From positions 558,001 through 622,000 of the forward strand of contig CAWUHX010000147.1 of NCBI GenBank assembly GCA_963922205.1: a stretch of DNA of 64,000 nt, in the 5' to 3' direction. Positions 1 to 64,000 of the stretch are shown piece after piece. The notes beneath the pieces are model-generated. The model was given only the letters and a program-made list of their open reading frames with translations, searched no databases and was not told the DNA's origin. This DNA is from Romanomermis culicivorax (Eukaryota; Nematoda; Enoplea; Mermithida; Mermithidae). The translations under genes were made by a program, and so were the position numbers. How positions within the stretch are numbered: the stretch's first letter is position 1; each line of letters begins with the position of its first letter.

Positions 1-660
1 TAATCAGTACGCTAAGAGGTACCACCTATAAAGCTATTGAAGGTATTTGGGTTACCAACTCAAATTATCAGATTGCTCTTGATATTTTAAAAAAGTGCTT
101 TTGTGACCCCAATGGCATCAAACCTTACCTGTACTCTGATCTTAGGAAGATTTCATATCCCTCAAACAAAACAAACAATCTTCGACATTGTTTAGAGTGT
201 ATTGAGAGAATTTGCAGACAACTGGGATCTACAGGTGAAGACCTCAATCAGCCCACGTTGATCATGATAATTCTGGAAAAATGCCCAGTCCCTTTCTAAT
301 TGAACTAGGTAAACTAAAATCATCATCTGATCTATGGGAAATGAACAAAGTTCTTAAAAAAGGTGCACAATATTATTTCCTTGCATGATATCATTTCATT
401 AAAGAAGAGGCATATCAAATTTCTGTGACTTGCGGTTCAAAGGACATTGAACAATGACCAAATTATAGAATTCAAAATCAGAATCAAACTCAAATTTCTT
501 CTAATACAGTTGCATTTCTTTCTCCAACTATGAAAACACAATCTAGAACACAGAACAGAGTAACTTGTGCATTTTGTCATGGGAATCATTACAATGGTCA
601 AAGTTTTAATTATAATACTCTTGAGTCTAGAAAAGCAAAGATACAGGAGCTCTTGTAAAT
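1..660 (+). pseudogene. Bel/Pao-type retrotransposon gag fragment
   Basis: The frame opening at base 3 runs to a stop at 297-299. It has the spacing of the Bel/Pao gag-associated domain (DUF1759-like): a segment reading TYKAIEGIWVTNSNYQIAL, then ALDILKKCF, then a leucine-rich helix and a closing EKCPVPF. A second piece in another frame (about 563-655) has a short zinc-finger-like motif, CAFCHGNHYNG, followed by a basic SRKAKIQELL. That matches the C-x2-C-x3-H knuckle that follows this domain in Bel/Pao Gag. The frame change and many stops between the pieces show decay. The element continues off the left edge. The family assignment is from pattern recognition and is moderately sure. Confidence 0.55.
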
Positions 661-1949
661 AACAAAGCATAATAATTAAAGGACCAAAGGTCAAAGGAAT
701 TGACCCTCTGACAGAAGCTTGGTGCAAAATGTTAAGTGGAGGGTTGCTTTAGTCAATCTGAAACATGCTGGAACTACAGATGCTGAAAACAAATTGGTTT
801 TCATCTTTTCAAAACATCATGAAGATGTCCAGAAGGATGGAAAACGACCACATGCAATCACTTATTTTTCCTGGGTTTGAAATTATAAAAAAAGATGAAC
901 TGAAAACCTTTATCATTCTGATTCTAGCTGAAAGAAGGAAAGCCAAGTCAAATGGGAACTGATTGACACCCTGAATACATTCAAGACCTGTTCCACATCA
1001 GAAGTCAATCCATGGGCAAAATCCATCAGCTGTTTTGTTTCTCGAGAGCCTAAAAATTTTTCTTAACCACAAAAGACGTTTTGGGGTTTGAAATGTTCAA
1101 AGCAGGCTCCACTATACTTTTTGAAACTAAAAGAGGCTGGGAAGTATTTTTCTGAAGGTCACAATGTGCTGCTGAGAATGATAGTTTTCTCAGACGCAGT
1201 GGAATTGATTGCAAGTAGTTCAGAGCAAGATTACTGTGACTACTAACAGCACATAAATGTTTACAAAGCAAATCAAAATTACAATAAGCTTTACACATGC
1301 TGACGTTTAAATTTGACTTGTCAAAAAATGCATTGGTAGGCCAGGAAATCTGACTGAAACAGTAGATCTCTCTGTACAGCAATTTGGGTTTGATTTTTGT
1401 ATTTACAGAATAACTTGTACTAAGAAACCAACTGATTTCCGCCTAAATCTTGAAGTTATTTCTGAGAAAAACAATATTTTCTTCATGTTCCAGAAAAGAA
1501 ACTTTGATTTTGCATTTGGCTGAAATGTTTCTATAATTCAAGTGATATGCATAGATGGAACAAAATTTTATCAATACTTTGACACAGGTTGGCATATCTG
1601 GATACATCCACACAGCACTTTTGATGAGCATATTCTCGGCTTCTACATTGATCAAAACACACTATTGATCAAAACACATTTTATGTGACCGTCAGTTTTT
1701 TTGGGTCGAGAACACCCATGATACAATGCATGTTTTGCACTTATTGTCAACAATAACAAAAAGATAGCACGTGTACCCACAAATGTTATAGGGATAGGTT
1801 CCATCATGTTCCAGAAGATGAAGATAACTGCTATACCATTGAGACAAAACAGAGTTGCCAAAAAATATAATTTCGATGACACCAGATATTCCATTAGTTA
1901 TTACCTTGACATATGCACCAGGATCTAGATTTTTCTGTTCTTCTAAATA
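661..1949. other. No recognisable gene; retroelement debris
   Basis: Only short open frames occur on either strand (a 65-codon plus frame at 765 and minus frames between 1050 and 2021), and none shows a motif I recognise. The minus-strand frames from 1443 to about 1950 lie directly after the exonuclease fragment but do not resemble its continuation in the two related copies, so they probably belong to another decayed insertion. Confidence 0.4.
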
Positions 1950-2460
1950 TTCCATGACACTTAGATCATAGTATCTTACTGGATTTCCATCTTTAATACT
2001 ACATCTGATCGCATCAGACAAATCATGACCATCAGTGCTTTTTCTGCATCCTTGGACATTAACAATAGAAACAATGTCCTCTAAAATGGCTCAGCCCACT
2101 AACAACGTCACAGTGCAACAAAATGTCCCGCTCTTGCCCTTGCGGCAATGTTAAGTCAACTGTGATTATTTTACCATATAAGTTGGCAAAGGAAACTAAT
2201 CTAGCAAACTGGTTGCCTTTTTCATTATTGAATCCCCCACCTCAATAGTTTTTTTGAGTCTTCTCAGTTCACTTTTTCCACATCCAGGCCAACAATGTTC
2301 ATGCCTTGGAAAGTGATACATTGGAGATGTTTTACTATCCTTTCCACACTTCCCATGGGAACAATTGTTGGGCTGACTGGATTGGTCGGCCAGAACTCAA
2401 AAGTGGCAAAATACCACCTCTCCAACTCCGCAATCCCCATTGTCTGAAGGATGTTATAGT
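1950..2460 (-). pseudogene. Retroelement exonuclease fragment (element 3)
   Basis: Read on the minus strand, this is the N-terminal part of the same protein encoded intact at 10945-15240. After a conserved acceptor-like ttttag (AG complement at 2461-2462) the frame reads FLDYNI, then IAELERWYFATFEFWP, then NIVGLDVEKVN, the ExoI motif with its D-x-E pair. An in-frame TGA follows directly, and further stops and shifts occur. The piece SDAIRCSIKDGN..RYYDL, which lies between ExoII and ExoIII in the intact copy, ends it near 1960. No ExoIII motif remains. The copy is dead and truncated. It resembles the fragment at 16430-17153 closely, and element 1 less closely. Confidence 0.7.
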
Positions 2461-2935
2461 CTAAAAATCCAGGAGAAATATAGGTTTTTTACTCTAACAC
2501 ACTCTAATACTCTTTAGAATGCATTTTCAGGACCCTTTCTTGCTCTGTACCTAATTTTACCTGCTAAAAGCATTTAATTTTCGTGATTAAATTTTTTCGA
2601 AATTAACCTTTGTGCAAAACACCACAAAAATTTGAAACTCTTAAAGTTTTAGAGCAGGAACTTGATATTTAGTCTTTCTGGCCGTTGGGTGTCCCTTTAT
2701 AAACTACCAAAAATGATAGGCAAAAATATGTGAAATTAGGCGTTTTTCACTCTAAACCCAACACACTTTTGCTACTCGACAAGCTCAATCGATCACAACC
2801 TTGATCTATGCAGCTAATTTCTGCTAATCCCCTTCTTCATTGCTTTGTGGGAACCAGAGAGAGTAAGAATGACAAAACATCCCCTAATCAGATCACCTAA
2901 TTCCACTGAAGTCTTTTTTGGATCACCTAGGTTCT
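1955..2935. repeat. Left copy of ~1-kb direct repeat flanking element 1
   Basis: This stretch aligns with 16640-17625 in the same orientation over its whole length, with many substitutions and small indels; by eye it is roughly 85% alike. Shared blocks include ggccgttgggtgtcccttta and aagctcaatcgatcacaac. Each copy carries a minus-strand exonuclease fragment plus the noncoding stretch upstream of it. The right end of this copy meets the start of the gag region of element 1 about 70 bases before its first ATG. It sits where a 5' LTR should be, but the divergence is too high for LTRs of an element with frames this intact. Confidence 0.75.
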
Positions 2936-3002
2936 AACCACCAGAAAAATAACTAAACCTCCTGGGTTTTACTTGCAGTCACATACCGGAAAAATTAAAA
3001 AG

Positions 3003-3437
3003 ATGAGTATTCCGGTAGGAAAAATGTTGAGGACTCCTCCTAGGTCACATGAACCTAGTGTTTCGAATCTCGACTCTGCTGAAGAACACGCAGCGGTAGA
3101 AAAGGTTCAAGCACAGGCGCCTGAGACTGAAGGAAGGAGAGAGAGTGGAATTGCCGAAATGGCAAGAGTTGAAGAAGAGTTGAGGAGAAGTGGTTTTGAG
3201 ATGGCTAGGAGAGCCGAGATTGAAACTACTGTAAGTGGTAGTGTCAGAGGTCAGCAGACCTTTGAGAAGGAGAGACCGACGTCGCCCTCGAAGTTGGTCC
3301 ATCCGATGGCCGAGACGCTGGAGGAGATTAGACGGAAGTCGAAACCAGCATGGAGGTCGAACATGATGGACATGAATTACGACGAGTATTACGAGGACGC
3401 GCCGGCCAATTTATACGACGAAAAATATTCGAGGTGA
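3003..3437 (+). CDS. Gag N-terminal segment of element 1
   Basis: The first in-frame ATG is at 3003, just after an acceptor-like pyrimidine tract ending ttttacttgcag (2969-2980). The 144-codon piece is charged and low in hydrophobic residues, with a Glu/Arg-rich stretch (RVEEELRRSGFEMARRAEIE), as is common in the N-terminal region of Ty3-like Gag. It ends at a TGA at 3435-3437. The same frame continues to 3540 through two further TGAs (3465-3470) and then enters the long Gag-Pol frame. All three stops are TGA and would fit CpG decay of CGA codons. Either the copy has just died here, or translation starts downstream, or the stops are read through. The sequence does not decide. Confidence 0.6.
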   Translation: MSIPVGKMLRTPPRSHEPSVSNLDSAEEHAAVEKVQAQAPETEGRRESGIAEMARVEEELRRSGFEMARRAEIETTVSGSVRGQQTFEKERPTSPSKLVHPMAETLEEIRRKSKPAWRSNMMDMNYDEYYEDAPANLYDEKYSR

Positions 3438-3539
3438 TACGACCCCGAAATGGTGAATTTTATTTGATGAGAGGAGCAGAGGGATCGAGTCGATCCCAAG
3501 GACGTACGAATTAACGCGCTGGAGAAGAAGGTCGAGTTA

Positions 3540-6500
3540 TTGATCAAAGTAATCGAAAGCGCGCAGGTCAAGGAAAAGGAATCGGAGGACGATCAACGGA
3601 AGAAGATAGGTGAGTCTTCTTACCTTGAGAGTAGAGTTGAGAGAGTTAGTGAACCTAAGAGAGAGGTTCATTCGGAAGTTTATGTTATGTCTCAAGAGGA
3701 TAGAGACAAATATTTGGCCAGAGATAGAGCTTGGACTGAGGAGCTGCAGAGTTCGAGGAATGCTGAACAAGCACAATCGAATGCCTACGGTTACTCAGAG
3801 AATAGGAGGTCTAGGGAAAGGAAGGTGACTATTTGCAACGAATCGTCCCAGGGAGAGGATAGCTTTTCTCGTCCTACTCCTTGGAGAGATACCGCAAATA
3901 GAGCTGACCTTAGCCCTGAAAGGAGGAGAAAGAGAAGGTCGAAGAGTAGAAAGAGGTCTCACAGATCAAGAGCTAGGAGTAGACATTACTCAGATAGTGA
4001 TAATAGCAGTTCATCTACCTCGAACTCTAGCTCAAGTGTAGAAGTAGATGTGAGAGATGTGGTAAAGGCCTTGAAACATAGACCTTTACATGATAGTATA
4101 AAGCCGACGGAGGCTTTGAAGTTTTTTACTGATCTGGAAAGTGAATTTCTGGAGAATACGGCTGATAAAGTGAAGAAGGAGTGTTTGAGAAGATTGTCTC
4201 AGAATACGGCTAGGAGGATAGCGAGAACATCCTCAAGTTATACAGAAGCGCGGAGAAATATTTTAAAATATCTCGCGCCGACTTATGATTTGACGATGCT
4301 CAAAAGGGAGCTATTCAATATGAAACAGGAAGAAGGCGAGTCAGCCTTAGAGTTTTTAAAGAGGTTGAGTAATCATGTGGATCTGGTCTATGCAGATCAG
4401 ACTGATCAGGTAAGGCAGGAGAATATTATTAATGCCTTCATTTATAAGAGTAGTCCGTTGTATCAGACGGAGTTGCAGGATGTATTGCCATCAATGAGAA
4501 CTTGGCAAGACCTTGCATACGCTGTAACACAGATTGATAAGAAGTATAAGAATGTGTTTACTACTTTTGGAGCCAAGGATAAACCGATTGTAGTGAATCA
4601 AGTTGTAGCTACGGAGGAGATGTGCCCGGAAATTGCTTTTGTCGGGAATGCTCCGTATGGAAGTACTAAAAAGTATAACCAGACGAAGTCAAGACCACAA
4701 AATCAGTTGCAAAAGGCAGTGGAAGAGGAGAGAAGTGAGGAGAATGCTGAAGAGATGCTACCTGGTCCGTCCCCTCGTGATGTCAAAAAGTCTAACGAGG
4801 AGCAGGCCAAGGAGTCTTTTCTAGCTATTTTCTCAAAAGAGTGGCTACAATTGGTTCAGAAAGTAGATAAATTACAAGTTACTCAGAGTGAAGCCTTAAA
4901 AGAGTTGACTACTGTGAAGGCTGCGTCTGCTGAAAAGCAGAAGCAGTTGAAGCAGCAGAGACCCTATTGCATTTATCATAAGAATAATACCCATGCTACG
5001 GAGGAGTGTAAGACATTAGCATACCGGCGTCAGCAACAGCAACGCCGTGGATTTAACCATGGCATGTCTAATCAGTATTATGGTGGTGATAGAAATGCTT
5101 CATTTAGAGGAAATTTTAGAGGTAGAGGTGGACCTCAGTTTGGATTTAGAGGAAGAGGAAGAGGTGCCTATTATGTAGGATTCCCCGAAGAAGATCAAAT
5201 GTACGGGTATGACCCAGAGTTTGAGAGATACAGGGAATTCTGCAGACTTAGGGAGCAAGGCATCCAGTTGCAGAGACAGCCTCAGTTGATGTTACCTGCA
5301 CCAACTAGTCAACCTGCTATTCAGGGTAGTACCGTCCAGGATCAGTCTGGATCATTTGTTTCGAACCAGTCCCAACCTAGTTCGCATAACGTAATGGTGA
5401 CAAGCCGTACGGATGTGGATGATGAAAGTGATCAGAGTAGAAACAAATCTTCTAGTTTGGTTCTCGGAAGTATTATTCACCTGGATAAGGTGACACCTCT
5501 AGAGAAAGTGAAAGAAAGAGATTTGGCTCATGTGAAGTATGGAAGAAAAGCAACGGACATGGAGAGGAGGTTGTTAGAAAATTATCCGAAAACGGTTCCG
5601 TTCTATATAAAAGTAGTTATCAAAGAAACGGCTACCAGAGCTTTAATTGATACAGGAGCTCAGTGTACGGTCATGTCTTCTAAGCTCCTGAAAAGGGCAT
5701 TAGACGTTGATTATACAGTGTACCCTCATATCTTTAAAGTGACTGTAGCTGATGGAAAAATTGTGCATGCCTATGGGTATGTACCAGTTTGTATGAAGAC
5801 TGAATTCGGAAGTTTTCCAGTCAATGCTATAGTGTTGCCAGATGCAGGTGAGGACCTGATCTTGGGCACAGATTTTTTAGCCCACCCAGATTTAGGTGTG
5901 GTGATTGATTTTAAAAGGAATGCCATGACGATTCAAGGCATTGAGAAAAGGATTGACGTAGTTCAAGTCCCTTCTGTAACTACTGTGCAAACGGTAATGG
6001 AAGAAGTGACTAAAGTCAGTGTGGCGTCGACTGATTGCATAAATCAAATTGTTTATCCAAAAGTTTGTCTGCTAAAGACAACTGTTCCAATTGTTGCATG
6101 TAGTAAAACCTACATACCATATGGAACAGATGTTTTGATGAAGGCAAAACTTTGGGATCAACATGGAGATGCCACGTTGAACGGAATTATTGTCGAATCA
6201 AAGGATTCTGAAAGGAAGTTCAGAATGGAGAAAGCGGTTGTAGATGGATCACAAGAGGAGTTTGTAGTACTAATCTCCAATACCACGGGTTCTGGTTGTC
6301 GGTTTGAGAGAGATCAAATCATTGGCTATACAGAATCTATGCTTATTGAAGATGATGATACGTACAAGAAGGTGAAAGAAATGAAAAAGATAAAGGAGGA
6401 AAAGGAATATCAGACCTGTATGGTAAAGGAAGGAATGTCTGCATTATCAAAAGCTGATTCTGTAGAGTTCTATACTTCACTATGCAAGATGATATCTAAG

Positions 6501-9500
6501 GCAAAAATATCGGAAGAGAAGAAAACGGAAGCTATAGAGTCTTTGTTAAAGTACAGAGATGTCTTTAGCTTGCCTGGTGATCCGGCTACTACAACCCCAG
6601 CTCTGACGTGCAAGATAGATACAGGAGATGCGAGACCTGTAGCAAAGAGATATTACAGAGCTTCTATCAATAGTCGGCCAGGAGTAAGGCGACATATAAA
6701 GGAAATGTTGGATCAAGGAGTGATGGAGCCCTCGAAGTCACCGTGGGCTGCACCCTTGTTCCTGGTTGGAAAGAAAGATGGAACTACGAGACCCGTAGTT
6801 GATTTTAGAGGTATAAACGAAGTGACCAAGGATGATAAATATCCCATCCCGAGAATGGATGACTATTTAGATTGCCTTGGAAGAGCGAAGTTCTATACGA
6901 CTCTAGATTTGAAGTCGGGATATTGGCAGGTTCCGATGGAGGAGGAGAGCAAGGAGAAAACGGCTTTTATATGCCAAGAGGGCTTGTTTCAGTTTAAAGT
7001 GATGCCGTTTGGATTGAAGAACGCACCAGCTGAATTCCAAAGGATGATGGAGAGAATCCTTGGGGATTTGGTATGGAAAATTTGCCTAGTGTATATAGAT
7101 GATATTATCATCTTCTCGAATACGTTCGAGGAACACTTAGAGAATTTGAAAATGGTGCTAGAAGCGTTGAGGAAGGCGAAGTTGACTCTTAAGCTGGAGA
7201 AATGTGAATTTCTTCCCGAGAAGGTGCACTTTTTAGGGCACATCTTGGATGCGAACGGAATTTCTCCGGATCCTAAGAAGGTCAAGGCGATAACGGAATT
7301 TCCATTCCCGTATTCTGTTAAGAAAATGCAAAGATTCCTAGGTATGCTACAATGGTGTAAGAAATTTATACCGGACCTAGCAGCACTAGCTGAACCTTTG
7401 TACAAATTAACAGGCAAGAAGGGAACATGGAATGTGACGGAGTTGCATTACACAACTTTTGAGAAGCTCAAAGTAGCATTGACCTCAGTACCTTTCTTAA
7501 GACATCCAATTTTAGATGAATCTGCGCGATTCATTCTTCAAACGGATGCCAGTGGAATTGCATTGGGAGCAGTGTTATGTCAAGAGACTGACTCGGAACG
7601 TTGTGTGATAGCCTACAATAGTCGGATATTGCGGGCAGAAGAAAGGAAATGGTGCGCCACCGAAAGGGAATGCTTAGCTGTGGTTTACGGCCTTAAAATT
7701 TACAAACATTATCTTTTGGGTCAAAAGGTCACGATTCAAACTGACCATAAACCATTATTATCAATGAGGGTCAACACACAGACTAATGACAAACTCAAGA
7801 GGTGGTATGCATTCATTTGCCAGTTTAATCACAAGTTGGAGTACATGCCTGGCAGACAGAATGCCATGGCAGATTTCCTCTCCAGAAAGGAGGAACCGGA
7901 TGAGCAGAAAGAGAAGTTGCCACCAAAATGGGAGCTTATGTTTCAGAAAGAAGATATGAAATCTCTTGCTGAAGACGAAGTCCTTAACCAAAACCACAAA
8001 GTTTTAGTGAAACAACTTCGGGAACTCAGAGGAGATGAAGTGGATGAGGCTGTAGGAGTCTTCACTCCGGTGAAGATGGCCACAGCTTCAGTGGCTTCAA
8101 AGTATGATGTTGGTGATGAAACTCAACTTAATATTTCTCCAGAATTTGATAATTATCGAACGCCTGAGAAATATGAAATTGAGGCGGTAGTCACTAGACA
8201 AATGGCAAAAAACTTGCAGCAGGAGGAAAAAGGACATCCTCCTGGGCAAGCTAAACCTAAAGAAGAGGTGAAGAGAATTTTTGAACCGGAAGAGAAGGAG
8301 TTTGAAGAAGCCCCAGAGATTGAAGATGGTAGACCAAAAGGGCTTATCTCAAACACCTTGATGTCAAAGTTGCAAGGAAAGGATAAAGATCTAAAAGTGA
8401 TCTTCGAGAAACTAGGTGCTAGTAGTAGCACCAAGTCTCAAAGTAACTTTTATATCGATCAAGGGATACTATATAGAGAGACTTTTGGCGAGGCAGAGGA
8501 TCAAGTTGTTGTCCCCTCTGTTCTCAAAAAAGTTGTCCTGCATCAGTATCATGGAGCAGTGATGATGACGCATCAAGGGTTTAAGAGAACCCTTGCTATT
8601 ATTAAGAAGCGCTTCTGGTGGCCGAGCATCGAGAAGGATGTTCGGAGCTGGATCAGCTTTTGTCCGATATGTCAAATTGCGACTCCAGGAAAGGCTACAA
8701 TTCCGCCATTGAATCCTATTATTCCTAGAGGACCATTTGACATAGTCTCTGTAGATATTGTGGGAATTTCTCCCATGAGTGAAAAAAGACTGTATGTGAT
8801 AGTATTTCAAGATTACTTTACAAAATGGGTGGAAGCAGAAATGATTCCGGATCCATCTGCTGTAACCATTGTGGATAGTTTTCTACGAAATATTGTGTTT
8901 AGGCATGGAACCCCGGTGAAATTGCTAAGTGATAATGGTTCATGCTTTACAGCTGATCTGATGATGTCAGTCTGTAAGTTGTTAGAGTGTCAGAAGATTT
9001 TCACAACTGCCTACCATCCACAAGGAAATGGAATGGTTGAAAGGTTTAACCAAACCTTGATCAAGCAGTTGAGAAAGGTTGCTATAGAAGATTCAGACAA
9101 GTGGGACAATTATTTGCAATCTGTCGTTTTTGCGTACAATGCCACACCTCATACCTCAACAAAATGTTCTCCATTTGCCTTATTGAGAGGTCATGAGGCT
9201 AATTTTCGCATTAGTATCGGTGTTGCTAGAAACATAGTTCTGCCAATGAACTATGAGGCTTATAAGCATATACTAACCGAAAGCTTAGTAGAAACTTATG
9301 AGACCATTTCTGAGAATATTAGGAAGGCTGCGGAGAGCAGTAAAAAGTTTTTTGACCGTAAAGCAAAAGCTCATGATTATTCCGTCAATGATTGGGTTTT
9401 GCTGAAAGTCGATAAACAGAAAAAACTGGGTCTGCGGTGGCAAGGACCGTATGTTGTTACTGATAGTAGTAGATTATCAGAGAATGTGCTTGAAATCGCT

Positions 9501-9656
9501 CACTGGAGAGAGCCGCTGAAAAAGCAGGTGGTATCCGTGAGCAGGTTAAAGCACTTTCGTTACGAGACCGGCAGATGGCTGCAGTCTAACGAGGTGTCAT
9601 CTAAGGACACGCAGTTTACTGTAGATTCGAAAATTAGTAATTATAAACTGCGGTAG
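3540..9656 (+). CDS. gag-pol: Ty3/gypsy-like Gag-Pol polyprotein (element 1)
   Basis: One uninterrupted frame of about 2,038 codons has Gag and Pol fused without a frameshift. An Arg/Ser-rich part is followed by the Gag capsid-like region (about 4040-4500). Next comes a variant zinc knuckle, C-x2-H-x4-H-x4-C (4968-5009), then an RG-rich stretch (5100-5175). The retropepsin has its DTGA active site at 5649-5660 and LILGTDFL near 5860. Reverse transcriptase carries YIDD at 7092-7103, and RNase H begins with QTDASG near 7540. The integrase has an HHCC zinc site (8541-8672) and catalytic D, D, E at 8754, 8931 and 9039, ending in a GPY/F-type module (RWQGPYVV, about 9435). All catalytic residues I can check are present, so this is a young or recently active copy. 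The frame opens at a TTG; the true start is probably the ATG at 3003. Confidence 0.93.
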
Positions 9657-10944
9657 CGCGTAGCACTGTGTTTTTGTGTGTGTGTGCGAATGAATACCCC
9701 CCATATTTCTTCGTCCCAAATTGTGTATTTAAGTACAAATTGTATTTAATTGTAATTATTTATGTATTTATCGCGTTTTTATCGTGTACTTTCAATTTTC
9801 CCTTGCGTAAATCTTAAAATTTCTCAAAATTTTTGGTAAAAAACCACTCATCACAAAAACCTAAAATCTTAAAACTTTTTTCGCGGCCCTAAATTTTAAA
9901 TTTCCCCGAGTCCGATTAATTTCCGAGGAAATAGTTAGTTGTTGCCCCCCAATTCTGTGAATATTGGAAGAATTGGGAAACCGCTGAAGTTTTAGAGTGA
10001 AAATAGACAAAAAGTAGCGAAAGCGGAAAATTTGTCGATTTTCTGCTCTAATTGAAAAATTTTAAAAAATTTGCAAAAATTGATAGCGCCGAATTCCAAG
10101 AATTCGAAAAAGAAGCGGAAGGAATGTCCAGGCCCCCCAATGGACGCCGGACGAAGCAGTATCTGGTCACGGACCCCACGTGACCTACGGTCAGCCGCAG
10201 GTGCGGCAAAACAATCGGTATTTTTTAGTCGATGGTAAGCGACCTAAGTTATTAAACTTAGTTAATTTAAAAATTAATTAGGCAAAGCAGGATGTTATAG
10301 CCCACGGGTGTCTAGACGAAGGCCTAGACAATTGTAAAAATTTAGTGGGAACATATTTGTTCTGTCAGCTTGAAAAAGTGTGGCAAAGCTGCCCGTAGCG
10401 CGAGATTTGGACTTTTTGCGAAACTACATTATTCCTCTACACACATAGCGAGTTGAATAAATTCGTCTATGTGATGGGGAAGAAGTGGAGTGTAGCAACT
10501 AGTCGACTAGGGGTAGATAATTTCAAAAATTTATTTAAATTTCTAAATTCCATCTTAATCTATTTTTCTACGAATTTCCTCATTTTGGGTAAATTAGTAA
10601 ATAATATTTTTAAAATCTCTTCTTGGAAATTCTTAATTTATTGATTGGATAGGCCGTTTTGGGCGTTGGATTGAGACGGCTAGCAGTCGATTGATGGAAG
10701 ACGCAGGTGGTCTGTGCGTGTACTCCCGTATAAGGTAGAAGTCCGGGCCGCACTTGTGTTTAACTATCTGCCAACACTAACCCAATATATGTGTGGTACC
10801 TTATTTTCCCCTGCTTGCAATTTTCTTTTCCTTTTTCCTATTTGTGCTTACTATCTGTGGTGAAGGTAGAGTTTAACCGATGTTTGTCCGCTTTGGGAAA
10901 AAATTTTCATTAAAAAGTTGTAAACATTTCGCCTGAATTTTTTA
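9657..10944 (+). other. Noncoding spacer between gag-pol and exonuclease frame
   Basis: No convincing coding frame occurs. The first half is AT-rich. From about 10130 to 10400 it turns GC-rich and can fold: GGTCAC/GTGACC pair across 10165-10185, and TGTCTAG/CTAGACA pair across 10309-10330. A purine run lies at 10107-10125. The spacer ends in an acceptor-like ttttttag (AG at 10944-10945). Element 2 has a gap of similar length (about 1.2 kb) in the same place, so the spacer is a family trait. It may hold a splice or promoter signal for the downstream frame. Confidence 0.5.
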
Positions 10945-10945
10945 G
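10939..10945 (+). promoter_or_regulatory. Probable 3' splice acceptor for exonuclease ORF
   Basis: A run ttttttag lies just before the codons for DYNVKRI. The equivalent minus-strand positions in the two related copies (around 2461-2468 and 17154-17161) also read ttttag followed by ac. No suitable ATG lies near the start of the downstream frame, so an mRNA spliced into this site, as retroviral env mRNAs are, would explain how it is translated. No donor was identified. Confidence 0.4.
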
Positions 10946-11085
10946 ACTACAATGTTAAACGCATTGTCAGAGTCCGCGAATTAGAACGACGGTTTGCCAC
11001 TACGTTCGGGAGATTTCCGTTGGAATTGACGGAACCGAAATTGGTCGAGATAGGTAAGGTGGCTGAGATGATCGAAACCTTGTAG
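10945..11085 (+). other. 5' part of exonuclease frame, ended by TAG
   Basis: This stretch is in frame with the large downstream ORF and encodes a segment containing VRVRELERRFATTFGRFP, clearly matching ELERWYFATFEFWP in element 3 and its counterpart in element 2. It is therefore genuine coding sequence of the same protein. In element 1 the frame hits a TAG at 11083-11085, where the related copy of element 2 has a glutamate codon. A single base change here probably disables or shortens the protein in this copy. Confidence 0.6.
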
Positions 11086-14000
11086 GACAGTAGGTTTCGA
11101 GGACAGCCAGTTATCGGTTTTGATACCGAAAAAGTTACTCAAGAGTATGTGAGTAAGGTTTTTGCGACTTCTGGGGTTGATAACCCAAAAGGGAAGGAGT
11201 TAGCGAGAGTCATTAGCTTCTCGACGGTGACTGGAGACACCTTTGTTGTAGATACTACGACAATCATGCCGAAGGAATGGATGCTCATTCATGAGCTCTT
11301 AGATTCGGACATGCTTCTCGTTGGATACAACTTGGTTACAGATCTGGTTGCCATCTGGAATGTTAATGGCGCAGGCAGAAATCACCAGGATGTTGATCTG
11401 ACAGCAGAGATCAAGTATAGAATTGCATCTTCGTATGGCCGTTATTATGACGTAGCCAAGGTAGGAGATCAAATGAACAGAAGATTTTTGGCAATGTCCA
11501 GGAAGTTGGGACTTTGCCCAGAAACATTTAAGCTGAAAGGGTTGTTCACGGAGCTGTATCTGGCGGACATTGGTTATTTCCAAATCGATTTCCGTCAGAG
11601 AGCACAACGTGAACGATTCTGTAGGCACACGTTGACGCAGTTTGAAATCAGGTATTCAGCACTGGACGCCTACTACTCATTGTTGGTTTTCTTAGCGTTT
11701 TTCCACTATGAGTTAGCTATGGAAGTCGAGGTCGGATTCCAGTATTTTCCGCATGATTTGATGAAAGCGGATCAAATCCAGATAATGGCGTACAAGTTGT
11801 ACAGGTTTTTTAATATGATACATGGAGAGAATTTTCCGCAGACTTTTTGCGGAAGTCCAGAGGTAGAGGAGCTGCAGTCATCGGCTATTTACCACGTAAT
11901 GAGACAGGAAGCGTATGCCCGTATGGCTGCCCAAATGGACACCTCATTTGGAGGCTATGTGGAGTACAGCTTCCCTCATTATGAGGCAAATCCGAAAAGA
12001 GGGAGAGAAGTAAGTATCCCTAAAGGTATTCATCCTGATTATACCGTTAAGGAGAAAAGTAAGAATGTAGACGGTAATGATACGGTAAGTGAGGATGAAG
12101 AGTTTGAAGAAGCTTTGTCGGAAAAGCAGATTAGAACTCGAATAATGAAGAAGGTGATAGATATGGTTAATCGAGGGAAGAGTTTCAGTAGACTCGATGA
12201 ACCAGTATCTATGGTTTTATACGAGAATTATGTAAGGTATAGAAAAGAAACGAAGCAGTTATTGGAGATACCATGTCTGGAAGTTGATTACCACGAGTAT
12301 GAACCGGTCAGAATTTCGAACGGTAAAGACTCGTACGTAAGGCAACACTGGAGTATGGATATCGCTCCTTATTCTGAAATATTGATTGAGGACAATTTTA
12401 AGAATTTGGAGTCAGTGTGTAATAAAGTTCCGCTGACGTTTCATTTATTTTGGCCAGCTTGTAGAGAGGAAGCCGAAGAGTACCTTACCTCTCTCCTTGA
12501 CCATAACTATTTGAGATCCTTTAGCCCTGAGGGAAAGGAACAACTCTTGAAGATGTTGTGGAGGGGAGATAGGTACGGTCAGTATTTATCATTTTTGAAT
12601 AGTCTTCCAGTAACAGAGGTGCATACGCCAACCAAGGGCGATGCTATTACATGTTGGGGAAATCGTTTCGGATTTTTGCCGATCCGATTTTGGCCCAAGA
12701 CAAAATCATGGGAGCAAAGACCAGTAGATAAGAGGAAGCATTTGGCGGAGTGTCTGCAGTACAAAGATAATCCGTACTGCTATCAGAGGTTTTACTTCCC
12801 TCAAATAGCTGTTCGAGTCCCAGGTTTGCGATACCCGATTGATATGGGCGAGGACGCAACGAAGGAGAACCAGAAAAAGAGCGTTTTAGCGTATCAACCG
12901 GAATACGTTCCAGGTTACGAACCGCCATTTTTTGAGCCGATATTGCCGTCCGATGCCCCAGGGTTCACGATTACGCATATTGGCGATAAGGTTGTAGTGA
13001 CGCCGTCAGGTAAGCAGCCAGCAGTGCCGGTTACAGGCACTGAGGTAAGCAAAACGGTGAGTCAGCAATCTGGAGTTGATATGAGTAGTTTGGATCAGGT
13101 GCAGGGGATGCAGGCTGAGCCTGTTGCGGCGAAAGCACAGCAACAAGCGATACCTGCAGACCGCAACAACCCCATAGACTTGAATCAGGTAGGAGATGAT
13201 TTAGAAGTGGCAAAGGAGGTCACTGTTGAATCATTGATACAGTCTGATCAAGAAGCACAAGTAACCTCTTTAGTAGATCAGACAGAAAGTTTACTTTCTG
13301 GAATGGATGTTAGGGCGGAGCAAATGTTGGATGAAAGCAATCTGATAACGATTGCTGCAAGTCCAACAATAGAGGAAATTGAAGCAAGGCTCAGGGAGCA
13401 AGCTGAGAAGGAAATCGAAAGACAGAAAGAGATTCTTACTAAGCAGCTTGCGGAGCAGAAAGCGAGATTAGATCAGCAGCAGAAGCAGCTGGAAATAGTA
13501 TTGGCTGGTTTTACGGCGCAGCCGACGCCTCTGGCAGCGCCTACAGTCATGCAAGCTCCAGCCAAGCCGCCTACTGCTTATCATATCCCGAAATTGCCGG
13601 CGCAACCTGCTAGTACGCAGGCCATCCAACCTGCGGTCAGCAAGGTTACGCCGACAGTTCAAGTAGCGCCCAGAGATCCAAGTATAGACGGTGGTATACC
13701 AGGTATGTATACTGCCGAAGAGGTTAGAAAGTTCAGAGCAGAAGGTCGTACGGACGACCAAATTAAAAGATTAGGAAGACGAAAGTTAACCCGAAAGGCC
13801 AATAGGGCTAAGAAGAGAGAGGAAGAGGATGTTATTGAAATCAGTGATGGTGAAGGAGAACAGACAGGGAGTTCTACGTCTGTGGACTTGAAGTTTGCAG
13901 GATCTACAACTTTATTGACGGATTCAACCAAGTCCAAGACTGGAACTACGCCGACGAGCCTGATGCCTGGAACCAAAAGTTCTACGAGTCAGGTGCAGTC

Positions 14001-15240
14001 GACGGTTGCTTCGGCTAAAGTACCTAGTAAATCGTCTGCATCTCAGGTAAGTGCAACGATGAAAAGTACTTTAGCTAAGCCCGTGTCTAAAGTGGATAAG
14101 ACTTCTCAGCAGGACCAGAGCAGTGCTTCAGGGAAAAAAGTTGTTTCTAAACCCTCTACGTCGGAACCGACTAAATCGGTCAAGAGAAGTAGAGATAAGG
14201 AAGTAACTTTGGAGTACCTAAGTTCTGTTTTGAGAGACTACTGGGATGTCCATAAGAAGTTTCCCTTGGTGAAGGGAAGAATAGATTTTTCGACACCGGA
14301 GGTGATCGAATTTTTTGCTCAGGATATGCCAGATGATAATAGGAATCAAATCATCTGGGCATTGGTGAATAATGGAGTAGAGGAGCTTTACGAGAGCTAT
14401 GGGGATCACTTTGATCATCAAGGTGGTTTCCTGTATGATCATGTAAACGTTCCTGAGCCCATTTGGGAGTATATTTGGCTCAAGTTCATGCCAAATTGGT
14501 TTCATCATTTTGATGCGGAAATAGTAATGGCAGCCGTGAGATACTTATGTACCATGGTGTTGCTAAAGTTAGAACAGCAGCAGTTGGGCCCAAGACATAT
14601 TGGTGCAATTGATGCACGGGCCAAATCATTTGTTACGGAGAGGTATTATTCTATCTACCTGCGGGGAGAAGGTAGTACTGCATTCAGGGAAGCGTATGCC
14701 AACCGAATGCAGGAGCACCAACAAACTGCAGTAGATATGGCAGCAAAGAGAAGGTTGTCCGACATGGTTCAGAAATTTTCTGGTAAATTCCAGAAAGCAG
14801 AGGATGAGGAGGGGCAACCCTTCAAGATTCCAATGTTAACGGAAAGACAACCAAGAGATGCATCCAGGACTAGGAGCCAGCACTCGCCACAATCGTCTCA
14901 CTCGCAGGGTCGGCACCAGCCTGGAGTATTCAAATTACCGTATGCGAATCAACAAAGTCAAGGTAGGTCCACTACCTCAGCTTCTGGAGTATCTTCCATA
15001 AGTTCCACTCAGGGCTCGTACCAGAGGGGAACTGGAGGGGGATATGGCCGAGGCTGGGGTCAGGGGCAGGGTCAAGGAAGACCCTTCAAGATGGTTATTC
15101 CGCAACCGTATAGAGGTCAGGGGATGGGCGGACCCCCTCGTGCGGCCCAACCTCGGGGAGTTTATGGGGGATTCCTCAGGGGTCGTGGAGCTCGGGGTGG
15201 TCCCTACCCTCGCCATGGTAGCTTGCAATATGGCGGTTAA
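11086..15240 (+). CDS. Retroelement ORF2: DEDDy 3'-5' exonuclease with RGG-rich tail
   Basis: An open frame of about 1,385 codons lies downstream of pol on the same strand. Its first 200 residues form an RNase D/WRN-like DEDDy exonuclease. ExoI is FDTE (Asp 11122, Glu 11128), ExoII is LVGYNLVTD (Asp 11341) and ExoIII is YSALD (Tyr 11653, Asp 11665); all four acidic residues and the tyrosine are present. About 500 residues of unknown fold follow, then a Gln/Glu-rich predicted coiled coil (about 13370-13500), a Ser/Thr-rich low-complexity part, another globular stretch (about 14200-14800) and a Gly/Arg-rich tail (15000-15235) typical of RNA binding. The first ATG (11266) is after ExoI, so initiation probably depends on splicing or an upstream start. 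It sits where env lies in errantiviruses but shows no signal peptide or membrane segment. The family link is from motifs only; the role is unknown. Confidence 0.8.
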   Translation, partial: DSRFRGQPVIGFDTEKVTQEYVSKVFATSGVDNPKGKELARVISFSTVTGDTFVVDTTTIMPKEWMLIHELLDSDMLLVGYNLVTDLVAIWNVNGAGRNHQDVDLTAEIKYRIASSYGRYYDVAKVGDQMNRRFLAMSRKLGLCPETFKLKGLFTELYLADIGYFQIDFRQRAQRERFCRHTLTQFEIRYSALDAYYSLLVFLAFFHYELAMEVEVGFQYFPHDLMKADQIQIMAYKLYRFFNMIHGENFPQTFCGSPEVEELQSSAIYHVMRQEAYARMAAQMDTSFGGYVEYSFPHYEANPKRGREVSIPKGIHPDYTVKEKSKNVDGNDTVSEDEEFEEALSEKQIRTRIMKKVIDMVNRGKSFSRLDEPVSMVLYENYVRYRKETKQLLEIPCLEVDYHEYEPVRISNGKDSYVRQHWSMDIAPYSEILIEDNFKNLESVCNKVPLTFHLFWPACREEAEEYLTSLLDHNYLRSFSPEGKEQLLKMLWRGDRYGQYLSFLNSLPVTEVHTPTKGDAITCWGNRFGFLPIRFWPKTKSWEQRPVDKRKHLAECLQYKDNPYCYQRFYFPQIAVRVPGLRYPIDMGEDATKENQKKSVLAYQPEYVPGYEPPFFEPILPSDAPGFTITHIGDKVVVTPSGKQPAVPVTGTEVSKTVSQQSGVDMSSLDQVQGMQAEPVAAKAQQQAIPADRNNPIDLNQVGDDLEVAKEVTVESLIQSDQEAQVTSLVDQTESLLSGMDVRAEQMLDESNLITIAASPTIEEIEARLREQAEKEIERQKEILTKQLAEQKARLDQQQKQLEIVLAGFTAQPTPLAAPTVMQAPAKPPTAYHIPKLPAQPASTQAIQPAVSKVTPTVQVAPRDPSIDGGIPGMYTAEEVRKFRAEGRTDDQIKRLGRRKLTRKANRAKKREEEDVIEISDGEGEQTGSSTSVDLKFAGSTTLLTDSTKSKTGTTPTSLMPGTKSSTSQVQSTVASAKVPSKSSASQVSATMKSTLAKPVSKVDKTSQQDQSSASGKKVVSKPSTSEPTKSVKRSRDKEVTLEYLSSVLRDYWDVHKKFPLVKGRIDFSTPEVIEFFAQDMPDDNRNQIIWALVNNGVEELYESYGDHFDHQGGFLYDHVNVPEPIWEYIWLKFMPNWFHHFDAEIVMAAVRYLCTMVLLKLEQQQLGPRHIGAIDARAKSFVTERYYSIYLRGEGSTAFREAYANRMQEHQQTAVDMAAKRRLSDMVQKFSGKFQKAEDEEGQPFKIPMLTERQPRDASRTRSQHSPQSSHSQGRHQPGVFKLPYANQQSQGRSTTSASGVSSISSTQGSYQRGTGGGYGRGWGQGQGQGRPFKMVIPQPYRGQGMGGPPRAAQPRGVYGGFLRGRGARGGPYPRHGSLQYGG

Positions 15241-16430
15241 GGTGGCGGCGGGCAACAATAACTTCATATAGCCGCATACTTTTTGGACCAAAATTTCGTA
15301 CAAATTTTATTTCAAAAATACAAAATACAAAAACACAAATAAAATACAAAATACAAAAAAAATATATATATATATTATCTCGTTTTATTGTTGCTTTAAA
15401 ATTTTAAAATTTTCTCGTTTCCGGTGCTCAAACATTGCCCGGCAAATCTTATTTCAGGCGTGTATAGCCCTCGTATTTTTCTTGTTTATTTTCAGGGCCT
15501 GAAAAAGATGAAGACCTGAAAATTTTATTCGCGTTTATAAAATTATTTCGTAATTAGATATTTGAAATATTTTGTAGAAAATATTTTTTACTGAGTAGAT
15601 TTGTATTGGATGGAGTGATGTGGCGAGCGGCAGACCGGGGAGGAAGCACACCTGGGGCACCTCATCACCGAGGTTGTAAAAACCAAGAAATGGGAGAAGA
15701 GGAACGGCGACGCCCCGGATCTAGGCACAGATCAACGTTAAAGTCCAGGCCGAACTACGTTCGTGATCGTTTCCGGTAGCCTGAAAAGGAGTGCCCTGCG
15801 GAATGGATTGGTCAAGGTCGCCGTCACCTGAAGGACCTGATAGGGGCTGGATCACATCTTGGAGGGGGTAGCCCCAAAAATTTGTTTTCCGAGGGGAAAA
15901 CTGTTATGCAGTCGGGGCCTCAGTATGAGACTCAGGCTGCAGAAAGGCTTTCACCTCCCGTTGGTCGGTTTTGAGGGCCGAGGGATGTTGGGGTGGTCTC
16001 AGGTGCACGTGTTCAGCTTCCGGCATCGGTGCGCAGGCGGTTGGACGCGGCGAAAAGTGGCGAGAAAGAATGATAAATTTGCATAGGTTTATGCTGCCAT
16101 TGTTTTGCGTTTTGGTTTCTTTTTATCATTGTTAAAAAGATTACTTTTATGGAACGTCGCCGCCATGGTCTTATTTATAATATTTTTGTATATTATTTAT
16201 TATTGGCGTCGCCCTTCGTCACCCAATACACTTTGGACCTGTAAGTGTATTGTTTTGTGAGCGTAGTGGAAGGAGTTTTTAAGGATAGGAGTGGAGACTT
16301 GGGTAGGATCTCCTGAGGTACGTGCCAAGGTGTTCTGCCTGAGGTTTAGTGAAAGTTCTGGTGTATATCTGGTGAAACGTCTGGGAGAGTTTGGTGTTTG
16401 TTGTTGTTGTTAGCCTATGGTTAGAACTGT
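15241..16430 (+). other. 3' noncoding region of element 1
   Basis: No coding frame is supported. The first 350 bases are very AT-rich, with an A/T stretch and a short (TA)n run at about 15362-15377. The part from 15600 to 16080 is GC-rich and unlike its surroundings. Purine runs (gggagaagagg near 15690, ggaggggg near 15860) could serve as polypurine tracts. No second copy of any part of this region was found upstream of gag, so no LTR can be assigned. The region ends at about 16430 where it runs into the antisense exonuclease fragment of element 2. Confidence 0.45.
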
Positions 16431-17153
16431 CGCTTAATTGTGACCCCACAGCAGCCTAACACGAGGACTCTTTCTTTGACCACATTTTGCCAATTACGCA
16501 AAAGACTAAAATCAGTTTGGTGAGGACCAATATCAGTCAGATACATTTCGGCAAAAAGACCTTTCAATTTTAGTGTCTCAAGGCAGACTCCTGCTTTCCT
16601 GGATTTCGTAATCTCGCTTCCCATGATCTGCTTTGCTGTGACCCTTAGATCATAGTATCTTCCCAGATTTCCATCTTTGATACTACATCTAATCGCATCA
16701 GACAAATCGCGACCATTGGTGCTTTTTCCGCATCCTCGGACATTAATAATTGAAACTAAGTCCTCCAAAATGGCCTAACCGACTAACAACGTCGCTGAGC
16801 CTAAAAAGTGTAACAAAATGTTCCACTCTTGCTCTTGCAGCAACATTAAGTCAAATACCAATGTTTTACCACTTAGATGGGCGAACGAAACTAATCTAGC
16901 AAACTGGTTGCCTTTTTCATTATCAATCCCCCACCTAAAAAGTTTTTTGGCGTCCTTGCGGTTCACTTTCTCTACATCCAAGCCAACAATGTTCATGCCT
17001 TGGAAAGTGCTGCTTTCGAGGTGTTTTACCACCCTTTCCACACTTCCCATGGGAACAGTTATTGGCTCGATTGGGTTGGTCGGCCAGTACTCAAAAGTGG
17101 CAAAAAACCACCTTTCTAACTCTGCTACTTCATTGCCCGACGGATGTTATGGT
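16430..17153 (-). pseudogene. Retroelement exonuclease fragment (element 2)
   Basis: On the minus strand, after an acceptor-like ttttag, the frame shows AELERWFFATFEYWP and NIVGLDVEKVNRKDAKKLF, which contains the ExoI D-x-E. It continues through QFARLVSFAHLSGKTLVFD to LLVG, where a stop breaks the ExoII motif, and then LEDLVSIINVRG, GRYYDLRV and LETLKLKGLFAEMYLTDIG. Each block has a counterpart in the intact exonuclease at 11086-11640. The fragment stops before a recognisable ExoIII motif, at the junction with element 1. It lies about 1.2 kb downstream of the related integrase at 18386 on the same strand, the same layout as element 1, so I take it as ORF2 of element 2. Confidence 0.75.
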
Positions 17154-17625
17154 CTAAAAATCTGGGAGGGATTTAAGTTTTTTATTCAGACATACTCTGC
17201 TACTCCTTTATGTGCATTTACATGACCCTTTCTCAACTCTTTGGGTAATTTTACTCACTAATACTCTTTAACTTTGGGGAAACTCTAGCACCTTTGTGCA
17301 AAACACTGTTGAACTTTCGAATTTTTGAAATTTTTGGAGCGGGAACTTGATATTTAGCTTTTTTTGGCCGTTGGGTGTCCCTTTATAGAAACCAGAATTG
17401 ATAGGCAAAAGTATGTGAAATTAGGTGTTTTTTCACTCTAAACCCAACACACTCTTGCTACTCTACAAGCTCAATCGATCACAACTTTGATCTCCACGAC
17501 TAATTTCTGCTAATCCCCTCCTTTGCTGCTTTGCGAGAACCAGAGGGAGCGGGAATGATAAAAACCTCCCCTAATCAGATCACCTGAATCGACTGAACTC
17601 TTTTTCGGATCACATAAGTTCGGTC
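16640..17625. repeat. Right copy of ~1-kb direct repeat flanking element 1
   Basis: This is the partner of 1955-2935, in the same orientation. Similarity starts near the minus-strand RYYDL codons of the exonuclease fragment and ends near gatcacataagttcgg. Beyond that the two copies differ. It overlaps the exonuclease fragment of element 2 and its upstream noncoding DNA. Confidence 0.75.
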
Positions 17626-18385
17626 CTTGTCACCCCCTTCTACCTAGTTTTTTGTGTTTATTTCTTAACTCCCAGTTGGTAGCTCATCCGAGAAAGGGCA
17701 CAGAAATAGTCTTGCAAAACACCCCTGACGAGCGTAACCTCCGCTTATCTTACCTAACTATTTACAAGGATAAAAAATGATTGCTTACCGTCACAAAAAA
17801 TATCGATTATTTTGCCGCAGGTGCAGCTCCCAAAACTGGACTTCATCATCCATTGCGTTGTACTTATGCGTACACTCGTTCTGCGTACCCATTCGAAATA
17901 TTGGGCCTGCTTTCCTTGCACCAAAATATTTTTAAAAATTTTTTGAACCAAATTTGCAGCTGTGAAAAGTAGACAGATGTATAAAACATTTACAGTCTAT
18001 TCCCTTGCAGCTGCAAATTACCTTACAAGGAGATTCTTCCATACAAAATATTCTCGAAAAAATTTGAAAAATGAGAGCAGACGCAGACATGACTTTCGAA
18101 AGTTTTGAATGATTTGGAGTTAATAACCAAGAAAGCGTAAAATGGAAAAATTTTACGAAAACCGGTCTTTCGCTTTAAAAGCTCTTCTCCTGCTTTGTTG
18201 AAATACAATCCTATGCATCAAAAAATATTAAAACGGATTTTAATGATTACAAAACACAATTGGAATAAATATTTATTAAATGTACAAAATAAATACGCGC
18301 AAATCCGCAGATTTTGCTCCTACGAAACTACATCAGGCGTTGCTCTACTCTCCGCTAATTGCGAACGTACAGTAAGACCGTATGA
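17626..18385 (-). other. Noncoding spacer of element 2
   Basis: This stretch lies between the integrase end and the exonuclease fragment on the minus strand. Small open frames occur on both strands but none shows a motif or matches element 1. By position it corresponds to the 9657-10944 spacer of element 1. Confidence 0.4.
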
Positions 18386-19700
18386 TCAATTTTTTATGTA
18401 GTTCTGCCATCGTGTAGTCTCGTAGCGAAAAATTTTCAGCCTACTTGCTGAAACCTTTTGCCGTAGCAAAAGATTATCATAACGTGCAATTGTTATCACA
18501 TTATCTTCTAACCTGGAAACATCAGTCATAATGAAGGGTCCTTCCCAAGTTAAGATTAATTTCTTGTGCTTATCAATTTTAAGAAGTACCCAATCATTTT
18601 CTTTAAAAACCGAGGTTTTAATTTTCTTGTCAAAATATCTTTTGCTAGCTTCCACTGCTTTCTGAATATTTTCAGCAATAATACTATAAAGCCTGGTCAA
18701 GTGGTTGGTTAGGATGAATTTGTATGCCTCATAATTTATGCGCGTTACTTTTTTGAGAGCTTTCATCAAATTCATCCCAAACTTTGCAACATGGCCCTGT
18801 AACAACGCAAATCGCAAAGCCTTCATCACAGGGTGTGGGGTCGCATTATAAGCAAAGACCACTGGTTTGAGATATCTTGGACAGCTATCAGGTTCACTTT
18901 TAGCTACTTTTCTCAGCTGTTTTATTAAAGTTTGGTTGAACCTCTCTACCATACCATTACCTTGAGGGTGGTAAGCAGTAGTGAAGATCTTCTTACATTC
19001 CAATAAATCACAGGCTGATTTCATTAAATCTGAAGTAAAACAAGATCCATTATCACTAAGGAGTTTCATCCAAGTTCCATGTCTGAATATCATGTTTTCT
19101 AGGAATGCATTCAACATCATTCTCAGGAACTCGGCTGGTGCACTTTTCAGTCCAAAGGGCATCTTGAACTGAAACAACCCTTCTTGGCACAAGAAAGCAG
19201 TCTTTTCTTTACTGCCCTCTTCCATTGGCACTTGCCAATAACTGGACTTGAGGTCAAGAGTAGTATAAAATTTTGCTCTCTGGAGGCAGTCCAGATAATC
19301 ATCCCTTCTGGGTATTGGATATCAATCATCCTTCATTACCTTGTTCAAGCATCTAAAATCCACAACTGGCCTGAGCATCCCATCTTTCCCCCCTACTATG
19401 AATAATGGCCCCACCCAAGGCCATCTGCATGGCTCTATGACTCCCTTATCCAGCATTTCCTGCACATCTGATATATGGTTGTCCTTCAATGGCAGCTCTG
19501 TAGTGATGTTTCACCACAGGACTAGCATCACCTGTGTCAATTTTACAAATTAGATGAGGAGTAGTTGTCAGAGGATCATTAGGTAGGCTAAATACATCCT
19601 GGTTATTCATGAGTTGCCGTATCACCATCTCTTTCTGTTTTTCTGACAAAGTAGCTGTTGAGGTCATTCTATAAAAAGCTTCGAGAAACACAACTCCATC
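18386..19700 (-). pseudogene. RT-integrase remnant of Ty3-like element 2
   Basis: On the minus strand the piece begins near 19700 with the tether and start of RT (FSLPNDPLTTTPHLICKIDT), closely like [20 protein letters not shown] in element 1. After shifts it reaches the RT palm block [14 protein letters not shown] and MPFGLKSAPAEF. It then jumps directly into the integrase core at [18 protein letters not shown], so YIDD, RNase H and the HHCC domain have been deleted. The remaining integrase has the second Asp (LLSDNG) and the Glu ([10 protein letters not shown]), and ends with the GPY/F-like ILTWEGPFIMTD. The RT-integrase join is in one open frame (18386-19231). The element is dead. Confidence 0.85.
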
Positions 19701-20172
19701 AAATTTTGATTCCTTGGCATCTAAAATACCTTCTAGGCTATTTTCTCCACAATTTTCAACCAGAACCTGTATTATTGGAGATCATCAATATCAAGTCTTC
19801 ACTCCAACCATCAACTATAGTATCATCTACACTAAATCTCGTTTCTGAATCATCTCCTTCTGCGATGATTCAATTCATCATATTTGCAGAGGATTTGTTC
19901 CACAATTTAGCTTTCAATAGTTGGTCTGTTCCATGTGGGATTTAAATTCTATTACATGACACCACAGGGACTAGATCATCCAGCTGCTGGATTGCCAAAT
20001 GTTGATCTTCTTCAATAGGTTTTTCTTCCATTGATTCTGCTATCATCTGATTATGCATCTCAACTATTGGAATCACTTCCTTATCAGATGTCAACAAATC
20101 AATACTTTTTTACACCCATCATCCTGATTGAATGTTTTCCGAAATCTATTACTGTGTTGACTTCTAGATGTG

Positions 20173-20709
20173 CTAGGAAGTCTGTCCAGATGTGCCAGGA
20201 AGTCCCAGTATCAAATTTCCTGCGGATCCTGGTATTATGATAGCCTTAACTGGAAGGCATCTATAATCGCATTCGATTTGAAATTGAATGTAACCATGTG
20301 CACTCACTACTTTACCATTGGCAACAGTGACTTTCAGGATCTTAGGGTAGGCCATATACTCCAGTCCAAGTGATTTTTTCAAGAAATCACCCAACATAAC
20401 TGAACACTGAGCTCCCCTGTCAATAAGTGCCTTTGCAGTAGTGGAACACACAGTTACCCTAGTGTGAAATGGCTGCATTCTAGGGTATCTAGCTGACATA
20501 TTCAGTTCCTCTGTAGTCCCCTTTCTACCATACTCGGCATTGCATTCTATTTCCAGCACATTTTCTGCTTTTTCCATGGCATAGTTATGTAGGCCACACA
20601 ACTTCATCTCCATCATTGGTTCTTGCTGTAAGCTATTAACACCACTAGTTGAGGGTTGGTCTGTCTGCCCGGAGGCTTGCGACTGACTAACTACCTTCTG
20701 TGGAGTCAA
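20173..20709 (-). pseudogene. Retropepsin region of element 2
   Basis: The open frame aligns with the protease of element 1: TAKALIDRGAQCSVMLGDFL against [19 protein letters not shown], then YPKILKVTVANGKVVSAHGY and IIPGSAGNLILG. The active-site triad DTG is changed to DRG here, so the enzyme would be inactive even if made. The frame breaks after LILG. It lies between gag and RT in the order expected on the minus strand. Confidence 0.8.
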
Positions 20710-20799
20710 CAGAGTATTTGAACTCTAATTCACAACTACTGGATGTGATTCGGTCCTGGTAATGTCAGCTAGGTGGTAGCCTGTAACAACCTGATCTGC

Positions 20800-22184
20800 T
20801 CCCAGACCTTCTTCAACTTTATGTATTCCTGGAATTCGGCATATTCTTGCGAATTTTCTGCCTCATCCTCAGGAAATGAAACTTGATAAGCTCCCCTTTC
20901 GCCTTCATTACCAAAACCAACTCTGTTTCCTCCATAATTTCCTCTGAAATTAGCCCTGAAATTTCCTCTACCTTGGAAATTTCCAAAACTTCCTCAAGGA
21001 TGACCTCTTCCAAAATCTCTTCCACTATTTCCACCCCTTCCACGATTCTGTAGGCCCTTATAAAAATTCAAAATCCTACAACTAATCATGTTGTGGGTGT
21101 TATTTTCATGCTAAGTACACCATGTTTGCTGCTGAACCTCTTGTTGACTTTTCCTTTTCATTTTATCAACTTTCTAAGTTAAAGCAGTTATGGCTTCCTC
21201 TTGGGCTTTTGCAGAGTTCCTAATTTCTTCATAACATTGTGCCATTTTAATAAATTCCTTATATAAAGCCACCATGAGAGAGTCCTTTTTTTGCTCCTCA
21301 ACAGGCTTTTGCCATTGCATTATGCCCTGCCGCAGAGGTAATTCAAGTACTTTCTCATCCACTATATCTATCAATTGATTTTGCCAAGATTGCATCCGAG
21401 TTTGCCTTTCTGTGTTTGGTCTTCTAAAGTCCTTATTGCATTTTCGGGCGCTTTCATTAGGCCTTCAGATTACATTCACATCGGCTTGCTGCCCCACAGA
21501 AATTTCCGTTTGTGCTGTATTTATCATAATGGGCTGTTCTAGTGGCCCAAAAGTTCTAATTGCATTTCTGTACTTTAGCTCTATCTCATAGACTGCTTGC
21601 AAAAGATCATACAAATTTTTGAATATCGCTATGTCTTTCTGCAGTTCTAATTGATAAGTTAAAGAATTTCTCTAGAAAAAGGTTTCAATGATCACTTTAT
21701 TTTTAAACTCTTTAGTTTCACTCTGGTAAATGAGATTCACATGTGCTCCAACCCTTTTCAAAAAATTGGTTGCAGCTTCATCTGGTTCCTGTTTAATGTC
21801 CAACAAGTTTTTTTTGAGCATATCGAGGTTATCTGGAGCACAATAATTCAAAATATTGTCTCTGGCTTCCCTATATGTTGTTGACTCTTCAGCCAATTCT
21901 TTGGGCAAATCCTTTGACAATCGGGTTAATCCTTCCAGTCTAACCTCATTGGGAGTATTCTTCCCAAACTCACCTTCTAGCTCCACTAGGAAAGCAAGAA
22001 CCTGTCTACTTGGCATATCTGACTGCAGTAATTTTGGTTTGATAGCCCTTTCAATGTCATAAACAATTGGGCCTACTTGAGCCAGATTGACCCATAAAGC
22101 CGGATCAATCAGAATCATTTTAGGCATAACCTGCTGCCTAACATTTGGGTTTTCATCCCTAATACAACTGCTTTGTTGTGACAC
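20800..22184 (-). pseudogene. Gag remnant of element 2
   Basis: The frame at 21672-22184 encodes a Gag capsid-like domain (ESTTYREARDNILNYCAP, then FLKRVGAHVNLIYQSETKE). Its residues line up with [17 protein letters not shown] and [19 protein letters not shown] of element 1. Downstream on the minus strand are a glutamine-rich helix region (21174-21395) and a knuckle-like HENNTHNMISC near 21090-21130. A Gly/Arg/Asn-rich stretch (about 20890-21050) follows, as in element 1. Frameshifts separate these parts. The 5' end abuts the probable LTR at 22188. Confidence 0.8.
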
Positions 22185-22187
22185 AGT

Positions 22188-22679
22188 TGTGTTAGGATTG
22201 GTGGCACAATCGTAAGTAAATCGAGTAGACCAGTGTTTAGACTTTATTTATTTCAGTGGAGCTAATAAATATAATACAAATAATGTGGCAGCCAATTGAT
22301 ACTATAAGTATGTTGATGGCAATTTGTCCTATCTCAAACAAATAAAACCAGAACTCTAATACAAAAATAAATCACCTTTTATATAAAGACAATAAAAAGA
22401 AAATGATAATAATAATATCACAAAAATGCAGTTATTCCGGATCAAAAGAGTGTTGTTCTCTATATCACTTCCGCATGAGATTTAACTGGCTCAAGGCTTT
22501 GATTCCTTATCAGATCATCGACTGTCGGCTTTGATTTATGATAATTGTTTTTGTTTTCTTAATCTTCTTTAATTATTTTATAATCTTCTAAATTTTTTGT
22601 GTACTATTGCTTTAAGCAATTCTTCTATGTTCTATTTCATTTTTATTTTGTTTTATCACTAAGGTGTGACCTTGTGACA
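22188..22679 (-). repeat. Probable 3' LTR of the glycoprotein-bearing element
   Basis: Read on the minus strand, a purine tract (aagggaggc, about 22680-22690) is followed by a segment starting TGTCACAAGG and ending CCTAACACA, so it has TG...CA ends. Inside, in the right order, are a TATA box (TATATAAAAGG, about 22375-22386) and an AATAAA (about 22244-22250). That fits U3, R and U5 of an LTR of about 490 bp following the integrase end at about 22740. A matching 5' copy near 29 kb was not found, so the call rests on internal structure. Confidence 0.5.
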
Positions 22680-22705
22680 TAGCCTCCCTTAAAAGTCAAA
22701 CGCCT

Positions 22706-23667
22706 TCACTTGTCTACTATGAAGATTATAACTAGAGTGAGGCTTTGGCTTAGGAAGTTCCAATTGTTTTGGTTCAGGGGCAATTTTACTTTGTTATCTT
22801 CATTCCTTGAGTAATAAGGCTTCATCCGATTTACATGTATATTTTCAAATTCATTCCGTTTTGCTATATTTTGTATTTTTACGTTTGGATACATAACTTC
22901 TATCACTCTATAGGGTCCCAGGTAGAGAGGTTGTAATTTCTTTGCTAAACCTTCTCTAATGACTTTGGATTCTTTTAGAAGCAGATCATTTTCTTTGTAG
23001 GAGGCATCATTCTTTTTTCTATCGTATTTTATCTTGTATTTTCTTTGAGTAGTTTAGGCGTTCTACGAAACAGTAGCTGGAATGGTGTGTATCCAGTTGT
23101 TTTGTTGATATGGATATTTGATGCAAAAACTGCAAATGGCAAATGTTGATCCCAATCCTGATGGGTATTTTGATCAACATACATTCTGATGCAGACAATC
23201 AGGGTTTGATTTGCTCGCTCCACCTCCCCGTTAGAAATTGGATGGTAGGGAGTGGTGTGTTGCTTTTTTGTTCCCATGATTTTTGTTATTTCCACCATTA
23301 ACTGTGAGGTAAAATCAGTTCCTCTGTCGGACTGTAGTATTTTCAGGGCTCCATGCCGGCAAACTATTTGTGTCACAAATAATTTTGCAATAGTATGTGC
23401 TGTTATATTCTGTGTTGCATAAGCTTCAATGTATTTGGTGGAGTAATCAATGAAAACAACAATAAATCGATTACCATTTTCTGTGATTGGTAGAGGACCC
23501 ATACAATCAACACCTATACGATCGAATGATTCTGTAGCTTGAATGGGCTTTAAGTTAGCAACAATTTTCTTTCGTGATGGCTTATTCACCTGACAATGTT
23601 TACATGTTTTACAATAGTCTGTGACATTTTTAGATAAATTTTCCCAAAAATATTTTGATTTCAGCAA
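22706..23667 (-). pseudogene. Integrase of glycoprotein-bearing Ty3-like element
   Basis: The minus-strand frame begins within the zinc-binding region (CKTCKHCQVNKPSRKK). The whole catalytic core follows: the first Asp in GVDCMGPLP, the second in LQSDRGTDF and the Glu in NGEVERANQ. A break near 23029 precedes the C-terminal part, which has LQPLYLGPYRVIEV and HVNRMKPYY, a GPY/F-like module. The core looks chemically intact, but shifts at both ends make it a pseudogene. It is only distantly like the integrases of elements 1 and 2, so it belongs to a different lineage. Confidence 0.85.
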
Positions 23668-24581
23668 CTGTATAGTTTTGCAGGCACTGTAGTGTCTTCC
23701 AAGTGGGTTATCATGGTGGTTTCTATTAGCAATTTCTTCAATGATTTTGGTATCACAACCTTAGGTACATTATCTTCTAGTTTATACACAACATTGTTGT
23801 TAATTTCATAGTCTGTATTCATTTTTTCTAAAATTTCTTGTTTTGCTTTTGCTAATGAGGTGTCTTGGTTTTGCAAGGCCTCTATGTCAATCGAATTTTC
23901 CATTACATTGCAAATGTAAATGTGTGATTTCTTCGTGTTGAAAAGATTGAATGAATCTGACAGATTTGTTTGTTCAAGCAAGTCATCTTTCCATATTTTG
24001 CTTGATTCATTATTTGGTTTTTGGAACCATTTTCCAAATGTTCCTTTCTTAAAGGTGTTTTCGATTTCTTCTTTGCAAGTATTAATTATTGCACTTTCCT
24101 GATTGTCTATAGGATGAGGTTTGTATAATAAACCTAATGCTAATATGGGTTTGTGTGATCCAAGCTGTATTGTTCCCATTTTCATATCAAAGTTTACAGT
24201 ATCAAATTGATACAAGAAATTTGTTCCTAAAATAAAGTTTACTTTTGCTTCTTTTTGGATATGTACAAGTATCCATGTTTTTACATTGTTTTCAAGTTTA
24301 ATATTGATATAAGCTGATCCAACTAGTTGTAGCTTTGTTCCATCAGCCATACATGGCTGTATGTTATTTGCAATTATTGTGGTATTCAGGATTATCTGAA
24401 AAAATTCTAATTTAATGAGGGAAATTGCTGACCCAATGTCAAGCATAGCAGTTATCCATAACTTATTGTTAGCAAGAACATCAATTTCGGGTGATTTAGT
24501 TGTATAAAGATCACAATCGTGAGGCATGTAATCATCATTTGTTATTGTACAAACTGAAATTTTAATGTTAGATTTTCTCAT
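23661..24581 (-). pseudogene. Second retropepsin-like domain plus integrase N-terminus
   Basis: This 306-codon frame lies between RNase H and integrase, where Ty3 elements normally have only a short linker. Its first 150 residues have the retropepsin pattern: AMLDIGSAISLI at the active-site position (DIG in place of DTG), ADGTKLQLVGSAYINIKL, and NFILGTNFLYQFDTVNFD. The second half, ending in KVVIPKSLKKLLIETTM and a His-containing THLED, is the start of the integrase zinc-binding region. A separate, normal protease of the same element lies at 26293-26760. This is therefore a duplicated, probably inactive protease-like domain, or remains of a nested relative. Confidence 0.7.
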
Positions 24582-24647
24582 TTTTGGGTATTCAAACGAA
24601 TCGTTTTCAATGTCAAAACATGGTTTTGCTTGTCTATCAGGAAGTCG

Positions 24648-25142
24648 TCATAAACAATCTGCATTTTGATTTTTGCAATCTTTTCTTGGTTTTATGTCCA
24701 AGTATACACCTGATAAAGCTAATTCCCATCTAGCAATTTTTGCTGAAGGGTTTTCTTTTCCTAGAATGGCTTTTACTGCTGTGTGATCTGTGTGGACCAT
24801 AACTTCTCGTTGATAGAGGTACGGTAGGAAATATTTGACAAATTCAACTACCGCAAGTGTTTCTAATTCTGTGATCGGGTAGTTCTTTTCCGCAGCCTTT
24901 AAAGTTCGGTTAGCATATGCTATTGGATGCTCATAATTATCATTACCTATTTGAGTCAAAATTCCATCAATTCCTTCAATCGACGCATCTGTTTGCAAGA
25001 TGAAGGGACTCTCAAAATTTGGATGTGCAAGAATAGGTGGCTTTATTAATTTTTCTTTTAAGAGTTCAAAGGCTTTTTGTTGTTCCTCACTCCCCTTGAA
25101 TTGCTCTTCCTTTTTAAGGAGTTTAATGAGTGGTTGGCACAA
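24648..25142 (-). pseudogene. RNase H region of glycoprotein-bearing element
   Basis: The frame carries the RT connection (EEQQKAFELLKEKLIKPPIL), the RNase H start [18 protein letters not shown], the central ELETLAVVEFVKYFLPYL and HTDHTAVKAIL, ending at NQNADCL. This is the order seen in Ty3 RNase H (Asp, Glu, Asp retained). It follows RT on the same strand and is separated from it by a stop and shift near 25150. Confidence 0.85.
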
Positions 25143-25159
25143 ATGAGCACAGTGAGGTA

Positions 25160-26277
25160 TAAACTTTCAATAATATGAAATTAGACCAAGAAATGATTTG
25201 ATTTGTTTTACTGTTTTTGGAGCTTCTATATTTTTTACAGCTGCAATTTTCTTTTCAACTGGGTATATACCATTTTTGGAAATTTTATGTCCAAGGTATT
25301 CAACTTCATTATAGCTAAACTTACACCTGGAAAGTTTTAATTTCAATCCACCTTTTGAAGTTTCATTATAACCTGCCGTAACCTTTTCAACATTTCACCA
25401 TGTGTTCTGGTGAAGACCAGTACATCATCAAGATACACAAGACAGGTTTCTCAGTGTAGTCCACTTAATAGAATGTCCATGAGTCTTCGAATAGTTGCTG
25501 GAGCATTACAGAGGCTAAATGGCATATAGTTAAATTCATATAGGCCTGCAGGGGTTGCAAAGGCCGTTTTTTCTTTGTTCTCCATTGCTATTGGAATAGC
25601 ATGGTAAGCCTTTGCTTGGTCAAGTGTTGTGAAGTAAACCATTCCTCCCTATGTGTCAAGTATATCATCAATTTTTGGAAGGGGGTAGACATCTTTTTTT
25701 GTTATTTGGTTTAAACTTCGAAAATCTAGGCATAAATGATGTGATCCATCATTTTTTTGGACTAACACAGTGTTAGCTGAATATGGTGAAGAGCTTTTTC
25801 GGATTATTTCATGTTTTTCCATAGCTTCTACTTCTGCCTAGATAATTTTTTTTCTTTTGGGGATATATGATATGGGTATTTGTGTATAGGTAGAGCATCT
25901 CCAGTGTGGACTCTATATTCAACTAAATTAGTTCTTCCATTGTCTTTGTCAGCAAATGCATATAGGTCACAAAATTCGCATAATAATTTGATTAATTTTT
26001 CTCTTTCTGATATTGGGGTATCTGGTGAGATATCAGCATTTTGCTGAATCCATTCTTGTATATTTGCAACAGAAGATACATGTGGTAGGGCTGGATTCAG
26101 AATTCTTGATGGTACATCTATGATTTTGTCAGTGTAAAATCTTACAATTCCAATAGAAGTTCCTTCATAGATAGTTATAGGAGTCTTTCCCATGTTTATT
26201 ACTTGGACTGGTATTTTATTATGTATGACATTGGCTATTGATCCTGCAAAATAATTTTGTTTGCCAGTATTTTTCAT
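25160..26277 (-). pseudogene. Reverse transcriptase of glycoprotein-bearing element
   Basis: The upstream frame (25828-26277) is the protease-RT tether, ending in EYRVHTGDALPIHKYPYHIS, the usual entry to RT. After breaks the palm block FTTLDQAKAYHAIPI, EKTAFATPAGLYEF and MPFSLCNAPAT follows (25451-25642). Then comes the catalytic YLDD at 25424-25435 in LVYLDDVLVFTRTHGEML. The thumb region is scattered to about 25160. Stops and shifts interrupt it at several points, but the catalytic box survives. Confidence 0.85.
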
Positions 26278-26292
26278 TTGTTGAGGTTCAAA

Positions 26293-26760
26293 TCACAGGC
26301 AGCAAAGTTTTTTGTACAGTGGAGGGACTGTGATTGTGAAACGAATAATGGATTTTGCTGGTACTATGAGGTTTTCCACAATTTTTATATTGCTTTGAGT
26401 TTGGGGTGAGTTATATGTCATACCACATGTGGGTACATGCAAATTGAGGAATCTTATAGTGGATTGTTTCCAGTTAAAATCAACATTTTTAAATCTAGAT
26501 AGAAAATTTACACCCAATATTTATTCTGATGTACAGTTTTCCTGCGCATGAACAAGTAATGTTTCGTTAATATCTGCACATTGGACTGTAATAAATGCGT
26601 TTCCAATCAATGGAATACAGCTTCCATTAGCTGCAATAGGCTTGACATTGCTTGACATTAGCATGCCTTCTTGTAGTTCCTGAAAAGTTTCATAATTCAG
26701 GAGGGAAAAAACCGCACCAGTATCCACAAGTGCCGTGACATTGAATTTTCCATTTAGCAT
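26293..26760 (-). pseudogene. Retropepsin of glycoprotein-bearing element
   Basis: The frame at 26521-26760 has the active site ALVDTGAVFSLL and the flap-region pattern AANGSCIPLIGNAFITVQ. After a stop at about 26520 the domain continues with a GVNFLSRFKNVDF block (26293-26517), equivalent to the LGTNFL motif. It lies just downstream of the glycoprotein's cytoplasmic tail and just upstream of the RT tether. No gag separates it from the glycoprotein. Confidence 0.75.
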
Positions 26761-26853
26761 AACCTCAATGTGAGGTGCTTGTAAAAATTGTTATCTTTGT
26801 AGTTTGAAGCAATAGTAGAAGTTCGCATTTCATCTAGGAGTACTTCAATTGTA

Positions 26854-28802
26854 TTATTTTGACTTTTTTCGGAATTTTCCGAGTCTTGTAAGCTGTAAAA
26901 GTGCTGTTCCCAAATCCGTCTTTGCTTCAAATGGGGTATAAGTAATTCTTTTCTTTTTATAATATATGATGTATAGATATGCACAGTAGCCTATGGCTAA
27001 TAACACTAATACTGTCCCTAGTAAATTTATGAGAAGCTGGGCTGGGCCTTTTAGGAGTGTATTGATACCAGTGCTTAATCTTTGCTGTTGTCCATTTAAG
27101 ACCATCTTTAGGGCATGATCTGCTCCTTCAAGGGTCTGCTTTAGCCCTGTGCCTGTTCCCTACAAGGCTTCATGCACAAAGTTTGGGTTTAGTGACCTTT
27201 CCAAAGTATAATTTATGATATTTGTCAATAGATTTTCCATTTGCTGTGTTTTATATATATATTGTTTAAAAATGCAAAATTTGCAGGTGCCATTGTTAAC
27301 CTATAATAAAAAATTTTTATTACTTCTAGTGGAACATGCCCAACATGAATGGGTCCTGTTTGGGTGACCCAGCTCGGTCCCCTTTTGTATATACGAGTTA
27401 TTTGATGTATACAGTCTAAAGTAGGACTATAACTGATTAGATCTGTGCCGCCTGGTGTGGCAAACATGGAAGTATTATTTTCAAGTTGCATTGGCAAGTT
27501 TTTGTAACATGTATTTCCAACTTTGTAGTCATAATATACAAAAGACGCATTGACTGGCTTACAAGACCAGATTGCTAAGGCATCTCCTGTGAATTCTGCC
27601 GTTATGTCATCTCTTTGTAGGAATGTGCGGGCACCTAATGTAGGGTCAAAATGCAGAAGTTGTAATATAAAATCTAAATAATGCTGAGCATGGTGGCACA
27701 ATTCCATCCATGTATGGCGAAAATTGTTCATTTCAACTTCAAAAATTTAATATTCTAGGTAGTTTAGTCTACTATTAACTGGATCTGGGTCAGCAAAGTT
27801 CGATATTACTTGAAAATCGGATTAAGATTTGGGTATCACTTTATATTTTTGTCCATGTATTTTTATTACTAGTCCTTGGCTAGTTTGAAGCACATTTTGT
27901 AGCTCATCTCTACAGTGTTCATATAGTCCAACAATTTTTAAGGCGGCTTGTATCTCATCTACTATAACATGTTTGTTACTTAGAATTGAGACATATCGAC
28001 CTTTAAAGGTCACTGGACATACTTTTTGGAATAGGGTCCCATTCCAGACAATGATTCCATCCCTAGTTGTACAGTACATGTCAGTGGCTTTGCAGCCTCC
28101 TGTGTCACCTAAATCCGTTGTCATGGTTTTACCATTCCAGGAGGCTATTTGGCCAATTTCAATTATCAAACTGGTTACTGTTTGACAGTGGTCAGTGCAG
28201 CACCATTTGCACTTAATAGACAGGTCATTTTCAGTTGTTAGGACATTTTTTCTAATTTCGACTATATTTTGATTATTATATCTTTTTTGTTGAATGATGG
28301 ACAAACATTCTTTGTGAGTTATTGGATATACTAGAGTTTAATCCTGTACAATTCTTTTAGCGCCAAAAAAATTTGTAAAAGTGCATATTGTCCTTTTCTG
28401 TAGTGAGCATATGTAAGCTTTAGAAGTTTGAGGGCAGCTTCTTGGGGTGTACAAACTGATATTTACTCTGTGGGGTTTATGCTCATTTTTCAATGGGAAA
28501 CGGCACTCAACCTCTTTGGGTATGTCAATAGCATGGCTACTTTTAGAGATACCACATATTTGATAAACAGTGGCATTTTTTGGCAGCAACAATAGTATGA
28601 TTAAATATACAATTGTGGACGAAAATTTACGTGTGAATTTTTCATCGTCATTTCTTTTTGCCCTTGTGGGCTTTGCATCTGTCAATTGTCCACTTCTCAT
28701 TTGCCCCTTTTGGGGCTCAAATTCCTGCATTAGAAAAAAGAATGTAGAAATGACAAAATTAAGTATGAGTGACCTACTGCAACTTTTTTGTTCCACTTCC
28801 AT
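26854..28802 (-). pseudogene. Viral-type envelope glycoprotein gene upstream of pol (broken)
   Basis: Four consecutive minus-strand frames (28338-28802, 27822-28304, 27225-27731, 26854-27105) fit one type I membrane glycoprotein. Near the start a hydrophobic segment (STIVYLIILLLLPKNATVYQ) would serve as signal or anchor. It is followed by a Cys-rich ectodomain (VECRFPL, NISLYTPRSC, CSLQKRTICTF, CKWCCTDHC) with several N-glycosylation motifs. The last frame has a strong membrane segment (LINLLGTVLVLLAIGYCAYL) and a basic tail. The pattern recalls glycoproteins that some arthropod and nematode LTR elements share with chuvirus-like RNA viruses, but that match is from memory of layout only. Stops and shifts between frames make it non-functional. 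Its position 5' of protease is unusual. Confidence 0.6.
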
Positions 28803-28829
28803 GACAGCAGTGGGAGTTGTTTCTAGGTT

Positions 28830-29500
28830 ACCTAATTCCTCCTTCTTCCTCCATCAGAATAGTTGGAAACCTGTGGATAGCCAATGGATGATCTGCTTCT
28901 TTTTTTGCAGCAGCATTTAAACCTTGTGGCTTAGCCTTAGGTTGGCCTTCATCATGACCTTCCATGGTCATTTGCATATTTGTTAACCCTGCCCTTTTGT
29001 AACAACCAGTTCTAGTGATACTTTAATTGATCCAAGAACGGCAATGGGGGACAAACGGGTGATTAAGGGGCACAACAATTATAATATAAAAACGAAGTTG
29101 AGGATCGCTTTGGTCGTCGATAATACACAAAAATGAATGCTTGCAAATAAACCACATTTCACGCTTGCATGAAAATATATAAAAATCTTAATCAAATCCA
29201 CATAAAAATCTGTCTCATGGTATTTTATACTGTATCTTCATTCATCCGGAATATCATGTCCTTGTCCTCCCTTTCAACAGCTGTTGAGGCTTTAGGTATA
29301 TCACACTCATTTTTCACTGATAAAGGCCTGTGATCTGAGCCATTATCTCCTTCAGCCAAACTTGCAGCTGATGTCAAGACAATGAGCTTTTCCGAATCAT
29401 GGACCTTTTTTCCTGGTGGTGTCCTAGGCAACCCCGAACTCTTGAGGCCACCTAGGTTGTCTTTCCTCATTTTATAGCCTCCCAATTCTCTTTAAAAACC
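28830..29500 (-). other. Short unrecognised frames upstream of the glycoprotein
   Basis: On the minus strand a polar 86-codon frame (29225-29485, containing LKSSGLPRTPPGKKVHDSEK) and a shorter polar piece (about 28830-28980, with MQMTMEGHDEGQPKAKPQ) precede the glycoprotein. They lack knuckles or capsid-like motifs, so I cannot call them gag, though they occupy its place. Confidence 0.25.
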
Positions 29501-31009
29501 GATTGGTTTTTTGACTCCTCTGGTTTGCCTCTGATTTTCCATTACTTCAAGTGTCAGAAGCCACCACTTGTTGAAATAAGACTTGGGTTGAATTAGAGAA
29601 ATATAATAAATAGATTAGAATCAAAATAGACCTAATCAGTCACTCGCTAATTCACCCAATCAGGCTGAAACCTTAGGTAGAATAAGTCTGCAACAGTTTG
29701 GTCAGTCTCAGGTTTCAACAAAAATCACCTGCTTGCCTTCCAAGGAACTGCAGAAGATCAATAACACCATGATCCCAAGTAACTTTGAATCAGGGACAGA
29801 CCAAGAAATCAGGCTGAGAATTGAATTGCAAATGTAGACTTACACATTGGGTGGTTCTCCTGAGATCTGGAGTCTAGCCTGCATTCCCTCCGCTGCAAAG
29901 TCCAAATCAAATGTCTGAACAGGGGAGGTTGTATTTGGGCCATTAACTCCACAAAATATGAAACAATAATAATATAAAAATTTGCTGGTCTGGCGGCCAA
30001 TTTTACTTTATAAAAATAAACACAATGATCAAAAACATAAACAATGGGCCTATTTATGCACAGAGTCTATGCAAATCAGCATGGACACAAATTGGGTCAA
30101 CTTTGGCTATTTCTTCCAAACCTGGAGATAGACTATGTCAGTCCTGGACAATGTCATCTATAGGAGATGAAGATACAGAAGGTGATGACTATGATGCCGA
30201 AATCAATGGTGACCATTAATGGGTGAAGAAATGACTAATTAGCTCATCTTTGAGTCTTAGAGCAGCATGTGAGCCAAAAATGCTTCCTCAAGTGATCCTA
30301 ACCAGTATAACAGCCCTCAAATATTTTTCTAGAAAATTAAATCCAAATTTTTTTAGAGTTGTTTGTGTGCAGCAAACTTTTGTAGTAGGCTTTTATGATT
30401 GGTTGGTGTGTATGGACAAGAGGTCTCGATTATCAGGAAACCTATCCTGTGACTATACCATTAAATGAAAAACAATAATTGTGCTTGAGTGCGGCCAGTT
30501 GTTTTTGAGATTTTGGTCTTTAAAAATGAACTACTCCTTTCAGGTGTTGACAGCTGAATTATTGTTCCAGATTTGTGAAAAGAGCCAAAATTTTTCTCCA
30601 CATAGCGATTTTTCTACACAGAGCACGAATGTGGAAAGAACATCTTGATAAACATGTGGAATGTGGAAAGAACATCTTGATAAAGTGAGCAGATAAAACT
30701 TTACTGAAATCAACGTTTTAATGCATTCTATGCATGGCACATCCAAATCAACAATGCCAAGAATTGCACATATTCTAACAATAGAAAATAAGCTACACTA
30801 CAAATAATTTTCGATTAGATCAATGAGAAAGTTATGAACAGCATCTCTATCTACATCTGAAAATATTGCAATTTCAGCTGTATTTTCATGAATTTCTTGT
30901 CTATTCAATTTTCTAAATCTTTTTTTATGATGCTGTTTGATTCCCAAGGAATATGTTCTTTTTTATGTAATATTGGAAAGCATGATGAAAATCAAAGTCC
31001 CGATAATTG
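29501..31009. other. No recognisable gene
   Basis: Short frames only. The one repeat seen is a 25-base direct duplication (aatgtggaaagaacatcttg plus taaa) at 30628-30652 and 30660-30684. Confidence 0.4.
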
Positions 31010-32343
31010 CTGTTGATTATCACAAATTCAAAAGCATGTCAATTGCTGAAACATTTAGATGATTGCAGAGTTTTGTTTTTACCCCACTTAAAAGTGAAAA
31101 AGCACGTTCCACTATCACATCTTGGGCATTATAGCATAAAACTGAAACACAAAAAATATAAATCATACATAATTATCATTCGACACATCTTGCATATGAA
31201 GAACTCTCTAAATACTAGTCAACTCTAGAATTAGAAATCAAAATTTTAATGCAATCATACCTGCAGCTGCTAATCGAGAATGATTTGAAACTAATACTGA
31301 ACCATTGACACATTTTTTAAATGTTTCTTTCGAACTTTCTCCTGCTGATGTTGACTCTTTGATTTTGGTAAACTAAAATCATTGAAGATGGCATAAATAT
31401 TTAAATTTTGAACAACTTGCAACCCATCTTATAATCAGTCCATTTATCGATTTTGACTTTCACCAAAGTCAAAAGCAGTTTCCTAATATTTTGTCAGTTT
31501 TACAAGTTTATTGCACCCATAAGACAATAATGACTGTTTATCCAAGAGGCAGACATGACTATCTGCAAAGATTTGGAAGTACTTCAATATATTATGATTG
31601 TTCCATAATTGATATTTCAACTTTGTGATGATATTGTTCACCAGTTCTGAGCAACAGAAAGTAATTATATAATCTTGTAAATCTGAATTCTTTATAAAAT
31701 TTATAATAGTTCTAATTTCCACTTTCATTTGGAATTGAGTTGAGGCACTAATTGGTCAGGAATTAGAATCATTCATTAGCAAAATAAATGTTGGTCCAGC
31801 TACAGATGCAAATTTCACCAATTGATAATTATGTTAATACCTAAAAAAGCTTTAATTAAGTTGGATAAATGATAATTGATTAGGTAATTATCACCATTGC
31901 ATCAGAAGGATGTAATTCTTTTTTCTCTGAAGTTTGACCATCAATAATTCCAATGGATTCAGCAGATGGTGCAGTAAAACCAAGTTTTAGCTGCTGGAGG
32001 AATGGTTATATAATGTCTGTAATTCATAAATCAAATAAAGAAATGTCTGATTCAATAAGTTATTATTTACTTCACCAATAATATCATTTCTATGGTTTTC
32101 TTTAACAAAACCAAAATTATTTTTGATTTTAGAAAATATGATTAATTTGAAATTGAGACAACCATATCTGATTTTAGTATCCAATTTCGATCTTGCTGTT
32201 TCATTATTCAATTTCAAGAGCAAAATAGGTTCTGGGTAGTTTGATCGATTTGGTATGACATTGAAAAGTGATTTTTGTCCTTCCTGAATGATTTTTTGGA
32301 GGACTGCACATTTGGATAGTTGAACATCAAATCTGGAGTTCAT
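31010..32343 (-). pseudogene. hAT-like transposase remnant
   Basis: A minus-strand frame near 31020-31150 reads CYNAQDVIVERAFSLLSG followed by VKTKLCNHLNVSAIDMLLNL. That is the pattern of the hAT C-terminal dimerisation domain (N-A-x-x-E-R-x-F-S, then a basic helix and a leucine-rich end). Upstream on the same strand a 118-codon frame (31987-32343) and an 81-codon frame (31483-31728) have the Leu/Asn/Lys-rich look of such transposases but no motif I can name. No BED finger or terminal repeats were found. A KIAA1586-like host protein carries a similar end domain and is an alternative. Confidence 0.35.
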
Positions 32344-32689
32344 GTAACCACCTCATTCCCATCAGAAAATGTCTAACTGACTTGGTAAACTCAGTCAATT
32401 TGGCACAGAGGGAGATGAACACTTTGTGGTTTTGTGTCACACCCTCTGAAATTAACATATAAAAGTTGTTAGCTCATGCTTTTCATGAGGCATACAATTG
32501 AAATGAAACTCAATAAATTCTTGGTGATCTTTCTTTGCATTGTTGGCATTTACTTCTCTAATGACTACCTTGCAGCACTGACTATAGATTCAGTTGTAGC
32601 ACATTTAAATGAAATGAATTGGAATGACAAACAATTAAGCCAATTGAAACTTGCTAGCATTCAAAAAATTGGACCAATATGTAAAGAGG

Positions 32690-33110
32690 AGATTTAGGAA
32701 AGGAGGTGTGGAAGAGCAGAAAAAGCGTTTTTTTCAATATAAATATTTTGAAAGAGCTGGGAAAACATACCAAAAATCGATTCTTCATTATGCTTGAAGC
32801 AATTCGGGCAATTGTTTCTGAGATATGCTATGTATCTTCAGCATCCCATTGCAGTATCAAACACATATGTGATTTTCAAAAAACTGGGTCATAACATAAG
32901 AGTCTTAGCTCAGTATGAACAACCCAGGAAGAGGGAAAACATGGACAAAAGATGCTTTTTCTAGCAAAAATCTAATTGAGCATAACAGCATAAAGTAAAA
33001 TCGATTTCAAAGAAACGTTGAAAATACTTGAAGGTATTCTACTTCTTCGTATGAGATGCAATGCATATTCTGTATGCCATTCATACATTGACTACTCATA
33101 TGCTTCAGAA
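32690..33110 (+). repeat. Left arm of large inverted repeat
   Basis: This arm matches the reverse complement of about 33985-34440. Both arms encode nearly the same short peptide when read inward, with FFIMLEAIRAIVSEICYVSS here and FFIMLEAISAIVSEICYVSS in the right arm. Their inner ends share gcaatgcatattctgtatgc. The arms are about 0.4 kb each and enclose about 0.9 kb of unrelated DNA, like a foldback or non-autonomous DNA transposon. Confidence 0.75.
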
Positions 33111-33908
33111 AAACACAAAAAAGGTTTTCTGGTTAAAAAAGCATATTGAAGTTGAAAATGCTATTTACTTTAGACAATCACATTACAGATGCTGACAGTA
33201 TGATTAATAATGAATGTCCAACATAGAAATTTATTTGATCTGAAGGATAATACAAAAAATCGGACACCCCTCTACCAGCTGACCTCCAGTAGATTTTTCT
33301 TGCTGTGTATGTATAATGAGGGGTAATTACTGGGACTGTAATGGGTCATCTAATTGAGTCTAGACAATGATGTAGGATATCCTGGTGGAATAGCATTACA
33401 TGTTTAGAGAGTCACCATAAAGACAGGGTATCAGTAATATGGTAATTGATCATTGGATGTATTATGTTGATCTGCTGATTGCAGTAGTTACTTTATTTGT
33501 GAGGTTACTGTACTGAGGAGGTTACTGTACATTCAATTTCAGGAATTGTCAATGTGGATGAGAGTTGGATTTGCTTCTTATTTCCTTTTTATTCCCCCTT
33601 CAGTTCAGTTTTCCTTTTCTCACATGGTTGTTCTGTAGGAAAGGGAAGTTGGCGAAAAAGTTGCAAGAATGAAAAAAGGGCAAATCAGAAGCCAGAACTG
33701 CTTTCTAGATGGCATGTTTTCTGGATAGTGTCAATCAAAAAGTTTCATGAAAATTTTTTTTGGTTTTCAGGAATTAAGTTTTCAGAAGTCATGGTAATAA
33801 TTGGATGGCAGAAATGGAAAAAATATGTTTGCCTAATACCACAAGTTAATAATTGAGTTGCTGAAGAGAAAAAATAAAAACTCTATTAAGGGTTCAGTTT
33901 AATTTATG

Positions 33909-33995
33909 TCTGAACAAAGCCAGGAAAAGGTAAGAAAGGAAAACAAAGAAAATCAAAAGACAAAAACTGTTTGTGTTACTGACATTTGATAAGCT
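33909..33995 (+). repeat. Direct repeat, first copy
   Basis: This stretch (gccaggaaaaggtaagaaag ... tgacatttgataa) recurs almost unchanged at about 34426-34531 in the same orientation. The two copies bracket the right arm of the inverted repeat, as if that arm had been inserted or duplicated between them. Confidence 0.7.
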
Positions 33996-34440
33996 TTCAA
34001 TGTATGAATGGCATACAGAATATGCATTGCATTTCATAGGAAGATTTAGAATAGCTTCAAGCATGGTCAAGGTTTCTTTAAAATTGATTTTACTCTATGC
34101 TGTTATGCTCAATTAGATTTTTGCTAGAAATAGCTCCTTTTGTCTATGTTTTCCCTCTTCCTCCTTTCTAGTGAGGGTTGTTCATACTGAGCTAAGACTT
34201 TTTCTTATGTTATGGCCCCGTTTTTTGACAATCACATATGTGTTTGATACTGCAATAGGATGCTGAAGATACATAGCATATCTCAGAAACAATTGCCGAA
34301 ATTGCTTCAAGCATGATGAAGAATCGATTTTCAGTCTGTTTTCGCAGCTCTCTCAAAATATCTATATTGAAAAAAACACTTTTTCTGCTTTTCACCCCTT
34401 TTTTCCTAAATCTCCCCTTTTAGTTTATGAACAAACAAGC
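33985..34440 (-). repeat. Right arm of large inverted repeat
   Basis: Reverse complement of the left arm at 32690-33110 with scattered mismatches and small indels, including the minus-strand counterpart of its short reading frame at 34210-34395. Confidence 0.75.
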
Positions 34441-34531
34441 CAAAAAAAGGAGGCCAGGAAAAGGTAAGAAAGGAAAACAAAGAAAATAAAAAAAAAAGAC
34501 AAAAACTGTTTGTGTCACTGACATTTGATAA
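34426..34531 (+). repeat. Direct repeat, second copy
   Basis: Second copy of the segment at 33909-33995, with an expanded A run. Confidence 0.7.
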
Positions 34532-37161
34532 ACAGCATTAGTCATCACAACCTGCATGCAACAGTGAGTTATGTTTTCCATCAATCAAGTTCCGCATCTT
34601 TCTTTATTGCTGATGAAAGATTCTTCAATGAGCAACATAAATTCCATTATATTTTCACATTAAGTTGACTTTTTGCATAAACCTTGGTGAAAAATCTGTC
34701 ACTTTTGTGCATCCTCATCCCTATAGCATTAGAATATAAAACAAATGATGGAAGAAAAGACTGGCCCCAAGTGGAGATGTTACAGCAGAAAGGGTGTCAC
34801 ATCACATACAATAATATTAAAATAAAAACACATTGATTAAAAGTGTTTTTATTCATGCTGCAATTAGAGATGATACAATGAAAGTAACAGAAATACATGA
34901 AAAAGATACAGGGAGGCAAAGCAACAATTTTGAAAAAATTCTTGAAGACTGTGATTTTACTGACATCATTAGTTTTGTGGCAAAAATTTTTCAAATCAAC
35001 ATTGAAAAATTCCTTGGAAGGCCTTTGTCCAGTTTGAACAACTTTTTTATTACCAAACAATGTTTTGAAACTCTGGTGAATAAAGTCAGTTTTTTTATTA
35101 GTGGCATATTTAGAAATAATGTTACATGATGTTTTCAACAAAAACACAAAACTAAAGGTATGATTTTACAATGAATCTTTTTATCTCTAACATTTTTAAA
35201 TTTGATTATTACTGCGAATAAAGAGGTCCATTGTGATTGAGCTTAATGTAAAAAAGTACATGGACATTTCAGCATACTTCGGGAGCTTTTTTCTACAATT
35301 TTTGCATCTAATAGTTGGTGAATGTGCTTTTGAATTGGGCTAAAAGATGATGGCATTTACCCCAACTGATCATGAAAAATTGAAGGAGAATTGAACAAGA
35401 AATGTTTTGTCTCTGCTTTCGACACATAAATGACGTTTATGGACCTACTTACTCTGCTCATGTGTACAATGAATCCATTAAACTCAATGGTGAATGCCAG
35501 GTGAGTAGTCAATTGAAATGAGTAGTTATGATCAGTGTTGAGGTTCAGCTCTCTTTTTGCACTCAGGCCTCCGTTTTTTTCTCTGGTGGGTTAGGTGAGC
35601 CTTTGGGGAATTTGAAGCACTGTTTTTTCCTCACTCAACTATTTTCAGGATTTTTCTGAAATAATGGAAGATTTTTATGCTTGAGGATCACTTTAGGGAT
35701 TATTTTTGGTAGTCAAGTTCATGAGTTTTTGTCAGATTGTCAGCTGTGTAGCTGCTCAAAAACTTATGCACAAATACTCTAGTAGCACCCCATCACTGCA
35801 TTAATGAAAATACTTTTTCTCTCAACCTTTAGAAACTTGCAGCAATTTGTATTTTTGATTGTATAAACCTCACCTCACAAACTAGTTTAACAGGTTGTTA
35901 TCTATTTCAGTGTCATGTTTCATTGCTCAAAATGCTTCAGTGGAGCATGAATCTTCAGTTATGAATAGCATTTGAATACAATTATTATGTTTACTTGTCT
36001 GCTTTGGTCAGAAGCACTATAACTCAAGACAGAAAGGGATTGTATCCAACTGACTACTGTAGATAACTCAGAGGAGCTTTCTTTAGGCAAACAACTAGAC
36101 ACAATGCAAGAGTACTTAAGCAGAAATGAACACAATCTTCAGTCACTAATTAATAACTCAAAACTCTAACTCTTGCAATCGAAAAGCAATCAGGGTCTCC
36201 CCAGATGCCTCCTGAAGGTTTACACAAATATATAGAACTCACTATCTTGATGTCTGGATGGGCTGGGGACTCTCCTTGGTAATGGATCACTTGTAAACAG
36301 GCTCCCACCTCCGTTTAGTGTGCAAGTGAATAATAATAAAATAATAATAGTAATAATAATAATAATAATCTAAGAATATTATGTAAATGTGCTGTTGGCC
36401 TTCCAATTTACTAAATCTAAAAGAAGAATTATAAAAATGACTGAGGCCACTCACCTACAACACACAGGAATAGCAGAATAATAAACATCCTTTTTCTTGG
36501 TGGAATTGTGACTTTGTCCATTCACCAGTTCTGCATAGATGTGGGATTACTGCTACAGTTAGTATATCCCCAAAACAATTTCAAAATCAACTTGGTGTAC
36601 TAGTGACAGATATGCTCTTGCTTCTTTGTTCATCAGCTGATAGATGCTTAAAATTTGATTTCAAACTCATGCTGCAAGGGTATACCAAAGGGGCCCATAA
36701 TGTCTATGAAATTGGAATAAAAAACCAGCCAAAACACAAACAACACAAGGCTGAAAGTGAATTAAGTCAATCCTAAAAACGTTTTTATAAAATTTTGAAA
36801 TATTTTATATTATTTCGATGACTTGTGCAGCAACAAAGATTGTCAATGTTCAGAATGAGTTATAACATTTTATATATTGTTGTTATCTTTTTATGATAAT
36901 TTACCATTTGCTTTACTGGTTACTTCAAAATTATTATTTGTTTTTATCATTGAATAAATGTAAGAAATTGAAGTTAAGCTATTGAATCATTATCTTGCTT
37001 CAGTACTCACTCTAATATTTATTTATAAGCAGGTCATAGCTTGAAATTTTTCTGCTTTTTGATGGAATAAGATGCAAGTTAATAAGAAACTTTCAGAAAC
37101 ACATCCTGAAAATTTTAAAAGATTTTTATAAGCAAAGAAAATAAAAAAATGATTTTTCCTC
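34532..37161. other. No recognisable gene; AAT microsatellite inside
   Basis: Short frames only; the longest (34833-35129, plus) starts with ATG but shows no motif. An imperfect (AAT)n tract lies at 36329-36369. Confidence 0.4.
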
Positions 37162-37494
37162 ATGAGGAAAAAAATTTTGGGCTTTTCCCTCAAAAAGAGT
37201 ATGCAAAAAACGCTGATTTGCAGTTGTATTAATGCTGTGAGGAATGCAAAAAAGCTTATTGAAAGCTTATTTAATTGGAGCGACTCCTCAAACACTTATG
37301 CAGCTTTTACTGCTGATTTAAAAAATATATTTTCTGATAGCAGTGATTCTGATTCATGGCAACAAATTTTACAGGATAGAAAACAAAAATTGACTGAATC
37401 AGTCTTTCAATTTTTGGCTGGCCTGGAAAGTTTTGCATACATAGCAAAGCCAGGCTTTAATATTCAGAATAAGGAAACAATAAAAGAATATTGA
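37162..37494 (+). pseudogene. Possible retroelement gag fragment
   Basis: A 110-codon frame contains ADLKNIFSDSSDSDSWQQIL, QDRKQKLTESVFQFLAGLES and FAYIAKPG. The order of acidic loop, W-x3-L, Q-x5-E-S-V-x2-F and L-x3-A is typical of the capsid-like helix bundle of LTR-element Gag. There is no knuckle downstream and no pol nearby, so it is an isolated remnant. The N-terminal third looks spurious. Confidence 0.4.
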
Positions 37495-40400
37495 TTTTTG
37501 CAACTATTAGATTAACTTGGAGTTCACATGAAGTTTAGAGATTTAGGGGCACACTATACTTTGCTACACAGTGCCATATGGCACCATTGAGCTGCTATAC
37601 TTTGCGCATGCATGGTACTGCACTGCGCAATGCTAAATGTCACCTGATGAGTGGCTGCTTCACCTCACTCCATACAGTGGTGAATGATAGTAAGTAAATG
37701 AGGAAAGATGAGTAGCTGCTATACTTACATGCCATACAGTGAAGTATAGTTGCCTGCCCTCTAACTCACCTCTGCACTAATACATGAAGTTAGAGATAAC
37801 AGAAGAAAACATGCAATATAAAAAACTTGACTTTTCTTAGGAATGTTCAATCAAAGCAACTAAGGGACATGTGAATGACAATCTGGACTATCCAACTGCC
37901 ACTGAAGAGACCACTATTTTCTATTTGGGGAACATAGATGTTTCTTTTGCGACAAATCTTATTAATGAGATGCCCTGAGATCCAACAGCTAGTCAGGGGC
38001 TAATGTCAAAAACAAGAAGAATTGGATCTGGTTTTACTAACTCAATCTTACGAACAGTCCAAAGAAATTTTAGTACAAATGATGATAAAAATGAATACAA
38101 TTCTGTCCAAAAACTTTTAGACCACTGTTGGACAAATAAAAACTAAAGATTAAACCTTTGAATATTCTTCTACTAGAAAAGTTTCTATTTTGCACATGCC
38201 AAGTGTTTTTATGTTACGTACTTTTTGTTTAGCTAGCAAGTATGTAACTAAAACTCAGAAATTTAAAAAAAATGATTCTTTTGAAAAAATCTTTCTTATT
38301 TTAACCCTTGATTTTATTTGGTTTTATGCAAAGGCTTTTTTATTTTAGTCTTCCATCCTCCACGAATTTTGTTTTTTTTTCATAACCTTGTACCACCTTT
38401 TTCTTTCATAGTAGGAAAGCTATAAAGCCACCTGTAACTCATGAACAAGTAGCTGTATGGTTGCTTTATCATTTTTTATTAGTAGTTGTCAATCCAAGTT
38501 TCGGTATTGTGTTTTTCTGGGATGTTTTCACTATATTCATCGCCTGCCTGTTACCCTCTGAGTTGATTCATTTTATTTCACTTTGATTTTGTGGAAAAGC
38601 ACTTTATTTTCTCTCTCCCTCTCTTTGTCTCTTTATTCCTCAATACACTTTTTAAAATTGAACACTAGGTGGCTTGGATAAGAAGATGACCTTATTTAAA
38701 GTGGGGGATGCTAAATATGTGTTTATTTATTTAGAAATTTTCAAGCCAAAAAACAAAGGTGGTTGGTCAAGAGTAATATAGGCTGTCTCCCCGAGACAAA
38801 ATTTGTCTATTCAAATTCCCACCAATTTTTCCTTACATAGTTGAAAAGGCTGAACTTCATTCAGTTACAACACAAGAAAAGCATGCCATAGCAGAAATAG
38901 AAGACTATGTGAATGATTTGGCCATGAATGATGATTAGTTCTTGATCAAGTCACCTACCTTTGTTCAGATAAATCTATGCTGAATAACTCCTAAGGATTT
39001 TGCTAGCTATAAATGTTTGAAAAATTCAAAAAAGTTCTGAATTTATTCCATTCCTATTTTAGAATCCTCACAATCCTGCTGGCGTAAAACTACCTTCTGG
39101 AGACAGTCTATGGAAGAAGATGACATGGAAACAAAACTTGAATCATGAGCCAGGTGACATTAACAATGCTATAGGCAACACAGGTGTGAAGAGGATAGGA
39201 ATGTATTGGTAGTCAAATTTTTCATAGTTTTACTTTATTTAGTTTGCATACTGCACTTTGATTTATGTGCATTGAATTTATATTTCTAAAAGTTTCCACT
39301 TTGATTCAGTGCTTTTAGTTCTCCAGCATGATCATTAGTTTTTTAGACCCAAGGCCAAGCACCTTAGATTGTAAATTCCACATTTCCATATGTATTTTGG
39401 AAACTACACACTAATTGTAGGCACAACTTACATGGCTAACCACAAGTAAATTTGTCAAAAGATGTACTTTTGCTTGTGAGCATAAAATCTTATCCTATCA
39501 ATAAAACAGATTTAGTGCAATTCCCCAAGCAAAACTTAATTCATACTCAAACATTAGTTACAATATAAATATCCACTCACCTAGCCTGAAAACTCATTCA
39601 AAATATTAAGCTAGCAAACTGGTTACTAAAAACCTTCATCAAGAAGTTAGTTGATTCACCAACTTTTCAGCAAAGGAGTCTGATCTAAAAGACTTGGAAG
39701 ACCTGGCCTTTCTATTTTATAAAATAGTTGATCTTCGATCATTGGATATTCAATTTTGCTTTTCAACTAATAATAAATAGTGTAGCACAATTTGATCACA
39801 ATAATCCCAGAATGCCACCCTACAGGATCCCAAAAAAGAAGCTCAATTTGCATATTTATTCCAAGGACAAATAAAACTCGATAAAAGTCATATTTTCTAT
39901 CACTCAGCCACTGACACAGGATGATGAGAAGTAGAAATTCTCACTACACAATAGCAAGAGATGTTGAGGGAAATAAAGTTGCTTCAGTTCTGCCCATCAG
40001 TTATTCAGACATTCAATTTTTGGAAATCACAAACAGTCTCCACATAATTTATCACCTTTCTAGTTTTTTAATTCATTCATTTTTTCGATCAAATCAAGCC
40101 AAAAGGTGTTTATTTTTCCCCTTCTATCTCTTTGACAAAAAACAAAATTTTTATCAACATCATTTAGAACATTTTTCCTGAAGAATCTTTTGCTAAAGTA
40201 CCATGAGTTTTAAGTGGTTTAAGTAATCATATTTGGGTAAAAAATACATTTTTCAAAAAATGGGATGAGTTTTTGACATTGCAAAGTTTTAGCTTGGACA
40301 ACCTGAACTAGCTTCAGGATGTCTTAGTTTGCTAGTTGGGTTCAAGAATGCAATGAACTTACCTAGTTATAAAAGCTTATATGAAATCTTTTGTAATTGT

Positions 40401-41520
40401 TTTCTGAAAAAAAACATTTTTGATGAGTATTGAGCTTTAGATCCTGATGTGTATGATGAAGATTGTGAGACTAAGGCCATTATTCTGGTCACCTTAACTT
40501 CAGATGTAATACTATATTTTTTTGGTTGGTGAAAATTGGTTTTGACTGGACATGTTGGAGTAATTTGTGCAGGAATTGGCAGAGACCTTGGTAGAAGGAG
40601 GTGTTTGGCCTTTCACCATCCAGTCTAGGTGCAAATATTTTATGAAGAAAAAAGCCTCCAATGTTCACTTCGAACTGAGATTACTTGGACTTGAGTTCTA
40701 ACTAGTTCCAACTAACTGAGATTTCTGACCAGGTGTAGGCATGTGGGAAGCATGATCACCCACTGAATCATTTTTATTCAATATCACAATAGTATGTGAA
40801 ATGGAAGCTACACTCGTGGATCCACATAGTGACTGATTAACCCGCATAGAAGCTGGAGAGTGGAATAGAATCCTCAAAGAACTGGCCAATTTCAAGACAA
40901 GTGGCAAAGACGAGGATTTAGAACACATTGAATCAGAACTATCTTCTGGAACCATGGAAGCCAGGTCAAATTGAAGTCCATAGCACCTTACCATCATTCA
41001 CCTTTTCAGAAACCAACCAAACGACTTTTGCTCTAAATCAATTTCTACAAACAATTTTCTATTTACAAAAATTGAATATCTCCCATCAAAATCAACCTAA
41101 GCCAACAATATGTCTCTATTTTTCAAATTGAAAAATTATCCAGGCATTCATTGGAAAGCATGATTGTTTCATTATTTCTATCACTTCTCACTCATCCATT
41201 GAAAAAAAGTTGCAGTTCAGATGAACCAGGTATTTATGAGTATTTAGCAGCTGATTTAATGAATTTGTCGAATCTTATGTTTCAGACATCATATTTTACA
41301 AGAAGAAACTTCCAAAAACAGCATGGTTTTCTTCAAGCTTGTTTTTCTGCCAAACCCTAGTTCTTCACTTTTCAGCTTTATAAAATTGTTATTGGTCTCG
41401 CTCAATCTGAACTGAAATATCTTCCAACTGCTGAAGAGCTTCCGAACAGGTTAGTTTTTACACCAGTTTTAACAAAAACTGGATCTAATGTGAATCAAGA
41501 AGTTTAAGACTTGATAAGAT
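37495..41520. other. No recognisable gene
   Basis: Only short, AT-biased frames on both strands. Fragments around 40700-41370 may be the decayed 5' part of the retroelement at 41.8 kb, but no motif supports this. Confidence 0.35.
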
Positions 41521-41879
41521 GAATATAATGAAAAGCTGAAAAATAAATCTGAGTTGACCATTTCTGATGAATCATGGGCCCCAATCAATGAATGGTGTAA
41601 ACGTTTTTGTCCATGTACCAAAGATGCAGAAGCTTGTGGAGCATTGACAGAATTAGCTGCAAAAAACCTACAGTAATTGCTGCTGAAAAAATATTTTGGG
41701 TACAAAATGTTCAAACAAACAGAAAATTTTCACATTATAATAAATGCAGTTGGAGTGGTTAGAAAATTTGGTTAAATGTGGTAATAAGTGGGAAAACCAA
41801 ACCCTCAGATGTTACTGGTGCACTGGGCGAACCATCTTCACTGAGTCCCCTTTATTCTTCACATCCCCAACAACCAATA

Positions 41880-42848
41880 TATCATTCAAATGGCCCAGAT
41901 TTTTAGTTTGACCTCAAGCATCTAGCAACCCTTGTTTACCCCAATTTCAATTCAGATGCAGATGAAATGATAATCAAACCCCTTTTCATGGAAGGCATGC
42001 AAAATGACATTAGGGACGCACTGAAGTACATACGTTTTACATATGTATTGGGAATGCATGACGAGGCAGGTTATGTCGAAATGACAAATTTCAGAAATGG
42101 ATTGAAATCTAACCACAAACCCTTCATGTCCCCTGAACCCGAACCCATTATTTCATTAGGCAACCACACTGAACAGCAGGGAATCCTACATAAGTTAGAA
42201 CAACAAGTCACGGAGTTGCAATTGCAAATAATGTGAAATTCTCAAACTCAAATCCAGAATGATAATAGTAATTTGCGACAAATTACATGTTTTCAATGCA
42301 GGCAAGTCAGCCATTTAGCTAGAAATTGTAATTCACCAGCTACTTGGAAATCATGTGAAATTTGCATCTGGGGTAATCACATCACTGGAAACAGTAAAAG
42401 CAGATGCATTCACTGTTATCAGATAGGTCACCGATCCAACCATTGCATATCCAAAGGCTGCCCTAACCTAGAATGTTATCTTTGTAAGCAGCAAGGTCAC
42501 ACGAGTAGATATTGCCCCAACCAAATGACCCCTAACGTCCAAAATTGCATTGAAGAGAGACTACCCCCACCACAAACAAACATAGATGACCCAGCCCTGT
42601 ACTTCACATTGCCCAATGTCCAGCCTGGACCTCAACATACTTCAGGTACAATTCTGCCCAAAAGTCATAAGCATTTTGACGGCCAGTATGTCCTTGACCT
42701 AACTGTTCCTGATAAGGGCAGCCTGTTCCTGATAGGGGCAGCACTTCAAAAAATGCATCACCAAAAAGCAGTGACATGTCCAAATCAATACTCTACCTAC
42801 CAGAAGACAATAAAATTCCACAGAAACAAAACATCCTATAACCAGTGA
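41880..42848 (+). pseudogene. Gag with multiple CCHC knuckles (degenerate element)
   Basis: The frame at 41967-42236 holds a capsid-like stretch (DEMIIKPLFMEGMQNDIRDA). After a stop, the frame at 42273-42848 carries several zinc knuckles in succession. CFQCRQVSHLARNC, CIHCYQIGHRSNHC and CYLCKQQGHTSRYC are all C-x2-C-x4-H-x4-C, and a degenerate CEICIWGNH lies between them. Three or more knuckles in series is more than the usual one or two of Ty3 elements. The frame breaks before the protease, which I do not see. Confidence 0.75.
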
Positions 42849-43500
42849 GACTTCTAAATCTGAACCAGCATAAGAAAAAGAATGTGCAATCTTTTCACTA
42901 TTGCATTCTGCCCGCGAAAAACTTTTCTTTTCTCAAGGCGAGAAAAAATCATAAGGTTCATTCTGCAGCTAGCATTTCCCAAAGTGAAAATAGTGGTATC
43001 CCCAGTTCTGTCTCAAACGTCATCAGCAAGCCCAAAATCCTCTATCCTGACACATGCATCAGCCCTGTTTCTTGTCACCTTCCAGAGAAAAATTCATCCA
43101 CCCAATTTTACTTCTCCACTCAAGTCGAACAGAAACGGCTCAATACATTCACATGGGTAAAAGGCAAAGTAGATTTGACCAAGAGTGACCTGAATGAAAT
43201 AGAGAAAGCTGAGCTAATAAATTTATTGGCCAAATACCCCACCCTTTACACTGAATCAAAAATGAATGTGGGTCGCAGGACACTTGTCTCTCTCACAAAT
43301 AATTGTAAAGCCAGCTGCAGACCCCTTTTTCGGAAACCCCAAAGGCAAAGCAAATCGTCGAACAAAAAGTTGAGCAACTTGAGAAAGCTGATGTTATCAG
43401 TCAGAGCAATTCCCTTCATGTACAACCCCTGGGTGACTCATCCAGACCAAATCCCCATCTTCACTATTTGTCCAAGTCTTCAACCCAGCACAACCTGATC
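42845..43500 (+). pseudogene. Protease-RT tether and RT start fragment
   Basis: The 217-codon frame ends with the typical entry to Ty3 RT. LINLLAKYPTLYTESKMNVG matches the L-x2-F-x3-F segment, followed by the block where hosts of this family have H-x-I-x-T and R-x-S-P. It then reaches NPWVTHPDQIP, corresponding to S-P-W-A-S-P. The frame ends there and nothing of the RT catalytic part follows before the polypurine tract at 43613, so most of pol has been deleted. Confidence 0.5.
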
Positions 43501-43612
43501 AACTTGCCACTGCAAGCTCAAGTGAGACTAATCCTCTCTGCCACCATGCAACATCGCACCTGGCAACCCTCCCTTCATTGAAACCCCCGTTCAACAAGGA
43601 CCTTCTATTCTG

Positions 43613-43627
43613 GAAGGAGGGGAAAGT
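43613..43627 (+). promoter_or_regulatory. Polypurine tract
   Basis: GGAAGGAGGGGAAAG, nine bases before the TGATAACA start of the LTR, is a standard primer site for plus-strand DNA synthesis in LTR elements. Confidence 0.7.
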
Positions 43628-43635
43628 AAGACAGG

Positions 43636-44352
43636 TGATAACATATTTGAGTAAATCGGATTACTGTATATAATTTTATTTGTAGTGTATTTTCTGGACT
43701 ATGTCTTGCTTCTCAACTCATTGACGGCTTGTACATTTTTTCTAAGTATTGCATAAGTACTTTGTTTTTAATGTTCCCTGTACCCAAAATCCATTATGGA
43801 CCCAATTAGGATCACTTGCATAATAATTTCACACATCCGCCCCTGGTCTTATAACACACTCAAGTCACATGAAGATACACATTCCCAAGAAATACAGCAT
43901 CCCCCAGAGTCCTGAGAACACCTGCCATGTAAGAAAATCCAAAAACCTGGACTCAGATGCAAGACTCAAGTAGAACACATGGAAAGCAGTAAAACACATG
44001 AAAAACTGGAGACATATAGGCGTGGCTAAGCATACAGTAAACCACAGCATGTAGGCCTGGAAGTTGAGCATAAATTGAAGCATGAAGGCATGGTAATAAG
44101 AGCATACAGTAAAGGGCAGCTGGTTAAGCCAAGCAACCCTTAGGTAGAAAAACCACCTCCCATGGCATAAAGGTGTGGTCCAAAGAAGCAGTATAAAACA
44201 CAGAAACATAGTGAAACAGTTAGTTTTTTTGTGTGTTTTGAATTCTGCATGTGGCATAATTCCGGACATCGAGGCTAAGCATAAAACCCTTGGCAACTTT
44301 GTTTTTTTCAATTAAATCGTCAATATTGTCATAGTATTGTGTCTTGTTATCA
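43636..44352 (+). repeat. 3' LTR (717 bp)
   Basis: The segment starts TGATAACA and ends TGTTATCA, a perfect 8-base terminal inverted repeat with TG...CA ends. It follows a polypurine tract directly. A TATA box (TATAAAA, 44192-44198) lies in the expected U3 position, followed by a stretch suitable for R-U5. The matching 5' LTR was not seen upstream of the gag at 41.9 kb. The 148-codon minus frame inside it (43865-44311) is antisense and not credible as a gene. Confidence 0.75.
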
Positions 44353-47300
44353 CCCCAAGGGCTTCCTCGGCCGATTATATTGGATAAGTAGAAGTATTGT
44401 ACAAATTAGAGTGAAACCCACTCAATTCCCTCATTTGGGCCTTACACCTGGGCAGTTTTCAGTGGAATCATGGAATGTGCTTGCCTTGTCAACTGTTTGT
44501 TCGATTATGGTAGCTTTTGCTGCTTTCAGATCCCTTTTGTTGCCCATAATGATAACTGTGTAGATGTTGAGATGCATGTTGTGAATGCCACCATTGAAAG
44601 CATCCAGATTAACTGCACCCTAAATGAAGAAAAAATATTAGAACTATTTTTCTATTCAGGAAACATGTGATGAGATAAGATGAGAAGTTATAATGTATAA
44701 AAAAATGATAAAATTAGCCACTAAAGAAATCTGAAAATGAATGTAAATAGTTTTATTGGAATACTTTTGTGAAATCAAAAAATACAAGGTGGAACCTGTA
44801 AAGGGCGCTTTGTTGTGCAGAATGCTAATGATTTGGGCAAAGTTGAAATTGGATATGGATACATCTTTCCATCAATGCACAGGGAATGGGAATGGGAATC
44901 CTATATAGCACAGCTTTTATGAGCCAAAGTGGGATGCAATATTAAACAACAACTTACTTGGAACCATTTTAATAGCTAATCAAACAATTTATATAGGTTA
45001 CAATAAATTATGAAACATGGAAAATATATGAGAACATTTTCAAAGAATGCCCTTTTTATAGGGGTCTTTTTGAGTCATCATCTGTTTTCTTAAATTGCAT
45101 CTTTAGAATCTAATTATGTGGGTTTTCCATAATGTCATATGTCTGGTTACAAAATGTGGTTACTTGCCAACTAATGTTGGAGTATTTTCCTAATAGGTTT
45201 TAAATAAGATTTTGTGATTTAAATGTAGTCATTTGGGAATACTATCGTTTTTGACTAATGAGATTTTATCTGTCTACAGTTTGTTGAAAAATCGTAATAC
45301 AATGAAAGTCACAATAATACACTTTTCATTACATTTTTAGTGAAGTTATAAGCTGATAAATTCTGTCCCTTTCCATTCCCTCCACCTGTGTTTGGTGAGA
45401 GGTCAGACTAGAAATGATCAATCCATAAATGTGGAACTGCTTTTCAGGCCACTGAGTTCTTCGAATTCGTTATGTTATGTAGTATGATGTTTGATCCTAT
45501 TTATCTGAATGACCAAAATTTCAGGGAAATTTTCATTTAGACTGTAATGCAGCAACTGTTTTGCAACAAAAAAACAAGGAATATTTTGCACTTCAATATC
45601 TGATGTTTATAAGTAAATTCTTTAGCTGAACTGTCCAAGCACAAATCACTAGTATGATTTGGGTATAGCTTGTAGAGCTGTTTGATGCCACAAATGCCAA
45701 GGAGATCTATCATCGCTTTGATAATCTTAAGTGACTGAAACTTTGATAATATTCTCATCATATTGTCAGCTGAGTTATGTTGGGATCCTTCCAAGCCTAT
45801 AATAATAGCCCAATTGTGAAGCTTCAATTTAAAATTTACAGTGAGTGAATCAATTGAAAATCAGCAATGATACTGAGCTTTTTGCTTGCTCTGCTTACAG
45901 GACGTAAGGCTGGGGTCAGCCTTTCTATTTTGTTCAGGAGAGGAGTTACTTTCAACCAAACTCTTTTCAAAACTTAGAGTTTCTATTGCACTGCTCATAT
46001 AATTTGACTGGACATGACACTAGCAGCATGACATTTTGTGTGACACATGGCATTTTGGATGACAAAAAGTTTCCAGTGATTTCCAAAATTTCACAAGCCA
46101 TGTTCTGAAATTTGCAATACATTCAGAGCTAATTAAAGGTAATTGAAGCTCACATTTGGTTGATCATCCAATTCTCGGGATTTATGGCACAAATTTGGAA
46201 TAATAATGTCAGGATTAGAAACACATTCAATTTTCTCAGTTGCATCTTCCAGAAGTGCTAATTTTTGAGTGGACCCACTCTGTGAGGGTACTGGAATTAC
46301 TGTGTACAAGCTAGGTTCCAACAAGTGACAAGTTGCACACCTTGGTGTGTAGTTTCCCACTTGCAGTCAGAGCAGGGTAGCATATAAAGAGCTACTCTAG
46401 GGTAGAAACTGAATGGGGGTGGGGAACCACAGCAAGAAAGTGCTGAGATAAGTAGTCTTATTTGCCTGAATGCTGAAAACATCAGACAATTAACACCAGG
46501 GTGCTTGTTTGTTTAGATCTAACCAAAAATCTAAATTTTAATAATAATTTTTATTATTATGGATCTCCAACAACAGTGCAACGGTGGTGGTAAAAGGAGG
46601 ACAGGTATGTTGTTTTACCCAGTTTTGCCTAATAGTTTGATGTGAGAAATTTTGTAGGGGCCAAGCGGCTGGCAGACAGAACAGGGGGGACAATGTCCCA
46701 CAGGTGTTTCGTGGAAATCTTTTCCATGGGAACCATGAATTGGTCCTACAACTTAGGATAAATAGAATAATAAATAGCGCGAGTGTAAGCAAAAGTGTTA
46801 TGACAGTGTTAGATTGGGGTTGTCAATAAGTATATGTTCCAGGCGTGAATTGGAAAGGGCTAAAAGGAGCCAGCAGATGTGGAAGGGGGGCAACTGTGGG
46901 CATGCTGGCAAGCAGGAGGTGGACCAGGAGGTCCAGGCTGTGATCGACCCAAAGATCAAGGCACTGCATAAGCACAGCAAAAGATGATCTGAGCTTCTCC
47001 ATGGCCTCGTGGACAGCTGGGAATAATGAATGAATAAATAACCCACCAATCTTTTCACAGTTGGTTGCATCTTTATGAATAACCCACCAATCTTTTCACA
47101 GTTAGTTGCATCATAGGAAAGAGAATCAGCTTTTGAGATAACTATGCATCAACCTTGAATCACTCTAGCAAATGCCTAATTGATAAAAGCTCAGGCAGCC
47201 CTGATCTGGGCATAGGAAATTTTTTCTTTCTTCCACTAACTTAGGATATGAATTATTTGACTCTATTCTGCAGTATTTCAAGCAACTCCCACATAATTGC

Positions 47301-50160
47301 AACAAGGGCAAAAACGTGCAAGTCAGAGAAGAAAAAAAGCTGAATTTCATGCATTGCCTGCCAAATTATTGTTTTCCAAAAAACACCTATATTTTTGTGC
47401 ATTTTTGCCTGACAGTTCAAGGGTAAATAACAGTTTTACCTTTATTAACAGTGTGTACTTCATGATGACCATTTCGCTATAAAATTGCATTATAAATGGT
47501 CCATGAAAATAGCAAGAATTATGCACTGTAGCAGTAAAGTTTTTCATGTTTTTCCTGAAAATATGCACACAAAAACGAATGAGAGATATCATTCATGAGT
47601 ACACCCCCATGCTGGCCACTGAGTTGAGGACAATCACACTCCCCATTATAAAACTGATTGGGTACAGTATTGGGTACAGGGTTTTTGGTACACTCTTTTC
47701 TCACATTTTGCATGCAACATAAATGCACTGATGGTTCTCTGAGTGAGTTCACCAGACTAATGTATTAAATTATTTACATATCTTGGTGGAGTCACATATG
47801 GATCTATTTGTTTTCTGATGCTTGGATTGCTTTTAAGGAATAAAAACAAATATGTGTCGATATTAATGTGTGACACAGGGGGCAAAAGTTTCTGCATCTG
47901 CCTTCCAACTTCTTATCCTGAGCTAGATCACAATGTGGACAATACAAGCAGCACAAAAAAAGTTGTTTGATGTAGTAATGATCATGGTAGTGAATATTGA
48001 AAATATGATTCACTCTGTACCCATAAAAATTTTAATGTACACTTGGTCACAAAAACTGAAGCGAGCCAACCTTTTAATATAGGATTATTCGAGCTATTTC
48101 TCGATAAAAATTTTGATTTGATAATTTGGTAGTAGAACAGCCTGCAGCTTTTCCCAGGAAAATCTCCAGGTTTATTTATAGTGGACTGATCTTACTTATC
48201 TCACTTGGTTTCCAATACATTATTTTGTCATTTATGTTTGGGATCCAAACAGGGTTTAGAGATGTAAGGTTTAGCAACTTTTAAAGTTCCAGCAAAACAC
48301 AGGTCATCGTGATTATTGATTTGCAGGATACAAGGCCACATTCCAGAAATTTGATTTCTTTTAGGTATAAAGGGGCATTATGAATGTCTCAAATAAAGGA
48401 AAAAAAGTTTTTGAAATTAATAAAATGCAGACAGGTACATGAGGAAGCTTACTATTTTCTCGCAACAGGGTCAGAAGAATACTACTAAGTCTATTGTCTC
48501 AACTATCAATTTGAATTTACTGCTCTCTTTGAGAACTGCATTAAGTATATTCATAATCGAATCCTTCATGAGGGCATGTTTTAGCCTACAGTACCCAACA
48601 AAATTAATGCATCACTAATAATCCACTGGAGGAAAACTAGAGGTGTATTAGAGCTTAGTGTAGGTTGGAAATGTTGCATTATTGAGGGAATATTGGAGGT
48701 GTGCTACAGGTACTGTATACTGTACAGTTTTTGAGTACTGTATAGTTGTATGGGACTGACGTGAACGAATTGCAAGAAAAGCATTGTGAGATGTGAAATT
48801 CATGTGGACAGTTGTACTGTAAGTACAGAGAATGCAGGATGATTCATGTTCATATTCACTGGCCTTGACCTTTTTTCATGTCCTGACTCCTCATCAACAT
48901 GCATCGTATCTTCCTTGATGATGATCCAAGAAAGCTAGAACAAAGATTTTCTGGTTCAGCATGATCGATTATGCTATCAAGCTGATTTGAAAGTTCTGTA
49001 TGTATGCAGGTAATTTATGGAAAACATGAAACATCAATTTAAAGTTTCAAAAAATGTATGACTATTCCCTTTTTATATGTTTTACATTAGGGAATTCTTC
49101 CATGTGCTGTAAGTATTTCATTTAGTTACTGTGTCTTGAGCGTAGGTGCCTTATACTTCAATTTACTGTAATCCTGCATATTTTATATATACTATTGTTT
49201 CAGATTCAACGCACGAAGCAGGTGTACGAAAAGGACAAGAACGTTTGGTGAAAAATATTAGTTTTATTGTATAAATATATTGTTCTTTGAAAAATTAAAA
49301 TCTTTTAATTTGATGACCAACAACCGAAAACTGTGCTTGCTTCAAGTGTAGCAAATAAGGATAGATTTTCAAACATCCTTTTTTAATTTTCATACATGCA
49401 TATCGAGCAGGGCTATCACTATTTTTCGATCCTACTGGAAAGCCTAATGTCAAGGGTGGGTAAAAATGTTTTTATTCAGTAAATTTACAAAACACTTTAT
49501 AAAATCTTATACAAAAGGCTCAATTCCATTAGCTCTCTTTTTGAGCTTGGAGCTCCTTGCTTGTTGGACAGCGTTTGTTCTCAAATTGTTCCGCCTTCAT
49601 TGCAACAACAAGTCGGCCTCTAACCAATATCATTCAAAAACGACATCGTTTTTGATGGCGCTAGCTTTTGCCATGAATTCGCGAACCATCGTTTTTATTT
49701 TTTGTAAAATACTTGGTGCAATTGCTTCAATTGTAGCCACCGTTCGCCTCGTTTCACATTTGATTTGACTAAAATATCATCGCCAAAAAAAATCTGTAAA
49801 AGAAGGAATGTATAAAAAGCAGAATCAGTTCATTGATCAATGTAATTCAAAGGTATTGTTTTATTTCAGCTGCTGTTTTAGTCACTGAAGTAAGGCTGTT
49901 GTCTTATCTCTACACCCACCTAGCTACCTAGCTCTGGTGCCCCATTAGTCTGGTTTTCAGCATTCAGGCTGATTATTTATCTAAATAGGAAGTGATTATC
50001 AAATTTGTGAGATCGTTGATCAGTAGGAGTTGCTTTGTAGTGGCACAGAAATATGTGCACAGAAAACACAAACTGAAATGCACAAAAAAACGAAAACAGG
50101 AGACTGGAATGTAAGGAGTAGTGAAATAACGGAAACATGAGAAAATATGTTGCAACATTG
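44353..50160. other. No recognisable gene
   Basis: About 5.8 kb with only short frames and no motif I can defend. A 33-base direct duplication (aacccaccaatcttttcaca and following) lies at 47039-47071 and 47080-47112. This could hold introns or regulatory DNA of an unseen host gene, but nothing shows it. Confidence 0.35.
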
Positions 50161-50164
50161 TACA

Positions 50165-50500
50165 AAATTAACAGTGGAAAATGAGTGAGTAAAAGAAGAT
50201 CAACAGATGAAACAAAAGTAGAAAAGAATAGACAACTGGAAAAGAAAAAAATTAAGAGTAGACAAATAGAAAAAGAAATGAGAACTGAGATACGAGATAA
50301 GGGAAACAGTGGATAAAAAGAAATGAAGAAGAAATGTATGGAAACAATAATTGAGAAACAAACAGAAACAACACAATATGAAAACAAGACGGAAAGAATT
50401 GGGACCAAGAATTCTGTGACTCAGATCGATGAAAATAGAGAGGAAGAAACTGAAACAGGTAAGAATGAAAGGGAGACAAAGAAGAAATGATAAGGAAAAT
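50165..50500. repeat. Purine-rich low-complexity tract
   Basis: The plus strand is almost all A and G (gaaa, gaga and aagaag units) over about 330 bases, giving spurious pyrimidine-coded minus frames full of Ser, Phe and Leu. Confidence 0.6.
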
Positions 50501-50544
50501 ATAGGGAAAATGTCCAGAATCAGTTTCTCTAATGTAAGATTTAC

Positions 50545-50612
50545 AACATTTTACAACTGTTTTACAACTGTTTTACAACACCCACTGTTTTTTACAACTG
50601 CTTTACAACACC
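50545..50612 (+). repeat. Short tandem repeat, ttttacaactg unit
   Basis: An 11-base unit (ttttacaactg with small variants) occurs about five times in a row. Confidence 0.7.
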
Positions 50613-50789
50613 AGGTAGGTACTGTTGTATAAACATCTTATGGAAAGAATTAATACAAAAATATTAAAACCTAATGACTCCAAGTACATAATCTTTGCAC
50701 AGGAACTTTTTACAATGTAGTTCAAACTGTAATTATTTTTCACAACTCCTAAACTTGGTCTATTTATTTTTTCAATTTTTCTTCTCATT

Positions 50790-51136
50790 AAAATTTTTAA
50801 GTTTAAATTAAAATTTACATTTTAATTTTTGTTCATTTTATCAATTTGAAATTCAAATTTAATTTAAGCTTAATTTCTACTTTTCAATTTAATTTTTTTT
50901 ATTCATTTCATAACTTAAATTTTTTCAATTGATTATTATTCAAATTTATTTTTATTTTTAATTGATTTATATAAATTTATTCCTTTTCACTTTTTTATAT
51001 AAATTTATTCATTTTTACTTTTTTATTCAAATTTAATTCATTCGTTTCATTTTCACTAAGATTTAAATTTAATTTTTTGAATTTAAAACTGTTCGTAAAT
51101 TTAAAACTTAAATTTTAACTTTTTCAAATTTTCAAT
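50790..51136. repeat. Extreme AT-rich block
   Basis: Repeated aatttaaatt-like words with hardly any G or C. It marks the truncated downstream end of the gag-protease remnant that follows on the minus strand. Confidence 0.6.
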
Positions 51137-51685
51137 TTAAAACTGCTCTTTAAAATTTAAAATGTAATTATCTTTGAAATTCAAAATTGTGTGGATATCT
51201 GGGTGCGCTAGAAAATCGGTGCCAATGATACATTGGTCGTTTCCATCATCGTCGAGGATCAGGCATTTGATCATATGCTCTCGGGACGCGGATTCCATTG
51301 TAACAACTACTGGACCATAAGCGTTGACAATGGCGCCATCGGTGACTTTGATTTTTCCACAAATCGGGAGTTGGAGCGATTGCTTGTCGAAAGCGCGTTT
51401 GACTAATCCTGAGGACAAAACGGAGCATTGGGCACCGGTGTCGATGAGCGTGTGTGCTTTAACGGCTCCAATCTTGATTGGAATTTGGAAAGCTCTTGTG
51501 AAGGCGTACTTGCGAACAAAGGATTTTGAAGACGGCATGAGGTTATCGATTTGACAAACGGACGAGCAAATTGGCATGGGTCCTGAAATGCGCGGCCCAT
51601 CGCGTTCCAACAGACTATGCCGGGGCTGACAATCGGTGCGGTGGAAGCGATTTCTTAAGACGGGATGACCATATTGGCTGCCCAT
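51137..51685 (-). pseudogene. Retropepsin of a relative of element 1 (element 4)
   Basis: The minus-strand frame contains [20 protein letters not shown] (active site DTG intact), KIKVTDGAIVNAYGPVVV and a second block [19 protein letters not shown]. These match [32 protein letters not shown] and [19 protein letters not shown] of element 1 block by block. Pol is missing beyond it; the sequence falls into the AT-rich block at 51136. Confidence 0.85.
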
Positions 51686-51759
51686 GTCGATTGATTGTTG
51701 GCGCGTGTTTCAAGAGCGGGCGTTGACGCGGCATTTGGCGGCGGTAGCGTGGGTAGGGC

Positions 51760-53802
51760 TAGTTGTAACTCTGAGGACTAGGAACTGGGGCGTGATGAAT
51801 CTGTTGGTGTTGTGAAGTACGAAGCCCGCACGGCGTTGTAGTGAATATGTTGTTCCCATGGGGCCGGGAATTGATGGTTTGGATAGACAGCGTAGGTATT
51901 CTGAACAAAATCATTGGGGCGCTGTATAGAATTACGTTCATAAAAATGGTTTCGCGGGCCGCGGGCGTAGTTTGTGCCTTGTTGGGGCGGTCCTCCATGG
52001 TGGGGTCTCCAATCGCGCTGGCCACGAATATCGTTCAAGTTGGTTCAAAAATCGGCTTGCTGTGAATGGGCAGCCTAGGTTGGACGATTTGGTTTGTGTC
52101 GGGTTAGCTGTTGAGCATTTTGCCGCTTGAGCCAGATGCAATCTTTGGTGTTGTGGGTGCTGGATTTGTGAGCGTCGCACCAAAGAGCTGTAGGCTGCAT
52201 AGTGCGCATGCGATCTCGGCTGGCGGATCGATCCAAACGATTTGCATAGGGCTCTCCGTTTTGAGATTGATGGCATGAACTTTGTTGTCTGTTGAGAGGT
52301 AGCATTTCCTCGGGACGTTGGCGTGACTTTCATTCTTCCTAGTCGCGATCATATCGCTGAATCAACTGTTCTAAAAGCATCTCCATGCGGGGTGGCTGTG
52401 GCGGGGGCGGTTCTATCACTTGTGGTTGGAAAGAGACGAATTTAGGGGGCGGTGGCGCCAAATTCTGGGGTCTGCTGTCCGTGGAGGGAGAGCGCTCCCC
52501 GTAGCGATTTTGAGGGCGGTCCATGCTGTGGCCGCAGTCGAAATGGCGGTCAAAAGGTTGCAGGGACTTCGGCCGTTGTACTTCGGGGTCGGCTTGGTTC
52601 ACGAGGATAGGTCTTTCCACGGTGCCAATTTCGACTTTGGTTGCATTGAGGACACTATGGGCTTTAGCTACGGCTTTGGCCAATTGTTGGACATCCGTGA
52701 AGCCTTTCGCTTGTTCCCCAATTGTTAATTGATAGAAAACAGGCATTTTTGTCAAAAAAGTGTCAATTACTTATTTGTGCCAGAAGGTTTGGTCTTCATC
52801 CTGATACAATAACTGTACATAAGTCATTACCTTACTTAAGAACATGGCGGGTTCCTCTCCAACTTCCGGGGTGATTGATGCGAGCTAGCGTTTGAGAGTC
52901 ATTTCATTGCAATCCAGGGCTAGTTGGAACATGAGCAAATTTTTGGCGTCTTCGTACCGAGTCATATCTTGGATCATATCACTCGGCGTATCACGGGTGA
53001 GTTGGCGTAGTGCACTCATTCTTACATGGTTGGAGGCATCGTAGCCAAACTCGTTTTCGAGAGGGATGAAGAAGCGTAACAGATGTTTATTTGTCGTGGC
53101 ACCGTCGATAATCAACGGGTGCATGTTGTCGACAATTGTTTTGATGCGGCTATCCTCTTCAGGATGAGATGTGTGGGGCATATTGTACCGAGGTTGCGGG
53201 TGGTCATAATAATCGTCCGGTGGATAGTCTGAGAAACCGAAATGGTTTGCCGCGGGCGGTTGGCGCCTTTGAAGCGCGGAACGGTGTAATTCTTCTTCGG
53301 CGCGTGTGATGCGGGAAAGTTCGTTATTGTACAGGGTATCCGTCGACGGCGCTTTAGGTTTGACTTGGTTTGGCAGTCGCCCAAAGATTTGAGCCGGTTC
53401 AGTTTCATGGAGAGTTTCGTTTGGGATATAGATATCTCTCATTTCCTCGCCGTGAAACCATGAGGACACCGGTGGTGGTCTTGGTGTGGGCGGATTGCGC
53501 CCGTTAGTTGCGGCGGCGGTTGTAGAAATTAACTGTTGCATTGGCTCTGCGAGTGGGGCGAAGTGTGCGTTTGTAACTTTTGTTTGTTCTTGGATTTTGC
53601 GTTGGACGCATAGTTGCTGGGCTTGAAATTGATCGGAAACGGCGCCGATGATTTGATCAATCGTTTGTACAGTAGGAACGTTATTTGTTATGCCCATTTG
53701 ATCAAAACTCAGAGCACGGCGCGGCGCTGTGGCAGTGTTAGGAGAACTAGATCGCGACAGTAGACGTGTGAGGTCCGGGGGTGTATGGCTTACTTTTGGC
53801 AT
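51760..53802 (-). pseudogene. Gag of element 4, broken by in-frame stops
   Basis: The likely ATG is at 53802. One frame can be followed for about 2 kb through several nonsense codons (at 52885, about 52757 and 52339, and more downstream). It has a Pro/Ser-rich N-terminus and a capsid-like region (FGYDASNHVRMSALRQLTRD, then MTRYEDAKNLLMFQLA). A Pro-rich linker precedes the variant knuckle [14 protein letters not shown] (C-x2-H-x4-H-x4-C, near 52135-52180), and an Arg/Gln/Asn-rich tail follows. The order and the unusual knuckle match element 1. The frame is kept although stops are many, so decay is by point changes more than indels. It shifts frame only before the protease. Confidence 0.8.
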
Positions 53803-54080
53803 CTTTTTTGTAGGGTATAGTAACCTCTTCTGTAACCTTGGGCGCAGCTGTGGGGGGGTCCAATTGTTGAATCTTTGAGCATTTTCGGATGCAACAGGGA
53901 AAGAAAGCGTACAATCCAAGCGGTCACCAGTGTTGTATTTGGTATGTTGGGTCCGGGCGATGAACCGTGGGCAGGATTGGGATTCCGAGGTTGCATCCTT
54001 AATGTACGTGTTTCCCACACCCACATTTACCCGATAAACTGATTACTTGTACTTAAGCCCCAACACTAAAATATCCCACC

Positions 54081-54109
54081 AATTAAGGAAAAATCTAATT
54101 TCCTTAATT
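54081..54109. repeat. Perfect short hairpin
   Basis: AATTAAGGAAA pairs with TTTCCTTAATT across a 7-base loop. It lies about 280 bases upstream of the gag start of element 4 on its minus strand. Its role is unknown. Confidence 0.5.
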
Positions 54110-54455
54110 GTCTCCCTTAACATGTAAGATTCAAGGTGAGAGATTTCTACCTTTTATATTACCCAATAAAAACAAGAAAAAACACTTATGTACACAATGC
54201 AAAAATGGGCGAGAATAATAAAAGTGATCAACTCCCACGCACTGGAACAAAAAGAGAAAGAGTTGCGTGGTGGGAGGCAGCTAATGATGAACTAGTGGTG
54301 GCCAGCAAGGCGCACAACTAGTGTATTAAAACAAACGAAAAATATATATCAATAACAACAAATGAGAGAGACCAACGCATGTGTACCGACGTTCGCTACA
54401 GTAAGACGGCTATTTATGGTCCGCGTTGCTCTCTCCACTTGCCACCTGTGGGCCT

Positions 54456-54785
54456 CTAACGGGCTTTGACAAAACGACAAAAATCGGAGGAAAACACACT
54501 ACAACAAATATGGACAATTCTCAAATGGGAGCAAAGTTCATACAGCGAGTGGAACAAAGGAGTCCCATCATTGTGGCAAGTAGGACAAAAATAAGCAACA
54601 TTCATATCAGGTTTGCTTTTGGCTCTATGATTACGGTGAATGTGTACGTTAATTGATGCCAAACATAATTTAGTCCCACAGTCCTCATGAGGACATGGAT
54701 AAAATTTAAAGCCAAAGTAGAAAATACGATAGTGTAAAAAGATCTGCTGCTTAATGATACTGCAGCCACACAGCTTGCAAATCAT
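54456..54785 (-). CDS. C2H2 zinc-finger coding fragment
   Basis: The frame starts with ATG at 54785 and opens MICKLCGCSI. It then has a long-form finger in CPHEDCGTKLCLASINVHIH (C-x4-C with paired His) and a third finger in YFCPTCHNDGTPLFHSLYEL followed by CSHLRIVH. The first is C-x2-C with a later His. The arrangement recalls a class of invertebrate proteins that begin with three irregular C2H2 fingers. After the last finger the frame runs into sequence that looks non-coding, so this is either a first exon with an unrecognised donor or a fragment. No partner exons were found. Confidence 0.45.
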   Translation of the reverse strand: MICKLCGCSIIKQQIFLHYRIFYFGFKFYPCPHEDCGTKLCLASINVHIHRNHRAKSKPDMNVAYFCPTCHNDGTPLFHSLYELCSHLRIVHICCSVFSSDFCRFVKAR

Positions 54786-56221
54786 TGTCGAAATTAGCTG
54801 AATATTGAAATGATTATAGAAATCATACCATAAAAAATAGTTTGCATATGGATATGCATAACTCTGATCTGAGTGGGAAATTATGCATGTTAAGATGAAA
54901 ATTAGAGTTGAAATTCAAAATGTTTTCTATCTATTGAGATGTCAAGAACCCACTTTTTGGCTGAAAACAATTGATTTTTGGTATTTTGATTGGCATTAAT
55001 AATGTTCAACAGGTGAATCAACTTTTGTCTAGGTATCAAAGGTCCAATCATTTAGAATTAACCCTCGCTTGTCAAAAATCCAAACAGTTGACAAAATTAA
55101 ATATGTATTTCAATTGCCACAACCTGAAATTTTTGATGGCGCCACAAACAGAACTTCAGTCATAAAAATTCGAGACATTGATAACTAGAAGTCAAAACTA
55201 GTTGTTGAATTAAAACTTCTGAAAATTGATTCTTCAAAAATTTACGCCCATTTTTATCCCTGTTAAAAGTTTTCGACCAGTCTTAGAAGCTGACCGACCT
55301 GCAGTTTTCCTGAGAATTTAGTGCCCAAAAATTAAAAAACTGATGTAAGCTCTTCTCTACCATTCTTCTTCAAGCTTGTATTTTGCGCGTCATCAAATTT
55401 TTTTGTCTAATTTTTAGTGCAGAATGACCACTGCTTCTGCTTAATAAAATGCACATAATGATGTTTTCATTTAGTTTTGTAACTAAAAAGCGCTATAACT
55501 TAGCAGTAACCCGTCCATCCCACTTTTAGCTGACGTTTTCCTCTTTTCTGCTTCCTACGACGCCACTCACATAATGATTTGGGCCAACTAAAATGCGGAC
55601 CCCGACACGGACAGGTTGCGGACAGGCAAAAAATATGCCAGAATCTGTCAGAATCCGCCTGTCCTGTCCTGCCCACGTTTTAGAGACATTTTTGTTTGTC
55701 CGCGACCTGTTGGTGTCCTTGTCCGCGTTTTACTCACACCTTGATGATTTCGTGATTTAGTTTCTATCTTTTTAACCTAATTTACCACTATTTTTAATCT
55801 CCTATTTAGACGTAATAAACTATTATTATTATTATTATATAGTTTTATAACTACATTCTAATCAATAATTAACTCGAATTCCAGCCAGAGAGCAGAGCAG
55901 GGCTTCTTCAAAAACATCAGGAAAAAAACGTCAGATTTCCGGGGGCGGGTTCTCCTACTCCTCCCCTCCCTCCTCCAAATTCCTCTACTTCACTACATTT
56001 TTGCCCGACTTGTAAGTTGTAACAATGTTTGCTGTTTGGCCCTCCACTAGTTCTCGAGTTAATTATCGATTCCCATTCCTAATCCAGAACCAGAACGCCA
56101 TCAAAATTCAAAAAATCAGAAAATTTTCAAAAAGTTCGGCAGGTAAATTTATACAGTAACTTCGGAATATAGGCAGCTGATCACATGTCTGTGCGCATAA
56201 ATATCTACCTGCGACCCTTTT
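54786..56221. other. No recognisable gene
   Basis: Apart from the inverted repeat at 55589-55733, this stretch holds only short frames and short A/T microsatellites such as (ATT)n near 55820. Confidence 0.4.
55589..55733. repeat. Small inverted-repeat element
   Basis: Left arm 55589-55627 (starting taaaatgcggac) and right arm 55696-55733 (ending gtccgcgttttac) are imperfect inverted copies of about 38 bases, GC-rich in AT-rich DNA. The internal part repeats cctgtcc units. The structure suggests a MITE-like or foldback element of about 145 bp. Confidence 0.5.
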
Positions 56222-56222
56222 C

Positions 56223-56373
56223 AACATGAAAATTTCATGTTGGTGCAACATGAAAAAAATACAAAAATGATGGTATGTTATTTTTCATGTTAGTTCAACA
56301 TGAAACTTTTTCTTATGGAATTAAACATGAAAGTTTCATGTTCGAGAAGAAGTGAACATTAAAAGTTCATGTT
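56223..56373. repeat. Cluster of AACATGAAA/TTTCATGTT palindromes
   Basis: At least three near-perfect palindromes occur: 56223-56241 (aacatgaaaatttcatgtt), 56323-56342 and 56355-56373. Half sites and an inverted pair lie between them at 56247-56311. All use the same core word CATGAAA and its complement. The cluster ends 70 bases before the first gene of the capsid cluster. Confidence 0.7.
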
Positions 56374-56442
56374 GATTAAACAAATCGTTTTTACAGTGTA
56401 TTATCCAAAGCAAAACCTAAGCAGCGCAAAGCTATTATACAA

Positions 56443-56700
56443 ATGGCTGACGACGATCTGATTCTGTGCTTATGCGAGTGCATACTTAACACATTAAACG
56501 GAAATATAAAGGTCCCACCCAAAAAAGTTGAGGGATTAAAAAAGCATAAATACAATTTGAGAATTCTAGCGGATAAAAACACAAAGTTAAAGGATAGAAA
56601 AACGATACTCGAGCAACAAGGCGGTTTTTTGCTTGCATTGTTGGCTCCAGTTTTAGGAATAGCAGGTCAATTAATAATTGATGCTTTGAAGAAAAAATGA
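56443..56700 (+). CDS. Adenovirus pX-like small protein of the Polinton remnant
   Basis: An intact 85-residue ORF starts with ATG. It has an acidic start, a Lys-rich middle and, after GG, a hydrophobic segment (FLLALLAPVLGIAGQLIIDA) ending in four basic residues. Small proteins with a GG-F/L-L hydrophobic C-terminus lie next to capsid genes in Polintons and adintoviruses and have been compared with adenovirus core protein X. That comparison is from memory of the layout. The next gene follows after 73 bases on the same strand. Membrane or DNA binding would both fit the composition. Confidence 0.55.
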   Translation: MADDDLILCLCECILNTLNGNIKVPPKKVEGLKKHKYNLRILADKNTKLKDRKTILEQQGGFLLALLAPVLGIAGQLIIDALKKK

Positions 56701-56773
56701 TGCACACAAACAAAATGATTCTAGTTCCTCACAATGTAGCCAGGGGGGACGAACCTTTAACCTGGACAAGGAA

Positions 56774-57385
56774 ATGAATAAAATTTTGCAAGATAGGCAG
56801 TTGCATACTGACTCGAAACTAATTCTTTATAATCAAGTGTTACATAGGTATATGAAAGTAATTGATGAGCAAACAAAACCATTTCAGGTTGAGGCTCGAG
56901 AACCCCCCTTGTTAGTACCTGTACCTGTACCCAATGAACCTGCAAATACTCCAGGAACGTCATCACATACTGACACTTTTTTAGAAAGCGCTTTATCTGT
57001 AATTCCGAAAAAATATCAAATATTGGCCAGGGAACTTTATAATTACGTGAAGAAAAATCCTCACATGCAGTGGTCTGATGCCGGGGAGATGATCATTGAT
57101 GGAAAGAAAGTTGCAGGGACAAATATTTTTGATTTGATTTCAGATTTTTCCTGTGATAGCAGAAGCAGACTGCCTGCTATCGGTGCTGAAATTTTTGTAA
57201 AAAACTTGCACAAAGCTAATGTTCCCCTTTTGGTTATCACGAATAAGTCTAGGTTAACTTTGCTGGATGATGACATTTATGTATCACCCTTATCGTCAGT
57301 GTCCACGCCCTCCTCATCACCCCGGAGGTCTCTGAAAAGAATAAACACAAGAACTATGCAGAATAGACAAAGTATAAAAGTATAA
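56774..57385 (+). CDS. Conserved Polinton-cluster protein of unknown function
   Basis: An intact 203-residue ORF from ATG. The N-terminus (NKILQDRQLHTDSKLILYNQ) is a charged amphipathic helix of the sort found at the start of a recurring protein in invertebrate Polintons. A Pro-rich linker follows, then a folded domain (VIPKKYQILARELYNYVKKN) ending near residue 165, and a Ser/Pro/Arg-rich tail. No catalytic motif is visible. It lies between the pX-like and pVI-like genes in one direction with short gaps and probably belongs to the late or virion gene group. The function is not known to me. Confidence 0.6.
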   Translation: MNKILQDRQLHTDSKLILYNQVLHRYMKVIDEQTKPFQVEAREPPLLVPVPVPNEPANTPGTSSHTDTFLESALSVIPKKYQILARELYNYVKKNPHMQWSDAGEMIIDGKKVAGTNIFDLISDFSCDSRSRLPAIGAEIFVKNLHKANVPLLVITNKSRLTLLDDDIYVSPLSSVSTPSSSPRRSLKRINTRTMQNRQSIKV

Positions 57386-57388
57386 AAA
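57373..57388 (+). promoter_or_regulatory. TATA boxes before the pVI-like gene
   Basis: TATAAAAG and TATAAAAA lie back to back, overlapping the stop codon of the gene before. They are 40 bases before the ATG at 57421. A short upstream ATG frame (57402, 13 codons) lies between. Confidence 0.4.
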
Positions 57389-57420
57389 GAATATTAAAAC
57401 AATGGATTTTTTTAAACAAA

Positions 57421-57849
57421 ATGCGCCAATATTACAATCCTGAAAATTTGAACGTCTGGTTACAGTACTATACTGAACAGGCTGAACAAACTGGTTATGG
57501 TAAATATACTGGATTCAAGGGTACTCCTTACCAACGGGGAGCTGGACTAGGTAGCTTTTTCAGTTCTCTATTTAGAATGGCTGTGCCCGTATTTAAGTCA
57601 GTCTCCTCCCATATTGGGAGACAAGCATTATCCACTGGTTCAAATATTGCATCGGACTATTTGAGAGGACAGCCCATAACAGAGGCTGTAGAAGAATACC
57701 GCAAAGAGGGTGTCTCAAGCTTATTAAAAAAGGGTAGTGAAGCATTGTTACAAAAAGGAGGTGCCTTGGGGTCTAGACCGAAAAGTATAAAAGCCAGTTC
57801 GCACCAGGATGATATATTTAATTCAAATAATAAGAAGAAAAACGAAAAA
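57421..57849 (+). CDS. pVI-like minor capsid protein of the Polinton remnant
   Basis: From ATG at 57421 the protein has a Tyr/Asn-rich start, then GTPYQRGAGLGSFFSSLFRM and a hydrophobic/Ala-rich helix (AVPVFKSVSSHIGRQAL) followed by TGSNIASDYLRGQPITEAVE. The RGAG-G-FF-LFR pattern with an amphipathic helix is characteristic of a virion protein encoded directly before the major capsid protein in Polintons and adintoviruses, and resembles the membrane-active adenovirus protein VI. The open frame does not stop at the end of this protein but runs on into the capsid gene (to 57954), so a stop seems to have been lost. The end point given is the ATG of the next gene. Confidence 0.6.
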
Positions 57850-59132
57850 ATGTCTCGTGTTGATTTACTCTCTTTTCCGAGCACAAAATCTGAATTGGAT
57901 TTTTTTACAGTACCACCCACGCAGGTGGTCATCAAAAAGGGATATTGGGATTAGACTAACCCTGTAAACCACATAACAAATGAGGGCCCTTATGAATTTT
58001 GAGTGCCGCCTGACCCCAACATGATGCAATTAAGTAAAAACTATTTGTATATGACATGGAAATTAACTATTCCAGCTGCCGCCGCTCATGTATTTGCACC
58101 CATTAATTTGATTGGAAAAACATTTTTCAGACAAGTTAAGCTTTTTTTAAACAGACGCCTCGTATATGACAGTGGAGACAAATATGCTTATAGAGCTTTT
58201 TTGAAACAGAGTTAAATTACAGTTACGATGCAAAAAATACCCACCTACAGTCTGCATTGTATACATCGGAAAGCGGAAAACAAATTTATACAGATGATAA
58301 CCCAGGGTTCAAGGAGAGAGCTGCTTATCTTGCAGACGGGCGTATTGTTGAAGTATCTGCTCCTCTGCACATTGATTTATTTATGCAAGATCGTTACCTG
58401 TTGAATTTCACAGAATTAAAGCTAGAATTAAAAAGAAATAACAATGATTTTGTGTTACAAAGCCCCCAGGGTATTGTTGAAGCAAAACTTGAGGTATTAC
58501 AAATGAAATGGTACATTCGTAAAGTAGAAGTGTTGGACAGTGTTGGATTGGCTCTGGAGCAAACTATGCTCCAACGCACAGCAAAATATCCCAAACGCAG
58601 AAACGTAATGATGAATTTGCATATCCCCAGCACTGCACAATCAGCACCTACATTATTTACGGGGCCATTACCTAGGCCAATGATTATAGCGTGTGTGGAT
58701 GCTGAGGCGTACAGGGGAAACCTGAAAAAATCACTCTTCAATTTCAAGTGTTACAGTATCACTGAGGTTTAAGTCATAGCTGGTGGACAAACATTTCCCT
58801 CTCATCCATTGAAACTGGACTTTGCCAATAACAAGTACATACAGGCTTATAATCAACTGATCGAAGTTCTAGACATGGCTAAGGACAACAAGGGTAATAT
58901 GATAAGCAGAGAAAATTACAAGTATGGTCAATGTTATTTCACATTCGATCTAACACCAGATGAAGATGATAGGGGGCATTGGGACTTAATAAAGGAAGGT
59001 TCAATCAGCATCGAGTTGACCTCCGCTGAAGGTATTCTCACCACTGGTATAGAAGTGATAATATATGCTGAATTGGACAATCTACTTATGATAGATAAAA
59101 ACAGAGGAGTGTTCAATGATTACAATGCTTAA
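57850..59132 (+). pseudogene. Polinton major capsid protein (hexon-type double jelly roll), broken
   Basis: Capsid-specific motifs occur in order: ELDFFTVPPTQVVIKKGYWD near the start, YLYMTWKLTIPA, RRLVYDSGDKYAYRAFL, ELKLELKRNNNDFVLQSP, KMKWYIRKVEV-type strand KWYIRKVEVLDSVGLALEQ, RGNLKKSLFNFKCYS and the closing ELDNLLMIDKNRGVFNDY. This is the hexon-like major capsid protein of Polinton/Maverick elements. Breaks: in-frame stops at 57952 and 58000, a one-base-type frame change near 58200, and a stop at 58770. The C-terminal third (58809-59132) is open to its natural stop. The length (about 425 codons) is close to the low end for the family, so little is deleted. Confidence 0.85.
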
Positions 59133-59134
59133 AA

Positions 59135-59640
59135 ATGAATACAAGTCAAATATTGGCTGTGCTAAAAAGTGACCAAGCCCTAAAACAAGTGCAAGTTGGT
59201 GTTTATCCCATTGATCTTTTGCCACTGGTTACAACAGTACCCTGCCATTTAGTGATAAACTTGGATAAGCATAACGAACCGGGATCTCATTGGGTCGCAT
59301 TATATTTTGATGCAAACGGCACGTGTGAGTATTTTGATAGTTTCGGGTCTCCACCGGTACACCATATACAACAATACATGTTGAGAAACTCAACAAATGT
59401 AAAATATAATAAAAATGTTTGCAAACATTTTTAACTGCAACTTGCGGACAATTTCGCCTATTTTATCTGATATGGAGAGTAAGAGGGGTTCCAATGAAAA
59501 CCATAACCAACTGTTTAACCAAATGCCCCTACATTGATGAATATGTCACAGGATTTATCAATGAACTATTTTTAATAAATACACCTGTATTTGATGATCA
59601 TTTTATCATTAATCAGCTATGCAACATCAAAAAGGTATAA
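59135..59640 (+). pseudogene. Adenain-type cysteine protease of the Polinton remnant, broken
   Basis: The gene starts with ATG two bases after the capsid stop. It has the catalytic His in GSHWVALYF (59288-59290), then CEYFDSFGSPP, the hallmark segment of adenovirus-type maturation proteases. The frame then changes near 59428. In the new frame the catalytic Cys follows in TCGQF (59443-59445). In the family a second cysteine usually stands two residues after Q-F/Y; here it is Arg. The tail (INTPVFDDHFIINQLCNI) is open to a stop at 59640. The role would be virion maturation by cleavage of capsid precursors. Confidence 0.85.
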
Positions 59641-59644
59641 AAGG
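59636..59644 (+). promoter_or_regulatory. TATA box before the penton-like gene
   Basis: TATAAAAGG overlaps the stop codon of the protease frame and lies 44 bases before the ATG at 59680, a spacing that fits a short-leader promoter. Confidence 0.45.
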
Positions 59645-59679
59645 AGTTGCGCAACTTATCAGTTGTATCTTTATTTAAA

Positions 59680-60435
59680 ATGTCGTTCTATATAACCTTA
59701 CCCAGCAATACAGTGAGTAATCCTGGCAATAAAGCCAGTAACTTTAGCGTACCATTGCCTTATAGGCTAATGCTCCAAGGGGACTGGGAGTGTGGATTGT
59801 GCGAAATCATTTACCCTCATACTTGGGAAAATATTTCAAATAATGACCAAGAAATCGTTATTCAACACGATTCATCTAAAAAACTGTACACTGTTTGTGT
59901 TCCAACCTCGTATTATTCCTCAGTGAAAGAACTAACTGACGCCATAACATGGACCATCAAAAACGCATTAACTGCTGATGATGAGGCTGACATCGCCAAG
60001 AGTATAGAGTTCTCCTACAATAACTACGACAGAAAAGCTAGTATCAAAATTGATAATGAAATTATTGAAAGTGTACAATTGTCATCACAATTGCAACACA
60101 TTCTTGGATTTGCCGAACCAAAAATTTTAAGTTCAACATGGTTGAAATACCCCTTTGACGTAAGAGGGGGTTCGAGTCTATGTTCGTCTACTGTAACCTA
60201 GTAGAACCCCAAATAGTGGGCGGTGTTCTCCCACCTCTCGTAAGAATTGTGAGCATAGAAAACAAATATGGGGAAATTGTTAAGAAAATATATGATTCCC
60301 CCCCACTACGTACCCATATTGGTCAAAAAATTTTCAGAAATTGAAATTTTTCTTAAAACAGATGCAAATGAATGTGTAAGTTTTGTAACTGGAAAAGTAA
60401 TTGTCAAGTTACATTTTCGAAAAAGTAATCAATAA
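59680..60435 (+). pseudogene. Penton-like minor capsid protein of the Polinton remnant, broken
   Basis: From ATG at 59680 the product begins MSFYITLPSNTVS and soon shows LMLQGDWECGLCEIIYPHTW, a block highly typical of the Polinton minor capsid (penton-base-like, single jelly roll) protein. The frame runs to about 60170, changes phase, carries on in another frame with VEPQIVGGVLPPLVRIVSIE, and changes again near 60300. It can be followed to a stop at 60433-60435. The long frame was chosen from its ATG because sequence upstream does not match. It lies 39 bases after the protease. Confidence 0.8.
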
Positions 60436-60470
60436 TTTCATTTTTTAAATGACATAAGCATGTAAACAGA

Positions 60471-60480
60471 TATAAATAGG
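60471..60480 (+). promoter_or_regulatory. TATA box before the TBP-like gene
   Basis: TATAAATAGG, 72 bases before the ATG of the TBP-like gene. An out-of-frame ATG at 60532 opens a 12-codon upstream frame. Confidence 0.4.
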
Positions 60481-60542
60481 AAGAATCAACAACAATGGGT
60501 CATTTTATATTTTAATTACTTCACCGTACATATGCCACCATC

Positions 60543-61076
60543 ATGCCCCCTACAATACAAAATATGACTGTAACAATAGAATTGGGGTGCCACCTGGATT
60601 TGAAGAAACTAAACAATGAATTCACAGACAGTGTATACAACCCCGGAAAATTCTCAGCTTTAATTTTAAAGGAGACAACCACCAAGGCGACGTTATTGAT
60701 TTTTTGTAATGGAAGAGTTGTGTGTGTGGGAATCAAAACGGCCGCAGATGCCGCCTGCATCATGGATAATTTAATGGAGGGACTACAATGTAAAGGATAC
60801 ACATGCAAGCCGAGTAATTTTAAAATTGCAAATTTTGTGGGTTCCCATACGACTGGATTCAAAATTTGCCTGGAACTATTGTGCAAAGCCTACCCCAAGC
60901 AAAGTGTGTTTGTACCTGAATTATACCCCAGCCTGACTTTCAGAATGAATGATCCCAAAATGATTGTTGTAATATTTCATGGGGGTAAACTTGTTTTCAC
61001 TGGCTGTAAATGTAAAAAGGATATGTCAATTGACTTTCCTGGTATTATGAGAATTATCTGTAAATATCGCATGTAA
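60543..61076 (+). CDS. TATA-binding-protein-like protein in the Polinton remnant
   Basis: An intact, intronless 177-residue ORF covers the whole TBP core as two repeats. Repeat 1 has QNMTVTIELGCHLDLKKL, YNPGKFSALIL and TLLIFCNGRVVCVGIKT. Repeat 2 has FKIANFVGS, FVPELYPSLTFRM and VVIFHGGKLVFTGCKCK. These match the order of TBP motifs. The asparagine of each repeat that contacts the minor groove (in QNM and ANF) is present. Three of the four DNA-wedging phenylalanines are kept (KFSAL, LIFCNG, VIFHGG); the fourth is Tyr in PELYP. There is no N-terminal extension and many residues differ from cellular TBP, so it is not a recent copy of a host mRNA. It follows the penton-like gene by 108 bases on the same strand. 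It would bind TATA promoters or compete with host TBP; which is unknown. Confidence 0.88.
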   Translation: MPPTIQNMTVTIELGCHLDLKKLNNEFTDSVYNPGKFSALILKETTTKATLLIFCNGRVVCVGIKTAADAACIMDNLMEGLQCKGYTCKPSNFKIANFVGSHTTGFKICLELLCKAYPKQSVFVPELYPSLTFRMNDPKMIVVIFHGGKLVFTGCKCKKDMSIDFPGIMRIICKYRM

Positions 61077-61087
61077 TAAAAAAGTGA

Positions 61088-61178
61088 TGACGTCATTGGG
61101 CCATATTGGCTGCAAAACTATAAAAACAAAAAAGTGGCTTAATTGTTGACATTATTTTTAGCTAGCTAGGTGACGTCA
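61088..61178. promoter_or_regulatory. Two perfect CRE/ATF palindromes around a TATA box
   Basis: TGACGTCA occurs at 61088-61095 and again at 61171-61178, each followed by att. A TATAAAAA lies between (61119-61126). The pair follows the TBP-like stop codon directly. Adenovirus early promoters also use ATF/CRE sites, so these may be promoter elements of the lost right part of the element. Confidence 0.45.
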
Positions 61179-61413
61179 TTCGGGTTAATAAACTTTTCGA
61201 GCAAGCTAGGTCGATTTTTTATATTATGAGCCCTGTACTTAAGGATAGGACGAAAAATGCTATGTTCAAAATGAGGACTCTGTAGACCCCCTATACTACT
61301 TACTGACATTTGAGAAAAAATAAGTGATTTTTGGAATGACGAGAAAATCACATGACAAGATACTGATTTTATGGTGGCCTTACGAAGAGGGGGGTCACTT
61401 CTAACATGGAAAT

Positions 61414-61716
61414 TTACTTGTGTCTCTGGCCACTATGGTCCCGCCCGGGCTGGCCAATTTCGGTATCTCTCTTCAAGGGTGAAATATAATCGGGATTCGC
61501 TGCTGATGGTGGTCTCTGGGGTGGCTGCATCACCGTCGACTGCCGGGGAATATCCATTTGCTCCTCGCCTTGCATGCTACGGATTGGGGGAATCATTGTC
61601 GGAGGTTGAAGGGCTTCCTGGGTGGGGCCGTAGCTGTCCCACCACTGGCCAATGTGGGGGTAGGTGTAACCATCCGGACCAGGGCTCAACAAAAATGGCT
61701 GGGGTTTGGGACCCAT
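61414..61716 (-). other. Proline-rich open frame, possibly an exon
   Basis: A 100-codon minus frame from ATG (61716) is rich in Pro, Gln and Tyr (PKPQPFLLSPGPDGYTYPH, and IGQWWDSYGPTQ). It lies in a locally GC-rich block and ends near a plausible donor (acaa|gtaaat). No family was recognised. The plus-strand frame across the same bases (61371-61907) lacks such bias and is likely the shadow. It may belong to a host gene or to the Polinton. Confidence 0.25.
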
Positions 61717-61909
61717 GGATTGGTCACAACATCAATCCTACAGGTGGAATTTTGTATGTTGCCATACAACACAATTCATCGGTGCTGACTACAGTACAAC
61801 AAACACAATCTGCAGCTTTTCTTGGAGTGCAAAACCTTGTGAATCAAATTGAAAAATTGAAACTGTTTTTTTATCACAAATTGAAAGAGATGCGCTGCAT
61901 TTACTGAGG

Positions 61910-63660
61910 CTTTATATTTTTACTATGATGTATTCATAGAACATTAAGGGTCGAGAAGGAAAAGAATGTGATAGAAATTCATTGATGCAACTTTCACATG
62001 CATGGGTTTTTCCCTATTGGAAAATATCCGAAGTTTTGATAGAAGCAGCTTTTGTTGATCAAGAATTGAAAACTTCATATTAACTAAAATAGCTGTTTGT
62101 AGATTTAAGGCCCTAGCCATTCACAAACTTATGTTTTTTGTGGGCTATAAGGAGACATCATAATATGTGTACTGTATAGGGAAATCTTTGGTGCTCTCAG
62201 CTTTAGCAGTTCATTTTGGTGGGAGAAATCGGCTTTTTCACAATTCTTTCCATTTCATTTTTGACAATTCAAAACTATCTCAAAAATGTGTTATGGCAGA
62301 TTCAGAAAACATTTACATACAAGGTTGTTCAGTTTTCCGAGCATATGCTTAGGTTATATTTTGGAGAATAATGAACAAATTATACACTATTTTGTGTTGG
62401 GTTCAATGGAGACTAATACCAGTTGTCCTCCAAGTGACCACTTGAATGGCCAGTGGCTGGCCCTGTGACCAGTAGTCACTCAAGTCAGCTAAAATAATTT
62501 TGGATGGAGAATCAGCAGATAAACTGGCATCATGAATGTTATTTAATACTCACTCAAGAATGGTGGCCAGGGGTCATCTGTGTGACCAGAGGTCAATTAA
62601 CTCATCAAACCTATTTTCTGGTGGAGACTTACATAGTGTCACTAATAATCATCCAAGTGACCACACCTGATGAGTGATCAGTGGTCACACAAACTAAAAG
62701 ACGTGTTTTCTGATTGATATTACTACAAATACACAGTGTAATTTTGAAAAAAGCACATGTAGATTTGTTTTTAATTTTTTTAATGACTCGACTTATGTGT
62801 ATTTGCATTTTTGTTCTTCCTTTGAGTTTTTTTCACGTTCCATTATTTAATTTGGTTCTTCATGTTTCATCTATGCTTGCTTATTTTCTTCTTAAAATGC
62901 TTAATTGTCTGATAGCATATTTCTCAGAATCTGAATACCATTCTGATGGCTCATAAATTTCCACTCTTATTCAAACCAACATTCAAAATTCAACAATTCA
63001 TGGCATGTGCTTACTGCCAGTATGTTTGCCTAATCTTGCATGTGATTTGCCAAAATGGATGAGCAGGATGCCAATTGCACCAAATGACCCAGTATCTAGT
63101 TCAGTGCCATGATAGGCGGCCAAAATTCTTTTTTTTAGTATCCCAGCAGCTTTCCATTCTTTGAGCATTACAATCAGTCCCTGGATAACAAAATGATTCA
63201 TATGACTTAGGGTTTGATGAATGTAACCAAGATTGTGCGAATTCGAACCAGGGCCCTATTTATCAATGCGAATAGGAGAACCTGATGTTGAGTGATGGGT
63301 TTCAAGGTTGCCACATCACATCTAGGAACTACAAAAAAGCAACAATCATTCAAATTATTGTTATCTTTGTGCACCATTCCAAATAGTCATAGGCCCCTCA
63401 TTTTATCATCATAATTATAGTAGGGTGCCTCAACTTGATCACCACACAACAGACACGCTCTTTGATTGGTAACTTGTTTTTATATGCCTGTGAAACAGCC
63501 TTCATCAATTTCCATGGTTTGATTTGGATCATAAAGGGGTAGTGCATTATCTAATTTATTGACCAATAATTATGAGGTATATTGGCCTCAGTCAACTGAA
63601 GCATGGTCCTCTCCAATCAAATTACTTTGCACTGTATAGCACTGTTCTATGCAAATTTCT
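61910..63660. other. No recognisable gene
   Basis: Short frames only. From about 62420 to 62700 the words gtgacca, ggtcac and aggtca recur on both strands, giving imperfect inverted units. Confidence 0.4.
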
Positions 63661-63679
63661 TTGCCCCTGAGCCCAGGAG

Positions 63680-63840
63680 CCGGTTTTATGAAACAGGAGA
63701 AGTTGAGTTCTCCGGAGAAGTTGGGGCCTCCGGAGAAGTTTAGTAACTTCTCATGAGAAGTTGCGCTAAATGGGTTTTACGAAGCAGGAGAAACTTCTCG
63801 GGAGAAGTTTCAAGTTCTCCGGGTAAGTTATTTGACCAAA
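63680..63840. repeat. Palindrome-rich tandem unit (gagaagtt family)
   Basis: Two units begin with related words (ggttttatgaaacaggagaa at 63683 and ggttttacgaagcaggagaa at 63772). Each is filled with gagaagtt and aacttctc in both orientations. AACTTCTCATGAGAAGTT at 63745-63762 is a perfect 18-base palindrome, and 63791-63810 is nearly one. This looks like a short interspersed repeat that may continue beyond the window. Confidence 0.6.
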
Positions 63841-64000
63841 AAAAGCTACCCAGGTACAGACGTGGACAACACCCTTATCCACATTCCCGGCAGTGAATAT
63901 TAGGATGCAAATTGATCGTACAGGTATCACTATTTGTTTCCAATTGATTTCGAAAGGCTGAGTGATGGTAAGAAAAAACGACTGTATCTACAGAAAGGTG

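Follow-up and report, generated by a model that had tools for sequence, protein, structure and literature searches.

A TBP gene in the Polintons of a mermithid nematode and its possible part in element transcription

A TBP gene within a broken element fragment

Romanomermis culicivorax, a mermithid nematode, is a mosquito-killing roundworm. The window analysed here is a stretch of 64,000 nucleotides from its genome (contig CAWUHX010000147.1, positions 558,001 to 622,000). On the plus strand, positions 60543-61076 hold a TBP ORF of 177 amino acids (aa) with no internal stop. Pfam model PF00352 matches it with E 7.1e-38 (128.8 bits against a curated cut-off of 22.9) in two stretches that correspond to both repeats, and a search of solved structures returns yeast TBP as a match to residues 2-176 (E 1.5e-32); chance, or a misreading of the ORF as TBP, is ruled out by these two matches. 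NCBIfam TBP models also match, with scores below their cut-offs; a PHROGs search gave nothing useful. With the window TBP alone, the matching database proteins are two R. culicivorax gene models, which fuse pieces of the ORFs next to TBP in the window to TBP pieces. The protein is the core alone: repeat 1 begins at residue 3 and there is no N-terminal domain.

TBP copies in this genome fall into families A-D, which belong to one Polinton lineage, and a diverged fifth family (E) in a second. The equivalents of Asn69 and Asn159, which we take to be the minor-groove Asn pair, are present in all tabulated rows, including the window copy. Phe99, Phe116, Phe190 and Phe207 are presumably the wedge residues; the window copy has Phe99, Phe116 and Phe207, and Tyr in place of Phe190. 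No other aligned family A row has this change: the residue is Phe in L011, L012 and L013. The sequence-only reading had described a complete two-repeat TBP signature with the DNA-contacting Asn and three of the four wedge Phe, a description borne out by Pfam, yeast TBP and the residue table. All four wedge Phe are present in A_L011 and in family E; Phe116 is replaced by Tyr in B, C and D. Of the residues that we assume to form the TFIIB stirrup (E186, E188 and L189), E188 and L189 are retained in the tabulated A-E rows and E186 is missing in A-D. K138 and Y139, presumably on the TFIIA side, are not retained in A-D.

The gene lies in an element fragment: window positions 56398-61098 align with element copy L011 at about 95% DNA identity. 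All features of the fragment are on the plus strand. It begins with the remnant of a 114-aa ORF (56389-56688), cut at its left end and recognised by homology to L011, which has no frame-breaking indels relative to that copy. The remnant of a 230-aa ORF (56697-57367) has two. A TATAAAAG box (57373-57380) precedes a pX-like ORF (57421-57819), which is in part homologous to L011 and has one frame-breaking indel; a further box (57786-57793) precedes the capsid gene (57850-59129), which is about 90% identical to L011 by tblastn in two frames and is broken by one such indel. The broken adenain-type protease gene (59135-59637) also has one, and its Pfam Peptidase_C5 match is below the cut-off. A third box (59636-59643) stands before the penton-like gene (59680-60444), which is 78.5% identical to the L011 penton by tblastn and is broken by three frame-breaking indels and in-frame stops. 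Between this gene and the TBP gene lies TATAAATAGG (60471-60480), 72 bases before the TBP start and common to L011 and L012. The sequence-only reading placed a penton-like gene upstream of TBP on the same strand, 108 bases away. The adjacency stands; the gene, however, is broken, and its homology stops at 60444, 98 bases short of the TBP start, which is close to the distance claimed.

About 4.3 kb of L011, including pPolB, has no counterpart between window positions 61098 and 61169. The right-hand piece of the element beyond this deletion (61169-61300, plus strand) is 92% identical to L011 sequence about 4.3 kb further on. The side of the element that carries the ATPase and integrase is missing from the fragment. 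Relative to L011 there are eight frame-breaking indels across the five neighbour genes and none in TBP; the zero is unremarkable, because the other genes together have only eight. The dN/dS of the window TBP is 0.91 against L011, 1.08 against L012 and 0.38 against L013. No selection on the window TBP was found in the comparisons with L011 and L012, and these ratios indicate that it has probably been drifting since its split from them. The window copy is a broken relic, probably without any present function.

Several other features accompany the fragment. CATGAAA/TTTCATG repeat units lie immediately to its left (56220-56370) and may belong to a further mobile element at the break. An open gag-pol frame of 2038 aa (3540-9656, plus strand) has aspartyl protease, reverse transcriptase, RNase H and integrase domains, and further retroelement pieces occur on the minus strand at 18386-25142 and 51137-54024. 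A 1363-aa open frame (11149-15240, plus strand) has no Pfam match at E 0.01; by eye, its N-terminal part is a putative exonuclease-like region.

TBP across element copies

The assembly searched comprises 359,112,060 bases in 595 contigs; PMC10879605 describes R. culicivorax v2 as 359.1 Mb in 595 scaffolds, with 6.5 Mb of polintons. The TBP list has 150 matches, from 150 of 259 candidates scored, and the penton list 150 matches, from 147 of 1158 candidates scored; each merges to at least 143 places. Pieces less than 600 bases apart were merged, and the two genes were counted as adjacent where the penton match ended between 300 bases inside and 1500 bases before the TBP match.

A penton-like match lies directly upstream on the same strand at 115 of the 143 TBP places listed, within 15 bp in 77 of them. 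The gene is not generally absent from other copies, a check which the sequence-only reading had proposed: TBP lies downstream at 115 of the 143 penton-like places listed. When 18 further rows are included, host TBP among them, 118 of 158 TBP places lie behind a penton. The 28 listed TBP places with no penton match include the window and E-type places; the window is counted there because the family B query missed its decayed family A penton. By reading of the ORF list, a penton-like ORF of at least 100 aa precedes TBP in 17 of 20 10-kb stretches chosen around TBP copies, the exceptions being L015, L017 and L024.

The fuller copies of families A-D have the gene order ATPase, 114-aa ORF, 230-aa ORF, pX-like, capsid, protease, penton, TBP. 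pPolB follows next after TBP in family A; in B-D, TBP starts 2-3 bases past the penton stop. The element TBPs are minimal two-repeat proteins of about 170-195 aa with no N-terminal domain. The TBP gene is a regular resident of these mermithid-nematode Polintons.

The assignment of the cluster to the Polinton/adintovirus type, made earlier from the window, agrees with the rve integrase, A32-like ATPase and pPolB found in its relatives. L011 pPolB matches Pfam DNA_pol_B_2 (6.9e-41), the rve integrase is found in L017 (4.3e-14) and L015 (3.2e-13), and L026 has an A32-type packaging ATPase (Pox_A32 9.4e-6, above cut-off). The putative adenovirus-type cysteine protease matches Peptidase_C5 and C48, in both cases below the curated cut-offs. 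AlphaFold models of the capsid and penton are weak (mean pLDDT 39 and 59), and for this reason the Foldseek lists obtained with them serve as support only. The top entries in these lists are capsid and minor capsid proteins from adintovirus, virophage, adomavirus and giant viruses. For one model they include a Cotesia bracovirus protein (1.9e-12), an adintovirus capsid (1.3e-7) and a mavirus capsid (2.8e-6); for the other, minor capsid or LO5 proteins (5.8e-7 and weaker). TM-scores are below 0.4 throughout.

Two copies have unusual structures. In L015 (4153-4932, plus strand), an open frame joins an integrase to a TBP piece, seemingly as the result of a deletion within the element copy. On contig C141, two equal-scoring TBP copies (623073-623501 and 639315-639743), each with an equal-scoring upstream penton, lie 16 kb apart; this pair is a segmental or assembly duplication.

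Selection, origin and relatives

The dN/dS ratio was calculated by the Nei-Gojobori method between intact copies; pairs within D, within C2, L018-L019 and L011-L012 are near-identical and have too few changes to read. Most well-separated TBP pairs have ratios of 0.12-0.38. Values are 0.14-0.19 for C against C2 (six pairs), 0.31 and 0.30 for L018 and L019 against L022, 0.22 and 0.24 for L011 and L012 against L013, and 0.36 for the family E pair; five of the six B pairs have 0.12-0.21, and the sixth has 0.52. These ratios point to mostly purifying selection on the element TBP between families. Identity between A and B-D is 35-39% and 41% for TBP and penton, respectively, and 75-79% for the capsid. 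The penton and TBP have diverged together while the capsid has not, which suggests that the penton-TBP module is evolving or exchanged faster.

Family E comprises the TBPs of L031-L034, and its gene order differs from that of A-D. Family E pPolB is related to that of L011 (46% identity, E 5e-170 in L035; 45%, E 1e-48 in L032), and L035 has a penton-like gene with 25% identity over 286 columns (E 8e-9). In L035 and L036 pPolB is in several broken pieces, and one stretch is duplicated in L035.

Relatives were also found in metagenomic data. P0007, P0020 and P0082 group with family E (100/99) and P0004 groups with A-D (92/98); all four come from contigs of 1.0-1.4 kb. Such TBPs may thus also occur in elements outside R. 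culicivorax. Scans of viral_contigs with A1, P0004, the L018 capsid and A4 yielded no relatives. L001, the sole viral_contigs locus obtained from P0001, was rejected as chance (a 22-residue match on a phage-like contig).

The probable host TBP is located on contig C95. It shares 77% identity with yeast TBP, whereas the A-E proteins are 31-37% identical to the host protein. The tree has 57 rows and includes 40 proteins hand-picked from 120 listed (735 found), plus P0005 and P0006; it was built without sequences labelled as giant-virus, phycodnavirus or mirusvirus TBPs. Within this set, A-D and E are placed apart from a cellular TBP/TRF group that has 93/90 support, and the host TBP groups with human TBP and P0097 (91/67). 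AU tests, on groups named after the tree was seen, reject constraining the A-D rows (without P0004) with the host TBP only (p 2e-5); they also reject a group in which A-D and P0004 are joined by the host, human and P0097 proteins (p 0.022). They do not reject a single clade that unites the A-D and E types (p 0.31). The deep placement is unsure, since there are several long branches and the program gives a warning that long branches meet.

These results bear on whether the gene is a processed copy of host TBP or TRF, captured by the element or merely adjoining it, the outcome that the sequence-only reading had named as damaging to its case. The absence of introns from the element gene would fit such a copy, since the host TBP gene is exon-split. 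Against this stand the low identity to a host protein that is itself close to yeast TBP, the AU rejection of nesting with the host, and the occurrence of the gene at the same place in many copies. A recent retrocopy of this host's TBP is ruled out by the identity and the AU tests, and a host-derived copy of any kind is extremely improbable. The gene could be an ancient acquisition from another eukaryote.

TATA boxes and the proposed role of the element TBP

The box survey covered unit-first genes at eight loci and in the window, all in TBP-bearing elements; the start used is off by some bases in four or five survey rows. In families A-D, TATAAAA occurs 34-64 bases before the start in 31 of 32 unit-first genes (114-aa ORF 5/5, pX-like 7/8, capsid 9/9, penton 8/8 and pPolB 2/2). 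The L011 ATPase start is left out of the 32; it lies inside the gene, which is cut by the stretch end, and has no box. The 230-aa ORF and the protease gene begin where the preceding gene ends, and no TATAAAAG is found in that span before either (8 starts each). Upstream of TBP itself, TATAAAT occurs at -72 in family A (3/3) and TATAAAA at -66 in two B loci; four C and D loci have no such box within 140 bases.

The boxes are strand-specific. All 27 copies of TATAAAAG in six element stretches lie on the coding strand; shuffled sequence yields 0.17-0.61 copies per stretch on average and at most 2-3, and the stretches, being related, do not count as independent. With both strands combined, the window's first 56 kb contain seven copies. 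In B-D the box continues as TATAAAAGT, mostly TATAAAAGTT; in family A the sequence after it is variable. A gene start does not follow every box, since B-D have a conserved one inside the 114-aa ORF. Family E differs: L035 has no TATAAAAG in the 7 kb beside its TBP and penton, and L036 has two, on the strand opposite its pPolB pieces. There is a TATA-like site 46 bases before L032 TBP, and none within 150 bases before L031 TBP. TATAAAAG is presumably a good box for host TBP too, so the boxes are not proof that the element TBP uses them.

The sequence-only reading had suggested that the element may direct host polymerase II to its own TATA promoters or replace host TBP. The strand-specific boxes support the idea of TATA promoters served by the element TBP; DNA binding and Pol II recruitment we infer from sequence. 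The favoured reading, which we consider fairly probable, is that these Polintons encode a TBP that loads host Pol II onto their own promoters. The protein would bind TATAAAAG boxes and bend the DNA, and the retained part of the TFIIB stirrup (E188, L189) would suffice to recruit host TFIIB and Pol II. Expression of capsid, penton and polymerase would then be driven with less need of host TFIID and TFIIA; the reduced need of TFIIA is hinted at by the loss of E186, K138 and Y139 in A-D. In B-D, the penton unit probably has TBP as its second cistron, an arrangement that would give positive feedback on late genes. Points against a promoter role are the Tyr for Phe116 in B, C and D, the loss of Glu186 in A-D, and the fact that family E has TBP, yet L035 is without TATAAAAG.

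Other roles for the protein can be weighed on the same evidence. It may act against the host, competing for TFIIB or occupying host promoters to lower host transcription or defence, while host TBP reads the element promoters. Divergence from host TBP would fit this, as would the loss in A-D of TFIIA-side residues and Glu186, as in a partial competitor, and the presumed suitability of TATAAAAG for host TBP; retention of the DNA-contact residues and the regular placing of TATA boxes on the coding strand only speak against it, and we regard it as unlikely. The tight linkage to penton (77 of the 143 listed places within 15 bp) and the joint divergence of the two genes between A and B-D, unlike the capsid, would instead suit a protein that bends or packages DNA, in the particle or in replication, and that is produced together with penton without being a transcription factor. 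Such a protein would hardly explain why the TFIIB-contact pair is kept in the tabulated A-E rows or why TATA boxes are regular in A-D, and this role is distinctly unlikely. Finally, copy number is high (at least 143 merged places), as might be expected if the host had taken over the gene for its own regulation and the elements were mere carriers. The selected copies, however, are in elements that retain structural gene sets, and the copy in the broken window element drifts (dN/dS 0.91 and 1.08 against L011 and L012), making host takeover very unlikely.

Beyond the promoter-loading role itself, a wider proposal is held tentatively, with more doubt than confidence: animal Polintons of at least two lineages may have their own core-promoter system of TBP and matched boxes, with a partial independence from host TFIID and TFIIA. 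It would go back to a single ancient acquisition, in keeping with the unrejected clade of A-D and E types, and would probably also be present outside R. culicivorax. If true, small capsid-coding transposons would be transcriptionally semi-autonomous. To our knowledge, little is known of how Polintons get their genes transcribed. An own TBP with regular TATA boxes would offer a testable Polinton promoter system and an animal-hosted parallel to the TBPs that herpesviruses and giant viruses carry; it would also bring a general transcription factor into the adenovirus/Polinton/virophage gene pool.

Among the literature excerpts covered on TBP with Polinton, Maverick, virophage or adintovirus, a coverage that excludes the main nematode-Polinton study (Jeong et al. 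2023), there is no report of TBP as a Polinton gene. A text search of PMC11071308, PMC11071296 and PMC10120064 found no mention of TATA or TBP. These elements share with reported Polintons/Mavericks and adintoviruses the rve integrase, pPolB and A32-like ATPase, and probably the adenain-like protease, the capsid and the penton-like gene; TBP beside penton and a regular TATA layout set them apart from what the excerpts covered describe for those groups. The element TBPs share with cellular TBP/TRF the PF00352 double repeat and the DNA-contact residues; they differ in their low identity to the host protein and in their position outside the cellular group in the tree.

True TBP genes are also carried by giant viruses, phycodnaviruses and mirusviruses. 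TBP genes are found in 59% of mirusviruses (PMC10132985) and, in an alga, sporadically in elements putatively derived from mirusviruses (PMC10675990); megavirus (PMC11464507) and CpV-BQ1 (PMC12085832) also have one. Those viruses have much larger genomes, and megavirus has its own RNA polymerase (PMC11464507); here the carrier is a short capsid-coding animal transposon. The herpesvirus protein KSHV ORF24, which has homologues, takes the place of TBP at late promoters and works there with host Pol II (PMC7498053). The likeness is that of a virus-encoded TBP-like factor thought to serve viral promoters with host Pol II. By the same source, ORF24 was identified through fold threading; it binds promoters of the TATT type, contacts the Pol II CTD through an N-terminal domain and acts together with five further viral proteins. 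The Polinton TBP, in contrast, is recognisable by sequence, lacks that domain and belongs to elements that use TATA.
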